A DNA stretch of 64,000 nucleotides from Thalassotalea psychrophila (GTDB lineage Bacteria > Pseudomonadota > Gammaproteobacteria > Enterobacterales > Alteromonadaceae), in the NCBI RefSeq assembly GCF_031583595.1, contig NZ_CP134145.1:4712001-4776000 (forward strand), written 5' to 3'. The notes beneath the pieces were generated by a model that was not told where the DNA came from, made no database searches, and saw nothing but the letters and a program-made list of their open reading frames with translations. Below are positions 1-64,000 of this stretch, piece after piece; positions within the stretch are counted from its first letter, which is position 1; each line of letters opens with the position of its first letter. The translations under genes were made by a program, and so were the position numbers.

Positions 1-379
1 AGTCTTGCGCACACGAATTGATATCAAAACCATAGTGGCGTTCTGACCAAGTAAAGCTTTTATTTAATTGCTTCGCATAAGGGTCGAGCAATAATTTAGC
101 CGGGTTAAATCGATGGCCATTATGCGGTTCATAGGGACCATGCACTCGATAACCGTATAAGGTTCCCGGCTGTATTTGTGGTAAATAACCATGCCAAACT
201 TCATCGGTATATTCGGTTAACTCAACTCGGCTTAATTCGGTTTCAGTAACATTGTCGAACAAACAAAGTTCAACCTTAGTCGCGTTGGCAGAAAACAGGG
301 CAAAATTAGTACCGCTACCATCAAAGGTTGCACCTAAAGGATAATGTTTACCGGGATTTACCAACTTAGCTAAGGTCAT
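1..379 (-). CDS. glgX: Glycogen debranching enzyme GlgX, N-terminal part (cut by window edge)
   Basis: The reading frame starts at the ATG at 377-379 ([20 protein letters not shown]) and runs off the left edge of the window, so only about 126 residues are visible. These match the N-terminal beta-sandwich (CBM48) of isoamylase-type debranching enzymes: the [19 protein letters not shown] stretch is typical of GlgX. The enzyme hydrolyses alpha-1,6 branches of phosphorylase-limited dextrin. It begins 6 nt after the end of glgB and is the third gene of a glgP-glgB-glgX operon. The catalytic GH13 domain lies outside the window, so the assignment rests on the N-terminus and context. Confidence 0.85.
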
Positions 380-385
380 CAATAA

Positions 386-2602
386 TTAACCTTGTAACTC
401 AAACATAACAGTCGCAAGTGGCGGCACAGTGATTTCAATTGAATCTGTACGTCCTTGCCAAGGTCTGTTTGTTGATTGTGCGCCTAACGGGTTACCAACA
501 TTACTACCACCATAAATGGCTGCGTCTGAGTTGAATATTTCTCTATGATAACCGTCTTTTGGCGTACCAACACGAAATGCATGCTGTACTGTTGGGGTAA
601 AGTTACACACCACTAAAACTGGATTTGTACCATCTTGGCCATAACGCACATAGCTATAAATAGATTGCTCAGCATTATCATGATCAATCCAATCAAAGCC
701 GTCTTTTTCACAATCCAGTTGATGCAAGGCTGGCATGGATTTATAAAGGTGATTTAAATCTTTAATTAATTTTTGCACGCCTTTATGGTTGTCGTTTTCC
801 AGCAAATGCCAATCTAAGCCTTGATCGAAGTTCCACTCAGCTCGTTGACCAAATTCGCAGCCCATAAATAATAATTTTTTACCGGGATGAGACCACATAA
901 AACTGTAATAAGCGCGTAAGTTAGCAAATTGTTGCCATTCATCACCGGGCATGCGCGTTAAAATAGAACCCTTACCATGCACCACTTCATCGTGACTTAG
1001 CGGTAGTACAAAGTTTTCATCAAAGGCATACACCAAGCCAAAGCTCAATTCATTATGATGATGTTGGCGATATATAGGTTCACGTTTCATGTACTCAAGC
1101 GAGTCATTCATCCAGCCCATGTTCCACTTATAACCAAAGCCTAATCCGCCCTCACTTGTTGGGCGTGAAACACCCGGCCAAGAGGTTGATTCTTCGGCTA
1201 CGGAGAATGCACCTGGATAGTCTGCGTACAACTCTTCATTAAACTCTTTTAAAAATGCCTCGGCTTCTAAATTCTCATTACCGCCATGTTCATTTGGGAT
1301 CCACTCGCCATCGGCTCGGCTGTAATCCAAATACAGCATTGAAGCAACTGCATCTACTCGAATGCCATCAACATGATAAGTATCAAGCCAATGCATGGCA
1401 CTAGATCGTAAAAAATTTGCTACTTCAGTACGGCCATAATTATAAATTAACGTGTTCCAATCAGGATGAAAGCCCTTACGTAAATCTTCATGTTCATACA
1501 AACAAGTGCCATCAAATTTTGCCAGGCCATGTTCATCGATGGGGAAATGACCAGGTACCCAGTCAATCAATAAACCAAGGCCGGCGTTATGGCAGGCCTG
1601 TACAAAATATTTAAAATCTTGCGCACTGCCAAAGCGTGCGGTAGGGGCAAACAATCCAACCGGTTGATAACCCCAGGAGCCATCATAAGGAAATTCGCTT
1701 ACCGGCATGAGCTGAATATGAGTGAAGCCCATATCTAATGTGTAAGGAATTAAACGTTCGGCGATATCTCGATAGTTTAAAAACTCATTATTTTGGTCAC
1801 GTTGCCAAGAGCCTAAATGCAATTCGTAAATTGAAATCGGGCTGCTTCTATCATTGCGTAGCTGACGCGAATTCATCCACTGTTGATCATTCCAATTGAA
1901 TTCTACTTCTGCAGAAATTACTGATGAAGTTTCAGGACGCATTTGAGCTTGCACGCCGTACGGGTCTGCTTTTAATGGTAGTAAATTACCGTTATTGTCT
2001 TTTACTTCAAATTTGTAATGACAACCTGCTCTGACAGGAGAATATGCTGAATCTTCAGCAATAAAAATCTCCCATAAACCACACTCCATACGTTTGCGCA
2101 TTGGGTGTAAGCGACCATCCCAATTATTGAAATCACCTACTACGGCAACATGACTGGCATTAGGTGCCCAAACAACAAATGACACGCCTTGCACGCCATC
2201 ATGTTCAACACAATGAGCGCCAAGCTTTTGGTATAGTTTTTTATGTTTGCCTTCATTAAAAAGGTAAATGTCTAAATCGTCTAATACTGGTGTGCAACCA
2301 AATGGATCTGTAATGATTCGCTCACCAAGCTCTGTTTTAACTTTTAACTGATATGAAAAACGCTTTTTACGACGAGTAGCTTTGCTAAAAAAACCACTAT
2401 CATCGAGTTTATCTAACTTGGCAATTACCTTGCCGTTTTCATCTAACAACGACACTAGGCTTGCGTCAGGAAAAAACGTATTTATCTGCAAGTAACCTTT
2501 ACCATTAGCATGCAAGCCTAAAAAGCCATAAGGGTTTGAGTGGCTTGCACTGGCTATTGCCTGCACTTCACTCAACATTTTGGCTTGAATATCATTTTGC
2601 AT
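386..2602 (-). CDS. glgB: 1,4-alpha-glucan branching enzyme GlgB
   Basis: GlgB forms alpha-1,6 branches in glycogen. Visible are two N-terminal beta-sandwich regions (NPYGFLGLH and the CBM48 FVVWAPNASHVAVVGDFNNW) and a GH13 barrel with the nucleophile motif DGIRVDAVASM, the acid/base AEEST and the LSHDEVVHGKGS motif. I chose the ATG at 2600-2602 (MQNDIQAKM, 738 aa) because TTAGGA lies 8 nt upstream and the distance to NPYGFLG fits the family. An in-frame ATG at 2626 (746 aa) has a weaker ribosome binding site. It sits 15-40 nt downstream of glgP depending on the start, so the two are surely co-transcribed. Confidence 0.95.
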   Translation of the reverse strand: MQNDIQAKMLSEVQAIASASHSNPYGFLGLHANGKGYLQINTFFPDASLVSLLDENGKVIAKLDKLDDSGFFSKATRRKKRFSYQLKVKTELGERIITDPFGCTPVLDDLDIYLFNEGKHKKLYQKLGAHCVEHDGVQGVSFVVWAPNASHVAVVGDFNNWDGRLHPMRKRMECGLWEIFIAEDSAYSPVRAGCHYKFEVKDNNGNLLPLKADPYGVQAQMRPETSSVISAEVEFNWNDQQWMNSRQLRNDRSSPISIYELHLGSWQRDQNNEFLNYRDIAERLIPYTLDMGFTHIQLMPVSEFPYDGSWGYQPVGLFAPTARFGSAQDFKYFVQACHNAGLGLLIDWVPGHFPIDEHGLAKFDGTCLYEHEDLRKGFHPDWNTLIYNYGRTEVANFLRSSAMHWLDTYHVDGIRVDAVASMLYLDYSRADGEWIPNEHGGNENLEAEAFLKEFNEELYADYPGAFSVAEESTSWPGVSRPTSEGGLGFGYKWNMGWMNDSLEYMKREPIYRQHHHNELSFGLVYAFDENFVLPLSHDEVVHGKGSILTRMPGDEWQQFANLRAYYSFMWSHPGKKLLFMGCEFGQRAEWNFDQGLDWHLLENDNHKGVQKLIKDLNHLYKSMPALHQLDCEKDGFDWIDHDNAEQSIYSYVRYGQDGTNPVLVVCNFTPTVQHAFRVGTPKDGYHREIFNSDAAIYGGSNVGNPLGAQSTNRPWQGRTDSIEITVPPLATVMFELQG

Positions 2603-2641
2603 TAGCTTTTTTCCTAACGATGCCATTGTTAAACATCTGAT

Positions 2642-5107
2642 TTAACCCTGTGAACTCATTGGCGTTAACTTCCAAATATTGTCTACGTAATCTTGAATAG
2701 AGCGATCTGACGTAAACTTACCCATTTTGGCAGTATTAATTATTGCCATTCGTGCCCAACGCGCTTTATCTTTGTAGGCTTTATCAAGGGCAATATTAGC
2801 CTTGGCATAATCAGCAAAATCGGCCAACAATCGGTATGGGTCGCCACCATCAAGTAAACTGTGCGCTATTGCCGACAATTCACCCGGCTTACCCGGAGTA
2901 AAGTAATCGGTATGCAACCAGTCTAAACAGGCTTTAATTTCTTCATCGTTGTTGTAGTAGTCATATGGGTTATAACCATTAGCTTCTAGCGCTTTGATAT
3001 CATCAACAGTGTTACCAAAAATAAAGATATTGTCATCGCCCACTTCTTCGGCAATTTCAACATTGGCGCCATCTAGCGTACCAATAGTTACCGCGCCGTT
3101 AAGCGCTAACTTCATGTTACCAGTACCTGATGCTTCTTTACCGGCGGTAGAAATTTGCTCAGAAACATCGGCGGCAGGAATAATTTTTTCTGCAAGGGTG
3201 ACGCGGTAGTTCGGCATGAATACCACTTTTAACTTACCCTTGATACGGTCATCATTATTAACTTTGTCAGCTACTTTGTTAATCGCGTAAATGATCTCTT
3301 TGGCTAAGTAATAACCAGGTGCCGCTTTTGCGCCAAAGATATACACTCTTGGATGCATGTCGTAATCAGGATCTGCCAATAATCGGCGATATAGAGCAAG
3401 AATGTGCATGAAGCTTAAATGTTGGCGTTTGTATTCGTGTAAACGTTTAATTTGCACATCAAAGATTGCATCAGGGCTCACTTCAACACCAGTACTTGCC
3501 AAAATCTCCTCAGCAAGCTTTATCTTGTTATTGTGTTTTATCGCCATAAACTTTTGCTGAAACTTTTCATCGTCAGCAAATTTAGCAACGCTACTTAGCG
3601 ACGATAAATCTTTCGCCCAATCGACTTTTACCTTGCTGTCTAATAATTTAGAAAGTTCTGGATTACAGGCTTTTAACCAACGACGCGGCGTTACACCATT
3701 AGTCACATTGGTTAGCTTTTCAGGGTATAGCTGGTCGAATTCTGGAAATAAATCACTTTTAACCAGATCGGAATGAATTTGTGCAACACCATTAACTTTG
3801 AATGATGTTACGACACATAAATGCGCCATACGCACCATTTGCGTTTCACCTTCTTCAATTAACGATAAACGACGACGCATTTGGTCATTGCCAGGCCACA
3901 TCTTCGATACTTCTTCATTCAAGAAATATTCATTAATCGAAAACAATAACTCTAAGTGACGTGGTAATACCTTGTTGAATAAGTCTACCGACCATTTTTC
4001 CAGAGCTTCTGGTAATAATGTATGGTTAGTATAGGCAAAAACCTTTCTACACATGGCAAAAGCATCAAGCCAGGCAAAGTCGTACTCATCAATTAAGGTG
4101 CGCATCAGCTCTAAAATAGCGATAGTAGGGTGAGTATCATTTAATTGAATAGCTACTTTATCGGCAAACTGTGACCAATCATTACCATGTTGCTGGGAAT
4201 AACGTTTGATGATGTCTTTAACTGAACAAGCACAAAAAAAGTATTGCTGAATAAAGCGTAGTTCTTTACCTGCATCGGTTTCATCATTTGGGTAAAGTAC
4301 TTTTGAAATAGTTTCGGCATGATTTTGCGCTGAATGCGCATCTTGATAATCGCCAGAATTAAACTGCTCCCAATCAAAATGACTGGATGCACGCGACTCC
4401 CATAAGCGCAAGACGTTTACGGTTTTAGAGTTATAACCAACAATAGGAACATCCCAAGGCACACCTTTAATAGTTTGACCGCTATGCCATACCTTTTTCA
4501 CACTGCCATCTGTATTGGCAATGGTTTCGACATGACCAAATAATGGAATATTTTGCACCGCCTCTGGACGACATACTTCCCAAGGATTTCCATATTCACG
4601 CCATTCATCCGGTGTTTCAATTTGACGACCTTGATGAAATTGTTGCTTGAATAAACCGTGTTCATAATGAATCCCATACCCTACGGCATTGAAATCCATG
4701 GTTGCCAGTGAATCTAGGAAACACGCAGCTAAACGACCTAATCCGCCGTTACCAAGAGCTAAATCATGACCTTCTTCAAAGATGTCTTCAATTTCAAAAC
4801 CAAGGTTAGCAACGGCTTTTTGAGCAACATCGAATAAGTCTAAGTTATGCAAATTGTTCGATAACATGCGACCCATCAAATACTCTAGTGAAAGGTAATT
4901 AATTGAGCGGCTTTTATGTTCTTTATGGTATTGATTGGTTTCAGTTAGTTTTTCATAAACTACTTCGTTTACTGTTAAGCAAACGGCACGCAAAACCGCT
5001 GTTGGGTCTTGCTGATAATCTGTTTGAGAGGAAGTAAAGTTTAAGTGCTGTAATACTTTCTTTTTAAACTGCGCTGCAGTTAACGGCTTTTTAATTGCTG
5101 TAGCCAT
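2642..5107 (-). CDS. glgP: Glycogen/maltodextrin phosphorylase
   Basis: This is an 821-residue glycogen/starch/alpha-glucan phosphorylase (GT35). It releases glucose-1-phosphate from alpha-1,4-glucan using pyridoxal phosphate. The PLP-lysine region [15 protein letters not shown] is intact near residue 665, and the N-terminal [11 protein letters not shown] and [16 protein letters not shown] motifs are typical. The start at 5107 ([14 protein letters not shown]) is preferred because AAAGAGAA lies upstream; an ATG at 5143 would add 12 unconserved residues. First gene of the glg operon. The upstream region carries two CATACGTATG palindromes that may control it. Confidence 0.95.
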
Positions 5108-5442
5108 AATAAATAGGTTCTCTTTAGAAATTAAGCAGAACAATCCTCAATGCTTAATATTGGTAATTTTACAACCGCGCTATCAATGCAATAAAACTGT
5201 TCAGTTTTTTAGCGGTTGCCCATAAAATTGGCAATTTAATAATCTACCTATAAAGTTACGACAAATTAACAATTCTGTGCAAATGACTACATACGTATGC
5301 ATAGCCAAAATGCCATGCATACGTATGCAAAATCAGATAAAACACGGTTGTGATTCATTAATTAGAAGAAAACAAATTAGAAGTTGAATAAATTGCGACG
5401 AGATTTTAATTTTTGTCGTTTGGTTTCGAAGAGATTTTGGTG
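5108..5442. promoter_or_regulatory. glg operon upstream region with two CATACGTATG palindromes
   Basis: This 335-base gap holds no gene. It lies upstream of glgP and should contain the glg promoter. Two copies of CATACGTATG occur at 5290-5299 and 5318-5327, 28 bp apart; the second is embedded in the perfect 14-bp palindrome TGCATACGTATGCA (5316-5329). Palindromes with a central CG of this size are typical of LacI-family operators, and sugar-polymer operons are often under LacI-type control. The regulator is not encoded in the window, so the link is an inference. Confidence 0.5.
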
Positions 5443-5484
5443 ATTAAACTACCCAAATTAAAAGATTAACTTGGGTAGTTTAAT
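5443..5484 (-). terminator. Stem-loop after the metal-efflux/PepSY operon
   Basis: A perfect 14-bp inverted repeat (ATTAAACTACCCAA at 5443-5456 with its complement at 5471-5484) surrounds a 14-base loop. It lies 19 bases downstream of the stop codon of the last gene of the minus-strand metal operon and has A/T-rich ends, so it probably acts as an intrinsic terminator. Confidence 0.7.
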
Positions 5485-5502
5485 TGATGCATAGTTTATA
5501 AA

Positions 5503-6240
5503 TTATTTACTACGACGATTAGAGCGTTTTTTTATTTTGTATTGGCCTTTGGTGGCTAAATGTATTGTCCAAATAAGCCCTGTTAATGATAACCATAAAG
5601 TAATAAAAGCAAACAACATCATTTGCACACTATTAAAACTGCCTACATTGCCATAGTCCATAAAATGCAGCATAAAGAAAAAGTCGGCAAAACGCTTATC
5701 ATCATCACTATGACCTACAACGCGCCCCGAGCCAGCTTCGATATAGACACTGCTATTAATATCATCGGCGAAATTTATTTGCCACGAAGCATTTTTTTGC
5801 TTAGGAAAATCATCTAGAGGGTAGTGTAAAAGCTTCGTTGAGATAACCTCTCCTGGCCCAGTATATGACTGTTTTGCCAATTTTACTGCCAGTTCATTAT
5901 CTACAATGACTTGCTCACCAGTATAGGCATTAATCAATGTATAGTGGTTCTCGAAGTGCTTATACAACCCCTTAGTGTGGGTTAACAAATAATATGGCTG
6001 TTCAAGTAATTGCGTTTGCACTAACGATATACTCGCCTTGTTAGCTTGCAATACAGATAATGGCTCTACTAATAATGCCTGCTCAACTTCAACATGCTGA
6101 TGCGCACGGTTTTTAAAAGTATTACCTGCTGCCTTGGTATGGTCCATCATATTAAAAAATATACCACTGAGTAACCAAAGCAATAATTGAATGCCAATGA
6201 TCACTGAAACCCATTTATGAATTTTTCTAACTAACCTCAT
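5503..6240 (-). CDS. PepSY-domain inner membrane protein (second of a pair)
   Basis: A 245-residue PepSY_TM-type protein. It has an N-terminal membrane segment (residues about 8-30, RKIHKWVSVIIGIQLLLWLL), a periplasmic middle with PepSY-like sequence (SWQINFADD, SVYIEAGSGRVVG) and a C-terminal membrane segment followed by a basic tail. Its start overlaps the stop of the upstream paralogue in a TAATG junction. Relatives are often encoded beside ferric or copper transport systems and sometimes act as reductases. The exact function here is unknown; the operon position suggests a role in metal handling. Confidence 0.75.
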   Translation of the reverse strand: MRLVRKIHKWVSVIIGIQLLLWLLSGIFFNMMDHTKAAGNTFKNRAHQHVEVEQALLVEPLSVLQANKASISLVQTQLLEQPYYLLTHTKGLYKHFENHYTLINAYTGEQVIVDNELAVKLAKQSYTGPGEVISTKLLHYPLDDFPKQKNASWQINFADDINSSVYIEAGSGRVVGHSDDDKRFADFFFMLHFMDYGNVGSFNSVQMMLFAFITLWLSLTGLIWTIHLATKGQYKIKKRSNRRSK

Positions 6241-7007
6241 TAGCTGCGACCTTCTAACTTAACTGATCTGGTGATCTTTCTTTTACCATTCGCTTTAAAC
6301 ACTCGAAAGTAAGTCAGGATCAGACCGCTAATTGCGGCAATAATGCCAAACAATGCAAAGCAAAACAGTAATAAATTTTCGATATTCTCACCATCGTCAT
6401 AGTCCATTACATGAAAACGGAACATCCAATCAAATAGTCGCCAAAATTCATGTCGTTTACCAACCAACTTACCAGTTTGCGCCGACACGTAGATTGAGGG
6501 AGAGCCAAAATCATCAAAATTAATTCGCCATGCGGGCAAGGCTCGGCGGCTTAATTCAAAAGGAGGGTTTTCAGTGATAAGCTCTACGTCGAGTACATGA
6601 CCTTCGCCTGAATAATAGTACTTTGCAGCATTAATCGCCGTTGCTTGCTTTAATGGTGAAAGCAATTTTCCATTACTGGCATCAACTAAATGGCGCTCAT
6701 CTTTGCTGGTAAAAGAATACACTTCTTTATCGATAAACTTACCAACACTGACATTCGTTGCATCAGGGTACTGTTCACGTAACTCCTTAACAGAATAATG
6801 GATATTATCGACATTAATTTTATCTTGATGATTAACAACCAAGCTATCGCCATGAATATAATCAATATCAAAAAACACCATATACGCGCCGCTTACCGAC
6901 CATATAACAAATTGCACGCCGCAAAAGAGCATCAACCATTTATGATATTTTCTTGCTGTATTTACCAAGCTTTTTGGCTTTCTTTTTTCAGAGGTGTAAA
7001 AGATCAA
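6240..7007 (-). CDS. PepSY-domain inner membrane protein (first of a pair)
   Basis: A 255-residue protein homologous to its downstream neighbour. It has an N-terminal transmembrane helix (KWLMLFCGVQFVIWSVSGAYMV), periplasmic PepSY motifs (AWRINFDDFGSPSIYVSAQTG) and a C-terminal helix (LLLFCFALFGIIAAISGLIL). The start appears to be TTG at 7007, with AAGG about 10 nt upstream; no better ATG lies nearby. It starts 11 nt after the CusA-like gene, so it belongs to the metal-efflux operon. Two tandem PepSY proteins suggest they form a complex or diverged after duplication. Confidence 0.75.
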   Translation of the reverse strand: MIFYTSEKRKPKSLVNTARKYHKWLMLFCGVQFVIWSVSGAYMVFFDIDYIHGDSLVVNHQDKINVDNIHYSVKELREQYPDATNVSVGKFIDKEVYSFTSKDERHLVDASNGKLLSPLKQATAINAAKYYYSGEGHVLDVELITENPPFELSRRALPAWRINFDDFGSPSIYVSAQTGKLVGKRHEFWRLFDWMFRFHVMDYDDGENIENLLLFCFALFGIIAAISGLILTYFRVFKANGKRKITRSVKLEGRS

Positions 7008-7018
7008 CAGTACTAGCC

Positions 7019-10000
7019 TTATTTTTTAAATGCTGCTTTATTTAACAGATAATACGCACAAGGGATCACCAGCATGGACACTAACGGGCTCACAATCATA
7101 CCGCCAACCATAGGTGCAGCAATGCGTTGCATTACTTCATTACCGCTGCCGCTACCAAGCATGATAGGTAATAAACCGGCAATAATGGTTAACACTGTCA
7201 TGGCTTTTGGCCTTACACGCTGCACGGCGCCATACTCAATTTTTGCGAGTAAGAATGCTCTTGTTGGTTCTGTGTTAGTTGCTAATGCTTGGTTCAAATA
7301 AATAAGCATAATAACGCCAAACTCTGCAGCGACACCAGCCAGAGCTATCATCCCTACAGCCAATGCTACCGACATTTGATAGTCGAGCAAATAGACAAAC
7401 CACAATGAACCAGCAAGGGCTACCGGCAGAGTGAGCATAACTAACAATGCTTGTTGTACTGAACTAAACGTTAAATAAAGTAGAATGAAAATGATTAATA
7501 CGGTGATAGGCACCACTAATTGCATTTTTTCTTCTACGCGTTGCATATATTCATATTGGCCAGCAAAGCTGATCGCGTATTTAGCCGGTAAATCTACCTT
7601 AGTCGCTAACACTTGTTCGGCATTTTTAATATAGTCACCAATTGAAGTACCAGGTTCTAAGTCAACAAAGACCCAAGCAATGTTGCGACCATTTTCACTT
7701 TTCAGCATCGCCGGACCTTGCTTTATTTCAACGCTAGCGACTTGCGATAACGTTACCCAAGCACCACTTGGAGTTACAAATGGTAAATTATTCAAGCTAT
7801 CTAAATGCTCGCGGTAACGTCTTGGGTAGCGCAAATTAATTTGATAACGTTCTTTGCCCTTCACTAATTCATCAACGTTAGCACCGCCTACAGCATACAT
7901 AATGACTTGTTGAATGTCGTTGATGTTTAGCCCATATTTAGCCGCTTCAATTCGGTTAGGAACAATATCTATATAGCGGCCAGATTGCGCTCGCTCGGCA
8001 TAAACACTTCGAGTTCCTTTAATGTCAGCTAATGCATTTTCTATATCTTCACCAATAGTTTCTAATGTAGCCGTTTTTTCACCCGAAATTTTAATTCCGA
8101 CCGGTGTTTTTATTCCCGTAGAAAGCATATCTATACGAGTCTTTATTGGCTGTACCCAAGCATTAGTTAGCCCAGGAAACTGCACTTTTTGCTCCAGTTC
8201 AGCGATAATATCTTGCAGGGTTAGCCCTTCACGCCATTCACTTTGTGGCTTTAAAGTAATGGTGGTTTCTAACATAGTTAACGGCGCAGGATCTGTAGCA
8301 GTATCTGCCCGTCCTACTTTACCAAACACGGTATCAACTTCAGCGACGGTTTTTATTAAGCGATCGGTTTGTTGCAATATTTTTCCCGCCTCACTAATTG
8401 ATACCCCTGGCAATGTTGTTGGCATGTAAAGTAAGTCACCCTCTTCTAACTCAGGCATAAATTCGCTACCCATTTTACTTATTGGGTAATAACTGGAAGC
8501 AGCTAAGCCAACCGCCAATAAAATCATTAACACAGGTACTTTTAATGAAACTCGTAACAACGGTCGATATAACCAAACAAGCACGCGATTTAATGGATTT
8601 TTATGCTCACTTGGCACTTTTCCCTTAATGAAGTAACCCATTAACACAGGAACCAAAGTAACCGACACTAATGCTGCAGCCGCCATCACTAAAGTTTTAG
8701 TGAAAGCTAATGGTGTAAATAACCGGCCTTCTTGAGCTTCTAAGGCAAATACAGGTAAAAAGCTAAAAGTGATAAGTAGCAGCGTTAAAAATAATGCAGG
8801 ACCTACTTCGCTAGCTGCATTTGCCACTAAACGCCAATGTTTTTGGCCTTTCGCATACTCGCCATGTTGTTGATAATACTGCTGTAAATGTTTGTGTTGG
8901 TTTTCCACCATTACAATCGCGGCATCAACTAAAGCCCCTATGGCAATAGCAATGCCACCCAAACTCATTATATTGGCGTTAATGCCTAAGCGCTGCATCA
9001 CAATAAAGCCAATTAACACCGATAACGGTAAACAAATTACCGCAACAAACGTAGAGCGTACATGCAGTAAAAAGGCAAAACAGACTAATACCACAACAAT
9101 AATTTCTTCGAACAACTTCTCTTTAAGAGTGTTAACCGAACGCTCAATTAAAGTGGAGCGGTCATAAGTTGTGGTGATTTTAACCCCTTCGGGTAAACCT
9201 TGTTGTAACTGTGCTAGTTTAGCTTTAACCGCTTCAATCGTTTTAAGAGCATTCTCGCCATGGCGCATAACCACAATGCCACCAACAACTTCGCCTTCAC
9301 CATCAAGTTCTGCAATGCCTCGGCGCATTTGCGGACCATGCCTGATTGTTGCAACATGCTCTAATAACAATGGAGTATTTTGTTCGTTATTAATCCCTAG
9401 TGGGATCAATTTTATATCATCAATACTTTGCAAATACCCTTTCGAGCGGATCATATATTCCGCTTCACTCATTTCGAGTACTGAACCACCAACATCGCCA
9501 TTACCATTTTTAATGGCTTTTTCAATATCGGCTAATGTTAACCCGTATTGCATTAAACGTAGCGGTTCAACCACTACTTGATAGGTTAATTCCATGCCAC
9601 CAACGGTCGCAACTTCACTAACACCGGCAACTGACTGTAACTCCAGTTTTAAAAACCAATCTTGCAGGGTTTTTAACTGCGATAAGTCATAGCCACCATC
9701 CGGTGCAGATAGCGCATATTGGTATACCCAGCCAACACCAGAAGCATCTGGGCCAAGTCTTGGTTTAGCGGTTTTAGGCAATATATCGGCAGCTTGATCA
9801 AGGTATTCCAGTACTCTAGAACGCGCCCAATATAAATCGGTGTCATCCTCAAAAATTACGTAAACGTAAGAGTCGCCAAAAAATGAGAAACCACGCACTG
9901 TTTTTGCTTTTGGTACCGACAGTAAAGTACTTGATAATGGATACGTCACTTGCTGTTCTACCAGTTCAGGAGCTTGCCCAGGGTAGGTTGTTTTAACAAT

Positions 10001-10141
10001 TACTTGTATATCACTTAAATCAGGCAATGCGTCAAGCGGTGTATCAAGCATGGCTCGATAACCAAGTACCGCCAAAATGGTCGAAAATATCAGCACCAAA
10101 ACACGATGTTTTAATGATTGATTTATCAAATAAGTTAACAT
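7019..10141 (-). CDS. cusA: Heavy-metal RND efflux pump, CusA/CzcA family
   Basis: A 1040-residue inner-membrane proton-driven RND transporter of the heavy-metal efflux class. The N-terminal LINQSLKHRVLVLIFSTIL, the GDSYVYVIFEDDTDLYWARSR porter segment and the TM4 motif LVDAAIVMVENQHK (a CusA-like DxxxIVxxE signature) point to Cu(I)/Ag(I)-type export; CzcA-like divalent export cannot be excluded. It follows the CusB-like adaptor by 8 nt. No outer-membrane factor gene is present in the window, so the pump must use one from elsewhere or work with a shorter assembly. The symbol is given by family resemblance. Confidence 0.88.
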   Translation of the reverse strand: MLTYLINQSLKHRVLVLIFSTILAVLGYRAMLDTPLDALPDLSDIQVIVKTTYPGQAPELVEQQVTYPLSSTLLSVPKAKTVRGFSFFGDSYVYVIFEDDTDLYWARSRVLEYLDQAADILPKTAKPRLGPDASGVGWVYQYALSAPDGGYDLSQLKTLQDWFLKLELQSVAGVSEVATVGGMELTYQVVVEPLRLMQYGLTLADIEKAIKNGNGDVGGSVLEMSEAEYMIRSKGYLQSIDDIKLIPLGINNEQNTPLLLEHVATIRHGPQMRRGIAELDGEGEVVGGIVVMRHGENALKTIEAVKAKLAQLQQGLPEGVKITTTYDRSTLIERSVNTLKEKLFEEIIVVVLVCFAFLLHVRSTFVAVICLPLSVLIGFIVMQRLGINANIMSLGGIAIAIGALVDAAIVMVENQHKHLQQYYQQHGEYAKGQKHWRLVANAASEVGPALFLTLLLITFSFLPVFALEAQEGRLFTPLAFTKTLVMAAAALVSVTLVPVLMGYFIKGKVPSEHKNPLNRVLVWLYRPLLRVSLKVPVLMILLAVGLAASSYYPISKMGSEFMPELEEGDLLYMPTTLPGVSISEAGKILQQTDRLIKTVAEVDTVFGKVGRADTATDPAPLTMLETTITLKPQSEWREGLTLQDIIAELEQKVQFPGLTNAWVQPIKTRIDMLSTGIKTPVGIKISGEKTATLETIGEDIENALADIKGTRSVYAERAQSGRYIDIVPNRIEAAKYGLNINDIQQVIMYAVGGANVDELVKGKERYQINLRYPRRYREHLDSLNNLPFVTPSGAWVTLSQVASVEIKQGPAMLKSENGRNIAWVFVDLEPGTSIGDYIKNAEQVLATKVDLPAKYAISFAGQYEYMQRVEEKMQLVVPITVLIIFILLYLTFSSVQQALLVMLTLPVALAGSLWFVYLLDYQMSVALAVGMIALAGVAAEFGVIMLIYLNQALATNTEPTRAFLLAKIEYGAVQRVRPKAMTVLTIIAGLLPIMLGSGSGNEVMQRIAAPMVGGMIVSPLVSMLVIPCAYYLLNKAAFKK

Positions 10142-10149
10142 CGTGCCTC

Positions 10150-11460
10150 CTAGTGGTTATGGGTATTGTTTTGAGGTTTAGCTGGCATGTTTTGATGATC
10201 CATATCTTTATGGTCCATCTCCATACCTTTATGCTCCATTTCTTGGTTCGACATTTGTTGGATAGCCGATTGGATATTAGCTTCCGAGTCTATTAAGAAT
10301 TGCCCGGATGTAACTACAACATCATCGGTATTTAATCCTGAAATTATCTCGGCTCGACCTTGGCTTATGGTGCCAACAGCAACATGTTTAACGATAAACT
10401 TATCATCACTGGTTTTTACAATTACCCTATTTTGCTGTTCGGTTTGAATCAATGCCTGCACCGGTACATTAAGTACTTCATCGGTTGCGCCACCATAAAT
10501 ACGTACATTAGCAATCATTTCAGGTTTAAAGGCGCCATCAGGGTTGTCTAATGATAAACGCACTTTTAATGTTCTGGTGATCGGGTCAAGAGCAGGATAA
10601 ATATATTCAACCTTACCTTCACGAGCAAAAATGCCCAACGCAGGCAAATCAAACTCTACCCATTTACCAGTTTTAACCCAGTCCATTTGATGTTCAAAGA
10701 CATCGACTATTACCCATACTTTAGCGGTATCAGCCAGCATCATTAGCTCATTTTCAGGACTTACATACATTCCTTCACGAATATCTAACTTTGCAACTAT
10801 GCCATTACTTGGTGCGTAATATGGCACTCGATAAAATGACTGATTACGCTGTTCTAACTTATTGATAAAAGCATCATTTAAACCCAGTAAATTTAACCGA
10901 GTTCGCCCACGTTTTTTCAGATTTTTTCCGACAGTTTGATCACGATATAAACTTAAATACTCATCTTGAGCGAGTAACAATTCAGGGGAGTAAATTTCAT
11001 AAAGCAATTGGCCTTTTTTAACACTTTCACCTAGGGTTTTAACGGTTAATTGTTCAACCCAACCAGTGGTTCTAGGGTGCAAATGCACTTGGCCATTTTC
11101 ATCATATTTAACCGAACCAAAGGTTTCGATAAAGCGCCAAAGCACTGATGTTTCAGCACGTTCGGTAGTAAGTGCCATGTTCTGTTGAATATGGCCTGGC
11201 ACTGTAACTTCAACATTGGTATCGACTGAATGAGAACGAACGACTTCAACCAAATCCATACCGCATATAGGGCATTTGCCAGGATGGTCTTTAATAATAT
11301 GCGAGTGCATAGGGCAAACATACTGACTAGCTTGTACGTCGGTTTGCTCAGTTAGCTTACTGAACTCTTCAGCAAGGTGCTCTTCTGCATGGCTTGTAAT
11401 TGCCGGGTTAGAAAGCAGAACAGTTAAAACAATTAATTTAAAAATACGGGTAATACACAT
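10150..11460 (-). CDS. cusB: RND periplasmic adaptor, CusB-like, with heavy-metal-binding domain
   Basis: A 436-residue membrane-fusion protein that links the RND pump to the outer membrane and hands it metal. It has a signal sequence, then an N-terminal heavy-metal-binding motif CPMHSHIIKDHPGKCPICGM at about residues 48-67, the barrel-sandwich/lipoyl core, and a very Met/His-rich C-terminus (EMEHKGMEMDHKDMDHQNM) that could bind copper or silver. The start at 11460 (MCITRIFKL) is chosen because GAGG lies about 7 nt upstream; a start at 11490 lacks a good site. Co-transcribed with the pump and the small exported protein upstream. Confidence 0.9.
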   Translation of the reverse strand: MCITRIFKLIVLTVLLSNPAITSHAEEHLAEEFSKLTEQTDVQASQYVCPMHSHIIKDHPGKCPICGMDLVEVVRSHSVDTNVEVTVPGHIQQNMALTTERAETSVLWRFIETFGSVKYDENGQVHLHPRTTGWVEQLTVKTLGESVKKGQLLYEIYSPELLLAQDEYLSLYRDQTVGKNLKKRGRTRLNLLGLNDAFINKLEQRNQSFYRVPYYAPSNGIVAKLDIREGMYVSPENELMMLADTAKVWVIVDVFEHQMDWVKTGKWVEFDLPALGIFAREGKVEYIYPALDPITRTLKVRLSLDNPDGAFKPEMIANVRIYGGATDEVLNVPVQALIQTEQQNRVIVKTSDDKFIVKHVAVGTISQGRAEIISGLNTDDVVVTSGQFLIDSEANIQSAIQQMSNQEMEHKGMEMDHKDMDHQNMPAKPQNNTHNH

Positions 11461-11519
11461 AATAATCCTCGTTCGGAAACGATAAAACAAAATAAAAAAC
11501 TTATATCAATTTTTTGGGA

Positions 11520-11900
11520 TTATGCGATTGGTGGAATCAACCACTCTTGCGTAGGCGCAGTTATTTTAGGGGGAAGATGAGATAAAATTCGATCATTAAA
11601 ACCAGCGGCGTTAACGTGCATAGTATTAATCGGCAATGCACTTACACTACCCATGTATAGGTCGCAATCACTACAGTTGCTATGATCGACATTTACAATG
11701 CTTGCTTGTGCCTGTTGCTCACAACAATCATGGTCGCTCATGACTGATTTTTCAATGTTCATAACATGGCCTTCATGACCCGCCATTGACATCATTTGTG
11801 GTTGTTCCATTGCGCACACATGCACGTTCGCTTTCGCCACATTGGCAAAAGAAAAAGTCATCATAATTATTAATAAAATAAATTTACGCATAGTATTCAT
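11520..11900 (-). CDS. Small exported Met/His/Cys-rich protein, probable metal-responsive periplasmic protein
   Basis: About 126 residues from the ATG at 11900 (MNTMRKFILLIIMMTFSFA); an ATG three codons later is equally plausible. It has a signal peptide ending around ANVAKA, then a region rich in Met, His and Cys (MMSMAGHEGHVM, HDCCEQQ, HSNCSDCDLYM). Similar small proteins open metal-efflux operons in marine gammaproteobacteria, and the residues suggest copper or silver binding. It lies 59 nt upstream of the adaptor gene and is likely the first gene of the operon. The function is inferred from composition and position only. Confidence 0.7.
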   Translation of the reverse strand: MNTMRKFILLIIMMTFSFANVAKANVHVCAMEQPQMMSMAGHEGHVMNIEKSVMSDHDCCEQQAQASIVNVDHSNCSDCDLYMGSVSALPINTMHVNAAGFNDRILSHLPPKITAPTQEWLIPPIA

Positions 11901-11975
11901 AGGACACACTATAAAAGATAAATCTTTCAAGAGCTAGAAATAAAGTTTCTAGCTCTTGAAACTTATAGCATGCAA

Positions 11976-13907
11976 TTAATTGCCGATATGCTTTTTCAGG
12001 AATTTTTCTAAGCGTTGGTGCAGTTCAAATACATTATCAAGATCATAAAAACCATGACCTTCATGATCTTTCACCATTGATTCATATTTTATTCCGCGTT
12101 TATCTAATGCATCAGTTAATGCTTCATGGTGCTCAATTGGACAACGCGGGTCGTCCTCACCATGCACTAAAAATAATGAGGCTTTTAATTTATCTAAATG
12201 ATAAATAGGAGAACGCTCTTTAACAAACTCTTCATCATATGCACCCCATGCTTCATCCATAAATTTTTCTAGTTCCGATACACCAACCCAGTCACTATAT
12301 TTGGTTTGTAATGCAATGTCATAAATGCCAACGTATGGAATAGCACATTGATATAAATCAGGTTCTTTCACAACTGCCATCATAGACGCGTAACCGCCAT
12401 AACTTGCACCAAAAATACAAATTCGATCCTTATTCGCAACACCCTGCTTTATTGCCCACAAAGTACCATCTGTTAGGTCGTCTTGCATTTCTGCGCCCAT
12501 TTTACGGTAAGCGCTTCTTTCAAACTCTCGGCCACGGCCACCCGAACCACGATAGTTTATTTGAAGTACCGCGTAGCCTCTATTGGCCATAAACTGCACT
12601 CGAGGATCATATCTCCATTCATCTTTAACACCATAAGGGCCACCGTGTACATAAACAACCATAGGCAAGTCTTTCTTCTTACCTAGAGGCCTAGTTAAAA
12701 AACCGGTAATTTTTAAGCCATCTCTCGCTTCAAATTCAATTGGCTCCATTGGCGCAGTTAACTTTGAATCTACCCATTGTCTAGGACTCATTAAATAGCT
12801 AAGTTGCTCTTTGTTAAAATCATACATGTAAAACGTAGTGGGATGCCGATCAGACATGGTTTTAACAATCGCTAACCGTTTATCGTCTGTTAAACTGCTA
12901 ATTCTAACAACTTGTTCAGGGAAAGAAGCGGCAAGCGAACGATATAACGTAGTTTCTTCACCTTTTAGGTCAAACAATTCAGTTTCTAGTTTACCTTTCT
13001 GGCGAAGCAATCCAATTAAATCATTTTTCTCGTTGATCAAAAAGCCATCTATCGATTCTTCACCTTCTATAAGGTAGACGAGTTCCATAGACTTATCTTT
13101 TACATTGTAATAATAAATTCCTTTACCCTGTGGACCTTTACTTGCAAAAACTTGCAAGCCTTTTTCATCAAATGTAGTAAGAGGCCAAAATGAGCCTTGT
13201 TCTTCACTTCTACGATCTATTTCTTTCCAACTATCACCATCGCTATCACGGTAATAAATAATTCTAAAATGCTCATCGTCCTCTTTGACGTTGGCAACTG
13301 AAATTCGAACCCTGTCGTTATCATCAATCATAAAAGAGCCTCTCTTTTTAGGGCTTTTGGCTACTTTACGAATTTTACCAGTATAAACATTGAGCTTATG
13401 CACATAACTGCGCTCTCTGTTTGATAGTTCAATCAAAATATTACGATCATCATCTTTAAGGCGGCTAAGAATTGTACTCTCTCCCCAAAAGTAAAAGCCA
13501 TTGCCGTTAGGGCCAAGCAATTGAATTTTCTTGCTACCATCTATATTGCCGGCAAATAAGACCCCTGTTCCTCTAGGCTTATCTAGAGGGCCAGCCTGTG
13601 TACTCATGCTGGCATACACTCTTTCGTTGTTTAACCAACCAAACTCATGCAACTCACTTTTGTCTTTATTAAACGATAACAACTGAATTGGCTTCATTGT
13701 TTTACGCTCAAGAATGGCCAATTGAAACATGCCATCAATTTTGACTTTGCCGGCAAAGTGCTCACCGGTTGGTGATATTTTTAAATTGACAATATCGGAA
13801 CGATTAAAGAAATATTCAAGTGGTAGTTTTTCTGTGGTTGATTTAGCGATTGAGATATTACTAAAAGCGATGAAAAACAAAAATGTGAGAGGGAAGTATT
13901 TGAGCAA
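11976..13907 (-). CDS. S9 family prolyl oligopeptidase-like serine peptidase, exported
   Basis: A 643-residue protein with a signal peptide (MLKYFPLTFLFFIAFSNISIA), a beta-propeller-like N-terminal region and a C-terminal alpha/beta-hydrolase peptidase domain. The catalytic triad is visible: nucleophile in FGASYGGYASM, Asp in LVHGEDDPRCP and His in VKDHEGHGF. The HGGPYGVKDEWRYDP stretch is typical of acylaminoacyl-peptidase/DPP-IV-like S9C enzymes. It probably degrades peptides in the periplasm. It is a single gene between the metal operon and a divergent promoter region. Confidence 0.9.
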   Translation of the reverse strand: MLKYFPLTFLFFIAFSNISIAKSTTEKLPLEYFFNRSDIVNLKISPTGEHFAGKVKIDGMFQLAILERKTMKPIQLLSFNKDKSELHEFGWLNNERVYASMSTQAGPLDKPRGTGVLFAGNIDGSKKIQLLGPNGNGFYFWGESTILSRLKDDDRNILIELSNRERSYVHKLNVYTGKIRKVAKSPKKRGSFMIDDNDRVRISVANVKEDDEHFRIIYYRDSDGDSWKEIDRRSEEQGSFWPLTTFDEKGLQVFASKGPQGKGIYYYNVKDKSMELVYLIEGEESIDGFLINEKNDLIGLLRQKGKLETELFDLKGEETTLYRSLAASFPEQVVRISSLTDDKRLAIVKTMSDRHPTTFYMYDFNKEQLSYLMSPRQWVDSKLTAPMEPIEFEARDGLKITGFLTRPLGKKKDLPMVVYVHGGPYGVKDEWRYDPRVQFMANRGYAVLQINYRGSGGRGREFERSAYRKMGAEMQDDLTDGTLWAIKQGVANKDRICIFGASYGGYASMMAVVKEPDLYQCAIPYVGIYDIALQTKYSDWVGVSELEKFMDEAWGAYDEEFVKERSPIYHLDKLKASLFLVHGEDDPRCPIEHHEALTDALDKRGIKYESMVKDHEGHGFYDLDNVFELHQRLEKFLKKHIGN

Positions 13908-14098
13908 AATGGTTAAATCCGTTTAAAAAAAATTATTATTTGTACACAATACCAATTTTCTTTTTAAGTTAAAATTTATTAATAATCTATTTATTACAAA
14001 ATTTATTAAAAAATAATTGAATATTAATTAACAATTATAAATTAATCGTTATGCTATTAGCTAACTAATCAAAGTGCGCTAATAATAACGAGAACAAT
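13908..14098. promoter_or_regulatory. Divergent promoter region
   Basis: A very A/T-rich stretch of 191 bases separates the minus-strand S9 peptidase from the plus-strand PH-domain pair and must hold both promoters. I see no clear operator or palindrome in it. Confidence 0.4.
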
Positions 14099-14650
14099 AT
14101 GACCGAGCAGGTAAACGCCGAATTTTCTAATTTAGAAATAGCCAAAGATGATATGCCCAAGCTACAGGAGCTAAAATACACCGAGCTTTCTGAAAAATAT
14201 GCACCTACACATAGATTGGTTAGTTTAGCTACCACCGTTATTGTAATGTTGATATTAGTATTTATCAGCTATCAGCCATTTGTAGAGACCCCTGAAAAGG
14301 TCATTAATACATTGCAATATCCCATTTGGGGAATTGGTACTTTAGGCTTAATAATCAGTCTGTATCACTCTCTTGCTGATCCGAAAAAACGCTATGCCCT
14401 AAGAGAACAAGATATTAGCTATCAATCCGGATTAGTGTTTCGAAAAACCGTTAGCCAGCCTATTTTAAGAGTACAGCATGTTGAGCTTAAACGAGGACCT
14501 ATCGATCGCAAAGTTGGCTTGGCAAACCTACAAGTATTTAGCGCTGGTGGCGCCATGCACACCTTTGAAATTCCAGGGCTAGATGTTGAAACTGCAGAAG
14601 ACATACGTCAGTTTATTTTGGCTCACAAGGATATTAACCTTCATGGATAA
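14099..14650 (+). CDS. PH-domain membrane protein, YdbS-like (DUF304/bPH2)
   Basis: A 183-residue protein with two membrane helices (residues about 41-60 and 75-92) followed by one bacterial PH domain (YALREQDISYQSGLVFRKTV, PILRVQHVELKRGPIDRK, TFEIPGLDVETAEDIRQFI). Families of this type usually occur as a YdbS/YdbT pair and have been linked to membrane stress or lipid homeostasis, but their biochemistry is unclear. The stop overlaps the start of the next gene by 8 nt, so the two are translationally coupled. Confidence 0.8.
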   Translation: MTEQVNAEFSNLEIAKDDMPKLQELKYTELSEKYAPTHRLVSLATTVIVMLILVFISYQPFVETPEKVINTLQYPIWGIGTLGLIISLYHSLADPKKRYALREQDISYQSGLVFRKTVSQPILRVQHVELKRGPIDRKVGLANLQVFSAGGAMHTFEIPGLDVETAEDIRQFILAHKDINLHG

Positions 14651-16253
14651 GCCGCTTAATTCGCCATTGGATGACACTAAAAATACTGCTGATGAATCCT
14701 TAGAACCGCCACTAAACGTGGCTCATGATTGGCAACGGATATCCCCTATTGCGCTAGTTTATTTTGTCTTAATGTTTATCAAAAATATTTTTGGCAACTT
14801 CATTTATGTCGCGCCAGCACTACTTATTGGTTACAACAAGGCCATGGAAGATCCAAGCTTTTGGTTGCCAGTTGTTTATGGTTTGTCTGCATTGTTAGGC
14901 TTGGCATCTTTGCTGAGTTATTACTTTTTTCAATATCGATTAACCAATCAACAAATTGAAATTCGCTCCGGCGTGTTTTCTAAAAAATACGTAAACTTGC
15001 CGTTTTCCCGTATTCAAAATGTGGAGTTAACTGAGCCACTTTATTATCGGCCGTTTGGCTATACCTGTATGCAACTTGATACTGCCGGTTCGGTTAAACA
15101 AGAAGCGAAAGTAGTTGCCCTTAAAAAAACATTTGCCCAGCAGCTTAAGCACGAAATTCTCGCTGCCCATCTAATACAAAGTGAGCAAGCAGAATCGCCA
15201 AGTCCTGAAAGTGCAGTTGATAATGAAGCACCTGTACCCAACGAAGGTGATGAAACAATACTCGACCGTCGAAATTTAGATGACTTGGTTATTCATGGAT
15301 TAACTAACAACAGAGTGTGGATATTTTTAGGCGGCATGGCGCCGTTTATCGACCAAATTTCATCAACCATTGGCGAATGGCTAATGATGTTTGGCTTTAA
15401 TGTGAACCAATATTTTGAATTTGAAGGTCGTTCAGGTTGGCAAATTGCTAGCACTGTACTTTCTACATTTTTAATCATTATGTTGATCATTAGTATTTTT
15501 TCAGTGCTTGGCTCAATCATCGCATTTCACGATTTTAAATTGAGTAAAATTGGTGACCGGTACATTAGACGCAGCGGTTTATTTACTAAAACAGAAGTCA
15601 CCATGCGTTTATCTCGTTTACAAATGATTGTGCGCCAACAAGATTGGTTAGACGTAATATTGAGGCGAATCAACTTGAAATTTGAACAGTCTAATGCCAA
15701 CTTTAACAATCCGCAAGCAGGCCAACTCACCAATAAAATCATTGTGCCATCGGTCACTAATAAAGAATGTCAGCATTTAATGCTTGATGCTTACCCTAAC
15801 AATCAATTAAACGAAATTAAATTTAAACGTGTTCATCCACGCTTATTGGTTAGAAATATTTTCTTATTTTTATTACCTATAAGCAGTTTTGTTACTTGGG
15901 TTTTCATTGAAAATGAAAATATTGAGGGCTTACCCTATTTAGCCATTGGCGTTGCATTTATTGGCTTTTTAATGGTGATGCGATATCTACGTTGGGGATA
16001 CGCGAAAGATGATAATTTTATTTATGTACGCCAAGGTGTTTTAGGCGTTGATTACTACACATTTCCTATTTACAAGATTCAGCAAGCCACATTTAAGCAA
16101 AGTTGGTTTTTAAAACGCAAACAGCTTTGTTCTATTGAATTTGTACTTGCTGCGGGGGCTGTTCACGTGCCTTATTTACCACAAGAAGGTGGCTTGGAAT
16201 TAATTGATTTCAGCTTGTATGAAGTAGAACAGAGTAAGCGGAATTGGATGTAA
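14643..16253 (+). CDS. PH-domain membrane protein, YdbT-like (triple bPH2)
   Basis: A 536-residue polytopic protein. I take the ATG at 14643 (MDKPLNSPLDD); an upstream in-frame extension lies wholly inside the previous gene. It has three bPH2 repeats: YRLTNQQIEIRSGVFSKKYV near residue 90, HDFKLSKIGDRYIRRSGLFT near 300 and KDDNFIYVRQGVLGVDYYTF near 460. Pairs of membrane helices precede each repeat. It is the partner of the gene upstream. No cognate substrate can be deduced from the sequence. Confidence 0.8.
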   Translation: MDKPLNSPLDDTKNTADESLEPPLNVAHDWQRISPIALVYFVLMFIKNIFGNFIYVAPALLIGYNKAMEDPSFWLPVVYGLSALLGLASLLSYYFFQYRLTNQQIEIRSGVFSKKYVNLPFSRIQNVELTEPLYYRPFGYTCMQLDTAGSVKQEAKVVALKKTFAQQLKHEILAAHLIQSEQAESPSPESAVDNEAPVPNEGDETILDRRNLDDLVIHGLTNNRVWIFLGGMAPFIDQISSTIGEWLMMFGFNVNQYFEFEGRSGWQIASTVLSTFLIIMLIISIFSVLGSIIAFHDFKLSKIGDRYIRRSGLFTKTEVTMRLSRLQMIVRQQDWLDVILRRINLKFEQSNANFNNPQAGQLTNKIIVPSVTNKECQHLMLDAYPNNQLNEIKFKRVHPRLLVRNIFLFLLPISSFVTWVFIENENIEGLPYLAIGVAFIGFLMVMRYLRWGYAKDDNFIYVRQGVLGVDYYTFPIYKIQQATFKQSWFLKRKQLCSIEFVLAAGAVHVPYLPQEGGLELIDFSLYEVEQSKRNWM

Positions 16254-16396
16254 TAAGCTTATGCTTCTGCAATTTTTTCAGAGACTTACATAGCTAAATA
16301 AAAGCAAATTTGGAACTTTGCTATATACTGTTGTTATAAAATTAATAACACCATGCATTCAGTTAAATAATACCATGCATCAATAAGGTAGAGTCA

Positions 16397-18337
16397 ATGA
16401 GTTCAAGTAATTCCATAACTCAGCCATCGATCAAAGTGTTTCAAGCAGTTCTAGATGCGCTACCTTTTTGTGTGTTCTGGAAAGATCGCAACAGTGTAGC
16501 TCTTGGATGTAATCAAGCACTCGCCGATGTTGCCGGATTAAAATCGCCAAAAGATTATATCGGTAAAACTGACTATGAATTGCCCTGGACGACAGAAGAA
16601 GCAGATTTTTTTCGAGAGTGTGATCGTCGAGTTATTGAATCAGGGAAAGCAGAATTAAATATTATAGAAAGTCAAAGGCAAGCCAACGGTAAAATTGCTT
16701 GGCTTGAAACCAGTAAGATCCCTTTAACCGATACGAATGGTGAGATCATCGGAATATTAGGAGCATTTCACGACATAACGGAACGAAAGCGACTCGAAGA
16801 TGAGAATATTGCCAATCAAAAGTTAGAATCTCTAGGCACCCTAGCTGCTGGATTAGCGCATGATTTCAATAATATTTTAATGATGATTTTAGGTTCAAGT
16901 CAGTTAGCTAAACTGAAAATGGCTAACGGCGCTGACAACGCCGACATTGATGAACTGTTAAGCAACATTGAAAATGCCACATCACAAGCGTCGGTACTCA
17001 CCGAAAAATTTATGAATTATTCTGAGCATGGCGCTGTTACCAAAACTGTCTGTAATCTCTCAGAAATGCTAGAAGAAATCACTTCTTTCATACAATCTAG
17101 TGTTAACTCTAAAATCAAATATGAGATCCATGACAATAAGGGCGACTTGTATGCCGATGTTAACCAAATTCATCAAGTGTTAAACAATCTTCTCATAAAT
17201 GCAGCTCAGGCTTCAAAAAATAACGAAGATATCACTGTTGCTATCAAAAATTGTGAAGTGAATGGAGAAGATCTGCCAGACCTCCGCTCCGGTAACTATT
17301 TTGCAATTTCAATTAAAGATAATGGCATCGGCATACCTAATGAACATAAAGAGGATATCTTCAAGCCCTATTTCACTACCAAGGAGTATGGCCATGGACT
17401 AGGTCTAAGTTCTTGTTTAACCATAGTAAAAAATCATAACGGCACAATTACAGTTGAATCAGAAATCGACTTAGGATCTACATTTACTGTTTACCTGCCA
17501 ATAAGAGGACAAAATCAACACATTGAGCCCATGCACCAACCTTTTTCAAATAATATAATGCCCGGCTCTGGACGTATACTTTATGTTGAAGACGATGCAA
17601 ATACTCAGGAAGCTACGTTTGAAATGCTAAAAGAGTTAGGTTATCAGATACAATGTTTCTCTTGCGTACAACCTGCAGTTGATTTTATACAGCAACACTC
17701 TGATGATTTTGATCTAGTAATCACCGACTTCATCATCGGCAATGATTTACAAGGAGGCATTGAAATTCTCGACAGTGTAAGACAAATAAGAGCAGATTGC
17801 CCGGTAGTTTTGATCACCGGTTACTTTCAAAGTCTAGAAGAACGAGCAGAATCAAAACCTCAGTTTTCCTTTATTGCTCAAAAACCTGTTGGCATTGCTA
17901 AAATCAGTCAAATAGTGAATAGATTTATCTTAAGTACCAACAATGCTAATTCTACCAAGAAAAATCCAATAGCAACGAATGTTAAAACCATTCTTATTGT
18001 TGATGATGAGCCGTTAATTGTTCAGTTTTTAGCAACTTACCTCAATTATCACGATTATGAGGTTATTACCGCTAAAAGTGGCGAGATTGCTCTCAATAAA
18101 CTTAATGAGCAGACTGTTGATTTAATCATTACCGATCAAAATATGCCTTACATGACCGGCATTGAACTCAGCCAGGAAGTTAAACAGTTATTTCCCAATA
18201 TACCTATCATCATTAGCTCTGGTTATAATAAAGAAATTGGTGATCACAATATTGAAGAGTTTGGCGTTAGTTATTTTCATAAAAAAGGCTCTAATAACGA
18301 AGAGTTATTGAACTCCATAATTAAACTTTTGCCGTGA
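16397..18337 (+). CDS. Hybrid sensor histidine kinase with PAS and two receiver domains
   Basis: A 646-residue soluble hybrid kinase. It has a PAS domain at about 15-130 (FCVFWKDRNSVALGCNQALADVAG), a HisKA box with phospho-acceptor H155 in LAAGLAHDFNNI, and an HATPase domain (NLLINAAQAS, IKDNGIGIP, GHGLGLSS). Two receiver domains follow: one from RILYVEDDAN with the Asp in LVITDFIIG, and one from ILIVDDEPLI with the Asp in LIITDQNMP. There is no DNA-binding output domain and no partner regulator next to it, so the signal and target are unknown. No transmembrane segment is visible, so it probably senses a cytosolic cue. Confidence 0.88.
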   Translation: MSSSNSITQPSIKVFQAVLDALPFCVFWKDRNSVALGCNQALADVAGLKSPKDYIGKTDYELPWTTEEADFFRECDRRVIESGKAELNIIESQRQANGKIAWLETSKIPLTDTNGEIIGILGAFHDITERKRLEDENIANQKLESLGTLAAGLAHDFNNILMMILGSSQLAKLKMANGADNADIDELLSNIENATSQASVLTEKFMNYSEHGAVTKTVCNLSEMLEEITSFIQSSVNSKIKYEIHDNKGDLYADVNQIHQVLNNLLINAAQASKNNEDITVAIKNCEVNGEDLPDLRSGNYFAISIKDNGIGIPNEHKEDIFKPYFTTKEYGHGLGLSSCLTIVKNHNGTITVESEIDLGSTFTVYLPIRGQNQHIEPMHQPFSNNIMPGSGRILYVEDDANTQEATFEMLKELGYQIQCFSCVQPAVDFIQQHSDDFDLVITDFIIGNDLQGGIEILDSVRQIRADCPVVLITGYFQSLEERAESKPQFSFIAQKPVGIAKISQIVNRFILSTNNANSTKKNPIATNVKTILIVDDEPLIVQFLATYLNYHDYEVITAKSGEIALNKLNEQTVDLIITDQNMPYMTGIELSQEVKQLFPNIPIIISSGYNKEIGDHNIEEFGVSYFHKKGSNNEELLNSIIKLLP

Positions 18338-18620
18338 ACACATTCCATCGTTTTCAACATGGATGTTGTATATGCATTATTGCATGGATGCTTAAATAAT
18401 TGTCCCTGAAGTTACAAATCTATTGCCGTTTTCAACAAGGAAGTTGTGTATGCCATGATCACACGGATGTGAATGAATGGTCCATGGCAGGGGAGGATAA
18501 GCACTTCCCTGACTTTACAAACTTAATGCCGTTTTCAACAAGGAAGTTGCGTATGCCATGATCACATGGATGTGAATGAATGGTCCATGGCAGTTTGCAT
18601 TCCATCATCCCTGAAGTAAA
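18338..18620. repeat. Tandem ~103-bp repeats with conserved hairpins
   Basis: Two nearly identical 67-base copies (18424-18490 and 18527-18593, two mismatches) begin with TGCCGTTTTCAACAAGGAAG, are spaced 103 bp apart and are separated by a related CCCTGA-TTTACAAA linker. A more diverged third copy starts at about 18338. Each copy can fold: CAAC-N6-GTTG, then TGCCATG...CATGGCA enclosing TCACA-N4-TGTGA, and both differences between the copies leave these stems paired. The whole gap between the kinase and the porin is taken up by this repeat and the terminator. I do not recognise the family. Confidence 0.75.
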
Positions 18621-18645
18621 AAAAAGGGAAAGCATATGCTTTCCC
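18621..18645 (-). terminator. Terminator of the porin gene
   Basis: A perfect 20-bp palindrome (GGGAAAGC-ATAT-GCTTTCCC, 18626-18645) is followed on the minus strand by a run of T. It lies downstream of the minus-strand porin. A second inverted repeat (CCTCGTT at 18652-18658 with AACGAGG at 18686-18692) sits between it and the stop codon. Confidence 0.85.
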
Positions 18646-18715
18646 AAAAAACCTCGTTTGAGATGACTAAGTCTCAGGCGAATTGAACGAGGAGAAAGTT
18701 TAACCTTCTAAAATC

Positions 18716-19783
18716 TTATAGTACGTATTTAGCTGAAAATTGAGCATACATAGAGCTGGCATCAACATTGTCGTCATCCATGTCATAACTTCCTAATTCA
18801 ACCCCAAATGACAATTCAGGTGTATAGTTTTTAAATACGTTTACACCATAATGGCTACGATCCCGATCAGATTCTTCTGTTGTGGTGTTACCGATAAAGA
18901 CTGAGCTACGAGTATCTTCTGTCCAGAAATGGCGATAGGCTAGTAGATATGATGTAGACTCTTCAACTTCACCATTATAAATATCAGTAGCGGCAGTAAC
19001 CCCCACATAACGGCCTAAATTACCTGTACTGACTGAAAATCTAAAATCGTCTTTGCCAAACGTTTTAATTTTACCTGCAACCGCAACACCAACAGCAGAT
19101 TCAGTATCATCATCCGTGGTATTCAACTGTCTTACTAAGCCTGATACCGACACGTTACCCCAGTCACCTTTAAAACTGTATTTGGCGATAAAATCAGGTA
19201 AATCATCATTAGCAGAGTCGGCGTCAGGAGTACCATCAATACCATCGTTTCCCCAAGATTCTGGATTTTCAATCGCCAGCTGTAATCCCCCATTGGTATA
19301 ACGCACCATAGTGTTTCGAACGAATGATGTACCTACCATAGGGCCAGCAAAATCAGCTGTTTCAGCTAACGAACTGGTATTCATAAAGGTGGTCCAAGTT
19401 TGACCAAACGTCATATTTTGATATTTAATGGTGGCATGGCGTAACCGCGGGTGAGATGAGTTTGAAATAATTTCATTGCCGCCACCGCCATAAAAATCCA
19501 TTTCAAGAAAACCGGTCACCTCACCATGTACAAATTTCATGTTAAAGCGAGATTCGTTAGCAAACATTTTAACTTTTGAAGCATCTTCAGCCAACGGTGT
19601 ACCACCACCAGTCCAAAAATCTTGGTAAGCAACATCACCATCAACATAGCGGGTATCAATTTTGATAAAGCCACCAAAAGTAATGCTATCTTGTTCGTTT
19701 AATTTAAAGGTATATCCAGCATTTGCAGCACTTGCCAATAGGGCTAAGCCCGTAGCTAACGCTATTTTATTTCGTTTTAACAT
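18716..19783 (-). CDS. DcaP-like outer membrane porin
   Basis: A 355-residue beta-barrel protein. The start at 19783 (MLKRNKIALATGLALLASAA) is chosen because GGGGAG lies 7 nt upstream; an ATG five codons earlier overlaps that ribosome binding site. A signal peptide ends near ANAGYTF. The sequence resembles the DcaP family of trimeric porins (FGGFIKIDTRYVDGD, RLRHATIKYQNMTFGQTWTT, FVRNTMVRYTNGGLQLA) and ends in a strand with a C-terminal aliphatic residue (AQFSAKYVL). It may carry small organic acids. Its place next to acs suggests carboxylate uptake, but this is only an inference. Confidence 0.8.
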   Translation of the reverse strand: MLKRNKIALATGLALLASAANAGYTFKLNEQDSITFGGFIKIDTRYVDGDVAYQDFWTGGGTPLAEDASKVKMFANESRFNMKFVHGEVTGFLEMDFYGGGGNEIISNSSHPRLRHATIKYQNMTFGQTWTTFMNTSSLAETADFAGPMVGTSFVRNTMVRYTNGGLQLAIENPESWGNDGIDGTPDADSANDDLPDFIAKYSFKGDWGNVSVSGLVRQLNTTDDDTESAVGVAVAGKIKTFGKDDFRFSVSTGNLGRYVGVTAATDIYNGEVEESTSYLLAYRHFWTEDTRSSVFIGNTTTEESDRDRSHYGVNVFKNYTPELSFGVELGSYDMDDDNVDASSMYAQFSAKYVL

Positions 19784-19871
19784 TGTTTTGCTCCCCATTA
19801 TCGATCAAGGTAAGACTACTCACATGCCTTAAAGCGATTTTTGTATCGTTATAATTAAATTTTTTGTTACT

Positions 19872-19886
19872 GGGGGCTATGCCCCC
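19872..19886. terminator. GGGGGC-TAT-GCCCCC hairpin downstream of acs
   Basis: A short GC stem with a 3-base loop lies 50 bases beyond the acs stop codon. The T-rich tail is better on the plus strand, so it is only a probable terminator for the minus-strand acs gene. Confidence 0.5.
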
Positions 19887-19935
19887 TTTATTGTTATGTT
19901 GTATAGCTTTGTACGTTTTTCTTTTTAGTGAATTA

Positions 19936-21834
19936 CTACTCTTCTAAAGTACTTAAATCACCTTCATCTTCACCTAATGCTCGGGCTTTAAGCACTCGGC
20001 GCATAATTTTTCCTGAGCGAGTTTTTGGTAATGATTCAACAAACTCAACGCACTCTGGCATAGCAATTTTTCCCATTTCACTACCCACATGAGCTCTAAG
20101 TTCTTGCTCAAGTTTTTTGTCACCAACAATGCCTGATTGAAGAATTACATAGGTATGAATCGCATTACCTTTCAGCTCGTGTGGCAAGCCAACGGCAGCA
20201 GCTTCGGTTACCATCGGGTGACTTACTAAAGCACTTTCAACTTCAGAGGTACCTAAACGGTAACCACTTACTTTCAGTACTTCATCCATACGACCAATAA
20301 CCCAAATGTAATCGTCTTCATCTTTTTTGGCGCTATCACCAGCTAAGTAAATCCACTTACCTTCTTTGTCCTGGCTCCAATATAAATCGGCATAACGTTG
20401 ATCATCTTTAAATACCGTACGAGCCATACCCGGCCATGGGTTTTTAACGATAAGTTTGCCTTCTTCATTGGCACCAACTTCATTACCATCGTCATCAACA
20501 ATAGCCATTTCATTACCAAAGAATGGTTTAGTTGCCGAGCCTGGTTTTAATGGTGTGATTGGTAGTGGACAGATCATGAAACCACCGGTTTCTGTTTGCC
20601 ACCAAGTATCAATAATTGGACACTTATCGTTGCCAATTACGTGGTGATACCATTTCCATGCTTCAGGGTTTATTGGCTCACCCACACTCCCTAATAAACG
20701 TAAACTTGAAAGGTCATGTTTTTTCGGCCAGCGTTCACCAAAGCGCATTAAGCCACGAATAGCTGTAGGCGAGGTGTATAAAATATTGATGCCGTAGTTT
20801 TCAATGATTTGCCACCAACGATTCGGGTAAGGATAATTTGGTGCACCTTCATAAAGCATGATTGTGGCACCATTAATAAGAGGCCCATAAACGATGTAAC
20901 TATGACCGGTGATCCAACCTGGATCGGCCGCACACCACCATCTGTCCTGTGGCTTAATATCAAATGCCATACGGTGAGTCGTTGAGGTATAAACGGCGTA
21001 ACCACCATGGGTATGCAACATACCTTTTGGCGTACCTGTAGTACCTGAGGTGTATAAAATAAATAATGGATCTTCAGAACTGGTTTGTTCCGTTTCACAC
21101 TTGCTACCAGCAATAGGTAATGCTTTTAAGTCATGCAACCAAAAATCACGCGTTGGCTCCATTTCAACATCTAATTCGTTGTTTTTAACACAAATACAAA
21201 CTTCAATACTTGGTGAACGTTGCATTGCTTCATTGGCAATAGATTTAAGGTTGATCTGCTTACCACGACGCCAGCCGCCATCGGCAGTAATTAATACCCG
21301 AGAGTGGGCATCGTCGATTCGAGAAGCAAGTGCCTCAGTACTAAATCCGCCGTAAACAACCGAGTGAACAGCTCCAATTTTGGCACAAGCTAACATAGCA
21401 AAAACAAGCTCAGGAATTTGTGGCATGTAGATGGTAACGATATCGCCTTTTTCTACGCCCATACTTTTTAATACATTGGCAAACTGACACACTTCACGGT
21501 TTAAGCCGTTATATGAGAAGTTACGTTTTTGACCGTTTTCACCTTCCCAGATAATCGCCATTTTATTACGATTAGAGTTTTCAAGATGACGATCAATGGC
21601 GTTATGAACAATGTTTATTTCAGCGCCGTCAAACCATTTATAAAAAGGTGCATTCGATTCATCTAGAACTGAATCCCATTTTTTATACCAACCTAATGTG
21701 TCTGCTTGTTCTGCCCAAAACTCTTCACGGTTTTCTACCGAGTATTGATACATTTTTTCATATTCACTAACGTTAGCTTGATCAACTACGTCTTGACCAG
21801 GGTAAAACATATCTGGATTAACCGATGCGTTCAT
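19936..21834 (-). CDS. acs: Acetyl-CoA synthetase
   Basis: A 632-residue AMP-forming acetate-CoA ligase that turns acetate, ATP and CoA into acetyl-CoA. The adenylate-forming motif LYTSGTTGTPKGMLHTHGG, the WWQTETGG motif, and the C-terminal PKTRSGKIMRR with the acetylation-regulated lysine are all present. The start at 21834 (MNASVNPDMFYPGQD) has GGAG 6 nt upstream; a longer frame from 21870 lacks this. Two copies of a TTAGAC-N4-GTCTAA palindrome lie upstream, probably binding the response regulator CrbR encoded at 30.9 kb. Confidence 0.97.
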   Translation of the reverse strand: MNASVNPDMFYPGQDVVDQANVSEYEKMYQYSVENREEFWAEQADTLGWYKKWDSVLDESNAPFYKWFDGAEINIVHNAIDRHLENSNRNKMAIIWEGENGQKRNFSYNGLNREVCQFANVLKSMGVEKGDIVTIYMPQIPELVFAMLACAKIGAVHSVVYGGFSTEALASRIDDAHSRVLITADGGWRRGKQINLKSIANEAMQRSPSIEVCICVKNNELDVEMEPTRDFWLHDLKALPIAGSKCETEQTSSEDPLFILYTSGTTGTPKGMLHTHGGYAVYTSTTHRMAFDIKPQDRWWCAADPGWITGHSYIVYGPLINGATIMLYEGAPNYPYPNRWWQIIENYGINILYTSPTAIRGLMRFGERWPKKHDLSSLRLLGSVGEPINPEAWKWYHHVIGNDKCPIIDTWWQTETGGFMICPLPITPLKPGSATKPFFGNEMAIVDDDGNEVGANEEGKLIVKNPWPGMARTVFKDDQRYADLYWSQDKEGKWIYLAGDSAKKDEDDYIWVIGRMDEVLKVSGYRLGTSEVESALVSHPMVTEAAAVGLPHELKGNAIHTYVILQSGIVGDKKLEQELRAHVGSEMGKIAMPECVEFVESLPKTRSGKIMRRVLKARALGEDEGDLSTLEE

Positions 21835-21948
21835 GATGCTCTCCACCTTTGTTAGCTGACGAAGATTCATATTCAGGAAAAGCGTCAGCTTTTAATTTGT
21901 AAATTTGTTGTTGCATACAAAGGTAGGCGGGTATGACAAGAGAAGATA

Positions 21949-21997
21949 TTAGACCTAAGTCTAAATCTAGACTTTTAAGCATTAGACCTTAGTCTAA
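21949..21997. promoter_or_regulatory. Tandem palindromic operators upstream of acs (probable CrbR sites)
   Basis: TTAGACCTAAGTCTAA (21949-21964) and TTAGACCTTAGTCTAA (21982-21997) are 16-bp palindromes whose centres are 33 bp apart, about three helical turns, with a half site TAGAC between them. They lie about 115-165 bases upstream of the acs start. The same motif recurs at 24689 upstream of the symporter operon. CrbS/CrbR is known to activate acs in Vibrio and Pseudomonas; assigning these sites to CrbR is my inference. Confidence 0.65.
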
Positions 21998-22038
21998 CAA
22001 TGTTGATTTAATAGAAGTTTTTTGGATGTTTGTTTTGA

Positions 22039-22752
22039 CTATTTACTAACAAACTCTTTTAAAAGAGTGTTAAACCCAAGAGGATAATGACGCATTTGCG
22101 CTAGGAATAATTCGCCTGTAGCAACGGCATCATTCAACGCGTTATGTTCGTGGTGAGCAGGTAAGCCATAAGAATGACGCAAGTTTATTAACCGTAGCTG
22201 ATTTGGGTCATAAGCGGTGTCGGATCTGTCTAAGCGTTTTTTCGCTAACGCTAAAGTGTCAATAATGGGCCAAATGGGCGCCATGCCATAAAGTTCAATA
22301 CAGGCTTGCTGTAAAAAAGTACGCTCTATGGTGGCGTAATGCACTAGCATAACTTTACCCGCTAAAGCGTTAAGCATTTTTTCTACAACCAACTCTAATG
22401 CTAAGCCATTGGCTTTCTCGTTATCGGTAATTTGATGGATCACTACATTATCTTTATGCAAATCACCTGATGAATGAATAATTTCATGTTCGCTTTTACC
22501 TAACTTAATCAAGCCATGCTCGATCGGCACATAACCAACACTAAGTAACTTGTCAGATTTAGCATTTAAGCCAGTAGTTTCAAAGTCGACCGCAAGAATG
22601 TCCAAGTCTGCTATTTCGGTTTTATTATCGGGAAAAGGCACTGACAAAAACTGTTTTAGTGGCCCTTCCGGAGCTTTTGCTAGTAACTCTAAGCGTTGTA
22701 CATTTAAACTTTTAAATTGGCTGATGATTTGTTTTAGCTTATCTTTCATCAC
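22039..22752 (-). CDS. DnaQ-like 3'-5' exonuclease
   Basis: A 237-residue DEDDh exonuclease related to the DNA polymerase III epsilon subunit. It shows Exo I DILAVDFETTGLNAKSDKLL near residue 50, an Exo II region around MLVHYATIERTFL, and Exo III HHEHNALNDAVATGELFLAQM near 200. It follows the cNMP/CBS gene by 6 nt and forms a two-gene operon with it. This pairing next to acs and actP is common in gammaproteobacteria, but its biological reason is not known. It is not the replicative dnaQ by context. Confidence 0.85.
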   Translation of the reverse strand: MMKDKLKQIISQFKSLNVQRLELLAKAPEGPLKQFLSVPFPDNKTEIADLDILAVDFETTGLNAKSDKLLSVGYVPIEHGLIKLGKSEHEIIHSSGDLHKDNVVIHQITDNEKANGLALELVVEKMLNALAGKVMLVHYATIERTFLQQACIELYGMAPIWPIIDTLALAKKRLDRSDTAYDPNQLRLINLRHSYGLPAHHEHNALNDAVATGELFLAQMRHYPLGFNTLLKEFVSK

Positions 22753-22758
22753 AAATGC

Positions 22759-24606
22759 CTAGCCGTAAGTACTTTGACGATTAGACTGCATGGTTTTGAT
22801 CACTTTAAACGCGTCTTTTAAATGTTCTCGCTCTAATCGAGAAATTTCTTTCGGCGCTAAAAAATTATCCGGCTCAATACCATCTTGTAACTGCCTGGCT
22901 TGATGCTCAGCTCTTAACATACCAAGAAACTCGTAAGCATCAATTAGGTTAGCTGCTGAAGTTTTACTTAAAGAGGGAGTTCCTGAAGCTTGCTTGAGCC
23001 GCTCGATAGTATTTACCGCAGTGATACCTTCAGAAAGAGCGTAAATACGGGCTAAGTCTACTATTGGTGCAATACCATTATGTTTTAAATCTAGTGCTTT
23101 TGTATTTTTACCGCTAGAAACTAATACAAAATCTCTAAAAAAACCCAGTGGTGGCCTCAGCTTTAATGCATTACCAGATAAATGAGCAATAAATAAAGTA
23201 TTGCGCTGAGTTTGTTCAAGCATATTAGCCTGTACCTCATTGAGTAAATCAGCATCTCCGAAAACACAATTTAAATCAAAAAACACACTTGAGTGCATCA
23301 ATGCCATCGGCTCTGGTGTATTTACCCAACTATCGAAATAATGCTGCCAAACACGTTTTGGCTGTCGCCATTTATCGTTTGTTGCCATCACATCACCCGG
23401 GCAATAAATAAATCCACAGGCCGCCAAACCATCACTGACAAAGGTAGCGAGTTGTTTGAACCAAGCATCATCTTCTGGGCGCATATCGTTAGAGATTATT
23501 AAAGCATTGTCTTGATCGGAATGAGCAAACTGTTCTTGTCGTGCTTGCGAGCCCGCAGCGAGCCAAGCAAAAGGAACAGGCTCTGGACCATATTGCTGTT
23601 TGGCCATCTTAATGAGCTTAACCGTAAATGCACAAGTAATCGCACTTATGGTTTTACCTACATGATCTGCAGTAGTGCCTAATTTAGCCATTCTAATTTG
23701 CAGTTTTGGTAGCATTTTACTGATGCCGACCAACTCTTCTACGGACATTGCCTTACCAATTGTGCTCGACATATTAACCGCGTTAAGCCCTTCCTGGTTC
23801 ATTAAGTCGGTTACCGTGATCATCCCTGCTAACTCACCACTTTTCATCACCGGTAAATGATGAATATGCTGGCTAGTCATTTTAATTAGCGCATCATGAG
23901 CACTAGAGTTTATATCTATAACTTCCATATTTGGTGTCATAATGTCGCTAACAGGCAGATTGAAGTCTAGTCCTTTGGCAACACAACGCCTGCGTAAATC
24001 TTTATCGGTAACTATGCCAGCTAACACATCGCCATTAACAACCACTAGACAGGAAAAATTTAACTCTGTCATTTTAGCAGCGGCTTCTTTAATAGATGCT
24101 GATTGGTCTATGGTAACTGCAGGCGCATGATAGAAGTCTTCAATGGAAGTATTCATTAACGTGGAAGCCATAATTGCTTCTTCATTAATTTTTAAAACTT
24201 GTTGCTTCAACCGTTGTGCGCCGGTTTGCATAAAAAAGCTAAGCACATTAGGAAAGTCGTTTATAACCTTTTTTAAATCATCGTAAGCAATAGCACACAG
24301 TAATGTGTCTTCTTCAGGAATTACTTTCACGGTGATATTTTCATCTGGTTTACAAAATACCGTGCAAATATCACCTTCACCATATTTGCCTAATAACTCA
24401 TCTTGTTCAGTGAAATAGGCAAGAGCGCCTTTGCGTAAAAAATAAAGCATAGGCGCTTGCACACCAGCAGGGGGTAATTGCTCACCGGCACGTACATAAC
24501 AAATACTTATATTGCGCACTATGCTGGCAATACTTGCGCCCGGCAACTGATCAAATGGCTCAATCGCTTTAATAAAGTCATGAATATCAGCTAGTTCTGT
24601 ACTCAT
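22759..24606 (-). CDS. cNMP-binding, CBS-pair, DUF294 nucleotidyltransferase-like protein
   Basis: A 615-residue signal protein. It has a cyclic-nucleotide-binding-like domain at about 15-130, two CBS repeats at about 160-280 (SCLVVVNGDVLAGIVTDKDL, HHLPVMKSGELAGMITVTDL), and a DUF294 nucleotidyltransferase domain with WLAAGSQARQEQFAHSDQDN at about 350, followed by a helical DUF294_C region. Such proteins are thought to adjust a metabolic or transport function to the energy or nucleotide state. It is divergent from the DUF4212-symporter operon, with a shared palindromic operator between them. Confidence 0.85.
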   Translation of the reverse strand: MSTELADIHDFIKAIEPFDQLPGASIASIVRNISICYVRAGEQLPPAGVQAPMLYFLRKGALAYFTEQDELLGKYGEGDICTVFCKPDENITVKVIPEEDTLLCAIAYDDLKKVINDFPNVLSFFMQTGAQRLKQQVLKINEEAIMASTLMNTSIEDFYHAPAVTIDQSASIKEAAAKMTELNFSCLVVVNGDVLAGIVTDKDLRRRCVAKGLDFNLPVSDIMTPNMEVIDINSSAHDALIKMTSQHIHHLPVMKSGELAGMITVTDLMNQEGLNAVNMSSTIGKAMSVEELVGISKMLPKLQIRMAKLGTTADHVGKTISAITCAFTVKLIKMAKQQYGPEPVPFAWLAAGSQARQEQFAHSDQDNALIISNDMRPEDDAWFKQLATFVSDGLAACGFIYCPGDVMATNDKWRQPKRVWQHYFDSWVNTPEPMALMHSSVFFDLNCVFGDADLLNEVQANMLEQTQRNTLFIAHLSGNALKLRPPLGFFRDFVLVSSGKNTKALDLKHNGIAPIVDLARIYALSEGITAVNTIERLKQASGTPSLSKTSAANLIDAYEFLGMLRAEHQARQLQDGIEPDNFLAPKEISRLEREHLKDAFKVIKTMQSNRQSTYG

Positions 24607-24688
24607 TTATACGCTCATCTCTTTAGACAATCTCTTACCTTTAGTTTTATAGTAAGCAAGCAATTAACACAACCTATTAGCCACTAAA

Positions 24689-24704
24689 CTAGACCAAGGT
24701 CTAA
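24689..24704. promoter_or_regulatory. Palindromic operator between the cNMP gene and the symporter operon
   Basis: CTAGACCAAGGTCTAA has perfect TAGACC/GGTCTA arms and matches the two sites upstream of acs. It lies in the 280-base divergent region between 24606 and 24887 and could control both directions. This links acetate uptake and activation under one regulator, probably CrbR. Confidence 0.6.
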
Positions 24705-24886
24705 TATTTTTTCTGGTATTTGGTTGTTAGTGTGATAGATAGAATAAGATTTTTACCAAAAGAATCATAATAAAATATGGCTTTGCCTTTCGGTAAATAT
24801 CTTCTTCATTACAACTTGAATTTATAAAAATATAAAAAACAAAATATCAATTGGTATTAATAATTTTAAATAGTTAGGAGAGCATT

Positions 24887-25138
24887 GTGGAGAGTAATAC
24901 AAGTTACTGGCAAGAAAACCTTCGCCTTATACTCATCTGCCTTGTCATTTGGTTTGTAGTTTCATTTGGCTTTGGTTTGTTATTAGTAGAACCGTTAAAC
25001 GAGATACGTCTTGGGGGTTATAAACTAGGTTTCTGGTTTGCCCAACAAGGGTCTATTTACACGTTTGTTGGTTTAGTTTTCTGGTATTCATCAAAGATGA
25101 ACAAACTAGATAAAAAACATAACGTAGAAGAGGAATAA
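24887..25138 (+). CDS. DUF4212 small subunit of a sodium:solute symporter
   Basis: An 83-residue protein with two transmembrane helices (LILICLVIWFVVSFGFGLLL and FWFAQQGSIYTFVGLVFWY), typical of the DUF4212 family always found 5' of ActP-like symporters. It starts with GTG at 24887 with TTAGGAGAG upstream and ends 3 nt before the symporter start. It is probably an accessory subunit of the transporter. Confidence 0.9.
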   Translation: MESNTSYWQENLRLILICLVIWFVVSFGFGLLLVEPLNEIRLGGYKLGFWFAQQGSIYTFVGLVFWYSSKMNKLDKKHNVEEE

Positions 25139-25141
25139 ATA

Positions 25142-26878
25142 ATGGATGAGTTAAAGCTTTATACCTATATTGCCGTATTTGGTTCGTTCGGTATTTATTT
25201 CGCTATTGCCTGGTGGGCGCGAGCAAGTTCAACCAGTGACTTCTATGTTGCCGGTGGTGGCATTACACCGTTACAAAATGGTATGGCCATTGGTGCCGAC
25301 TGGATGAGTGCCGCATCGTTTATTTCTATGGCAGGTCTTATCGCCTTCTTAGGTTATGGCGGTTCAGTATTTTTAATGGGTTGGACTGGTGGTTATGTAC
25401 TGCTCGCCATGTTACTCGCACCTTACTTACGTAAACACGGTAAATTTACCGTACCAGAGTTTATCTTTGACAGATATTACTCAAAAACAGCACGTATTGT
25501 TGCAGTAATATGTTTAATTATTGCCTCATTAACCTACATCATAGGTCAAATGAAAGGTGTTGGTGTTGCGTTCTCTCGCTTCTTAGAAGTTGACTACGGC
25601 CTAGGCTTAGGCATAGGTATGATGGTTGTTTGGGTATATGCTGTATTAGGCGGCATGAAAGGTATTACTTACACCCAAATTGCACAGTACTGCGTACTTA
25701 TTTTTGCTTACACTATTCCTGCCGTGTTCATTTCATTGCAACTTACTGGTAATCCAATTCCACAACTTGGTTTAGGTTCAACCCTTGCTGATGGTAGTGG
25801 CGTTTACTTATTAGACAAGTTAGATCTGGTTGTTACCGATTTAGGTTTTAAAGAATACACCACAGACAACATGGGCGGCACATTAAATATGTTCGCCTAT
25901 ACCATGTCTCTAATGATTGGTACTGCTGGTTTACCGCACGTAATTATGCGCTTCTTCACTGTTCCTTCAGTGAAAGCTGCACGTGCTTCTGCGGGTTATG
26001 CCTTAGTATTTATCGCCTTACTTTATACCGTTGCACCTGCTGTTGGCGCCATGGCACGTTTTAACTTAATGAACACTATTGAGCCTACTGCTGGTGAAAA
26101 TATGGTTTATGAAGAGCGTCCACAATGGTTTAAAGACTGGGAAACAACTGGCTTATTAAAGTTTGAAGATAAAAACGGTGATGGTAAAGTTCAATACGTA
26201 GCAGATAAAGAAACTAATGAAATGGTTAAAGTTGACCGTGACATTATGGTTCTAGCTAACCCCGCTATTGCAAACTTACCAAACTGGGTTATCGCTTTAG
26301 TTGCTGCCGGTGGTTTGGCTGCGGCACTGTCCACCGCGGCGGGTTTATTGTTAGCTATATCATCCTCTATATCCCATGATTTGATGAAAGGGGTATTAAC
26401 GCCTGACTTGTCAGAAAAATCGGAGTTACGAGCTGGACGAATAGTAATGACCATCGCAATACTGGTGTCTGGTTATCTCGGTCTCAATCCGCCAGGGTTT
26501 GCCGCAGGTACTGTTGCCCTAGCCTTTGGCTTAGCTGCATCGTCAATATTCCCAGCATTAATGATGGGTATATTCTCGAAGAAAATGAGCGGTAAAGCTG
26601 CTGTCGCAGGTATGATTTCTGGTATTGGTATTACTATGATGTACGTATTCCAACACAAAGGCATCATGTTTATTCCAGGCACTTCGTTCTTAGGTGGCCT
26701 AGAGCAAAACTGGTTCTTCGGTATATCACCAAATGCATTTGGTGCAGTTGGTGCGATTGTTAACTTTGGCGTAGCGTTTGGTGTATGTAAATTAACTGGT
26801 GATGCGCCAGAGCATATCCAACATATGGTAGAAAACTTCAGAACTCCAAAAGGTGCTGGTGCAGCGCACGCACATTAG
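25142..26878 (+). CDS. actP: Cation:acetate symporter, ActP-like SSS family (VC_2705 subfamily)
   Basis: A 578-residue sodium:solute symporter with about 13 membrane helices. Conserved motifs include DFYVAGGGITPLQNGMAIGA, WMSAASFISMAGLIAFLGY and GLAAALSTAAGLLLAISSS. An insertion at about residues 315-370 contains the acidic stretch EDKNGDGKVQYVADK, which reads like an EF-hand loop and is typical of this subfamily. It probably takes up acetate or another short carboxylate with Na+. It is encoded right after DUF4212 and upstream of crbS. Confidence 0.9.
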   Translation: MDELKLYTYIAVFGSFGIYFAIAWWARASSTSDFYVAGGGITPLQNGMAIGADWMSAASFISMAGLIAFLGYGGSVFLMGWTGGYVLLAMLLAPYLRKHGKFTVPEFIFDRYYSKTARIVAVICLIIASLTYIIGQMKGVGVAFSRFLEVDYGLGLGIGMMVVWVYAVLGGMKGITYTQIAQYCVLIFAYTIPAVFISLQLTGNPIPQLGLGSTLADGSGVYLLDKLDLVVTDLGFKEYTTDNMGGTLNMFAYTMSLMIGTAGLPHVIMRFFTVPSVKAARASAGYALVFIALLYTVAPAVGAMARFNLMNTIEPTAGENMVYEERPQWFKDWETTGLLKFEDKNGDGKVQYVADKETNEMVKVDRDIMVLANPAIANLPNWVIALVAAGGLAAALSTAAGLLLAISSSISHDLMKGVLTPDLSEKSELRAGRIVMTIAILVSGYLGLNPPGFAAGTVALAFGLAASSIFPALMMGIFSKKMSGKAAVAGMISGIGITMMYVFQHKGIMFIPGTSFLGGLEQNWFFGISPNAFGAVGAIVNFGVAFGVCKLTGDAPEHIQHMVENFRTPKGAGAAHAH

Positions 26879-26897
26879 TATTTATTTGTTCTAAATA

Positions 26898-26938
26898 AAA
26901 AGACTCCACTGTTTTATGAACGTGGGGTCTTTATTTTT
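26898..26938 (+). terminator. Terminator after actP
   Basis: A stem of AAAGACTCCAC with GTGGGGTCTTT (one G-T pair) and an 11-base loop is followed by TATTTTT. It lies 20 bases after the actP stop codon. Confidence 0.85.
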
Positions 26939-27002
26939 AAAGCAGCCTTTTATTAAGGTTAATAAGGTGTTAAAACTATCAGTATAAAAAGGTCCTAAAA
27001 CA

Positions 27003-27449
27003 ATGAATAAACATACAAAGTTAGCATTTTTAATCGCCCCTATACTCGCTTTAGGTGGTTATATAATGTCTGATATTTGGGTCGAAAATGATGCTCAAAA
27101 AAATCGTGTATTTCAAATGGCTCCTGAACAATCTTGTGATGTATTAGCGGGTAAATGTGTACTGCTTTCTGATGACTTTAAAATTAATGTTTTTGATGAC
27201 GATGGAAAAACTACACTCAACTCTACTTTTCCATTAGACACTGCAATTCTATTTTTGGTCGATAGCAATGATGAGGCAACCCCTTACCAATTACAAATGA
27301 GTGATACCCCATACTATTGGTTTAGACAAACCCCATTAAGAAAAAAAATAAGTGCTAAGGGTGATACTTATAAACTGCGTATTATTGCTACTGTAAAAGG
27401 TGGAAAATACATTAGTGAGTTTTACACTCAAACTGCAAATCAAAGCTAG
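27003..27449 (+). CDS. Hypothetical exported or membrane-anchored protein
   Basis: A 148-residue protein with an N-terminal hydrophobic anchor (LAFLIAPILALGGYIMSDIWV) and a soluble region likely in the periplasm with two Cys (SCDVLAGKCVLL) that could form a disulphide. I recognise no domain. It lies between the ActP-like symporter and the crbS kinase, 47 nt upstream of the latter, so it may be co-transcribed with it and act with the acetate sensor. The function is unknown. Confidence 0.65.
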   Translation: MNKHTKLAFLIAPILALGGYIMSDIWVENDAQKNRVFQMAPEQSCDVLAGKCVLLSDDFKINVFDDDGKTTLNSTFPLDTAILFLVDSNDEATPYQLQMSDTPYYWFRQTPLRKKISAKGDTYKLRIIATVKGGKYISEFYTQTANQS

Positions 27450-27496
27450 AAATACCAAGTTGATTAAAAACTTAACAATAACAAACTAGAGGTAAT

Positions 27497-30400
27497 ATGT
27501 TTCACAATTGGCAATTAGTCGTTATCGCCTTAGCTTATATTGGCTTATTGTTTGTTATTGCTTATTTAGGCGATAAATATCGCCATAAAATATTTGGTAA
27601 AAGCCAAGCCATAATCTATGCATTAACGCTGGGTGTTTATTGTACTTCATGGAGTTTCCTTGGTACCACAGGGCAAACTTCTACTAATATTTTTTCTCAT
27701 ATACCAATTTATCTTGGGCCAATATTATTGTTTATGTTTGCTTGGCCATTCATCAAGCGCATTATTAGGGTTAGTTTAAAGTTAAACTTAACCTCAATTG
27801 CAGATCTGCTTTCTTCACGTTTTGGTAAATCTCACAATTTAGCCATATTAGTCACTGTTGTCGCCTTAATTGGCACCTTGCCATACATGGCGTTACAACT
27901 GAAAGCCATTGTTTATTCATTTGAACTATTACAAATAGAACAAGAGGTTAACAATTGGCAATTAGGTTTGATTACCTCAATTACCATGGCTGGTTTCACC
28001 ATTTTCTTTGGCATTCGCAACATTGATGTGACCGAGCGCCATCCTGGGGTAATGTTAGCCATCGCTTTTGAGTCACTAATCAAAATAATTGCTTTTGTGG
28101 CTATTGCGGTTTTTGTCTGTTTTTTTCTATTTGATTCACCATCAGATCTTTGGCAACAAGCTGATGTAGATGTAAATCAACAATTTAATTGGCCTAATAT
28201 ATCTTCAATGCTTGGCATGCTAGTAATTGTTATGGCGGCATTTTTGTCTTTACCTCGACAATTTCAGGTAATGGTGGTTGAACTCAAAGATAAAAAAGAT
28301 ACTCGCTTTGCCCGTAAAATTTTTCCTGTTTATCTACTAATTTTTGCCCTATTAGCTATTCCTCTGGGCTTAGCTGGACATTTGCTCTTTAATGGTAGTA
28401 TTGCTGCCGATGCTTATGTACTAATGCTACCGGTTAAAAATCAACAAGTATTACTTGCTTCACTTACCTTTCTAGGGGCTATTTCTGCGGCAAGTTCAAT
28501 GATCATTATTTCCGCTATTGCCTTAAGTACAATGCTCAGTAACGAAATTGTATTTCCTTTACTATTTCGTCGCAATAATCAGCAAGGTAACGACTATGAG
28601 CGCTTTCGTTTAAAACTACTGAACATTAGAAAGTTATTAGTGCTGATAATAATTTTAATGGGTTATGGCGCATTCTTATTAGCCTCAGATGACACTCTTG
28701 CGTCTTTAGGTGCCATTGCTTTTGGTTGTATAGCACAGCTAACCCCTGCGTTAGTTGCCGCGTTTTATTGGCGCCATGCCAGTTTAACTGGAGTTTATAG
28801 TGGTATTGCTACCGGCTTTTCGTTGTGGTTTTTATTAAACTTGCTACCTAATTTAGGTTTTTATGACCAATCTATATTTCTCGGAGAATTATCAAGTAAC
28901 ACCACAGCAACATTAATCAGTTTTACTTCTAATATTTTTGTTATGTGGGCAATATCATTGTTAAGCCGTCAAAGTGTCCATGAACGCGTGCAAGCAGCCT
29001 TTTTTAATGAAGATGTTGACGATGTCGAATTACCGGCTCTTAAGAAAAAACAAATTACCAGCTCTGAATTACAATTATTGATCTCGCGCTTTATTGGTGA
29101 AGAAAAAGCCAGCGCCAGCTTCACCAATTTTGAACAAAAGTATGACGACTTGCAGCTTGATGAAAAACAACTGCACCAGTACTTAATAAATCACTGTGAA
29201 AATACTTTAGGCACAGTAATGGGTTCAGCTTCAGCCAGACTTGTAATTAATTCAGCTATGCAGGGCAGAAATATCAACTTAAATGAGTTGGCGCAACTCG
29301 TTGAAGAAAGCTCAACCCAGCAACAACAGGATAACCAAAATTTATTACAAAGTGCTATTGAAAATGCCAGTGAAGGCTTTTCAATTATCGACAGCCAACT
29401 TAATTTAGTCGCCTGGAATAAGCGTTATCTTGAGTTATTTAACTATCCCAAAGGGATGGTATATGTCGGTTGTCAAATTGAACGTTTAATTCGCTATAAT
29501 GCCGAGCAAGGCCTGTGCGGCCAAGGAGAAATTGAGCAACAGGTAAGCAAACGATTACATTATTTGCGCAATGGTAGTCCGCACACATCTGAACGACAAC
29601 TCGAAACAGGACAAATAATTCGCATTGAAGGCAATCCTTTACCTGACGGTGGTTTTGTAATGATTTTTAAAAACATTACAGCATTTCGAGAAACAGAAAT
29701 GGTGCTTAAAGCAGAAAACTTGGATTTGGGATCATTAGTGGCCGAGCGCACGCAAAAACTTGAATTAGTGAATAAACAATTAGCCGTAGCCCGAGAAAAA
29801 TCTGAACAAGCCCATCTTAAAAAGAGCCAGTACTTAAAAGCAATCAGCCATGATTTAATGCAACCACTAGAAGCGGCTCGATTATTCACTTCGGCATTAG
29901 CTGATCAAAATAAACTAAATGATAGCCAAAAAAGGCAAGTGCAAAATATAGATCAATCTTTAAAGGTGGCCAACGATTTACTGATTAACCTAGCAGAGGT
30001 TGCACGTATAGAAAGTGGTAATATAAGCCCTAACATTGAAGTATTTAGTTTAAATGATTTGTTCAAACAATTAGAGCAAGAGTTTTCTGCATCTGCCGAG
30101 GAAGATCAAATTGAATTTAAGGTCTTTGAGAATGAGCATTGGTTGAAATCCGATAGACATTTGTTGCGTAGAATATTGCAAAACTTACTTACAAATGCAT
30201 TCCGATATGCCAGCCCAGGCAAAGTGATACTAGAAGCAAAACAAGAAGCACAACAGTTAAAAATACAAGTGATAGACAATGGACCGGGCATTGCGGCCGA
30301 TAAACAACAGCTTGTATTTGAGCAATTTACTCAATTAGACAACGGAAAGAATCATAGCAGCAACGGCTTAGGATTAGGCTTAAATATAACAAGGTCGCTA

Positions 30401-30928
30401 TCACAAATACTTGGTCACACTTTGCATTTAGCATCAGAAGCAGACTGTGGTTGTAGCTTCTCAATTTCAGTCCCAAAAGCAGAGCCGATATCACAGACAG
30501 AACAAACGCCAACTCCACAAGTAGGTTTACAAGGGGTTTCTGTATTATGTATTGATAACGATCCACAAGTTCTTGAAGGTATGTTAGCGCTATTAACAGC
30601 ATGGCAATGTAAGGTGTATGGAGCAAGTGGAACAGAAGAAGCTAAGGAAGTGTTTGCTCGCCACAATGATGAAATTGAAATACTCTTGGTCGATTATCAA
30701 CTTGATAATAATGACAATGGCATTGATTTAATCAAAGAATTACGAGAATTGGGGCAGCGTCAAATACCAGCGATTCTAATTACAGCAACCACAGACCCAG
30801 ATATTGAAAACATAACATCAAAGGCCAATGTCGGTTACATGCGTAAAATGGTAAAACCTGCCGCCCTTAGAGCAATGATGAGCGCCATGTTAGCTAACAT
30901 ATTGAAAGCTAACTATATGCCAAAATAA
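27497..30928 (+). CDS. crbS: CrbS: SSS-family transporter fused to a hybrid histidine kinase
   Basis: A 1143-residue fusion. Residues about 1-490 form a 13-helix sodium:solute symporter-like domain (YCTSWSFLGTTGQTSTNI, ISAASSMIIISAIALSTMLS). Then come a PAS-like region near 610-730 (IENASEGFSIIDSQLNLVAWN), a coiled linker, a HisKA box with the phospho-acceptor in LKAISHDLMQPLEAARLF, an HATPase domain (LLTNAFRYAS, VIDNGPGIA, NGLGLGLNI) and a C-terminal receiver with the Asp in EILLVDYQLD. It matches CrbS, the sensor of the CrbS/CrbR system that controls acs in Vibrio and Pseudomonas. The regulator lies convergent to it, 4 nt away. Confidence 0.92.
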   Translation: MFHNWQLVVIALAYIGLLFVIAYLGDKYRHKIFGKSQAIIYALTLGVYCTSWSFLGTTGQTSTNIFSHIPIYLGPILLFMFAWPFIKRIIRVSLKLNLTSIADLLSSRFGKSHNLAILVTVVALIGTLPYMALQLKAIVYSFELLQIEQEVNNWQLGLITSITMAGFTIFFGIRNIDVTERHPGVMLAIAFESLIKIIAFVAIAVFVCFFLFDSPSDLWQQADVDVNQQFNWPNISSMLGMLVIVMAAFLSLPRQFQVMVVELKDKKDTRFARKIFPVYLLIFALLAIPLGLAGHLLFNGSIAADAYVLMLPVKNQQVLLASLTFLGAISAASSMIIISAIALSTMLSNEIVFPLLFRRNNQQGNDYERFRLKLLNIRKLLVLIIILMGYGAFLLASDDTLASLGAIAFGCIAQLTPALVAAFYWRHASLTGVYSGIATGFSLWFLLNLLPNLGFYDQSIFLGELSSNTTATLISFTSNIFVMWAISLLSRQSVHERVQAAFFNEDVDDVELPALKKKQITSSELQLLISRFIGEEKASASFTNFEQKYDDLQLDEKQLHQYLINHCENTLGTVMGSASARLVINSAMQGRNINLNELAQLVEESSTQQQQDNQNLLQSAIENASEGFSIIDSQLNLVAWNKRYLELFNYPKGMVYVGCQIERLIRYNAEQGLCGQGEIEQQVSKRLHYLRNGSPHTSERQLETGQIIRIEGNPLPDGGFVMIFKNITAFRETEMVLKAENLDLGSLVAERTQKLELVNKQLAVAREKSEQAHLKKSQYLKAISHDLMQPLEAARLFTSALADQNKLNDSQKRQVQNIDQSLKVANDLLINLAEVARIESGNISPNIEVFSLNDLFKQLEQEFSASAEEDQIEFKVFENEHWLKSDRHLLRRILQNLLTNAFRYASPGKVILEAKQEAQQLKIQVIDNGPGIAADKQQLVFEQFTQLDNGKNHSSNGLGLGLNITRSLSQILGHTLHLASEADCGCSFSISVPKAEPISQTEQTPTPQVGLQGVSVLCIDNDPQVLEGMLALLTAWQCKVYGASGTEEAKEVFARHNDEIEILLVDYQLDNNDNGIDLIKELRELGQRQIPAILITATTDPDIENITSKANVGYMRKMVKPAALRAMMSAMLANILKANYMPK

Positions 30929-30932
30929 TAAG

Positions 30933-31622
30933 TCAAACTTTATAGGTATGAGTTAATTCTTGAGTGAATCCACCTTCAGATAAATCTAACTGACCAAGGC
31001 AGATAACAGCTTGAGTACGGTTTCGAACATTGAGTTTTCTAAAAATTGCTGTGGCATGAGCTTTAATTGTCGCTTCTGATACATTTAAATCGTATGCAAT
31101 CTGCTTATTTAATAAACCTTCAGCAAACATTAATAATATCTTATATTGTTGCTGAGTCAGGCTAGCAATACGTTCGGCCATTTCAGCTTTACTATCATTA
31201 GTTGAAGGGTCATTTAATGACTCTGGAGTCCAAATTTCACCAGCTAAAACCTGATTAATTGCAGTAAAAATAGTACCTACATCCGTAGACTTTGGCACAA
31301 ACCCCGAAGCACCATAGCTCATCGCTTTATTAATAGTATCACTGTCTTCATAAGCTGAAACAACAACAACGGGTATTTGCGGAAAATGATTACGAACATG
31401 AATTAGAGTGTTAAAACCATGGGCACCTGGAATATTTAAGTCTAACAGCAATAGATCTGAATCCGTATTTTGCTTTAATAGTGAGTCAAGCTCTTCCACT
31501 GTTTCTGCTTGCAACCAATTGGTGGTTGCCATTCTTTCCTTCAACGTTTCTAACAATGCTCGTCGAAACAAAGGATGATCATCAGCAATAATCACTTTAT
31601 CCGGTAAAAACATATTCTTCAT
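30933..31622 (-). CDS. crbR: CrbR: NarL/LuxR-type response regulator
   Basis: A 229-residue response regulator with a receiver domain (VIIADDHPLFRRALLET, phospho-Asp in LLLLDLNIPG) and a C-terminal LuxR helix-turn-helix (QQYKILLMFAEGLLNKQIA, NVSEATIKAHATAIFRKLNV). The start is taken at 31622 (MKNMFLPDKV); a longer frame from 31652 is unlikely. It corresponds to CrbR/ErdR-type regulators of acs. It is convergent with crbS and has a weak copy of the acs operator motif upstream (31673-31688), which may mean autoregulation. Confidence 0.9.
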   Translation of the reverse strand: MKNMFLPDKVIIADDHPLFRRALLETLKERMATTNWLQAETVEELDSLLKQNTDSDLLLLDLNIPGAHGFNTLIHVRNHFPQIPVVVVSAYEDSDTINKAMSYGASGFVPKSTDVGTIFTAINQVLAGEIWTPESLNDPSTNDSKAEMAERIASLTQQQYKILLMFAEGLLNKQIAYDLNVSEATIKAHATAIFRKLNVRNRTQAVICLGQLDLSEGGFTQELTHTYKV

Positions 31623-31672
31623 CCATAGTATTATCCCAGTAATATAATACATCTATTGTTAATATTTTGTTA

Positions 31673-31688
31673 TTAGACTTTCGGCTAA
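31673..31688. promoter_or_regulatory. Weak copy of the acs-type operator upstream of crbR
   Basis: TTAGACTTTCGGCTAA keeps the TTAGAC arm and five of six bases of the GTCTAA arm seen upstream of acs. It lies 51 bases upstream of the chosen crbR start. It could be a low-affinity autoregulatory site or chance. Confidence 0.35.
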
Positions 31689-31790
31689 TTTGGTTAAGAT
31701 TAATCTATATCAACTTTGCATATAAAGTGAATGAGAGATCCTGACTTCCATCAGGATGTGGTGGAGTATGATGCTTTCAAATTATTACCT

Positions 31791-32231
31791 TTATTGCTCT
31801 TTTATTAAGGCTAACAAATTAGCCAACGGGGGCTGTGTTTGAAAGGTCAGGGTGTCTTTAGGGATTAACACCCAAGCAGGGGCACTTTTAAGCCATAAGT
31901 GTGCTTGCGGTGTATAGTCAGCAGAGTTTCCTAGGGTTCCGGTTTTAAGGCGGATAATATCTGGTTTATCGGGATTTTGATGGTAAATACGATTACCACA
32001 ATCACCACAAAAATGTGCACGGTTCATGTTGCCACTGTCACTACTACGCTGCCATAATTTTAAGGTACCCTTATTGAGTTTGAAATTATTTTGATCAATC
32101 AAAACAGTCATAGTGCCATAACCTGCTGATACCTTATGGCATTCAGTGCAATAGCACATTAATGTAGCTAATAATTCACCGCTGACTTGATATTCAATAG
32201 CGCCACATTGACAGCTACCGTTAATATTCAT
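31791..32231 (-). CDS. GFA-family zinc protein (CENP-V/GFA domain)
   Basis: A 146-residue protein of the glutathione-dependent formaldehyde-activating (GFA) fold. The zinc ligands are visible: CQCGAIEYQV, CYCTECHKVS and HFCGDCGNRIYH. These proteins bind S-(hydroxymethyl)glutathione or related thiol adducts in a few studied cases; most are of unknown substrate. First of a run of minus-strand accessory genes left of the integron. Two other GFA genes are integron cassettes at 45.8 and 47.3 kb. It starts 3 nt after the next gene upstream. Confidence 0.85.
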   Translation of the reverse strand: MNINGSCQCGAIEYQVSGELLATLMCYCTECHKVSAGYGTMTVLIDQNNFKLNKGTLKLWQRSSDSGNMNRAHFCGDCGNRIYHQNPDKPDIIRLKTGTLGNSADYTPQAHLWLKSAPAWVLIPKDTLTFQTQPPLANLLALIKEQ

Positions 32232-32234
32232 AAC

Positions 32235-32618
32235 TTAACCCTTAGGCTCAACAATTAAATATACAACGGTTGTGTCACCTATATTTAATACTTCATGCCA
32301 TTCAACCCCGTTAGAGGTATAACTGCTACCTGTTTTTAATATTACATCTCGGGTACCACTACTTGAAGTCAATCGCATTTTTCCACCTGATATAGCATAG
32401 CCAAAGTGAGCTGCATGAAAGTGTTTTTCATGGCCGACACCCGGTGCAAATGTACAGCGCAATATACGTTGTTGCTTATCTTCATGCAGACGCTCACAAA
32501 CCTTCTTACCTTGCCAGCCTGCAGCGAGTGGTTCGGGTAGTTCATTAGCATAGCTAGTTGATATCAAAGTAATAAATAAAACCAATATTATTGTTAAAGA
32601 TATATTCAAATTCTTCAT
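32235..32618 (-). CDS. Exported cupin-like protein
   Basis: A 127-residue protein with a signal peptide (LNISLTIILVLFITLISTSYA) and a small beta-barrel that fits the cupin fold: FAPGVGHEKHFHAAHFGYAI carries the clustered histidines of motif 1, followed by VEWHEVLNIGDTTVVYLIVE. It likely binds a metal; the ligand is unknown. It lies 3 nt upstream of the GFA gene and is probably co-transcribed with it. Confidence 0.7.
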   Translation of the reverse strand: MKNLNISLTIILVLFITLISTSYANELPEPLAAGWQGKKVCERLHEDKQQRILRCTFAPGVGHEKHFHAAHFGYAISGGKMRLTSSSGTRDVILKTGSSYTSNGVEWHEVLNIGDTTVVYLIVEPKG

Positions 32619-32651
32619 AAAGTTCCTTGTTATAACAGTAATGTTGCTAGG

Positions 32652-32864
32652 TTAATCACAACAACTATTCCCTTGCTGAATTGGTGGACATTTAACGGTG
32701 CCAAATGAACAAAACACACAACAATCGCCAGAAAGTGGTTTAAGGATAGTATAACAACGGCTACATTCATAAAAATACTGACATGCATTGGTAGGCATTG
32801 TTTCTATTTTTTTGAAATCACACTCAGGACATGTAATTTCAGACTCTAGAATAATTTCACTCAT
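32652..32864 (-). CDS. Small Cys-rich zinc-ribbon protein with GDCC motif
   Basis: A 70-residue protein with ten cysteines. An N-terminal zinc-ribbon half (ITCPECDFKK) is followed by FYECSRCYTILKPLSGDCCV and FCSFGTVKCPPIQ. This GDCCVFCS...CPP pattern is found in small uncharacterised bacterial proteins, often near metal or redox genes. It probably binds zinc structurally. It precedes the cupin and GFA genes on the same strand. Confidence 0.7.
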   Translation of the reverse strand: MSEIILESEITCPECDFKKIETMPTNACQYFYECSRCYTILKPLSGDCCVFCSFGTVKCPPIQQGNSCCD

Positions 32865-32939
32865 AGTGGCCCTATTTCTTTTTACTTTATGTTCTTAATT
32901 TTAATCGTAAGTAGTAGTTAACCTGAACTTGAGATCAGG

Positions 32940-33365
32940 TTACTTATAAATATTTGGTTGATGTAATTCCATAAATAAATTTGGAGACGCTAAAGGCACA
33001 AAGCCAAATTGTTCATAGAGTTTGTGTGCATCACTAGTTGCTAGAGCTATACGACGTAATCCTTGTAAATCAGGATGCTGAATAATTGTTTTCATTAGCC
33101 ACTTACTAATCCCTTTTCCCCTGTGCTGCTCTAATACAAAAACATCGGCAAGATAGGCGAATGTAGCATAATCGGTGACTAAACGGGCAAAGCCTACTTG
33201 TGCTCCCTGTTCAGTAAATGCACCAAAACATAACGAATTATCTATTGCCTTAGTCATAGTGCGTAACGGAATGTTTTCGGCCCAATAAGAACTGGCGATA
33301 TAGCCATGAATAATGCTGATATCCATATCTGTTTTATTGGAGCTAATTTTATAACCAGGGATCAA
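32940..33365 (-). CDS. GNAT N-acetyltransferase
   Basis: A 141-residue GNAT enzyme. The acetyl-CoA-binding motif A is VFVLEQHRGKGISKWLMKTI and the C-terminal KLYEQFGFVPL is typical. The substrate is unknown. It lies in the minus-strand accessory block and resembles the GNAT genes found in integron cassettes, but no attC site is visible beside it. Confidence 0.85.
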   Translation of the reverse strand: MIPGYKISSNKTDMDISIIHGYIASSYWAENIPLRTMTKAIDNSLCFGAFTEQGAQVGFARLVTDYATFAYLADVFVLEQHRGKGISKWLMKTIIQHPDLQGLRRIALATSDAHKLYEQFGFVPLASPNLFMELHQPNIYK

Positions 33366-33427
33366 AGCTTAATATCCTTTCGAGTAAATGAATCAATAAC
33401 AATGTCAGCATGATGATTAAAACTAAG

Positions 33428-34402
33428 CTATTGGGTGAACCACCTTGCTATATTACTTAGTGTTTTTTGAAACGCATTCATTGGGGCAACAATAAATTTA
33501 GTAAAAATAATTTTATTTTCTTCTTTCGACTGCTGCAGCTGTATATTTAAAGCAGCTAAGTCTTCAGCCATAAGAACAAGAGAAGCCTCATTTGGTTGAT
33601 AAGTTGTGCCTATTGGATAATATTCACCGGCTGTGTTGGTCATTTCAATATGTGCACCTAATACGGCACTTACTTCATTGGCTTTAGAAAATGAGGCTAA
33701 CTTAGCGATACTGTTTTTATAAGCATGCCAATTTTTAACGTAAACATAACCGGGATAAAAAGTATCACCAGTAAGAAGCCATTTAGTTTGACTATCATAA
33801 ACAGAAATGGCTTCTTCTTGATGGCCAGGCGTTGCAATTATAGTTAATTCACGCCCGCCTAATTCAAGAGTAAACTCACTATTTTCATTAAAAATAAAAA
33901 ATTTAGTTACGGCATCAGAGTGAGGTTCAACCAAGGTAGTATTTGGGTGATCTTCAAACTGTGCATCTCCTGAGTAGTGGTCACTATGGCTATGAGAGTG
34001 AATAACCAATAATTCCCGATTGCTTTTCCCATCAATGGTTGATTGTTCTTCAATTAAAGACTTTATCGTTTTATATAATGGAAACTCCTGTGCATTTTCA
34101 GTTGCACCAGTATCTAGAACAACTACTTTGTCATCGCCAAAGAGTACATATATGAAAGGTGCTTCGAAGTTCAGACACTTGTTTTGACGTAGAATATAAC
34201 TTGCTTGCCCATAGCGAAAAACTTCAATAGCCGGATCGGTGTTGGTTTTGCAGTCGGACCCACCATGTATCCATTTATTGTCAAACAGTGATGAGTTTAT
34301 AGCCTTGTATTGATCATTAGAGGTAACCCTGGCATCAACAGTATTGATAGAGCTACAACCAGTTAATATTAGGATTAATCCTGAAAGTAATATGCGCCTC
34401 AT
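33428..34402 (-). CDS. MBL-fold hydrolase, lipoprotein
   Basis: A 324-residue metallo-hydrolase with a lipoprotein signal (MRRILLSGLILILTGCSSIN, lipobox LTGC). The zinc motif HSHSHSDHYSGD and TPGHQEEAISVYDSQTKWLLTGDTF show an intact HxHxDH-H-D site of the glyoxalase II/MBL superfamily. It is not a beta-lactamase by sequence: B1-type GPGH and GGC motifs are absent. It may be a periplasmic esterase or lactonase; the substrate is unknown. Confidence 0.8.
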   Translation of the reverse strand: MRRILLSGLILILTGCSSINTVDARVTSNDQYKAINSSLFDNKWIHGGSDCKTNTDPAIEVFRYGQASYILRQNKCLNFEAPFIYVLFGDDKVVVLDTGATENAQEFPLYKTIKSLIEEQSTIDGKSNRELLVIHSHSHSDHYSGDAQFEDHPNTTLVEPHSDAVTKFFIFNENSEFTLELGGRELTIIATPGHQEEAISVYDSQTKWLLTGDTFYPGYVYVKNWHAYKNSIAKLASFSKANEVSAVLGAHIEMTNTAGEYYPIGTTYQPNEASLVLMAEDLAALNIQLQQSKEENKIIFTKFIVAPMNAFQKTLSNIARWFTQ

Positions 34403-34459
34403 AATTCCTCTTAATAGTGTTGTGAGTCGTAAACGACCATTTAGCCTTATTAGTATTTC

Positions 34460-34843
34460 TTACTCTCTGGTAAGTCTCAGTATCTCATTGGATTTACTTA
34501 GATCACTAATTTCATATATAGAAAGGGTTGTTGGGTTAATTAGAATAAGTACAATACCAACATAACCGTTTTCCGCAGCGGAATACATTTTCCCTATCCA
34601 TTGAGATGATTGATTCAAATCCGTAGTAATATCTTTGATGACATTAAGACCTGCGGCTTTTAAATTATTATCATGTCGCTTAACCGAAAGTGAACCTAGA
34701 TCAGATTCAAATTCAATTTCGAGCCATGCCGACTTTTGGGTATGTTTCCACACCCCACTGATTTGATCATTTGCAACAGCATTTACTGACAGTAATATTA
34801 AACTTAATAAAAAAAATTTATATAAACGCATATTACTTAGCAA
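34460..34843 (-). CDS. Hypothetical exported protein
   Basis: A 127-residue protein with a signal peptide (RLYKFFLLSLILLSVNAVAN) and a small beta-rich domain (GVWKHTQKSAWLEIEFESDL, GKMYSAAENGYVGIVLILIN). I recognise no family. Its start overlaps the end of the upstream HTH gene by 11 nt, so the two are translationally coupled and probably act together. Confidence 0.6.
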   Translation of the reverse strand: MLSNMRLYKFFLLSLILLSVNAVANDQISGVWKHTQKSAWLEIEFESDLGSLSVKRHDNNLKAAGLNVIKDITTDLNQSSQWIGKMYSAAENGYVGIVLILINPTTLSIYEISDLSKSNEILRLTRE

Positions 34844-35330
34844 ACATACCTTGTTTTTTTATAAACTCATAAATGAAACCAGGGATTAATGATGGTAATC
34901 CTACAACTACAACAACGATCAAAAAGCTAATTTTATCTAATCGTTGTTCTGATATTGTACTGCTAAAAATAGCGTCTCTAAGAGTATTAACCCACATAAT
35001 TGCATTATGTTCCGTCCACCAAAGATAAAGTGCCACACAAAGCACTGGGAGCAATACAGTAATGTGAATAACCTTCGCTGTAGAACTCATTTGATGAAAT
35101 ACTGATTTAGCTGTCTCTGGCTTATTATTGTGATTAGCATTTAATTCTTTAATGCTAATTTCATAAACTGAAGCTAAAGACTTTGCAGACTCTAACGAGG
35201 CTACTCCTGTTTTTTCAATTCTTTGAATAGTTCTTAAACTGAGACCTGAAACTTCAGCCAATTGTGTCTGACTCCAAGCTCTAGTGTCTCGTTGAACCTT
35301 TAATACGTCTTTGTTTAGTTCCATTTCCAT
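34833..35330 (-). CDS. HTH-type regulator with C-terminal membrane segments
   Basis: A 165-residue protein with an N-terminal XRE-like helix-turn-helix (RAWSQTQLAEVSGLSLRTIQRIEKTG, shown here only as the motif region at about residues 17-42) and two C-terminal hydrophobic helices (VIHITVLLPVLCVALYLWW and FLIVVVVVGLPSLIPGFIY). Membrane-bound XRE regulators of this shape usually control their own operon. A perfect 9-bp inverted repeat lies just upstream (35341-35371). Confidence 0.75.
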   Translation of the reverse strand: MEMELNKDVLKVQRDTRAWSQTQLAEVSGLSLRTIQRIEKTGVASLESAKSLASVYEISIKELNANHNNKPETAKSVFHQMSSTAKVIHITVLLPVLCVALYLWWTEHNAIMWVNTLRDAIFSSTISEQRLDKISFLIVVVVVGLPSLIPGFIYEFIKKQGMFAK

Positions 35331-35340
35331 TTTCTAAATC

Positions 35341-35371
35341 CTCTTCATAAGTGTTCAAATAATATGAAGAG
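35341..35371. promoter_or_regulatory. Inverted repeat upstream of the HTH gene
   Basis: CTCTTCATA (35341-35349) and TATGAAGAG (35363-35371) form perfect 9-bp arms with a 13-base spacer, 11 bases upstream of the regulator's start codon. It is a likely operator for autoregulation. Confidence 0.5.
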
Positions 35372-35474
35372 AAATTACCTTTTTGTATACGACATCTATA
35401 TGACACGAGTACGGCAACACTAGGTCAGTCATGCATAATGCCGCAATAACGGACCAAAATTACCGGCTAATTGA

Positions 35475-35840
35475 TTACGGAGCAAAATCGAACTTTGTCT
35501 TAACATCCATAATTGATTCTTCAACCGCAGCATATTTCCATTGTTTTAACGCGGTTACAGACGCTGCATCAAATACACCTTTTGGTATAGACTCTAATAT
35601 AATGATATCGGTTATAGACCCATCTGTACTCACTGTGAATGACATCGTTACACTACCTTTTAATGCATCTTCAAAAGCCTGTTTTGGGTAGATAGGCTCT
35701 ACATGAGTGAGTAAGGTCCTATCTCGTGTTTGTATCTTAGCTTTTAGCGCATCAACCTGAGAAGTATCGGCTAAAGCAAGTGATGAATAAAAACTACCAA
35801 CAATTGCGAATGAACAAGTTATGGCTCTAAAACTCAGCAT
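35475..35840 (-). CDS. TonB C-terminal-domain-like exported protein
   Basis: A 121-residue protein with a signal peptide (FRAITCSFAIVGSFYSSLALA) and a TonB_C-like domain (VEPIYPKQAFEDALKGSVTM, SFTVSTDGSITDIIILESIP, DAASVTALKQWKYAA). It lacks the Pro-rich linker and N-terminal anchor of a true energy transducer, so it is a free periplasmic TonB-C domain protein. Such short forms occur singly and have no assigned role. Confidence 0.75.
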   Translation of the reverse strand: MLSFRAITCSFAIVGSFYSSLALADTSQVDALKAKIQTRDRTLLTHVEPIYPKQAFEDALKGSVTMSFTVSTDGSITDIIILESIPKGVFDAASVTALKQWKYAAVEESIMDVKTKFDFAP

Positions 35841-35898
35841 GATGATTTAAATCCTTAAGGGTATATAAGTCTCTTTTAGTTAATTTTTCAGCTGCTCT

Positions 35899-36357
35899 TT
35901 AGTTAATATTTTTTGACATAAACATGCTGTATGGATCTTTTTTATAATGCCCAAATGGTTCGCACTCTTGAAAACCAAACTGTTGGTAAAGTTTTTGCGC
36001 AGGCAAAAAGGCATCCATAGTGCCTGTTTCCAAGCTTAGCTTATTATATGAAAGAATATTAGCTTGATTAAGAATATGCTCTAACAATTTACGAGCTACC
36101 CCCTTACGTAAATGATTAGTTGATGTGCGCATGGATTTAATTTCACCGTGCTCTTTATCGAGTTCTTTTAAAGCACCAATACCAGCTAAACTATTATTGA
36201 TCCATAAACTCCAAAAAGTGACATCTGAATCTTCAAGAGCTCTTAGATCTAATGCGTGAACACTCTCTACTGGAGAGTGAGACAACATATCCTGATGATG
36301 CTCTTGTAGCAGAGTAATAACTTCTTTATTTCTTAATTCACCAACTCGAATATCCAT
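35899..36357 (-). CDS. GNAT N-acetyltransferase
   Basis: A 152-residue GNAT enzyme of the PhnO/ElaA-like type. Motif A is SMRTSTNHLRKGVARKLLEH, and LSLETGTMDAFLPAQKLYQQ marks the C-terminal half. It starts with MDIRVGELRN. The substrate is unknown. It is one of two GNAT genes in the accessory block left of the integron. Confidence 0.85.
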   Translation of the reverse strand: MDIRVGELRNKEVITLLQEHHQDMLSHSPVESVHALDLRALEDSDVTFWSLWINNSLAGIGALKELDKEHGEIKSMRTSTNHLRKGVARKLLEHILNQANILSYNKLSLETGTMDAFLPAQKLYQQFGFQECEPFGHYKKDPYSMFMSKNIN

Positions 36358-36380
36358 CTTTACCTCAATTTAAATGCCTT

Positions 36381-37076
36381 TTACAACTCAATCCACGACT
36401 TAATATAACTGGCTAACTCACACGGTTTTTCCAATGGCAACATATGCCCCGAACCTGATGTACTAATTATTGATAACTTTGGATTTACAGTTCTAAGCTT
36501 ATTGAACCACTGTGGGTTTATCAACCGATCTCCATCGCTATAATAAAAATGAGTGATAAATGAAACATGGCTTAGAGCTTGAAATAGATCCACTCTTTGC
36601 GAAGTAAATTGATATTGACTAATGAATTCGTCTCCGCCGAGTTCTTTATCCATCTTTATTACTAAATCTACAAAGTAATCAGTCTGATTATGTCCATCTA
36701 ATAAACTAACTACCCTATTCCTGCTAATGCCTTGATAACCATTTTTTTTAACAAATTTTAAAATATCATCTCGTTGATTCAACTCTTCCTTGGGTAAACT
36801 TGTAGGGCTATTGGATATTACAAATAGTTTCTCTACTCGTTCTGGGTGCAACATCGAAAAATAGCTCGCAATATATCCTCCAAGTGAGAAGCCCATGAGG
36901 TAAACTTTCTCGTTGGCAAACATCTCGCTGTAATGTTCTGCTAACTCGTCAAAGTTCTTCTCTCGTGGAATATCCAAATAAACCAGCTCAAATGAGTTGC
37001 TTAAATAAGGGATTAGTTTTACCCATAACTCTTCGGTACACATAGTTCCCGGAATTAAATATAACTTTTTACGCAT
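36381..37076 (-). CDS. Alpha/beta-hydrolase
   Basis: A 231-residue alpha/beta-hydrolase with an oxyanion segment LYLIPGTMCTEELWVKLI, nucleophile elbow LMGFSLGGYIASYFS, acid in FYYSDGDRLINPQWF and catalytic His in ISTSGSGHMLPLEKP. It resembles MhpC-type or esterase-like hydrolases. It lies 23 nt upstream of the GNAT gene. Substrate unknown. Confidence 0.82.
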   Translation of the reverse strand: MRKKLYLIPGTMCTEELWVKLIPYLSNSFELVYLDIPREKNFDELAEHYSEMFANEKVYLMGFSLGGYIASYFSMLHPERVEKLFVISNSPTSLPKEELNQRDDILKFVKKNGYQGISRNRVVSLLDGHNQTDYFVDLVIKMDKELGGDEFISQYQFTSQRVDLFQALSHVSFITHFYYSDGDRLINPQWFNKLRTVNPKLSIISTSGSGHMLPLEKPCELASYIKSWIEL

Positions 37077-37103
37077 CGCTACTCCGAGAGTAATAACGTA
37101 AAG

Positions 37104-37805
37104 CTAAGTGACATGCGATAGCACGCCCTTACTTGAGTGTTTTGTTTGCTGTGGCGGTTTCACCAACATGATTATCCCCAACCAAGTGAACCAAACAATC
37201 TGCCCTAAGCCAAAAATCTCAGTAAGTACGTCAGCAGGGTAAATAGTGAGAATACCAGTAAGGCCAATGAATAAACCAAAGTAGTGAAGTGCCTTGGGAA
37301 GCTCATTAGCTTTTATAGCTGCAGTGCTTAACAATAAAACCCATAGCCCGCCAACAACTTCGTTCCCGCCACCTAAACCCTCAACAATTGAATTAATTGT
37401 CAACCAGACCGTCATAGCCTGTTCTGGATCCTTCACCGAGAGTTCGATAACCGTGCCTAATCCTATATTTGCTATCATTCCACTAGCAATTACCAGGCCC
37501 ACCCAAACTATGCCAAATACAGTAGCAATCTGTGATAGGGCTGGGCTCCTACCTTTAAAACGTTGATGAAGCGCCAAAACTAAAACAGCTAATAAAATGC
37601 CAAATATTACATACATAGTTAGGTTTACTATTGATAGGATGATTTGATTATCCGCTAGAAATGCAAACTTTTGTGTTGCATTAGCATTTACAGGAAAGTC
37701 CCATACAGCACCAAAAAAAACGAAAGCAAGTACATAAATAACAGCTTCTGAAAGTGCGGCAACGCCTCCTGCTTTTTGTAAAGTACTCAAAATGTATTCC
37801 TCCAT
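37104..37805 (-). CDS. DUF4386-like polytopic membrane protein
   Basis: A 233-residue protein with six to seven predicted helices (AALSEAVIYVLAFVFFGAVW, IVNLTMYVIFGILLAVLVLA, IVWVGLVIASGMIANIGLG, VVGGLWVLLLSTAAI, YFGLFIGLTGILTIYP, IVWFTWLGIIMLV). The arrangement fits DUF4386. The ATG at 37805 is preferred over a TTG one codon earlier. Function unknown. It is the last gene before the recognisable integron array; the 7-mer AACTAAC right upstream (37807-37813) resembles an integron core site but has no partner. Confidence 0.7.
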   Translation of the reverse strand: MEEYILSTLQKAGGVAALSEAVIYVLAFVFFGAVWDFPVNANATQKFAFLADNQIILSIVNLTMYVIFGILLAVLVLALHQRFKGRSPALSQIATVFGIVWVGLVIASGMIANIGLGTVIELSVKDPEQAMTVWLTINSIVEGLGGGNEVVGGLWVLLLSTAAIKANELPKALHYFGLFIGLTGILTIYPADVLTEIFGLGQIVWFTWLGIIMLVKPPQQTKHSSKGVLSHVT

Positions 37806-37823
37806 CAACTAACAATTATTCTT

Positions 37824-37896
37824 ATACCAATTCCATTAATTATGTGATCTACTTTTTAGTGAGTAAAAATGAGCAGATAATTAATGGACTTGGTAT
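37824..37896. repeat. MITE-like imperfect palindrome
   Basis: The arms ATACCAATTCCATTAATTAT (37824-37843) and its near-complement ending at 37896 match with one mismatch over 20 bases and flank 30 bases of A/T-rich DNA. TATACCAA-TCCATTAAT ends are common in small dispersed repeats of Alteromonadales. It lies between the DUF4386 gene and the distal half attC, in non-coding DNA. Confidence 0.6.
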
Positions 37897-37942
37897 TAGT
37901 TTACACGAAAATACTTTGTTAAAAATTTCAATGTGTAACAAA

Positions 37943-37980
37943 AGATAACGTCTTGTTCAGGGGCTATAAATTAGTTGGTT
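37943..37980 (-). repeat. Half attC remnant (C34)
   Basis: GATAACGTCTTGTTCAGGGG followed by CTATAAATTAGTTGG resembles the left half of the other attC sites, but no right half with a GTTRRRY core follows. It is probably a truncated site at the distal array end. Confidence 0.45.
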
Positions 37981-37999
37981 CCTATTAAACTTCAATAGC

Positions 38000-38548
38000 T
38001 TATATTATTTTAGCCGGATTCCCTGCTACCGAAACATCAGCAGGTATGTCTTTTGTAACAACACTGCCTGCACCAATAATACTTCTGTCTCCAACTGTTA
38101 CTCCGGGTAGAATTATTGCCCCTCCACCTATCCAAACATCGGCACCAATTTTTACTTCTTTGGCGGATTCAAAAAACTTTCGTCTTAAACTGGCATCTTT
38201 GGGGTGAGTTGAAGTATAAATTTGCACTGCGGGGCCAATAAAAACATTATCACCAATAGTCACTTTTGCAGCATCGAGTACGACGCAATTGAAGTTGAAA
38301 AATACTTGTTTACCAAGCTCTATATTACTTCCGTAATCACAATAAAAAGGTGGTTCAATCCATATCTGAGCTTTTTTCTTAAATAACGATTTAAGCAAGT
38401 TTCGGCGTTGTTTGGCATCTGTAGGTACTGAATCATTGAATTGTTTAAGAATTATTTTACATTGCTCTCGCTCAGCGCTTAACTCTCGATCAAGAGGGTT
38501 ATACTGTTTTCCTGAAAGCATTTTTTGTTTTTCAGATTCGTTACTCAT
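38000..38548 (-). CDS. Hexapeptide-repeat O-acetyltransferase (maltose/galactoside type), cassette C34
   Basis: A 182-residue left-handed beta-helix acetyltransferase of the Maa/LacA/NodL family. The N-terminal mac domain ([20 protein letters not shown] region) and the hexapeptide turns ([55 protein letters not shown]) are intact, with the catalytic His in YTSTHP. It transfers acetyl groups from acetyl-CoA to sugars; the acceptor is unknown. It is not a CatB-type chloramphenicol enzyme by these motifs. Most distal recognisable cassette. Confidence 0.85.
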
Positions 38549-38626
38549 ATTTTCTACTCATGTTATTGAAAGTAAGGATTAACTTGTATACTTATCATGG
38601 TGAATATCAACGAGTGGGCTGTATAA

Positions 38627-38710
38627 TTTTAACGATAAATAGCAGGCTAAAATTTGAGTGGCGCGAACCTGAACAGGCTGTTAGCAGTCCGCCTCATTAG
38701 TTTGTTATAT
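38627..38710 (-). repeat. attC of cassette C33
   Basis: Runs from TTTTAAC to GTTATAT. The R'' (GTTATAT) is the exact partner of the 5' end of C33 (ATATAAC at 39129). The middle part has the GCGCGAACCTGAACAGGCTG variant of the common stem. Confidence 0.75.
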
Positions 38711-38797
38711 GTATATTATCTGAACAAGCTAAAAAGTGTATCCAGAAATGAAGAGCCATTGCTTGGCTCCCCTCCAGGTTTAGCATTACAAACCGAC

Positions 38798-39046
38798 TTA
38801 ACTATAATAGGCTTCGACAGTTCCCTTTAGCGTAATAAGTAGCGGTTGTCCTCGACGATCCAACGCTTTTGGAGAAGGAATTTTTACCCAACCTTCACTG
38901 ATGCAATACTCCTCGACATCTGTACGTTCTTTGCCGTTCAACCTAATGCCTATATTATGCTCGAAAATTTCTGCAACATGGAATGGGCTACGGGGATTAC
39001 CTGAAAGGCGATCCGGTAAAATTGGTAACGATTTTGTATCGCTCAT
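38798..39046 (-). CDS. DUF3297 protein, cassette C33
   Basis: An 82-residue protein matching DUF3297 (LPDRLSGNPRSPFHVAEIFE, GIRLNGKERTDVEEYCISEG, VKIPSPKALDRRGQPLLITL). These short cytosolic proteins are widespread in proteobacteria and have no known function. TAGGTCATTAAC precedes the ATG. About 87 bases of non-coding DNA lie between its stop and its attC. Confidence 0.8.
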   Translation of the reverse strand: MSDTKSLPILPDRLSGNPRSPFHVAEIFEHNIGIRLNGKERTDVEEYCISEGWVKIPSPKALDRRGQPLLITLKGTVEAYYS

Positions 39047-39128
39047 GTTAATGACCTAAACTAAATGAAAAGTGCACTATTGTAGACAATACAGAGCTTG
39101 TGCTCAATAGCTGCATACTTTCCTAGAC

Positions 39129-39213
39129 ATATAACGCCACTTTAAGCAGCTTAATATAGCTGGCTAAAATATTGAGGTACGAAAACAGCCAACTGTTTAA
39201 ATTCTTGTTAGCT
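39129..39213 (-). repeat. attC of cassette C32
   Basis: From ATATAAC to GTTAGCT, 85 bp. The R'' GTTAGCT exactly partners the 5' end of C32 (AGCTAAC at 39881), so the unit is confirmed although its gene has lost its start codon. The gene's stop codon lies in the R''. Confidence 0.88.
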
Positions 39214-39864
39214 ACTTTTTTCATTTATCCATTGTTTTACAGGAACTACCCATTCAGAAATAGGCCTATAAAAAGCACCATGTTCTTTACCTGTCGAAAT
39301 AGAAATTTCGTCAAATGAGGTTAATTTTGGGCTTCGATTTTTGAGTGTTTCACATGTACTTGCATCGTCGGTTGTTTCATAAACAGATAAAAAAGCACCG
39401 TTCATTTTAATATCTGCATATTTAGTTGAGACGATCCGCCCACAACCAGCTAAAAGAACGGTATTAACAGGTGTATCCTCCAAATAATGGGAAGTTAAAC
39501 TCGTAATAAACGCTCCGCGAGAGAACCCCATAATAGTAATGCTCTTGGCAGCTACACCGCTTTTTATTAATTTTCTAACATCTTTAGCTAACAATTTGGC
39601 ATGAACGAAAGGATCTGTTCCTTTAGGACGATGATAAGCAATCAAACTATATTCACTATCTGCTAAAGATTCCTTTATTGCTGGAAACTCATACACTCCC
39701 CACCTTTCATTTTTAGGTGTAGGGTTAGTACCTTCAACAATAAAACCATGGGAATAAAAAACATACTTTTCATTTTCATTAATTTGTTCAGGAAATTTTT
39801 CGTATACCTCTCCGGCATAGGATAATGATGAAAAAAGAAAACATACTAATACTGAAAATTTGAT
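39208..39864 (-). pseudogene. Exported alpha/beta-hydrolase with lost start codon, cassette C32
   Basis: The open frame from 39208 reaches to 39864 (about 218 residues) and encodes a signal peptide (KFSVLVCFLFSSLSYA), an HGFIVEG oxyanion-like segment, a nucleophile elbow ITIMGFSRGAFITSL and a late KEHGAFYRP histidine. AGGAGA sits 6 nt upstream of the codon where ATG is expected, but that codon is ATC (plus-strand 39862-39864). No ATG, GTG or TTG occurs in frame until GTG at 39696, which would delete the signal peptide and N-terminal strand. A point mutation in the start codon is the simplest reading; weak initiation at ATC is possible. Confidence 0.7.
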
Positions 39865-39880
39865 ACTGACTCTCCTGAGT

Positions 39881-39982
39881 AGCTAACGCCCTCGTTAAAG
39901 GGCAAGAATACCGTTGACTAAAATATTGAATAGAGCAAAAACAGCCAACTGCATTTTGTCCCGCTTGAACTGCTTGATATGA
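39881..39982 (-). repeat. attC of cassette C31 with mutated R'' core
   Basis: From AGCTAAC to GATATGA. The body is a normal attC but the R'' GTT is replaced by GAT, so it no longer pairs fully. Confidence 0.75.
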
Positions 39983-39997
39983 GTACCAACTCAACAC

Positions 39998-40420
39998 CTA
40001 TGCTTCTTGAGGATATGCTTGCCCTTCATCTTGATTTGAAGCAGGTGAGGAAGCATGTCTATGTAGCCATACCCACCTATCTGTTTTTCTTAATGCCACA
40101 CTCCAACGAATTGGAATTTCTAATTTACTTCCCTGATATTCAAGATGAATTGCTAACGAAATGGCAACTACAGCATAATCATTTGAAATAGTAACTTTTG
40201 ACCATTGCCATTCAAACTGATTTGCAGTGGCCTCAGCAAAGTTTCTAAGGAACAATTCCTTAACAGAGCTTCTTCCTATACAAAGTTCATCCGCTCCTGT
40301 ACCAATGACAGAAATATCATCGCAGTCCTCAAAAACATGCATTAAGGCATCAATATCTTTAGTACAATATGCTTTTGCATAATCTTCTAAAGTGGATTTT
40401 ATTTCTTGCTCGTCAGTCAT
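39998..40420 (-). CDS. SnoaL-like/DUF4440 nuclear transport factor 2-fold protein, cassette C31
   Basis: A 140-residue NTF2-like protein (LEDYAKAYCTKDIDALMHVF, VVAISLAIHLEYQGSKLEIP, RWSVALRKTDRWVWLHRHAS). This fold is used by ketosteroid isomerases, polyketide cyclases and many orphan enzymes; no catalytic pair can be assigned. AAAGGTGTAAC precedes the ATG. Flanking attC sites are both damaged, so the cassette is probably immobile. Confidence 0.78.
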   Translation of the reverse strand: MTDEQEIKSTLEDYAKAYCTKDIDALMHVFEDCDDISVIGTGADELCIGRSSVKELFLRNFAEATANQFEWQWSKVTISNDYAVVAISLAIHLEYQGSKLEIPIRWSVALRKTDRWVWLHRHASSPASNQDEGQAYPQEA

Positions 40421-40494
40421 GTTACACCTTTAGCCAATTTTGATTGCAGGATACGAAGTACTTTTCACTATAAACCATTCTATTAATTAAAGAT

Positions 40495-40531
40495 AAACTG
40501 TTAGCAGTCCCGCTTTAAATTCTTATTAGCC
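40495..40531 (-). repeat. Half attC of cassette C30
   Basis: AACTGTTAGCAGTCCCGCTT and TAAATTCTTATTAGCC match the right half of the common attC type, but the core GTT is ATT and the left half is missing between 40421 and 40494. Confidence 0.75.
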
Positions 40532-40534
40532 GTT

Positions 40535-41038
40535 TTATGAAAAAGCCTTATGGTACTCAATATTTCCGTTTGGCATGTCGCCACTTAAAAGTAATGATAG
40601 AAAATACTCTGGTGGAACTCCTTTGAATACTAACCCCTCAAACGCTTTAAAACCGAATCGGTTATAATATTCAGGCTCTCCGAGCAGCACGCACCCTTTA
40701 GCATTTAACTCACCAATAACATTTAAACCTGAAAGTATTAATTGTGAGCCCACACCTTGATTTTGGTATTCAGCTTTAACAGAAACGGGAGCTAAACCAT
40801 ACCATTGGATGAATTCATTATTTATTTTAACTTTAGAAAAGGCTATATGACCTACAACCACATTATTAACTTCTGCAACTAAAGATACGGAAAGAGCATT
40901 ATCATCGCGTAATCTAGCGACTATTTCATGCTCAGTTTGGTTACTGTGAGGATGGTTTTTGAAGGCTTCAATAGTAATTTTTTCAATATCATTAATATCG
41001 TCAATACGTTCTGGTCGAATATTTATATTATGAGTCAT
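40535..41038 (-). CDS. GNAT N-acetyltransferase, YhbS-like, cassette C30
   Basis: A 167-residue acetyltransferase of the YhbS type (LAPVSVKAEYQNQGVGSQLI, LLGEPEYYNRFGFKAFEGLV, PPEYFLSLLLSGDMPNGNIE). AGGATTAGTGT precedes the start. The acceptor is unknown. YhbS-like enzymes mostly act on small metabolites or peptides. Its attC has lost its left half, and the gene's stop lies just beyond the remnant. Confidence 0.85.
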   Translation of the reverse strand: MTHNINIRPERIDDINDIEKITIEAFKNHPHSNQTEHEIVARLRDDNALSVSLVAEVNNVVVGHIAFSKVKINNEFIQWYGLAPVSVKAEYQNQGVGSQLILSGLNVIGELNAKGCVLLGEPEYYNRFGFKAFEGLVFKGVPPEYFLSLLLSGDMPNGNIEYHKAFS

Positions 41039-41040
41039 AC

Positions 41041-41125
41041 ACTAATCCTAGGAAATAAGGGGCAAAATGTGAAGCGAGCTGAACCAGACAACTGTAATTT
41101 GTCCCACTTGAACAGCTTGTTATGT
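41041..41125 (-). repeat. Degenerate attC of cassette C29
   Basis: The R'' GTTATGT and the right stem are intact, but the left half is shortened (AATAAGGGGC runs straight into AAAATGTGAAGCG) and no RYYYAAC core is left. Confidence 0.7.
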
Positions 41126-41455
41126 TTTTGTTCTGGGTATATCTATTAATGGTTCTGCTAAGATATTGCCGTTTCCCGCAGTAATTGTAGCCATTAATTC
41201 ATAGTGAAATTTATCAATTGGATGCTCCAATTTCATTGAAATTTCGAATACTCGTTTAATTGATTTAGCACGCAAATACCATAGGAGGTATTTACTGCCT
41301 TCTATGTCTACTTTAAACCAAGACTCTATTTGAACTTCTTCATTTTGCAAAGTTGCTGCTGCTTCATTTAGCCGGGAAGAAATAGTGTCTTTCCACTCTT
41401 CAACTTTATCCTCAGTTCCAGGTTTAAGTTTAATTAATCCCGATGCGTATTCCAT
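41120..41455 (-). CDS. DUF6176-like protein, cassette C29
   Basis: A 111-residue protein (GLIKLKPGTEDKVEEWKDTI, ESWFKVDIEGSKYLLWYLRA) that resembles DUF6176, a ferredoxin-like dimeric fold family without known function. GAG lies a few bases upstream of the ATG. The stop codon lies in the R'' of its attC. Confidence 0.65.
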   Translation of the reverse strand: MEYASGLIKLKPGTEDKVEEWKDTISSRLNEAAATLQNEEVQIESWFKVDIEGSKYLLWYLRAKSIKRVFEISMKLEHPIDKFHYELMATITAGNGNILAEPLIDIPRTKT

Positions 41456-41473
41456 ACTCTAAACTCTCGAAAA

Positions 41474-41573
41474 ACATAAACGCCTCATTAAGAGGCTAAA
41501 AAAAATTGTTTAAAACAAGCGACGAAGGTGCAAAAAATTAACTGTTTTTGTCCTTTTGAATAACTTGTTATCA
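41474..41573 (-). repeat. attC of cassette C28 with extra A in the R' core
   Basis: From ACATAAAC to GTTATCA. The left core is ACATAAC with one added A compared with the expected partner of C29's R'' (GTTATGT). Confidence 0.8.
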
Positions 41574-41574
41574 A

Positions 41575-41883
41575 CTAATTATCCTTGACCAAATTATACT
41601 TAAAAGAACTAAATCCACTCAATTGAAAATACAAAGCTGGCAACATAAAAGCAAGAAACAAAATATCTGACCAGCTACCTTCCAAATAACGATCAATTAA
41701 TAAAATAACAATAAATATACCATTGCCTATCAACATCTTGGATTGTGATTTTTTGTCCGTAACTATATTTGATGAACAATGCGGGCATTTAAAAGGAGGT
41801 GTAATTAATGATAAAAAATTAGACACTTTAAATCGCTGCAAAAATTTAATTTTGTTTTTACACGCAGGACATTGAGTATTCAT
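41575..41883 (-). CDS. Zinc-ribbon membrane protein, cassette C28
   Basis: A 102-residue protein with an N-terminal zinc ribbon made of two CxxC knuckles (CPACKNKIKF and FKCPHCSSNIV) and two C-terminal membrane helices (MLIGNGIFIVILLIDRYLEG and ILFLAFMLPALYFQL). GGAAAGTAT precedes the ATG. Function unknown. The same ribbon-plus-helices plan is seen in cassette C1. Confidence 0.7.
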   Translation of the reverse strand: MNTQCPACKNKIKFLQRFKVSNFLSLITPPFKCPHCSSNIVTDKKSQSKMLIGNGIFIVILLIDRYLEGSWSDILFLAFMLPALYFQLSGFSSFKYNLVKDN

Positions 41884-41898
41884 ATACTTTCCATAGTT

Positions 41899-41998
41899 GT
41901 ATAACGCCGTATTAAGGGGCTTATATTCGTTGGCTAAAATGTATAGCGGAGCGGAACCTAGCCAACGGTTAAAGTCCTGTTTGAACAGTTTGTTATGT
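41899..41998 (-). repeat. attC of cassette C27
   Basis: From GTATAAC to GTTATGT, 100 bp, with the CGGAGCGGAACC variant of the common stem. Confidence 0.9.
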
Positions 41999-42008
41999 GT
42001 TTTTTTAG

Positions 42009-42428
42009 TTAAGGGGAATCATTTCTCTTTACAAACTTATAGCCAAGATACGCCATGGGTAAGTATGCACCAATTAAATCCAATGAATTAAACCAAATTG
42101 GCGACGGCAGACTAATAACCATAGCTATACCTCCTGCAAGAAATGCTACGCCAATAACAAATGCAATTATTAATTTGTGAGTCACCGCAACTTTTGCAGC
42201 GAAAACAGCACCTGCCAATGTTCCTAAAGAGTGTGCAAGAAACGGAAAAACAAAGTGTTTTGGCATGAATAAAGGCATAGCTTTCTCTAGCCCTTCCATT
42301 GTTGACACATCTGCACCAGCAGGTGGAGGAACTATCTCTCCACCTAGTGATATTAGTCCCATATTTACTACGCTACCTAAAACGAGCCCTCCTAATATTG
42401 CAATAGAATTTAGAATAATAGACTTCAT
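42009..42428 (-). CDS. Polytopic membrane protein, cassette C27
   Basis: A 139-residue protein with four helices (IILNSIAILGGLVLGSVVNM, FVFPFLAHSLGTLAGAVFAA, LIIAFVIGVAFLAGGIAMVI, FNSLDLIGAYLPMAYLGY). The start at 42428 (MKSIILN) has GAGGAG 7 nt upstream; the longer frame begins inside the neighbouring attC and is rejected. No known function. Confidence 0.75.
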   Translation of the reverse strand: MKSIILNSIAILGGLVLGSVVNMGLISLGGEIVPPPAGADVSTMEGLEKAMPLFMPKHFVFPFLAHSLGTLAGAVFAAKVAVTHKLIIAFVIGVAFLAGGIAMVISLPSPIWFNSLDLIGAYLPMAYLGYKFVKRNDSP

Positions 42429-42449
42429 TTTAACTCCTCCATCTGAAAC

Positions 42450-42549
42450 GCATAACGCCACATTAAGCGGCTATTTGTAGTTGGCTAAGATAAGTAAGGC
42501 ACGATCAAAAAGCCAACTGTAAATTGTCCGGGTGAATGCCTTGTTATGT
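42450..42549 (-). repeat. attC of cassette C26
   Basis: From GCATAAC to GTTATGT. The R'' exactly partners the 5' end of C26 (ACATAAC at 42957). The stop codon of the DUF3703 gene lies in the R''. Confidence 0.92.
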
Positions 42550-42891
42550 TTCACTTTCACTCAGTATTTTCTTTAAATCTTCTGGAACAGACATAGGTTT
42601 CATCGGATTAACGTTGGCTCCGCCCGTATTACCTAGGGGAACCCAAATTCTAGAAAATATTACTGAAGCTATCATCCTCGTTACCTGACCAAGTACTTCT
42701 TTAATATTTCGCTTCTTGATACCAACTTTTAACATCCACCAATGGGATTTAGTATGGGGGATGATATAGCTCTGACCAAGAATGTGAGCACGTTCAAGGT
42801 GATGAAAAGAGTCTTCAAACTCATTTAACTTATAAAAGCGAATCGCCTCACCCAACTCTAAATTGTACGCTGCTTTAAGTTTTGTTCGCAT
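42544..42891 (-). CDS. DUF3703 protein, cassette C26
   Basis: A 115-residue protein of family DUF3703 (LGEAIRFYKLNEFEDSFHHL, HILGQSYIIPHTKSHWWMLK, PLGNTGGANVNPMKPMSVPE). Members are small cytosolic helical proteins of unknown function, frequent in integron arrays and mercury or metal islands. The ribosome binding site is weak. Confidence 0.82.
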   Translation of the reverse strand: MRTKLKAAYNLELGEAIRFYKLNEFEDSFHHLERAHILGQSYIIPHTKSHWWMLKVGIKKRNIKEVLGQVTRMIASVIFSRIWVPLGNTGGANVNPMKPMSVPEDLKKILSESET

Positions 42892-42956
42892 TAGACGCTC
42901 ACTGTATTCCGGTCGAAAGTAATAAAATTATAAAGTGCTTCACACTTCGCGTGCAA

Positions 42957-43057
42957 ACATAACGCCCCAATAAGGGGTTATTAATAGTTTGCTAAAATAT
43001 GGAGCGAAGCGGAACCGAGCCAACTGTTACGAGCCCTGCTTGAGCAACTTGTTAGAG
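42957..43057 (-). repeat. attC of cassette C25 (metallo-beta-lactamase cassette)
   Basis: From ACATAAC to GTTAGAG, the common array type (GGAGCGAAGCGGAACCGAGC). The R'' GTTAGAG exactly partners the 5' end of C25 (CTCTAAC at 43773). The last nine codons and stop of the gene lie inside it. Confidence 0.92.
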
Positions 43058-43761
43058 GCTACACCTAAAGCAAGTTTTGCTGTATGTTTAAGTAAATTTA
43101 TATCACCGACCTTACCATGTCCCGGTACAACGATCTCAATATTCGGGTATTTATTAATTACTTTTTGAATTGAAGCAGGCCATTTATTTATTGAAGCATC
43201 TTCAGTATTGCCTAAATTTTTACTGTTCATACTTTTGACAAAACACCCTCCAAATAAAATATTACTCTTTGGAAGCCAAACAACAATATTATCCTCTGTA
43301 TGACCAGGGCCAGGATAATAGATTTCGATAGTACCTTTAACTAACTCAAATGTAGTACTAGGGATTTCATTACTAGATTGTTCTCTATGTTTTAAATTAA
43401 GTAGGTTATTAGTTTGGGAAGTCGCATATGTTTTTATCTTGGATTTATTAAGAAACGGTATTCCACCGCTAGCATCTTCATGAAAATGAGTAACAATACT
43501 ACTTTTAGCAATGAGACCTTTTGACCTTATCCAGTTGATTAGTTTTTCTGTCTCTTCTTGTGTCCAAGGCGTATCAATAATGTGAGCATTCTTTCCATCA
43601 ACAACAATTAAACCAGATGCCCCAACCATTCCCCAAGGTTTAATGTTTTTATAAGAAATATGTTGGTATAGATTATCAGCTAATTTTGTGATTTTTAATT
43701 GTTCATCACTAGCAGAAGCAGTCCCTGAAATTAACAACAAAAAGGTGATGATGAATCTCAT
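43027..43761 (-). CDS. Subclass B1 metallo-beta-lactamase, cassette C25
   Basis: A 244-residue exported enzyme with a signal peptide (MRFIITFLLLISGTASA) and a full B1 zinc site: H92, H94 and D96 in THFHEDASGG, H154 in YPGPGHTEDN, C173 in LFGGCFVKS and H215 in VVPGHGKVGD. K176 and N185 match the substrate-binding Lys224 and Asn233 of standard numbering. The YYPGPGHTEDNIVVWLPKSN and LFGGCFVKS stretches most resemble IMP-type enzymes. It should hydrolyse beta-lactams in the periplasm, possibly carbapenems; activity is not shown. The attC core supplies an AGAGG ahead of the ATG, and the C-terminal SNKLLKQGS is encoded by its attC. Confidence 0.93.
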   Translation of the reverse strand: MRFIITFLLLISGTASASDEQLKITKLADNLYQHISYKNIKPWGMVGASGLIVVDGKNAHIIDTPWTQEETEKLINWIRSKGLIAKSSIVTHFHEDASGGIPFLNKSKIKTYATSQTNNLLNLKHREQSSNEIPSTTFELVKGTIEIYYPGPGHTEDNIVVWLPKSNILFGGCFVKSMNSKNLGNTEDASINKWPASIQKVINKYPNIEIVVPGHGKVGDINLLKHTAKLALGVASNKLLKQGS

Positions 43762-43772
43762 ACTTTAGAGGC

Positions 43773-43871
43773 CTCTAACACCTCGCTAAGAGGCAAGTAA
43801 TTGTTGGCTAAATAAGCGACCTAGGAACAAATAGCCAACTGTTATTTGTCCTTTTGAATGACTAGTTAGCG
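43773..43871 (-). repeat. attC of cassette C24
   Basis: From CTCTAAC to GTTAGCG, with GGAACAAATAGCCAACTG in the centre. The base before the R'' differs (TAGTTAGC instead of TTGTTAGC). Confidence 0.88.
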
Positions 43872-44321
43872 AGTAAAATCAACCAACATTGCCACTTTTT
43901 CAATACCGTGAGATGGCGTCCACTTTTTAAATTCAACAAAACCATATTTTTTATATAACTCTATTGCAGGTAAGTTTACAGCAGCGGTTTCTACAATCGC
44001 TTGCGAAAAATCAATGGAGTCTAGGATGTGGCCTATCAATCTACTTGCAATACCTTTCCTAAAATACTTTGGATCAACGGTTAAACTATTAATTTCTAGG
44101 TGTTGATTTTCTATAGCAATCTCTATTACTGCAGCAATACATTCATTTTCAATAAAGCCATAAAATTGTGTCTCTGAGTTTTCTATATCTTTAATACTTC
44201 GCAGAAGCGGAGGGAAATCGAGAGTCCCTATTAGTTGAGCTTCAATTTTATAAGAGCGCTGAAAAACAGTAAAAATCTGATTTGCTACTTCTCCATTCGA
44301 ATTTTCAAGTTTTGTGATCAT
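43866..44321 (-). CDS. GNAT N-acetyltransferase, cassette C24
   Basis: A 151-residue acetyltransferase with motif A LTVDPKYFRKGIASRLIGHI and the C-terminal IELYKKYGFVEFKKW. AGGCGTAGT precedes the ATG. Substrate unknown. Its neighbour C23 encodes a second, only distantly similar GNAT. Confidence 0.85.
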   Translation of the reverse strand: MITKLENSNGEVANQIFTVFQRSYKIEAQLIGTLDFPPLLRSIKDIENSETQFYGFIENECIAAVIEIAIENQHLEINSLTVDPKYFRKGIASRLIGHILDSIDFSQAIVETAAVNLPAIELYKKYGFVEFKKWTPSHGIEKVAMLVDFTR

Positions 44322-44351
44322 ACTACGCCTAGGTTCAAAATTTGTAATGCT

Positions 44352-44451
44352 ATCTAACGCCTCGTTAAGAGGAAATAAAATAGCTGGCTTAAATTAGCAA
44401 AAAAGGAGCAAAAACCAACTGTTATTTGTCCTTTTAAGTGACTTGTTAGAT
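44352..44451 (-). repeat. attC of cassette C23
   Basis: From ATCTAAC to GTTAGAT, 100 bp, of the AAAAAGGAGCAAAAACCAAC type. Confidence 0.92.
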
Positions 44452-44455
44452 GAAT

Positions 44456-44914
44456 TTATTCCTTCACCATATACAAACAATTTTTCAATGGAATTTCTTC
44501 TGGATAATCAGCAATAGAAAAGCCAAGTTTTGTATAAGCTTGAATTGCACTTTCGTTATGTCCTAATACAAATAGTGAGCATGACTTAGCTCTTAAATCC
44601 GATCTCCCCAAAATACTCAATTGCTTTATTAAGTGAGAAGCGATGCCCTTCCCGCGAAGATTAGGATTAACAACTAGCCTTCCAAGATGGCACATCCCAA
44701 GCCTTAAATAATATTGTCCAAATGCCAAAAATTCACCTTCGTTAGAAATTAACGAGAATGATTTCAAAGTATCAAGTTTTAAGTCAGCCTTAAAAGAGCT
44801 TAAATCGAATGGATATCTAAAATTTGGACCAGACCAAAGATTTAATTCATCTTCGTTTGAAAACCAAGACATCAATTCAATAAAATTTTCATCTGAAGTT
44901 TGAGTTAAACGCAT
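44456..44914 (-). CDS. GNAT N-acetyltransferase, cassette C23
   Basis: A 152-residue acetyltransferase with motif A LVVNPNLRGKGIASHLIKQL and C-terminal AIQAYTKLGFSIADYPEEIP. I start at the ATG at 44914 (MRLTQTSDE): TTAGGTG of the attC core lies right upstream, so the recombination site seems to supply the ribosome binding site. A GTG two codons earlier is possible. Substrate unknown. Confidence 0.85.
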   Translation of the reverse strand: MRLTQTSDENFIELMSWFSNEDELNLWSGPNFRYPFDLSSFKADLKLDTLKSFSLISNEGEFLAFGQYYLRLGMCHLGRLVVNPNLRGKGIASHLIKQLSILGRSDLRAKSCSLFVLGHNESAIQAYTKLGFSIADYPEEIPLKNCLYMVKE

Positions 44915-44918
44915 ATTC

Positions 44919-45036
44919 ACCTAACGCCAGTTTCAGCCGCGCCAAAAAGCGGCGCACCGTGTGAGTAAAACGGGATCTTGCGACCTTCATACAAAGATGC
45001 ATAGCTTTTGGTGTTAGCTGCAAACACTTGTTAGGC
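44919..45036 (-). repeat. attC of cassette C22, divergent type
   Basis: From ACCTAAC to GTTAGGC, 118 bp, with a GC-rich loop (GCCGCGCCAAAAAGCGGCGC) unlike the other array sites. R'' partners the 5' end of C22 (GCCTAAC at 45684) exactly. Probably a recently captured cassette. Confidence 0.88.
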
Positions 45037-45669
45037 ACCAGAAAATGAAAAGGTCAGCCAGGTCGAAGTATCGGTATCTACGGCTTTCTCGGGGAAAAAG
45101 AATGCTTGCGAGTCCCCTTCGTGATTGATCGCACTCACACTAATCATCATTTTCCAAATATTGCCCGAAAATTTCTTGCGTAGTACTTGAATTTCCCTAT
45201 GTGAACCCTTCAAGAATTTAGGGCGTCTTCCCTTTTCGGTTTCTTCATACCCTGCATAAGGCACCCAGAAACCACCCCAATCTTTGAGATTCCACCGTTC
45301 AGGCTGACCCCATTCTTTATCAATGAGCAATTTTTCACTAAGCTGAGCAGAAGCATGAAGATTGTGAAGATTGCCAGTTTCGGCATTTTCTATGTAAAGA
45401 TCAATAACCGCGTAGTCTTCGGCTTTACCTTTGGCGCAAACAAATAAAGAACCTTTGTCATGCATGAGATAAATTGAAGCCCCTGCCGGTAATTCGATCT
45501 TCTGCGCTGCTCCCCATTCACTTTTTCCGCAACTACCATCAAAAAGTGGCGCACTGATGGTTAAGCCTATAGAGATGGGCTTAGACGTAGGAACTTCTTC
45601 GGCCGCGATTAACACATGACTTAACAAAGTACACACTAGAAAAGTGATATTTCTTTGAATGCTTCTCAT
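45031..45669 (-). CDS. Exported protein, cassette C22
   Basis: A 212-residue protein with a signal peptide (RNITFLVCTLLSHVLIAAEE) and a beta-rich domain (GLTISAPLFDGSCGKSEWGA, SIYLMHDKGSLFVCAKGKAE, WMKFSFSG-like end) that may be a carbohydrate-binding DOMON/CBM9-like fold. That fold call is a guess from the GxCxxxEW and MHDKGSLFVCAK pattern. A strong AGGAGG site precedes the ATG. Its stop lies in the R'' of its attC. Confidence 0.65.
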   Translation of the reverse strand: MRSIQRNITFLVCTLLSHVLIAAEEVPTSKPISIGLTISAPLFDGSCGKSEWGAAQKIELPAGASIYLMHDKGSLFVCAKGKAEDYAVIDLYIENAETGNLHNLHASAQLSEKLLIDKEWGQPERWNLKDWGGFWVPYAGYEETEKGRRPKFLKGSHREIQVLRKKFSGNIWKMMISVSAINHEGDSQAFFFPEKAVDTDTSTWLTFSFSGA

Positions 45670-45683
45670 AATTTCCTCCTGAT

Positions 45684-45782
45684 GCCTAACGCCTTGCTAA
45701 GTGGCGTAAAATAGTTAGCTAAAATTTGCGAGACACGAGCACCAACCAACTGTTTGGCGTCCTTTTGAGCAACTTGTTAGCT
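45684..45782 (-). repeat. attC of cassette C21
   Basis: From GCCTAAC to GTTAGCT. The R'' exactly partners the 5' end of C21 (AGCTAAC at 46232). Confidence 0.92.
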
Positions 45783-45794
45783 GCATGCTTAAAA

Positions 45795-46196
45795 TTAACT
45801 ACCGAAAGCCTCTAGGTGTTGAATACCATTATCGCCAATTTCATCCCAGTTAGCTTTCGAGCCTACCCAAATATGGTGAGTAATTTTTAAGTATCCATTG
45901 TCATTAGGCAATAGGCCAGCTGGAATGTACATCCGAGCACTATCATTTTTTCCAGGCAAATTTGAGCCACAATTAGTACAAAAACTAGTTTGCCAGTCAT
46001 GGTTAGGTTTAAACCACGTTTTAATATACTTTTCACCTTTAATCCAACGGAAGTTCTCGTTGTTAGTTACTACCACAGCAATGCCATTTGCTCCAGTAGC
46101 ACTACGACATATGGAGCAATGACAAAAATAGACGTCTGTTATTTGATTGGTGATTTCAAAGGCTATTTCACCACAGTTGCACTTTCCTAAAGTCAT
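45795..46196 (-). CDS. GFA-family zinc protein, cassette C21
   Basis: A 133-residue GFA-fold protein with zinc ligands in GKCNCGEIAFEI, YFCHCSICRSATGANG and SFCTNCGSNLPGKN. GAGG precedes the ATG. Probably binds a small thiol adduct; the substrate is unknown. One of three GFA genes in the window; this one lies closest to the family found in marine Alteromonadales. Confidence 0.85.
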   Translation of the reverse strand: MTLGKCNCGEIAFEITNQITDVYFCHCSICRSATGANGIAVVVTNNENFRWIKGEKYIKTWFKPNHDWQTSFCTNCGSNLPGKNDSARMYIPAGLLPNDNGYLKITHHIWVGSKANWDEIGDNGIQHLEAFGS

Positions 46197-46231
46197 TTAT
46201 ACCTCGGAGAATTATCAATATATACTTTTAC

Positions 46232-46331
46232 AGCTAACGCCTTACTAAACGGCAAATAATATTGGCATGTACTTTTGCGTTTTGCAAAAATCATGACGAT
46301 GTTATTTGTCATATTTATTAACTTGTTAGGA
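46232..46331 (-). repeat. attC of cassette C20, divergent type
   Basis: From AGCTAAC to GTTAGGA, with a GCATGTACTTTTGCG centre not seen elsewhere in the array. The pairing with the 5' end of C20 (GTCTAAC) is imperfect (5 of 7). Confidence 0.82.
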
Positions 46332-46772
46332 ATTTTTTACACTTAATTGTGACCAAGACTGAAAAGTACCAACGGCATATAACGTCCCAATAATTAAACA
46401 AATCCCCGAACTGACAAACCAAAAAGTTAAAGTGTTTTCAGGAAACATTGGCATTATGGCCACAAATGCTACACCTCGAAGTAAGTAAATTAGAGAAATA
46501 ACAATCAGTCCTAATCTAAGAAGCGGAAGCCGAAATATAACTTTTGAGCCAGAAAGCGCATAGAGAGACCACACAGACAGAATCAAAACAATAATTGATG
46601 TAACGACAGTTGGATACCAATGTCCATCTTCGGCCATTCTTGCCATTTGTTCGCCAGCACCAAAAAAACGATACCAGTCACCACCGAAAATGATACACCC
46701 CAAGTGAGCTATAGCAGCAAGAGCGCTACAAATAGAACCGATAATTAAATATTTATTATTACCTGAGTGCAC
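46326..46772 (-). CDS. Polytopic membrane protein, cassette C20
   Basis: A 148-residue protein with four helices (YLIIGSICSALAAIAHLGCI, VVTSIIVLILSVWSLYAL, LGLIVISLIYLLRGVAFVAI, FWFVSSGICLIIGTLYAVG). The GDWYRFFGAGEQMARMAEDG loop recurs in small membrane proteins of gammaproteobacteria; function unknown. It starts with GTG after AGGGAAG. Confidence 0.7.
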   Translation of the reverse strand: MHSGNNKYLIIGSICSALAAIAHLGCIIFGGDWYRFFGAGEQMARMAEDGHWYPTVVTSIIVLILSVWSLYALSGSKVIFRLPLLRLGLIVISLIYLLRGVAFVAIMPMFPENTLTFWFVSSGICLIIGTLYAVGTFQSWSQLSVKNS

Positions 46773-46787
46773 GATACTTCCCTAATT

Positions 46788-46889
46788 GTCTAACGCCTAG
46801 TTAAGGAGCTGATAATGTTTAGCTAAACTTGTGTAGCGAAGCGGAACCGACCCAAACTTTAGCAGTACCGCTTTAAATGCTTGTTATGT
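46788..46889 (-). repeat. attC of cassette C19
   Basis: From GTCTAAC to GTTATGT, common type (GTAGCGAAGCGGAACCGACC). Confidence 0.9.
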
Positions 46890-46900
46890 TGAACTAAACG

Positions 46901-47146
46901 CTAACCCATTAACTTTAATGCAATATACGGTGTTAAATTTAAAAGTAATATGCCTATTTTATAATTACCCAAAAATTGAAAATACATGTTTGGTAACTCT
47001 GAAGATTCAACACCTACAATTTTACTATGAAGGTTAATGGTGAAACTTTTAAATACGAAAATGAAAAATGCTGAAAATAAATATACGCCCAAATTTATTA
47101 CAGTACACCAACCGAAAAAAGTAGTAAGTTCATTTACACCGAGCAT
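46901..47146 (-). CDS. Small membrane protein, cassette C19
   Basis: An 81-residue protein with two helices (TVINLGVYLFSAFFIFVF and KIGILLLNLTPYIALKLMG) and a short soluble loop. GGAG precedes the ATG. The pattern LGVYLFSAFFIFVFKSF resembles the DUF6868 type of small membrane proteins. Function unknown. Confidence 0.65.
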   Translation of the reverse strand: MLGVNELTTFFGWCTVINLGVYLFSAFFIFVFKSFTINLHSKIVGVESSELPNMYFQFLGNYKIGILLLNLTPYIALKLMG

Positions 47147-47173
47147 AATTTATAACTCCATAAGTTTGGTTCT

Positions 47174-47275
47174 GCATAACGCCCATTTAAAAGGCTGATA
47201 ATAGTTTGCTAAAATTGTGTACCGAAGCGAAACCGAACCAACTGATAGCAATCCCGCTTGAATGGCTTGTTATAT
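47174..47275 (-). repeat. attC of cassette C18
   Basis: From GCATAAC to GTTATAT, common type. The R'' exactly partners the 5' end of C18 (ATATAAC at 47695). Confidence 0.92.
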
Positions 47276-47280
47276 GTAAA

Positions 47281-47679
47281 TTACTCTTCAACTTGCCAAT
47301 TGGATGGAAAGCTTACCCACTGACATTTATTCGAGTTATTAAGTGTATAGGCTGGCTCTAAAATTTCGGAAGCTGCAAAACAACCTCCTGCGATACCGAT
47401 ATAATCAGGCATCGTTGATATAGTCCAATACAAAGTTGTACCACAACTAGAACAAAAATAGCGCTTTTGTTCGTGATTTTGCTCTTGGTGCCATAGTGTA
47501 TAAATTCTTGTATCACCTGACATATTTAATACTGCATCTGTTTTAAAATAAGTAGATATTCCAAATGCACTTCCCGTACGTTGCTTACAGTTTGTACAAT
47601 GACAAACTGAATTCATTTCAGGTTGAGCTGAAACAGTGATAGAAACCTGTTTACAACAGCATGTAGCCTCTAGTGTCAC
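47281..47679 (-). CDS. GFA-family zinc protein, cassette C18
   Basis: A 132-residue GFA protein with zinc ligands in ATCCCKQVSI, SVCHCTNCKQRTGSAFG and YFCSSCGTTLYW. It starts with GTG after AAGGAAAG. It is more distant from the C21 protein than typical recent duplicates, so the two cassettes were likely gained separately. Confidence 0.85.
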   Translation of the reverse strand: MTLEATCCCKQVSITVSAQPEMNSVCHCTNCKQRTGSAFGISTYFKTDAVLNMSGDTRIYTLWHQEQNHEQKRYFCSSCGTTLYWTISTMPDYIGIAGGCFAASEILEPAYTLNNSNKCQWVSFPSNWQVEE

Positions 47680-47694
47680 AAAACTTTCCTTTGT

Positions 47695-47792
47695 ATATAA
47701 CTCCCTGTTAAGGGCAAATTGTATTTGGTTAAAATAAGCGACGAAGGAGCAAAAACCAACTGTTATTTGTCCTTTTGAGTGACTTGTTATTC
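47695..47792 (-). repeat. attC of cassette C17
   Basis: From ATATAAC to GTTATTC, of the CGACGAAGGAGCAAAAACCA type shared with C6 and C23. Confidence 0.9.
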
Positions 47793-47793
47793 A

Positions 47794-48183
47794 TCAAGAT
47801 TGTACTACTGCATCAACTTCTATTTCGATTAGCCATTCTGGGTTAATAAATTTACTAACTTCCATTACTGTATCGACAGGAAGAATATCTTTGAAATATT
47901 CACCTCTCACCTCAGCAACCTCTTTCCAGTTATCAATATTAGTAAGTAGCATACGAGTTCGCACAACATCATTTAGTGTGGCACCAGCTTCTTTAAGCGC
48001 AATCTCAATAATTTTTATACATTGTCTTGTTTGAGCAGCAGCATCATTAACACCAACAGTTTTTCCATTGTCATCAATAGGGGCAGTTCCTCCAACAGAG
48101 ATAAAATTACCGACTTTAACTGCTCGAGAAAAACCTAATTTAGAAGCATAGGGACTTGTACTCGAAACTAGAACACGGTTCAT
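47794..48183 (-). CDS. RidA/YjgF/YER057c family protein, cassette C17
   Basis: A 129-residue RidA-family protein (STSPYASKLGFSRAVKVGNF, GTAPIDDNGKTVGVNDAAAQ, NDVVRTRMLLTNIDNWKEVA, YFKDILPVDTVMEVSKFINP). The Arg in VRTRML is the usual anionic ligand contact. True RidA enzymes deaminate reactive enamines/imines; this paralogue lacks proof of that role. I start at 48183 (MNRVLVSSTS) because AAGGAG lies 5 nt upstream; the longer frame runs into the attC. Confidence 0.85.
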   Translation of the reverse strand: MNRVLVSSTSPYASKLGFSRAVKVGNFISVGGTAPIDDNGKTVGVNDAAAQTRQCIKIIEIALKEAGATLNDVVRTRMLLTNIDNWKEVAEVRGEYFKDILPVDTVMEVSKFINPEWLIEIEVDAVVQS

Positions 48184-48197
48184 AACGACTCCTTGAT

Positions 48198-48299
48198 GTA
48201 TAACGCCCAAAATAAGGGGCTGATAATAGTTTGCTAAATTGTATAGCGTAACGGAACCGAGCAAACTGTTAGCAGTCCGGCTTTAAATGCTTGTTATGA
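48198..48299 (-). repeat. attC of cassette C16
   Basis: From GTATAAC to GTTATGA, common type; pairing with the 5' end of C16 (GCATAAC) is 6 of 7. Confidence 0.9.
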
Positions 48300-48313
48300 C
48301 GAACTCTACTTTG

Positions 48314-48886
48314 CTAAGGTTTTTCTTCGTTAACAAGCATGTTCATGAATTTTGTAAATCGCCTAAGTCTGGTTTCAGGCTTCTTGGCACTTATCAATCC
48401 ATATGCAATAGCGGAACGACTTGATTTATTAAGTGTTGCATAAAATTCTTTAACAATCAGATTAATCTCTAGGGCAGCTAGAAAATCTGAGGGAACTTCC
48501 ATTTCACTTACCACATAGGCATTTTCCCAACGACCATCGGCTTTTGCTTCACGAATATGTACAAGCCCAGATTCCATTATTCGGTCTTCACTAATCAAGC
48601 GTTCCACATGCTTTGTGTTTCTTTTAGACCAGTTGCTTCGTGTTTTTCTGGGAGTTATACGTTGAAGATAAGATTGATCATCGATTGATTTTTTAACACC
48701 ATCTATCCAGCCCCAACATAAAGATTCAATCACGACATCATCCCAAGTAATGCTCTTAATTCCACTATTTTTTTTATATAACTTTATCCATAATTCACTT
48801 TCAGAGGCGTGATTCATCTTAAGCCACTGACCAAGATCTGTCGATATTTCAAATGTCATGATACTTAATAGATCAGGCTCAGGCAT
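48314..48886 (-). CDS. YdeI/OmpD-associated family protein, cassette C16
   Basis: A 190-residue protein of the YdeI/OmpD-associated family (ELWIKLYKKNSGIKSITWDD, ESLCWGWIDGVKKSIDDQSY, RITPRKTRSNWSKRNTKHVE). Family members have been linked to resistance to antimicrobial peptides or bacteriocin-like stress, without a known mechanism. The start at 48886 is accepted; an internal ATG at 48859 has no better ribosome binding site. Confidence 0.85.
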   Translation of the reverse strand: MPEPDLLSIMTFEISTDLGQWLKMNHASESELWIKLYKKNSGIKSITWDDVVIESLCWGWIDGVKKSIDDQSYLQRITPRKTRSNWSKRNTKHVERLISEDRIMESGLVHIREAKADGRWENAYVVSEMEVPSDFLAALEINLIVKEFYATLNKSSRSAIAYGLISAKKPETRLRRFTKFMNMLVNEEKP

Positions 48887-48904
48887 CTAGTTAAACTCTT
48901 TTCG

Positions 48905-49005
48905 GCATAACGCCCTGTTAAGGGGCTGATAATAGTTTGCTAAAATGTGTAGCGAAGCGAAACCGAGCAAACTGTTAGCAGTCCCACTTTAAATTCTTGT
49001 TAGGC
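48905..49005 (-). repeat. attC of cassette C15
   Basis: From GCATAAC to GTTAGGC, common type. The R'' exactly partners the 5' end of C15 (GCCTAAC at 49432). Confidence 0.93.
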
Positions 49006-49416
49006 TTTTTGAGCAACAACCTTTTTAAAAACTAGAAATATTATTAATAGATACACGATAGTAGCGATATGCTTAGCAACAACTTTAAATGGAGCTTGAG
49101 CTTCATATGCAAGTAGCCCGTCTGTAATTGGCATAACAACAGCAAATAAAGCCCCCCACATTAAAACAATATGATTTCGAGTAAATAAAAGATAACCAAA
49201 AATCAGGGTAATAAAAATAGTGCGTGATCCATATATTTTCACCCAATCAGCATCCATACCAGAAAAAAGTTCAGTGCCTCTTACTGTAGAAAAGGCGGCA
49301 GGATCAATGAATGAAAAAGTACCATAAAATCCCTGTAACAAAACTATAAGTGAAACTAATACAAAACCTACTTTTTCTAATTTAGTAATTTTATTCGTCA
49401 TAATATCCGTTTTCAT
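49000..49416 (-). CDS. Small polytopic membrane protein, cassette C15
   Basis: A 138-residue protein with four helices (VGFVLVSLIVLLQGFYGTF, YGSRTIFITLIFGYLLF, HIVLMWGALFAVVMPITDGL, IATIVYLLIIFLVFKKV). The VKIYGSRTIFITLIFG segment recalls DUF4267. Start either at 49416 or at the internal ATG 49401 (MTNKITKLEK). Its stop lies in the attC R''. Function unknown. Confidence 0.7.
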   Translation of the reverse strand: MKTDIMTNKITKLEKVGFVLVSLIVLLQGFYGTFSFIDPAAFSTVRGTELFSGMDADWVKIYGSRTIFITLIFGYLLFTRNHIVLMWGALFAVVMPITDGLLAYEAQAPFKVVAKHIATIVYLLIIFLVFKKVVAQKA

Positions 49417-49431
49417 CTGAATTATAGGAAA

Positions 49432-49534
49432 GCCTAACGCCCCAATAAGGGGCTAATAATGCTTGGCTAAACTTGTGTTGCAGAGCGAAACTGAGCCAAG
49501 CTTTAGCAGTCCCGCCTTAATTGGCTTGTTATAT
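49432..49534 (-). repeat. attC of cassette C14
   Basis: From GCCTAAC to GTTATAT. The R'' exactly partners the 5' end of C14 (ATATAAC at 50061). Confidence 0.92.
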
Positions 49535-50035
49535 CTCGCCTCTAAAATCCAATTGATAGATGTCTACATTGAAACCTTGAATTTCAGATGATTTTTTAAA
49601 TAAAAAGCCAGCTCTTTTAGCCACTTTAAGAGAAGGTATGTTTTCAGGATCTATTAAAGCTGAAATATCCTTTAATTTTAATTGTTGTTTGCAAAATTCA
49701 GCTACAGCAATTGTTGCTTCTGAAGCAAAACCTTTCCCTTGTTGAGAGGAAGCTAACCTATAGCTAACATGCAGTAAATCATTGCTTTCAACTACATGTA
49801 AATTTAGTCCGCAAACACCAACAAAACTAGCATCTAATTTTGAAAACATAGCCCATTGGCCAAACCCCTTAGTACGGTATTGTTGTTGGCAATTATCTAT
49901 ATATTTTTGTATTTCACTATCATTGTGAACACCAACTATTGAATATTTCATAACTTCAGGGTCAGACAAAACAAGTCGCAAATCAATTGAGTCTTTTGAA
50001 TTGATTTCACGAATTTCTAATCTATCAGTCTCCAT
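49529..50035 (-). CDS. GNAT N-acetyltransferase, RimJ/RimL type, cassette C14
   Basis: A 168-residue acetyltransferase of the RimJ/RimL subgroup (METDRLEIREINSKDSIDLR, VSYRLASSQQGKGFASEATI, DISALIDPENIPSLKVAKRA). The start at 50035 is chosen; the longer frame reaches into the attC. RimJ/L-like enzymes acetylate protein N-termini, amino acids or drugs; the target here is not known. Confidence 0.82.
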   Translation of the reverse strand: METDRLEIREINSKDSIDLRLVLSDPEVMKYSIVGVHNDSEIQKYIDNCQQQYRTKGFGQWAMFSKLDASFVGVCGLNLHVVESNDLLHVSYRLASSQQGKGFASEATIAVAEFCKQQLKLKDISALIDPENIPSLKVAKRAGFLFKKSSEIQGFNVDIYQLDFRGEI

Positions 50036-50060
50036 GACACTCAAAATATAATCCTTAGAG

Positions 50061-50159
50061 ATATAACGCTTACATAAGCTGAAATTTATAGCCAACTATA
50101 ATGTTTGAGGAACGAAAAACAGCCAACTGTAAATGTTCCGTTTAATGTTCTTGTTATGA
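50061..50159 (-). repeat. attC of cassette C13
   Basis: From ATATAAC to GTTATGA, with the AGGAACGAAAAACAGCCAAC variant also seen in C9 and C32. Confidence 0.9.
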
Positions 50160-50179
50160 GAAAATAAATGGTACATGGG

Positions 50180-51205
50180 TTAAGTTTTTTGAGCACACCC
50201 ATCTAAGTTGCTTACTCCATTTTTTCGCCACATACGGTCGAAAATAATCATGGATACAAAAGCTAAAAATAAGAATAAGCCCATTTGTTCAGAAAAAGGA
50301 ATGAGTCTCGGTGAGCTATTCATAGCTGTATGCAGTAAAACAACCATCAGAAGGTTTCCTCCTGTGCGATTGTAAAGCCAAGTAAAAATAATCCCCAACA
50401 TAACACAAGCCCCTGCTTTAGCAAAAACCATTTCAGGTGGATCGCTATATTGGCCAATAACAAATAAAGGAAAATGCCATAGGCCCCAGATTAGACCAAG
50501 AAATACAGAGCTCAAAAGTGGACTAAAACTCGCCTGTAGGCGTGGTAACATCCAAGCTCGCCAGCCAGACTCTTCACCAATAGCGACCACTAAAAAAGTT
50601 AATAATATTGAACGTGTTGTATATAAAATCCAAGTTTGCAAGTCTAAACCGTGGTGAGAAATTTCTACAGGGTTTCCCGTCATGTATGCCATGAACAGTC
50701 CTAGTAACATCCATGTCGCGGGTAACAGCAAGGCGATCAACCACCACTTAATAGATATACGCCACTGGCTTATTGAATTTAGAGCATTTGACCGACTAAC
50801 GACTAAAGATGCTATTACAAAGCCCCCAACCCCAGCAGAAACTATTGAACCTAATACTCCAGTAAATGTAATGCCAACTGGTTTAGCCGTAGAAAATTTT
50901 TCTGCTGTAATAGCATCGCCTGTAATCAATATTGAGAAATACAATCCAAACAGTAAAATGGAAAAAAAACTAAAACAGAACCACCACTTTCTATTGCCAA
51001 TATTGGCTCCTGGACCGCATAAGTGATTTAGAAAAATTGCTGCTAATGCAGGGCCAAAACCGGCTCCAACTAGTATACGTCCAAGTGCCCAATTTGATCC
51101 TGCAAAAAACGGAACACAAAACCAAACAGCCCATGTGATGCCTACACTAATTAGCGTAAAAGATAAAATCGGATATCGCTCTGAACACTCTTTCAACCAA
51201 TTCAT
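50180..51205 (-). CDS. CPBP-family intramembrane metalloprotease-like protein, cassette C13
   Basis: A 341-residue polytopic protein with the three motifs of the CPBP (CAAX-protease and bacteriocin-processing) family: GEESGWRAWMLPRL near residue 211, WGLWHFPLF near 242 and LLHTAMN near 294. The catalytic Glu pair and both His are present, so it is probably an active intramembrane protease. In bacteria such proteins process or give immunity to bacteriocins, or act in other membrane functions. AAAGGAATAACTA precedes the ATG. It is one of the largest cassettes. Confidence 0.85.
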   Translation of the reverse strand: MNWLKECSERYPILSFTLISVGITWAVWFCVPFFAGSNWALGRILVGAGFGPALAAIFLNHLCGPGANIGNRKWWFCFSFFSILLFGLYFSILITGDAITAEKFSTAKPVGITFTGVLGSIVSAGVGGFVIASLVVSRSNALNSISQWRISIKWWLIALLLPATWMLLGLFMAYMTGNPVEISHHGLDLQTWILYTTRSILLTFLVVAIGEESGWRAWMLPRLQASFSPLLSSVFLGLIWGLWHFPLFVIGQYSDPPEMVFAKAGACVMLGIIFTWLYNRTGGNLLMVVLLHTAMNSSPRLIPFSEQMGLFLFLAFVSMIIFDRMWRKNGVSNLDGCAQKT

Positions 51206-51244
51206 TAGTTATTCCTTTGGGGATGCTCCCTCAACTACGATTTC

Positions 51245-51346
51245 GCATAACGCCCTGTTAAGAGGCTGATAATAGTTTGCTAAAATGTGTAGCGAAGCGG
51301 AACCGAGCAAACTGTTAGCAGTCCCATCTTAATTGGCTTGTTAGGC
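51245..51346 (-). repeat. attC of cassette C12
   Basis: From GCATAAC to GTTAGGC, common type. The R'' exactly partners the 5' end of C12 (GCCTAAC at 52083). Confidence 0.93.
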
Positions 51347-51370
51347 ATATATACACCTAGCTGATTATTA

Positions 51371-52060
51371 TTAAATTCTTACACCATTTACAAAACTGCA
51401 ATTAGGAAAGAAAGGATAATGATCTACGGGCTTAAGCTCAATAATATTTACTTTACTTACTTTATCAGATTCAACTTTTTGTTCAATTTCAAAGTAAAAC
51501 CACCAACGTTCGTTAAATGATGTTAATTCTATATAAGGATAACTTCTTATTTTCCAACTACCTTTGAGATGATCTTTTCGTTCGTTAGTTTTGTTGAGAA
51601 AAGTCAGTTGATAAGTATTATCTTTGTTTAAACGAAGGTTCACTAAAGTATCGCAATTTCGGCTTTCGTAATCATTAGCCAGATCTTGATTAGCAATTTT
51701 ATCTTTTTGTTTGACTCCTTCTGGGAGTATAAACAAACCAACACTATCTTTGCTATACCAATGATTCCCTGATACAAGCGCTTCTACGTTAGGGATAGCC
51801 CAACCTAAATCAGAAAGTGAATTTATTAATATATCTAGAGTTTTATCACCCTTAATAAATGGCGAATAAAGCAGAGTTGATTGGTTAATTGTTTCAGGAA
51901 AAGAGAGTGTATTAGTAATAACTTTAAAGTTAGACTCATCCAGTTTTGAACTGATTTTTTCAATTTCAGTATCTGATAAATAACGCGTATATAAATGAAC
52001 TTCTGTAGAAGAACAAGCAACAAGAGAAATACTAAGTATTACAACACTCAAAAACTTCAT
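51371..52060 (-). CDS. Lipoprotein of unknown function, cassette C12
   Basis: A 229-residue protein with a lipoprotein signal (MKFLSVVILSISLVACSSTE, lipobox LVAC). The body (KVITNTLSFPETINQSTLLY, ILINSLSDLGWAIPNVEALV, VNLRLNKDNTYQLTFLNKTN) suggests two small alpha/beta domains; the second looks like a lipocalin-type strand pair but I cannot name it. GGAGGGATGCGATTTA precedes the ATG. Confidence 0.7.
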   Translation of the reverse strand: MKFLSVVILSISLVACSSTEVHLYTRYLSDTEIEKISSKLDESNFKVITNTLSFPETINQSTLLYSPFIKGDKTLDILINSLSDLGWAIPNVEALVSGNHWYSKDSVGLFILPEGVKQKDKIANQDLANDYESRNCDTLVNLRLNKDNTYQLTFLNKTNERKDHLKGSWKIRSYPYIELTSFNERWWFYFEIEQKVESDKVSKVNIIELKPVDHYPFFPNCSFVNGVRI

Positions 52061-52082
52061 TAAATCGCATCCCTCCGTATAT

Positions 52083-52183
52083 GCCTAACGCCCTGTTAAG
52101 AGGCTGATAATAGTTTGCTAAAATGTGAAGCGAAGCGAAACCGAGAAAACTGTTAGCAGTCCCGCTTTAAATTCTTGTTATGC
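52083..52183 (-). repeat. attC of cassette C11
   Basis: From GCCTAAC to GTTATGC, common type. The R'' exactly partners the 5' end of C11 (GCATAAC at 52558). Confidence 0.93.
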
Positions 52184-52188
52184 GTAAA

Positions 52189-52539
52189 CTACTCTCCGCC
52201 ACCGCCGCCATCACCACCAAAATCTCCACCAGTGCCATCGTCTCCGCCACTATAATATGAAGAACCGAAAAGCGCCCCAAAAATCCCTATTCCTGATACG
52301 GAAGTAATTGTATTGCTCATTGATTCGGTAGATTCATTATCAGGGGTATTGGCTTTGGAAGTCGCAACGTCGCAATACATTAAATATGCGTAATGTATAT
52401 GCCTTTTATCAAAGCCCATTTCATCTATGGTTTTATCAACTTGACCTTTTGTGTAAGTTGCTGAGCCGCCATACCTTTTAGCTAATGCAGGGCGAAGTTT
52501 GTACTTATACTTTCTAATAGTCGACTTTTTACCAAACAT
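52189..52539 (-). CDS. DUF6559-like protein with glycine-rich tail, cassette C11
   Basis: A 116-residue protein (start MFGKKSTIRKYK at 52539, AAAAGGAG upstream; the longer frame begins inside the attC). Basic N-terminus (RKYKYKLRPALAKRYGGSAT), a HIHYAYLMYCDVA segment as in DUF6559, a short hydrophobic patch and a Gly/Asp-rich C-terminus (GGDDGTGGDFGGDGGGGGE). Function unknown. Confidence 0.72.
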   Translation of the reverse strand: MFGKKSTIRKYKYKLRPALAKRYGGSATYTKGQVDKTIDEMGFDKRHIHYAYLMYCDVATSKANTPDNESTESMSNTITSVSGIGIFGALFGSSYYSGGDDGTGGDFGGDGGGGGE

Positions 52540-52557
52540 TGATAAAACTCCTTTTAC

Positions 52558-52657
52558 GCATAACGCCCATTTAAGGGGCAAATAAGGCTTGGCTTAAATC
52601 GGGCACGCAGTGACAAAGACCAAGCTTTATTTGTCCTGTTTTAGTGCCTTGTTAGGT
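52558..52657 (-). repeat. attC of cassette C10
   Basis: From GCATAAC to GTTAGGT, of the CACGCAGTGACAAAGACCAA type shared with C1. The R'' exactly partners the 5' end of C10 (ACCTAAC at 52983). Confidence 0.92.
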
Positions 52658-52960
52658 GCTAATTTCAATATTTTGTGGAGAGACACCTGCCCCTATAATT
52701 ATTGACCATGACCTGACCTGCCAATTTTTTACAAGACCGTTTAAGACATAAGGATCTCGTTTGGCAAAACTTTCCGCAACGTCTGGAGAGTCACCCTCAA
52801 AAAGTAAAACGGCTCCATCATTAGGTTCGGTTAGCGCTCCACCCAATCTCAGTTCACCGCGATCTACAGCAGATAAAGCTAGTTTAATATGAGCATCACG
52901 AAATTCAGTCCTTCGCTCTATATAATCAGATACAACATCATATGTTAGTAGAAAATACAT
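52652..52960 (-). CDS. YCII-related protein, cassette C10
   Basis: A 102-residue protein of the YciI family (MYFLLTYDVVSDYIERRTEF, ALSAVDRGELRLGGALTEP, SFAKRDPYVLNGLVKNWQVR). The fold is a ferredoxin-like dimer with a conserved His/Asp pair in active members. I start at 52960 because GGGAG lies 12 nt upstream; a TTG at 52972 overlaps that site. Substrate unknown. Confidence 0.82.
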   Translation of the reverse strand: MYFLLTYDVVSDYIERRTEFRDAHIKLALSAVDRGELRLGGALTEPNDGAVLLFEGDSPDVAESFAKRDPYVLNGLVKNWQVRSWSIIIGAGVSPQNIEIST

Positions 52961-52982
52961 ATTGGATTTCAACTCCCTTTAC

Positions 52983-53080
52983 ACCTAACGCCCTGTTAAC
53001 GGGCTAAGTAAAGCTGGCTAAAATAGTTGAGGCACGAAACACAGCCAGCTTTATGTGTTACGTTAAACAGCTTGTTAGTT
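52983..53080 (-). repeat. attC of the ORF-less cassette C9
   Basis: From ACCTAAC to GTTAGTT, AGGCACGAAACACAGCCAGC type. The R'' exactly partners the 5' end of C9 (AACTAAC at 53285), so C9 is a genuine separate cassette. Confidence 0.92.
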
Positions 53081-53284
53081 TGAGTAACCACGCTTCCGCC
53101 AGTTTACTGGCCACAAGCTATTGGTAAACATACACTTTTTACAATTTATCTACTGTACTTAAAAAGAAAACAAAATGGAAATGATTAGGTAGGTTAAGCG
53201 CTGATTTTAAAAAGTATCTACTCAAAAAAAGCGCTTACTTCAACTTGAAAACATTCCTTGTTTTTAACTCTTAAAGATAAAACA
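53081..53284 (-). other. Cassette C9 without a recognisable gene
   Basis: About 204 bases lie between two good attC sites. The longest minus-strand ATG frame is an 18-codon one (53131 to 53077, ending in the attC); no plus-strand ORF stands out. Its ends match each other exactly, so it is a real cassette. It may carry a promoter, a small RNA or a short peptide, or be a decayed gene. Confidence 0.75.
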
Positions 53285-53359
53285 AACTAACGCATTAATA
53301 ACCGGCTAATATTTTCTGTGTCCGGCGCTGAAGGCGCGTAGTTGATTGATTTGTTATAC
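53285..53359 (-). repeat. attC of cassette C8, short divergent type
   Basis: From AACTAAC to GTTATAC, only 75 bp, with a GTCCGGCGCTGAAGGCGCG centre. The R'' exactly partners the 5' end of C8 (GTATAAC at 54343). Confidence 0.9.
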
Positions 53360-53367
53360 GTCGGCAC

Positions 53368-54306
53368 CTAAAGAGTAAACCGCTTTCCTTCTATCGCGAT
53401 ATTAAATCCTGCAGATTTTACCTTCTGACTTTCCACACTATTTGGATTCAACATAGGGTTAGTATGATTCATGTGTATAAACCATACCTTTTTGCGATCT
53501 TCGCGAGAAAGCTGTTTTAGGGTTTCCATGGTTTCAGTAACGAATGGGTGTGGTATCAAAGACATGTCGCGACCAGGTAATTCTCCATCTGCAAAAAAAC
53601 CCGCGTCAAGAAAAGCATAGTCCACCGTTGTTACTAACTTTGCGATATCCGTTTTCCATTCGTGCCACTTATTTATGTCTGGGATAAATATTGCAGACTT
53701 GTCTGGACCAACTATTCGATATCCTACAGTTTCAGAGTATTCGTCTCTGTGCGGCACTAAAAAAGGTGTTACTTTCACGCTACCTAATTTTTGCACTCCG
53801 TTGTCTTGCAAGGGTACTAAGGATATGTTTTTGTATTTAACAAGCTGGCTCCACGGTCCGTTTGTTTCCAAAAATCGTGCCATTCTAGGCATAGAAAATA
53901 CAGGCACATTTGATGCCCCCATCGCCTCATGGCCTAAGAACATTAGCCCGGTGTAATGACCGATATGTGCGTGAGTAAGGAATATTCCTGAAAACTTAAA
54001 GTTCTCCAAAGGTGCCTCTAACTCTAAATCATAAAGTTGCGACGGGAAATTTGGTGTAGCTTCAAACATATATTTTGTCTTAGCCTGAGGGTCAATCAAA
54101 CCAAGTGAGACGGCTCCCCGCCTGAGGCCGATATTTTTCCAACCGGGGATACAATGAACTTCATAACAGCCAGCTTGAGGATAACCTGCGTCTTGAGCCA
54201 CACCAAGAACGTAGATATAAGGACTCTCACTATTAGATGAAGCAGCAAAACTGACAACTCCGAAAAGGCTCACTATTAATATTATTTTGAAGAGTAACGA
54301 TCTCAT
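53368..54306 (-). CDS. Exported PqqB-like MBL-fold protein, cassette C8
   Basis: A 312-residue protein with a signal peptide (LLFKIILIVSLFGVVSFAAS) and an MBL fold close to PqqB: VLGVAQDAGYPQAGC at the start, FLTHAHIGHYTGL with HxHxGH in place of HxHxDH, VPHRDEYSETVGYRI, and a late VWFIHMNHTNP. The Asp-to-Gly change in motif 2 is typical of the PqqB group and suggests one-metal or no hydrolytic use. Unlike PqqB it is exported and no pqq genes are near, so it is an orphan relative. AGAGGATTACT precedes the ATG. Confidence 0.8.
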   Translation of the reverse strand: MRSLLFKIILIVSLFGVVSFAASSNSESPYIYVLGVAQDAGYPQAGCYEVHCIPGWKNIGLRRGAVSLGLIDPQAKTKYMFEATPNFPSQLYDLELEAPLENFKFSGIFLTHAHIGHYTGLMFLGHEAMGASNVPVFSMPRMARFLETNGPWSQLVKYKNISLVPLQDNGVQKLGSVKVTPFLVPHRDEYSETVGYRIVGPDKSAIFIPDINKWHEWKTDIAKLVTTVDYAFLDAGFFADGELPGRDMSLIPHPFVTETMETLKQLSREDRKKVWFIHMNHTNPMLNPNSVESQKVKSAGFNIAIEGKRFTL

Positions 54307-54342
54307 AGTAATCCTCTATTCTCAATTGTGGTGTCAGTAAAC

Positions 54343-54429
54343 GTATAACGCTGAGTTAACCGGCAGGCCGAAGCGTAGCTTTGGGCTGTCGGGCAGCCGT
54401 AGGCTGCGAAGTTGAACGTTTTGTTATGT
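54343..54429 (-). repeat. attC of cassette C7, divergent GC-rich type
   Basis: From GTATAAC to GTTATGT, 87 bp, with GGCAGGCCGAAGCGTAGC and CAGCCGTAGGCTGCG stems unlike the array standard. The R'' exactly partners the 5' end of C7 (ACATAAC at 55002). Likely captured from another lineage. Confidence 0.9.
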
Positions 54430-54506
54430 GTTTGCTTCAATTCCGATTTCCTATACTGGGACTTAGTTTTGGTTACTATCGGTGAGCCGATATAAAACTA
54501 CTAGTA

Positions 54507-54983
54507 CTAGTCAGTCTCGATGTATTTGTCCATCTTGATGGCAAACCCAGGAACATAATTTTGTTTTGCCTCTTGATGCCACCACTTTCGGACCTCTGGT
54601 GTTGAGAACCAATTCATTAGTTCGTAAGACATAGCATCAATCACGCCATCTAGATCATCATCATTAAAATATAAATCCGCATCAAATTGGCTGTCGACAT
54701 CTTCCAGCCAGATCACATACATTTCGACCAAAGCAATAAATCTCTCTAGGTCCACGCCATCTAGGGACTGTCCACTTATTCCTTTGCGATAGATTATTGC
54801 CAGCTCGGCGTCTTGGGCAATAAGTTCAGGTATGCGCGTTGCGGCAGTGTTTGTACTATGAATAATCGTAGCGCGCGCAATCAAAGTATTTTGTCGTATT
54901 TGAGCAGCTACATAAATAAGTGAAGAAATAATGGCTATGACGCCGACGACTTCAGAAAGTGCGATAATTGCGTTCCAATTCAT
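54507..54983 (-). CDS. Membrane-anchored hypothetical protein, cassette C7
   Basis: A 158-residue protein with one N-terminal helix (LSEVVGVIAIISSLIYVAAQ) and a soluble alpha-helical domain rich in acidic residues (IYRKGISGQSLDGVDLERFI, VEMYVIWLEDVDSQFDADLY). Similar single-helix proteins (MNWxAIxAxxEVVGVIAVI start) are very common in marine bacteria and have no known function. CTAGAGGAG precedes the ATG. Confidence 0.75.
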   Translation of the reverse strand: MNWNAIIALSEVVGVIAIISSLIYVAAQIRQNTLIARATIIHSTNTAATRIPELIAQDAELAIIYRKGISGQSLDGVDLERFIALVEMYVIWLEDVDSQFDADLYFNDDDLDGVIDAMSYELMNWFSTPEVRKWWHQEAKQNYVPGFAIKMDKYIETD

Positions 54984-55001
54984 CTCGTTACTCCTCTAGA
55001 C

Positions 55002-55101
55002 ACATAACGCCCTAATAATGGGCAAATATCAGTTGGTTAAAATAAGCGGCGAAGGAGCAAAAACCAACTGTTATTTGTCCTGATTTATTTGCTTGTTAGG
55101 T
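55002..55101 (-). repeat. attC of cassette C6
   Basis: From ACATAAC to GTTAGGT, CGGCGAAGGAGCAAAAACCA type. The R'' exactly partners the 5' end of C6 (ACCTAAC at 55475). Confidence 0.93.
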
Positions 55102-55455
55102 GAAAAACTCCATTAATTCATTTACGATCCCTGAAGGGTCTTTAAAAGCGGCATAGCGACCCCACCTATTTTCATTAGGTGATTTATGGATAAAAACTAC
55201 ACCTTTAGATTTTAACTCATTAATTTTTTCATCCAAGTTACTGACAGTAAGCACCAATGATGAATTTGAGTTATATCCGTGCTCATAGCTTTTTGCTTCC
55301 ATTGTACCTTGAAACATAAACACATTATGTGAACCACTTTTAAGCTTTAAACTGTCTTCATGTTCTTCAACAAGTGTTAGACCGAGAATACCAACGTAGA
55401 AATCTCTCGAAACAAGTAGATCATGAACGACTAATAAAGTTGATGGATTATCCAT
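55096..55455 (-). CDS. VOC-superfamily (glyoxalase/bleomycin-resistance type) protein, cassette C6
   Basis: A 119-residue VOC protein with two beta-alpha-beta-beta-beta halves (VVHDLLVSRDFYVGILGLTL, SSLVLTVSNLDEKINELKSK, RWGRYAAFKDPSGIVNELME). His and Glu residues at the usual metal positions (VVHDL, NELMEF) are present. It could be a lyase, dioxygenase or drug-binding protein; resistance function is not shown. I start at 55455 (MDNPSTLLVVH), downstream of AAGGAG; a GTG at 55476 lies in the attC. Confidence 0.82.
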   Translation of the reverse strand: MDNPSTLLVVHDLLVSRDFYVGILGLTLVEEHEDSLKLKSGSHNVFMFQGTMEAKSYEHGYNSNSSLVLTVSNLDEKINELKSKGVVFIHKSPNENRWGRYAAFKDPSGIVNELMEFFT

Positions 55456-55474
55456 AGAGGCTAAGTCTCCTTTC

Positions 55475-55572
55475 ACCTAACGCCTTACTAAGCGGCGCGA
55501 AATAGTTTGCTTAAATTGCGAGGAACGAGCGCTAGCAAACTGTTTAGCGTCCGTTTGAGTAACTTGTTAGCC
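55475..55572 (-). repeat. attC of cassette C5
   Basis: From ACCTAAC to GTTAGCC. Its expected partner, the 5' end of C5 at 56373, reads GGCTAGC instead of GGCTAAC. Confidence 0.92.
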
Positions 55573-56358
55573 ATTTTTAGGTAATGCATCATATGCGTCT
55601 TTGACTACTTCATATCCATATACACGTTCTAGTTTTCTAACAATAAAATGGCCTCTAGCCATGTCTTGAAAGTGATCAATAAATAAAGTATTTATTATTG
55701 CGCCGCCAGCTGCACCAATAGCAGGAACTGCTTGTGCAGCTGCTTTTTGAGTAACTTGAACACCAAACTTTTCAGCGATTTTAGCAATTAATTTAATTAA
55801 AATAGGAGCTGCTTCATCGGTAATACCTTTTTTTAGAATAAATTCTGCAGCTTCAGCAACTGACTTTGCTAGTGCTGCTCTTATCGCAAAATATCCCGAC
55901 TCACTGCCATCATCTAGATCACTTGGCCCACCCAATGCAAACACCTCTAAACAAGCCATTTGAGTTTCAGGTGTTGTAATCGATTCACCTTCGCTACGAG
56001 CAATATCAGCTATAGAACGCAACATTATTGATGTTGAAATGGGTAGTTCAACAGCTATCGCCGCCAAGCCAAAGAAACCGCCGACACCACCACTAACTGC
56101 AACTCCCAACTTATGCCAAATATTAGACGATTCTTCACCAGGAATATCTTTCATCGTAAATATCGCAGCATCAGATGCCTTAATTAGAGACTTCTCTGTC
56201 ACTTTAGCTATATTTTTACTCCAATCATCAGGAAGTAAATCTAAACCCTTTTCAATAGGAGTACCTATAAGATTAGTTATTTTTGCAGCAAGTCCCGGGT
56301 TCTCTAATAAAGATTTTGCAACTAAAAGCTCTTTTTCATGTGACTCAGAAATGTTCAA
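55567..56358 (-). CDS. EcsC-family protein, cassette C5
   Basis: A 263-residue protein of the EcsC family (LIGTPIEKGLDLLPDDWSKN, VEKSLIKASDAAIFTM-like region, GGVGGFFGLAAIAVELPIST, IARSEGESITTPETQMACLE). It has two hydrophobic, Gly/Ala-rich stretches that may enter the membrane. EcsC proteins are poorly understood; recent reports place relatives near antiphage loci. It starts with TTG after AAGGAG. Its stop codon lies in the attC. Confidence 0.82.
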   Translation of the reverse strand: MNISESHEKELLVAKSLLENPGLAAKITNLIGTPIEKGLDLLPDDWSKNIAKVTEKSLIKASDAAIFTMKDIPGEESSNIWHKLGVAVSGGVGGFFGLAAIAVELPISTSIMLRSIADIARSEGESITTPETQMACLEVFALGGPSDLDDGSESGYFAIRAALAKSVAEAAEFILKKGITDEAAPILIKLIAKIAEKFGVQVTQKAAAQAVPAIGAAGGAIINTLFIDHFQDMARGHFIVRKLERVYGYEVVKDAYDALPKNG

Positions 56359-56372
56359 GTAAACTCCTTAAT

Positions 56373-56461
56373 GGCTAGCGGGCGCAAAATTGTTGGCTAA
56401 AATTAGCGAAGAATGAGCGCAAGCCAACTGTTTTGCGTCCACTTTGAGCGACTTGTTAGCT
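56373..56461 (-). repeat. attC of cassette C4 with mutated R' core
   Basis: From GGCTAGC to GTTAGCT, 89 bp. The left core should read GGCTAAC; a single A-to-G change turns the crossover GTT into GCT on the cassette strand, so C4 and C5 may be locked together. The R'' exactly partners the 5' end of C4. Confidence 0.88.
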
Positions 56462-57415
56462 TTCATACCCCAAGCCGCCCATGTATGACGGAATTTCCAT
56501 TAGAGACTTAACTCTATCTTGCTCGTTATCTGTTAAGTGCCGACAAATATATGGATAGACCTTAATCATAAATGTTTTTAAATTTTCAAATGCCTCGTCA
56601 GAATATTCAATACCATCTCTTAGTTCATTGAATGTACTCATGACCCACTTTATAAATACAGTAGGCATCATTACATCTGAAATATCTTCCCAGCCATCAC
56701 TTACATCTGATCGTTGCTTTCTGATATGGCGCGAAAGTACGTCATCACAATGACCACGGCACGTCCAGTAAACAAATTCATAACGCTTGGGCTCTTTTTC
56801 ATAATCGACTCGTATTTTATTCCAGAGCTGAATAATCCCTTTGTCATCTTGCTCAAATAATTCTTTATCACAGACTTTACAATGAAGCTTCGGATCTTCT
56901 GCAAAAATTTGGGCTGGCTTGGGGTTGTTCGTTTTCCACTTATCAAGCGATTGGGGGAAGTATCTCTCAGCTATTTCCAATCCTTTTGCTGAATGTAATA
57001 AATTACTTTCTATTTTTTCATAGTCAAAAACTTGTGTTTCAATTTTCCCATCTAAACCTTGGAGGTTTCCTGCTAGCCCTGCGCTAGCAAGAGTTGAATA
57101 AAAGCCAATAAATCCATCACACTCATTTGCTTCAACACGATCTCTAATATTAGAATCATCGCTTGGTTTCACTGAACTTCCACTATGAGCTTTATGCTTA
57201 CAACTAACCAACCATTTAACTAGGGTTTCTCCACCGACACCTGTTCGTTTTTCCAATACTACTAAATCGACACCACCATCAGCACCTCTATCAGGATCAG
57301 TTAAAATTTCATATCCAACAAAAGCTAAAAAGTCTCTAGAGAAAAGTTCAAATTGATCTTGTTGCCCTGTAGCAATATGCGCTTCTGGGATTTCTTTGAA
57401 GTCTAAAACAGCCAA
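56456..57415 (-). CDS. Mrr-like PD-(D/E)XK restriction endonuclease, cassette C4
   Basis: A 319-residue protein. The N-terminal 120 residues match the Mrr_cat nuclease: FELFSRDFLAFVGYEI, then DRGADGGVDLVVLEKR with D50, then WLVSCKHKAHSG with K73. The usual Q/E before the Cys is Ser here. The C-terminal part has a CKVCDKELFEQDD zinc-knuckle-like pair and further Cys (YWTCRGHCDDVLSR), probably a DNA- or modification-recognition module. It may cut modified or foreign DNA as a single-gene type IV system. It starts with TTG after AAGGAGG. Confidence 0.78.
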   Translation of the reverse strand: MAVLDFKEIPEAHIATGQQDQFELFSRDFLAFVGYEILTDPDRGADGGVDLVVLEKRTGVGGETLVKWLVSCKHKAHSGSSVKPSDDSNIRDRVEANECDGFIGFYSTLASAGLAGNLQGLDGKIETQVFDYEKIESNLLHSAKGLEIAERYFPQSLDKWKTNNPKPAQIFAEDPKLHCKVCDKELFEQDDKGIIQLWNKIRVDYEKEPKRYEFVYWTCRGHCDDVLSRHIRKQRSDVSDGWEDISDVMMPTVFIKWVMSTFNELRDGIEYSDEAFENLKTFMIKVYPYICRHLTDNEQDRVKSLMEIPSYMGGLGYES

Positions 57416-57431
57416 TGAGGCCTCCTTTGAA

Positions 57432-57531
57432 AGCTAACGTCCAAATAACGGGCAAAAGAGCTTGGCTATAATTAGTGAGGAACGAACTAAGCCAAGCTTT
57501 CTTAGTCCATTCGTTAATTTTCTTGTTAGCA
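57432..57531 (-). repeat. attC of cassette C3
   Basis: From AGCTAAC to GTTAGCA, AGGAACGAACTAAGCCAAGC type. The R'' GTTAGCA exactly partners the unusual 5' end of C3 (TGCTAAC at 58874), including its non-consensus last base. Confidence 0.92.
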
Positions 57532-57535
57532 GCCA

Positions 57536-58840
57536 CTAAGCACCATGACATTTTTTATACTTTAAACCACTACCACACGGACAAAGTTCATTTCTAGTTA
57601 CTTTCTGCTGAGACTTTTTTCTTAAACGCTCTTTTAATGATGCAACTAATTTCGAAGATTTTGGATCTATTCTCAGCATTTCGTCATAATGCTGTAAAGC
57701 TTTATCGTGCTCTCCCATATATTCAGTTAGAAAACTACCGTAACCAAGGTGAACCTCTATATAATCAGGGTTTAAACTTAGAGCTTTATCGTACAATTCA
57801 CAAATGACCTTTTGATTGGCTTTACTCTTACTATTTCGCTTATAACAATTAGCTAAATTATTGTATGCTTTTTCTTCTGTAGGGTTATATGAAATGATTT
57901 CTTCATATTGCTTTTTAGCGCTTTCGATATCATCAAAAGCATCAGTTAATAAACAACCTAGGTTCAATCGTGCAACTGTAAAATTAGGAAAAAGATCAAT
58001 TGCCTTGACTAACATATCTTTTGCTTTTTGATGCTCTCTTTTTTCATTAAATAGCATATAAGCATAGTCATTCAGTGCGAAAGCGTTTTCAGCATTTAAT
58101 TCTATAGCTTTTTCATAATTTGCCTCAGCTTTTAGAATATTATTTTTTAATTTAGCTACTATCGCTCTTATTGCATAAGCATCAGATGTTGGTGTGTTAT
58201 TCTCAAACCAATCGTCTATCTGTAGTTCTTTTTCGTCAATATTTGGATTTAATGTTATTTGTAATAATTCAATCAGATGATCAACATTTACACCACCTAT
58301 TGATTCAATAAGTGATTTGTAGCTTTCATCTTTTAGTTCGCTAAAAGTCACATTTTTTATATCACTTATATAACTTAGGAATTCATTGATATTCGAAGAG
58401 ATACTTTCCAAAACTTTAAGTTCTTGGATTTCATTGATGATAGCCGTAGCTGGTAAGCTATTTATTAATTCTTCTAGTTTATTTTTTTCTTCCAACCAAT
58501 GTCTTGTATATAGAACACGTCCTTCGGCATTATAAATGGAAGGATTGCCAACAATAATAGGCAAAATTTTGTGTTTGTATTCTTTTTCTTTTAAAAGGTG
58601 AATAACTTCCTTTAAACAGTTCTTTGACTTCAAATAATCTTCGCTCACAAGAAGTATCGCGAAATCTGTATCTCTAATTTTTTCCATAAAGCTAGTGATA
58701 CTAGATTTATATTCAATATCACGAACATCTCTAACTAGGCTTAATTGAAACTGGCTCAAATCACTTTCAATTTCATCGGCGACTTTAGTGTCGCTCCATG
58801 AATAAGAAATAAAAATACTAATTTTTGATTTTTTAGTCAC
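57536..58840 (-). CDS. TIR-TPR-SEC-C protein, candidate antiphage NADase, cassette C3
   Basis: A 434-residue protein in three parts. An N-terminal TIR domain (about 6-140: ISIFISYSWSDTKVADEIES, VSEDYLKSKNCLKEVIHLLK) has the catalytic-type Glu at E78 of the CxxE motif. A middle TPR array (about 220-400: KAEANYEKAIELNAENAFAL, AKDMLVKAIDLFPNFTVARL, LYDKALSLNPDYIEVHLGY) follows. A C-terminal SEC-C zinc motif RNELCPCGSGLKYKKCHG ends the chain. TIR proteins of bacteria cleave NAD+ in abortive infection; the SEC-C zinc hook may sense a target. It starts with GTG after AAAGGAAG. The domain order makes it a strong defence candidate. Confidence 0.88.
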   Translation of the reverse strand: MTKKSKISIFISYSWSDTKVADEIESDLSQFQLSLVRDVRDIEYKSSITSFMEKIRDTDFAILLVSEDYLKSKNCLKEVIHLLKEKEYKHKILPIIVGNPSIYNAEGRVLYTRHWLEEKNKLEELINSLPATAIINEIQELKVLESISSNINEFLSYISDIKNVTFSELKDESYKSLIESIGGVNVDHLIELLQITLNPNIDEKELQIDDWFENNTPTSDAYAIRAIVAKLKNNILKAEANYEKAIELNAENAFALNDYAYMLFNEKREHQKAKDMLVKAIDLFPNFTVARLNLGCLLTDAFDDIESAKKQYEEIISYNPTEEKAYNNLANCYKRNSKSKANQKVICELYDKALSLNPDYIEVHLGYGSFLTEYMGEHDKALQHYDEMLRIDPKSSKLVASLKERLRKKSQQKVTRNELCPCGSGLKYKKCHGA

Positions 58841-58873
58841 GATACTTCCTTTGTACTCAACTGTTGGTTTGGC

Positions 58874-58982
58874 TGCTAACGCTTTGCTAAGCGGCTAAAA
58901 ATGGCTAAAAATGGCTGGCTATAATTAGCGAGGAACGAGCAAAAGCCAGCTGTTTTTTGTCCGTTTAAGCAACTTGTTAGAT
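58874..58982 (-). repeat. attC of cassette C2 with internal 10-bp duplication
   Basis: From TGCTAAC to GTTAGAT, 109 bp, longer than its relatives because GGCTAAAAAT occurs twice in tandem. The R'' exactly partners the 5' end of C2 (ATCTAAC at 60261). Confidence 0.92.
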
Positions 58983-58984
58983 TT

Positions 58985-60235
58985 TTAACTTAGCTTGAAT
59001 AGCTTTTTACGCACATTTTCAGACGTCTCATCTTTATGCAACATTATTCTAATGCACATTAAGTAGCGAGGATCAGTTAACGAGTAAGAGCTAGAGTGAG
59101 CAATTTTTTTAAGAACAGGTTTATCTCCTTTTGCTAAATTAGAGAGTACTTGACCAATACCTGATTTACTTCTAGGGCAGTTATTTGGAAATTCTATAGC
59201 TATTTGTTTACCAATAGTTTCTGTGTTCACTTGATGGTGGGCTATTTTACCTAAAGCGTATATAACTTGATTTCTTCTTCCGTTAGCTGTTTCATCTGAG
59301 TTTAAATACGCTTCTATTACTGAATAGTTTTCACGTAATCCTTTTCTTAACCAATCATGATCTGCTAAATCTAATAAAGTAGGTTGATAAGTCCATTTAT
59401 TATCTTCAAGAATATAAGATAGTCCTTCGCAATATTCATGTATCCTTTGAGGAACACCTAAAGTAATATCGTAAACGTGTCGTGCTAGTCGCTTCAATTG
59501 AGTCTCACCAATGTTTACTTTAAGATGATGTTGAAAACCATTTTCACAAAAAGTCACCACTTGTCCTGGCACTAAGCCTGCAACCCTAGATATTTCTTGA
59601 ATTCTATTACCGACAGAAGATGGGTTTTTAGCAGAAGAAAAATACTCCAGCACTTGGTTAGGGACACCTACAATTAAAAACTTTACGTTATATTGAGAAT
59701 AACGAGAATCATCTAATAGAATAATTATGTCGGACAATTCACTCATTAACTCATTATTTTTGAAAATAGTTTCGACATTGTCAAAAACAATTACAACAGG
59801 TTTACTGTTAGAGTTTTCGTTAAGGGCGATAAAAGATTCAATTAACCGGTCTTCTTGTTTTAATTCATAGTTACCTTGGTGAGATAATTCAGCCGTAGCT
59901 AAAGCCTTAACTCCTGCTTTTTTTGTTTCTGAATAGGAAACTTTCTGCGATGTTCCATTTTGTACACATACTGAATAAATTTCATCGACAATAGACTTCT
60001 TCATTGAAGCTCTTGCACAGTTGGCAACAACATATTCTATTTTCTTGTCAGAGAATACTTTCTTATATAACCATGATTTACCGTTACCACTCTCTCCAAA
60101 AAGAAATGAGTGCATACTTCCTTTAATTGATCGAAATAGTTCTTTTTCTAGAGCTTCCCTTTCAATGTACATAGTCTTATTTACTTCTGAATTACGAGGC
60201 GTAAACACCTCATTAATTTCGGCTCTTCCAAACAT
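58985..60235 (-). CDS. AAA/STAND-like ATPase, candidate defence protein, cassette C2
   Basis: A 416-residue ATPase. Walker A is FGESGNGKSWLYKKVF at residues 46-61, Walker B is PVVIVFDNVETIF at about 146-158, and a sensor-like VKFLIVGVPNQVLEYF follows. Then comes a helical lid with a winged-helix-like C-terminus (ALGKIAHHQVNTETIGKQIA, GIGQVLSNLAKGDKPVLKKI, SYSLTDPRYLMCIRIML). It resembles AAA ATPases of the TniB/Orc1-like and STAND groups. Alone it gives no clear activity; as second cassette from attI beside a TIR gene it may be part of phage defence. It may need a partner. Confidence 0.72.
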   Translation of the reverse strand: MFGRAEINEVFTPRNSEVNKTMYIEREALEKELFRSIKGSMHSFLFGESGNGKSWLYKKVFSDKKIEYVVANCARASMKKSIVDEIYSVCVQNGTSQKVSYSETKKAGVKALATAELSHQGNYELKQEDRLIESFIALNENSNSKPVVIVFDNVETIFKNNELMSELSDIIILLDDSRYSQYNVKFLIVGVPNQVLEYFSSAKNPSSVGNRIQEISRVAGLVPGQVVTFCENGFQHHLKVNIGETQLKRLARHVYDITLGVPQRIHEYCEGLSYILEDNKWTYQPTLLDLADHDWLRKGLRENYSVIEAYLNSDETANGRRNQVIYALGKIAHHQVNTETIGKQIAIEFPNNCPRSKSGIGQVLSNLAKGDKPVLKKIAHSSSYSLTDPRYLMCIRIMLHKDETSENVRKKLFKLS

Positions 60236-60260
60236 GAATCATCCTATGAATGTGATAAAA

Positions 60261-60360
60261 ATCTAACGCCCCACTAAGAGGCTAATTTAGTTTGGTTAAA
60301 ATCAGGAACGCAGTGACAAAAACCAAACTAAATTTGTCCTGCTTGAGTGCCTTGTTAAAT
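60261..60360 (-). repeat. attC of cassette C1
   Basis: From ATCTAAC to GTTAAAT, 100 bp. The R'' GTTAAAT exactly partners the 5' end of C1 at the attI junction (ATTTAAC, 60685-60691). The stop codon of the C1 gene lies in the R''. Confidence 0.93.
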
Positions 60361-60672
60361 TGTATTTGTGCTTACTGATTGCCCACATATTGGACAATAC
60401 TTTAGCTCCAATTTGCCACTAGTTTTTAGTGACTCGATAATCTCATAAAGATCTGTCGTACATTTGGGGCATTTCGCCTCTTTAGCCGCACTTCGAATTT
60501 GATAAAGAAATAAGCCAGTTGTTAAAAGCCAAGTACAAGACAAGCCTACTAAAAAGAATAAGCTATCTGAACTTTCTCTTATAAAGTATGCGTGCACAAT
60601 AGTCGTGAATAGAGCTGCAATAGCAAATTGCCATTGTTTATTACGCGACTTTTTATATTCGATTATTTCCAT
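60355..60672 (-). CDS. Membrane protein with zinc ribbon, first cassette C1
   Basis: A 105-residue protein with two membrane helices (WQFAIAALFTTIVHAYFIRE and SLFFLVGLSCTWLLTTGLFL) and a C-terminal zinc ribbon with two CxxC pairs (AKCPKCTTDLYEI and YCPICGQSVST). AGAG precedes the ATG. Being next to attI and the cassette promoter it should be the most strongly expressed cassette and the latest one inserted. Function unknown; C28 has the ribbon at the other end of a similar plan. Confidence 0.72.
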   Translation of the reverse strand: MEIIEYKKSRNKQWQFAIAALFTTIVHAYFIRESSDSLFFLVGLSCTWLLTTGLFLYQIRSAAKEAKCPKCTTDLYEIIESLKTSGKLELKYCPICGQSVSTNTI

Positions 60673-60684
60673 ACTACTCTTTCA

Positions 60685-60757
60685 ATTTAACAGCTTAATA
60701 AAAAGCAAAAGACTATGATTCAACACGGGCTCTAACTTCTTATCAAATAAAAATATT
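60685..60757 (-). other. attI recombination region
   Basis: The junction between the integron platform and the first cassette is at ATTTAAC (60685-60691; GTTAAAT on the cassette strand), with crossover between 60690 and 60691. This is shown by exact pairing with the R'' of the C1 attC. The attI site proper extends rightward from here toward intI; its inner limit cannot be fixed from sequence alone. Confidence 0.75.
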
Positions 60758-60787
60758 ACGATAGCTTATTTTTTTACCAAATATCAA
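60758..60787 (-). promoter_or_regulatory. Candidate cassette promoter Pc
   Basis: On the minus strand TTGATA (plus 60782-60787) and TATCGT (plus 60758-60763) are 18 bp apart and point toward the cassettes, about 70 bases upstream of the attI junction. This is the right place for Pc, but the -10 box is poor. Confidence 0.4.
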
Positions 60788-60852
60788 TACTTTATGATGG
60801 TTAATTCTTTTATCTCTGATAAAAGACAGTTTTTTGCCGTGTTTCACGCATT

Positions 60853-60890
60853 TTTGGTTTTTTGAGAGTTTAACTATACTTGAATAGTTA
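60853..60890 (+). promoter_or_regulatory. Candidate intI promoter with palindromic operator
   Basis: TTTGGT (60853-60858) and TATACT (60875-60880) are 16 bp apart in front of intI. The perfect inverted repeat TAACTAT-N6-ATAGTTA (60871-60890) overlaps the -10 box and could bind a repressor. It does not match the LexA consensus CTGT-N8-ACAG that controls intI in Vibrio cholerae. Confidence 0.45.
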
Positions 60891-60912
60891 TTTTTAAAAG
60901 TAGGTATCAAGG

Positions 60913-61878
60913 ATGAAATCTGAATTTTTAAAAGCTGTGTCCAAGCACATGTGGACTCGTCGATACGCCAAGAAAACCATTGAAGCATATTTATATTGGA
61001 TCAAAGCCTTTATTATTTATAACGGTAAGCGCCACCCCAAAGAGATGCATAATGTTGAAACTGAAAATTTCCTTTCTTATTTAGCTAACGAACGCAATGT
61101 AGCTCCTAAAACTCAAGCCATAGCTCTTAATGCTTTAGTGTTTCTTTATAAAAACGTTTTAAATAAACCTTTAAACCTAGAGATGACTTTTAATCGCAGC
61201 ACTAATCAAACAAAGCTACCTACTGTATTAACTAGAAAAGAAACGGTTAGCTTTTTTCATGCAATAAACCCCAAGTATTCTCTTGCTTGCCAATTAATGT
61301 ATGGCAGTGGATTACGCTTAATGGAGCTTATTCGATTAAGAACTCAAGATATTGATTTTGACTATTTTTCAGTGCAAGTTTGGAATGGTAAAGTCGGAAA
61401 ACATAGAAGAGCAACTTTAGCTAAAGAATTGGTTAGGCCACTTAAAAGGCAAATTGAAGCTGTTAAATTAAAGCATGAATTAGATTGTCAAAACTCTAGC
61501 TATGCCGGTGTTTGGTTGCCACATGCTCTATCTCGTAAATTTCCCAATGCAAGTAAACAATTTAGTTGGCAATTTTTATTCCCTTCTAGCAGGTTAAGCT
61601 CAGATCCTGAGAATGGTGCAATGCGCCGTCACCACATAGATCCAACCTGCGTACAAAAAGCAGTAAGAACTGCCGCATTAAAAGCAGACTTTGATAAACG
61701 AGTAACGTGCCACACTTTAAGGCACTCTTTTGCAACACATTTACTTGAAAGAGGGGCTGACATTCGTACAGTACAAGAACAATTAGGACATAGTGACGTA
61801 CGTACCACACAAATTTACACTCATGTTATTGAGCGGGGAGCAAACGGGGTCCTTAGTCCGCTTTCCGATTTAATGTGA
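60913..61878 (+). CDS. intI: Integron integrase IntI
   Basis: A 321-residue tyrosine recombinase. All catalytic residues are visible: R135 in [13 protein letters not shown], a Lys near 160 in [14 protein letters not shown]267 and R270 in [18 protein letters not shown]293 in [11 protein letters not shown] and Y302 in QIYTHV. The integron-specific extra helix is present at about 203-224 ([20 protein letters not shown]), which separates IntI from XerC/D. The gene is divergent from the cassettes, as is normal. TAGG lies 8 nt upstream of the ATG. It is intact, so the array can still be active. Confidence 0.97.
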
Positions 61879-62020
61879 AATTTATCGTTAGGCAAATTAC
61901 ACAAATTTAAATAGTGCTCAATATTTAAACTATAATCATGTTTGATTTACGCTGTTTTTATTTCATCGTTCAAATTCAAGGTAGTCGATCACTAAAAATT
62001 CAACACTAGGGAAATATTTT

Positions 62021-62929
62021 ATGAAAGTATTAACTTCATTACTACTTATCTTAAGTTTTCTACAATCAGGCTTTGTTACAGCAGCGACCGTGCCTGAAGA
62101 TATCCATGAAAACGATTTCTTATGGCTTAATTTTCATCTTTATCATGGTGAAGATCAACGTGGTGGCCCCTTTAAATTTAACGATCAATATTTGGAAATT
62201 GAGTTTGGCGGACGCTCTGGTTTATTTGATTTATACGGTTATGTTGATTTTAAAGATGCGTTTAATAACTCTGACAGTGATGCTCACGATGGCTCAAATA
62301 TGTTTGCCGATATTGAACCAAGAATGTCGCTCGATTACTTGTTTGATAAAGACTTGTCGGTTGGCATTATTAAAGAATGGTATATCGCTATGGATATATA
62401 TTATGGCGACAATGAATGTGCACAAACTTGTGTGGTAGATGTTGTGGATGAAGTGCCAGTTACAACTGAAAGTAGTGGTTTGAAAATTGTTTGGCTGGGT
62501 ATTGGTACCGATATGGAACTACCTTGGCTTGGTAAAACTGGGGTTAATCTGTATGCCCGCTTGATAAGAGAAAACTATGGTGCAACTAATGAAGATGAGT
62601 GGGATGGTTATGCTTTTCATATGAATTGGTTTAAGACACTTCACAATTTTGAAAATTCTGGCTTTCTCGCCTTTCAAGGATATTTTGATTATGAATTTGG
62701 TAGCGATCTAGATGAAGGTAACAGTTTTGAGCAAGAGTATCGCACCGACACTTCTTTGCAATCGTATTTAGGTATTTGGTATCACTTACCAAGCTCGCAC
62801 TTTGCAATGGGTTACGGGTTAAAGTTATACGATGATATGACCCAGTGGAAAGACGGTACTATTTTAGGCGGTAAAGAAGTAGATACTAGTGGTGCAGGGC
62901 ATTACTTTAATTTGACCTATTCTTTCTAG
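62021..62929 (+). CDS. Tsx/OmpK-like nucleoside-specific outer-membrane channel
   Basis: A 302-residue beta-barrel protein with a signal peptide (VLTSLLLILSFLQSGFVTAA) and the Tsx/OmpK pattern (NDFLWLNFHLYHGEDQRGGP, LEIEFGGRSGLFDLYGYVDF, FADIEPRMSLDYLFDKDLSV) ending in a final strand with terminal Phe (GHYFNLTYSF). Such channels pass nucleosides through the outer membrane. An insert DNECAQTCVVDVVDEVP with two Cys is notable. It is convergent with glmU and marks the return to core genome. Confidence 0.85.
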   Translation: MKVLTSLLLILSFLQSGFVTAATVPEDIHENDFLWLNFHLYHGEDQRGGPFKFNDQYLEIEFGGRSGLFDLYGYVDFKDAFNNSDSDAHDGSNMFADIEPRMSLDYLFDKDLSVGIIKEWYIAMDIYYGDNECAQTCVVDVVDEVPVTTESSGLKIVWLGIGTDMELPWLGKTGVNLYARLIRENYGATNEDEWDGYAFHMNWFKTLHNFENSGFLAFQGYFDYEFGSDLDEGNSFEQEYRTDTSLQSYLGIWYHLPSSHFAMGYGLKLYDDMTQWKDGTILGGKEVDTSGAGHYFNLTYSF

Positions 62930-62943
62930 AAGAGAGATATTAA

Positions 62944-62970
62944 AACGCCGGCATATGCCGGCGTTATTAT
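62944..62970. terminator. Bidirectional terminator between the Tsx-like gene and glmU
   Basis: A perfect palindrome, AACGCCGGC-ATAT-GCCGGCGTT (62944-62965), is followed by ATTAT on the plus strand and preceded by TTAAAA. It lies between two convergent genes and can serve both. Confidence 0.9.
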
Positions 62971-63000
62971 ACAAATTCTGAAAATTTATTGGTCGATAAA

Positions 63001-64000
63001 TTACTTTTTAATTGGCCTTGTCCAGCCGGTAATGTTGCGTTGTTTAGCTCTTGATACGGCTAAGGTGTCATCTTCAACATCTTTCGCAATAGTAGAACCA
63101 GCGCCGGTTGTTGCCATTTTACCAATAGTAACAGGGGCAACTAAAGAAGCATTTGAACCAATAAATGCACCATCGCCAATGATGGTTTTAGATTTATTTA
63201 CGCCATCATAGTTACAGGTAATAGTACCTGCACCAATATTTACTTTTTTGCCAATTTCAGCATCGCCTAAATAGGTTAAGTGCCCTGCTTTTGCGCCTTC
63301 ATCCATGGTTGTATTTTTCATTTCAACAAAGTTACCAACGTGTGAGTTGGTTTTCATTATGGTACCTGGGCGAATGCGGGCAAAAGGTCCCGCTGAACAT
63401 TGCTGACCAATATTGGCATTTTCAACAATGCTGTTTGGTTTAATTTCTGCACCTTGGCCAATTTGGCTATTGATGATAATACAGTTTGCGCCAATTTTTA
63501 CATTATCGGATAAGCTTACATCGCCTTCGAAAATGCAGTTCACGTCGATCTGTACTTCGTTGCCAACAGTTAAATTACCACGAATATCAATACGCGTTGG
63601 ATCACGTAAACTTGCGCCAGCAATCATTAGCTCTTCGGCTTTACGTAACTGATACGCTCGTTCAAGGTTCGCTAGTTGTACTCTATTGTTTGCGCCTTCT
63701 ACTTCAACTTCAGTACCGGGGTGAGCTGTATGAATGGTTTGACCATCACTATGTGCCATAGCTATTATATCGGTAAGGTAGTATTCACCTTGCGCGTTGT
63801 CACTTGAAAGGTTAGATAACCAACGCTTTAAATCGCCACCATTGGCTAATAAAATACCGGTATTACATTCAGTAATTGCAAGTTGCTCAGCCGAAGCATC
63901 TTTTTGTTCAACAATACCAACCACATTACCACCTAAACGAACAATGCGCCCATAGCCTGTTGGGTTTGCCAAGTGAACTGTTAGTAACGCCATGCTATTT
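63001..64000 (-). CDS. glmU: Bifunctional UDP-GlcNAc pyrophosphorylase/GlcN-1-P acetyltransferase, C-terminal part (cut by window edge)
   Basis: The last 333 or so codons of GlmU (full length about 455). The end of the uridylyltransferase domain ([56 protein letters not shown]) and the whole left-handed beta-helix acetyltransferase domain are present, including [34 protein letters not shown] and [20 protein letters not shown]. The enzyme makes UDP-GlcNAc for peptidoglycan and LPS. It is a core gene; the N-terminus lies beyond the right edge of the window. Confidence 0.95.

Follow-up and report, generated by a model that had tools for sequence, protein, structure and literature searches.

A VMB-like subclass B1 metallo-beta-lactamase gene in the cassette array of a Thalassotalea psychrophila chromosomal integron

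VMB-1 is a carbapenem-resistance enzyme that occurs on plasmids in Vibrio from seafood. Two sources describe it as a Vibrio enzyme encoded in an integron of an IncC plasmid (PMC12238668; PMC9604146), and one of these, a review, counts it among the carbapenemases (PMC9604146). AMM-1 of Alteromonas mangrovi is a marine chromosomal B1 enzyme that its description assigns, alongside IMP-1 and VMB-1, to the B1.2 branch; it shares 36.6% identity with VMB-1 and is reported without adjacent mobile elements; going by that description, the enzyme discussed here resembles it in being a marine chromosomal B1 enzyme (PMC12238668). IMP-type enzymes are likewise of subclass B1 and cassette-borne, but the attCs that follow them are unlike the one described here (24.2 bits after IMP-6 and 20.4 bits after IMP-68).

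For most resistance cassettes of mobile integrons the source is, to our knowledge, unknown. In one study of attC origins 27% of 108 resistance cassettes were assigned to three taxa, with Alteromonadales not among them, although an Alteromonadales model was included; in the parts of that study consulted VMB is not mentioned (PMC8352920). A search by title and abstract returned no paper on metallo-beta-lactamase (MBL) cassettes in Alteromonadales chromosomal integrons, within a coverage that did not extend to the original reports of VMB-1, VMB-2 and VAM-1, so that prior notice is possible.

The window analysed here is a stretch of 64,000 nucleotides from Thalassotalea psychrophila, positions 4712001-4776000 of a single 4,806,223-base contig. 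Its MBL gene probably encodes an exported di-zinc B1 beta-lactamase of the VMB lineage, at cassette position 22 to 25 in a chromosomal integron and of a lineage one branch of which was captured as VMB-1.

The enzyme, its cassette and the array

The MBL gene occupies 43027..43761 on the minus strand, starts with ATG and encodes a product of 244 residues. The NCBIfam model for subclass B1 metallo-beta-lactamases, NF033088, gives the protein 268.6 bits (cut-off 200). Its highest-scoring family model is the NCBI VMB model NF038184 at 364 bits, and since the cut-off of 500 is missed, the enzyme is a VMB-like relative and no named VMB allele. VMB-1 is also its top match among solved structures (E 3.8e-99). 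The initial annotation, which had the reading frame right, noted IMP-like stretches in the protein; a likeness to IMP is not supported in that form, as VMB-1, at 63% identity, is closer than any other mobile enzyme and the IMP enzymes listed reach 43-48%, and the IMP family model NF012147 gives 237.5 bits where its cut-off is 460.

The zinc ligands H92, H94, D96, H154, C173 and H215 are constant across 23 aligned sequences (the window protein and 22 homologues). K176 is almost constant in this alignment, in which N185 of the window protein is also identified, bearing out the six ligands and the Lys224 and Asn233 equivalents that had been proposed. We take H92, H94 and H154 to be H116, H118 and H196 of the standard B1 numbering, D96, C173 and H215 to be D120, C221 and H263, and K176 and N185 to occupy the Lys224 and Asn233 positions. 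At the latter VMB-1 has a tyrosine, whereas the window enzyme has the asparagine. The N-terminus resembles a signal peptide (residues 1-17, 43711..43761, minus strand, with cleavage after TASA as judged by eye) and the protein is therefore probably exported.

Compared with three near cassette genes, those of G004, Catenovulum and the Colwelliaceae MAG locus L021, the window gene has a dN/dS of 0.12-0.14 at a dS of 0.84-1.12. This is strong purifying selection, as expected of a working enzyme, and the gene probably encodes a zinc-dependent, antibiotic-destroying enzyme whose activity, hydrolysis and spectrum are predictions from its sequence. Strong purifying selection in marine bacteria without known carbapenem exposure would also suit a B1-fold hydrolase that is retained for some other purpose and has weak or no beta-lactamase activity. 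The presence of all six ligands together with K176 and N185 speaks against such a hydrolase, as does the 63% identity to an enzyme listed as a carbapenemase in a review (PMC9604146), and we regard it as improbable.

The whole gene cassette comprises 816 nt, from TTAGAGGCC to ...GGGGCG (42963..43778, minus strand), as set by its attC boundaries. The attC at its 3' end (42957..43057, minus strand) is of the common array type and scores 77.8 bits on a covariance model from which it was held out. The attC of the preceding cassette (43773..43871, minus strand; 83.3 bits) ends 11 nt ahead of the MBL ATG. By Pfam the preceding cassette (43866..44321, minus strand) encodes a GNAT acetyltransferase, and the next one (42544..42891, minus strand) encodes a DUF3703 protein (PF12487, 134.3 bits). 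The MBL cassette thus has the layout of an integron cassette, with a single gene and a single attC, bounded by attCs and in the orientation of the array. The ten C-terminal residues, ASNKLLKQGS, are encoded within attC sequence (GCC TCT AAC AAG ..., 43030..43059, minus strand), and the stop codon, too, is supplied by the cassette's own attC.

A DUF3703-like gene also follows the MBL cassette of Glaciecola sp. KUL10 (L027:2639-3040). A shared pair of cassettes was considered and set aside as chance, given 38% identity between this gene and that of the window (42544-42891) and the occurrence of DUF3703 in 21 of 59 genomes of the family. Two further proteins of the metallo-beta-lactamase superfamily are encoded in or near the array, at window positions 33428-34402, where no B1 model exceeds its cut-off, and at 53368-54306, which was examined with Pfam only.

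The integron integrase IntI is a full-length protein of 321 aa encoded on the plus strand (60913..61878) that matches TIGR02249 over positions 1-315 of 315 with 458.7 bits (cut-off 265). It is oriented away from a series of cassettes on the minus strand, an array at 39129..60360 that is defined by covariance model and repeats and holds 27 strong attC matches (56.9 bits or more) as well as weaker ones. An integrase diverging from the array, similar attCs and a chromosomal location mark this as a sedentary chromosomal integron. The strict attC pattern RYYYAAC ... GTTRRRY finds few sites because many sites in the window read CATAAC or TATAAC, and a looser pattern gives false positives outside the array, for which reason a covariance model was adopted. 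It was built from 24 window attCs, the MBL attC excluded. On this model the MBL attC ranks 19th of the 27 strong matches, and 24 of the 26 others were members of the model. The model is biased towards the attC type of the window array, from which it derives, and cassettes with other attC types may therefore go undetected.

The stretch between IntI and the MBL cassette contains 21 strong attCs and at most three weak ones, which puts the MBL cassette in position 22 to 25 of the array, at a distance of about 17 kb from IntI. A promoter scan of 42400-44500 gave no site in the 11-nt gap and four sites in total, against a shuffle mean of 7.3. Two forms of a LexA-like site, one sought over 60251-61000 and the other over the whole window, were not found. 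The gene would be kept in store as a cassette, distant from the integron promoter, with no space for its own promoter and presumably silent in place. It would act if it were read from upstream cassettes or relocated next to attI.

The VMB clade and the marine counterparts of VMB-1

The phylogeny was built from B1 enzymes, without B2 or B3. The 71-protein tree has the window protein inside a clade of 28 rows that includes VMB-1 and VAM-1 (support 99/90), and the same clade is recovered with support of 98/99 in a 69-row tree from which NDM-1 and one long-branched row were removed. The unrooted tree places the window protein among VMB, GIM, DIM, TMB, KHM and IMP, with VIM and NDM apart on long branches. 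The nearest rows are a cassette gene of the same genus (G004, 79%), Catenovulum maritimum (76%), a Colwellia MAG (75%) and a Colwelliaceae MAG (74%); the fork uniting the window protein with three of these is weak (83/23). Together with NF033088, this position agrees with the subclass B1 of the initial annotation, which had also recognised a cassette of a chromosomal integron, as confirmed by the flanking attCs, the integrase and the 4.8 Mb contig.

Some loci were dropped before the protein set was made, namely the duplicates L006, L008, L011 and L013, and L010 with L078, a two-piece match to one gene; L015 and L080 were removed before the trees. The 65 named loci include 23 that are absent from the context listing, of which ten joined the protein set and nine the 71-protein tree. 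The attC model was run against each of the 65, but not against the plasmid loci of IMP-1, VIM-1 and NDM-1.

An attC match at the 3' end of the gene is found in 13 of the 28 clade rows, two of these matches being weak (L005, 24.7 bits, and L032, 24.2 bits; E below 0.1). The other 15 rows have no 3' attC detected by the model, and five of them (L019, L022, L025, L033 and L035) still show remains of a cassette or have a 5' attC. On the 69-row tree the cassette label clusters, with nine changes against a shuffled mean of 17.6 and no shuffle as low among 500, a clustering that is helped by near-copies in the tree. This test set cassettes against all other rows, minus NDM-1 and the long-branched row; an earlier one, of cassettes against five relics only, showed no clustering, all 500 shuffles being as low. 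An integrase close to the MBL gene is seen only for the window and for G008, and at the other clade loci the array may lack an integrase or continue on another contig. The cassettes of G004, C. maritimum and the Colwelliaceae MAG GY13CL_bin.17 resemble that of the window in having a 3' attC each and encode proteins 74-79% identical to the window protein. They differ from it in that their proteins are seven residues shorter and their attC bodies only 57-70% like the window's.

VMB-1, as carried by the IncC plasmid pVb1796 of Vibrio alginolyticus, shares with the window enzyme its B1 clade and its cassette ends (TTAGAGGCC ... GCCTCTAACAAG), and its attC is of the same type as the window's, scoring 81.0 bits on the window model. 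The attC of blaPSE in the same plasmid integron reaches 39.7 bits, and none of seven other plasmid B1 loci (VAM-1, TMB-1, DIM-1, GIM-1, KHM-1, IMP-6 and IMP-68) gives an attC match over 30.5 bits. The VMB-1 cassette is 69.7% identical to that of the window (599/859). It differs in standing first in its array, where promoter-driven expression would be expected, and in adjoining a different integrase. That plasmid integrase is at most 65% identical to the other integrases compared and 45% identical to IntI1. The gene for it (L084:2661-3629) occurs at 99% or more in eight plasmid records from Vibrio, Providencia and Marinobacter.

The VMB-1 cassette is 95.0% identical (793/835) to a cassette of Alteromonadaceae bacterium Bs31 and 92.7% identical (774/835) to one of Glaciecola sp. 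KUL10, and the protein of each is 94.4% identical to VMB-1. Like the window cassette, both occur in cassette form in genome contigs, with the same ends and in the same clade, although their proteins are only 62-63% identical to that of the window. In both genomes the integrase sits on a contig other than that of the MBL gene (93,427 vs 285,174 bases in Bs31; 435,920 vs 878,284 in KUL10), and both loci count as cassette arrays whose integrase is seen only elsewhere in the genome. The Bs31 locus has a row of ORFs with regular gaps, which supports an array. The VMB-like attC of Bs31 scores 73.7 bits, against 20-34 bits for seven other matches at the same locus, which belong to a different attC type and several of which are weak (E up to 0.48), and by this contrast the VMB-like cassette looks like a guest there. 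The collected attC closest to that of VMB-1 (97% in the interior) follows a GNAT cassette in G119, which is probably a Moritella since its integrase is 81% identical to that of M. viscosa.

The clade looks like a lineage of cassettes in marine integrons from which VMB-1 was drawn. Given 94.4% identity of VMB-1 to the Bs31 and KUL10 proteins and 63% to that of the window, the window gene is not its direct source. An environmental origin of mobile carbapenemases, suggested at first for the window gene, is thus plausible for the cassette lineage and does not hold for this copy.

GIM-1 and related enzymes have possible cassette relatives of their own. G005, a genome of the same genus inferred to be Thalassotalea ponticola, carries a B1 gene (L017 / L127) that is 74.6% identical to GIM-1 and lies near three strong attC matches, while the integron integrase matches near it are split into several pieces. 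A short attC-like remnant in G005 was rejected as kin of the GIM-1 attC, as its 40/60 matching positions only equal the best of 2000 random stretches. The 3' end of L056, a B1 gene outside the clade from the Gammaproteobacteria MAG OFTM154, agrees with the GIM-1 attC at 45/58 positions (0.78), compared with at most 0.67 among 2000 random stretches. L056 may be a further relative of the GIM/DIM enzymes in cassette form.

Probably inherited ends, diverging attCs and mobility

The leader TTAGAGG is found at 13 of 28 clade loci and at none of 173 other attC junctions, a count based on 186 attCs from which five without a readable R' were omitted and eight preceding MBL genes were tallied apart. Outside the clade it occurs at one of 32 B1 loci, that of TMB-1. 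Among the window attC junctions read, it is unique to the MBL cassette, so that the cassette ends have most likely come down together with the gene. The stop codon lies inside the same R'' (GGC CTC TAA C) in G008, Catenovulum and the Colwelliaceae MAG locus L021, and the proteins are seven residues shorter. VMB-1, TMB-1, DIM-1 and GIM-1 have attC-derived C-terminal tails with ASNK, a hint of an even earlier cassette state. Such tails (window 43030-43059; L084, L086, L087 and L088) are a possible fossil of cassette history.

The attC bodies diverge widely even among sister MBL genes. Those of L030, L034, L032 and L004 have coding sequences that are 85-91% identical and attC interiors that are 46-73% alike. 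For L030 and L034 the values are 91% and 58%, the median of random attC pairs being 0.64. Whether attC bodies have been swapped between sister cassettes is left open; most pairs fit fast neutral change, and the attC of L034 is decayed.

AttCs scoring at least 70 bits on the window model also occur in integron arrays outside the family, in five others of the same order, and the best matches to the MBL attC reach 0.79 outside the window against 0.78 in its own array. The MBL attC was accordingly rejected as proof of residence, the same type being present in the arrays of several families. The attC had initially been described as of the common array type and not imported; its rank among the strong matches upholds the first part, while the second does not follow. 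Import from an array of the same attC type is possible, and the MBL cassette may be a recent guest from another marine integron, a reading that we place somewhat below an even chance. Besides the shared attC type, a recent import would account for a B1 homologue (E 1e-20) in only five of 14 other genomes of the genus, at 45-78% identity, for a leader unlike those of its neighbours, and for the guest-like VMB cassette of Bs31. It sits less well with the absence of any copy more than 83% identical to the window protein among the best 120 of 653 homologues listed, and with an attC body whose type is common in its own array.

The bottom strand of the MBL attC folds no better than its shuffles (z 0.04; of 200 shuffles, 91 are as stable), and the window copy may therefore be hard to excise. 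In a set-wide comparison its z of 0.37 ranks 27th of 27, the poorest fold in the window. The attC of the preceding GNAT cassette folds well (z -3.89 and -2.65 in two runs), as does that of VMB-1 (z -3.5 and -3.9). The MBL cassette may thus be poorly mobile now. It may even be stranded altogether, its attC having decayed so that excision is inefficient and the gene has in effect become an ordinary chromosomal one, which we hold less likely than not. The clade offers precedents for such a fate in L022 and L035, among other relics in which traces of a decayed attC survive. The conserved attC ends TAACAAG and GGCGTTA are intact, however. Weak folding is also shared by three of 11 other MBL attCs (L030, L031 and L032; z -0.85 to -0.05) and by 22 of 174 non-MBL attCs (z above -0.5), and fold energy is only a proxy.

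A probable cassette lineage of marine integrons

We lean, with some reserve, towards the view that VMB-like MBLs are an old cassette lineage of the chromosomal integrons of marine Alteromonadales, in which the ends are specific to the gene and the attC bodies diverge freely, which has moved between the arrays of different families and of which VMB-1 is a recent capture. The lineage has probably existed as an integron cassette with its gene-specific ends and been transferred among the arrays of different marine bacteria, and one of its branches has probably been captured by a plasmid integron to give VMB-1. By family the window enzyme is an ordinary B1 enzyme; it is useful as a tie between a plasmid carbapenemase and marine integron cassettes.

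If this is true, a mobile carbapenemase cassette is traceable to resident chromosomal arrays. One carbapenemase lineage is seen as array cassettes, as a probable guest cassette, as relics and as a plasmid copy, with whole-cassette identity of up to 95%. Together these forms open the step from chromosomal integron to plasmid to direct study, and the lineage points to where surveillance could look.
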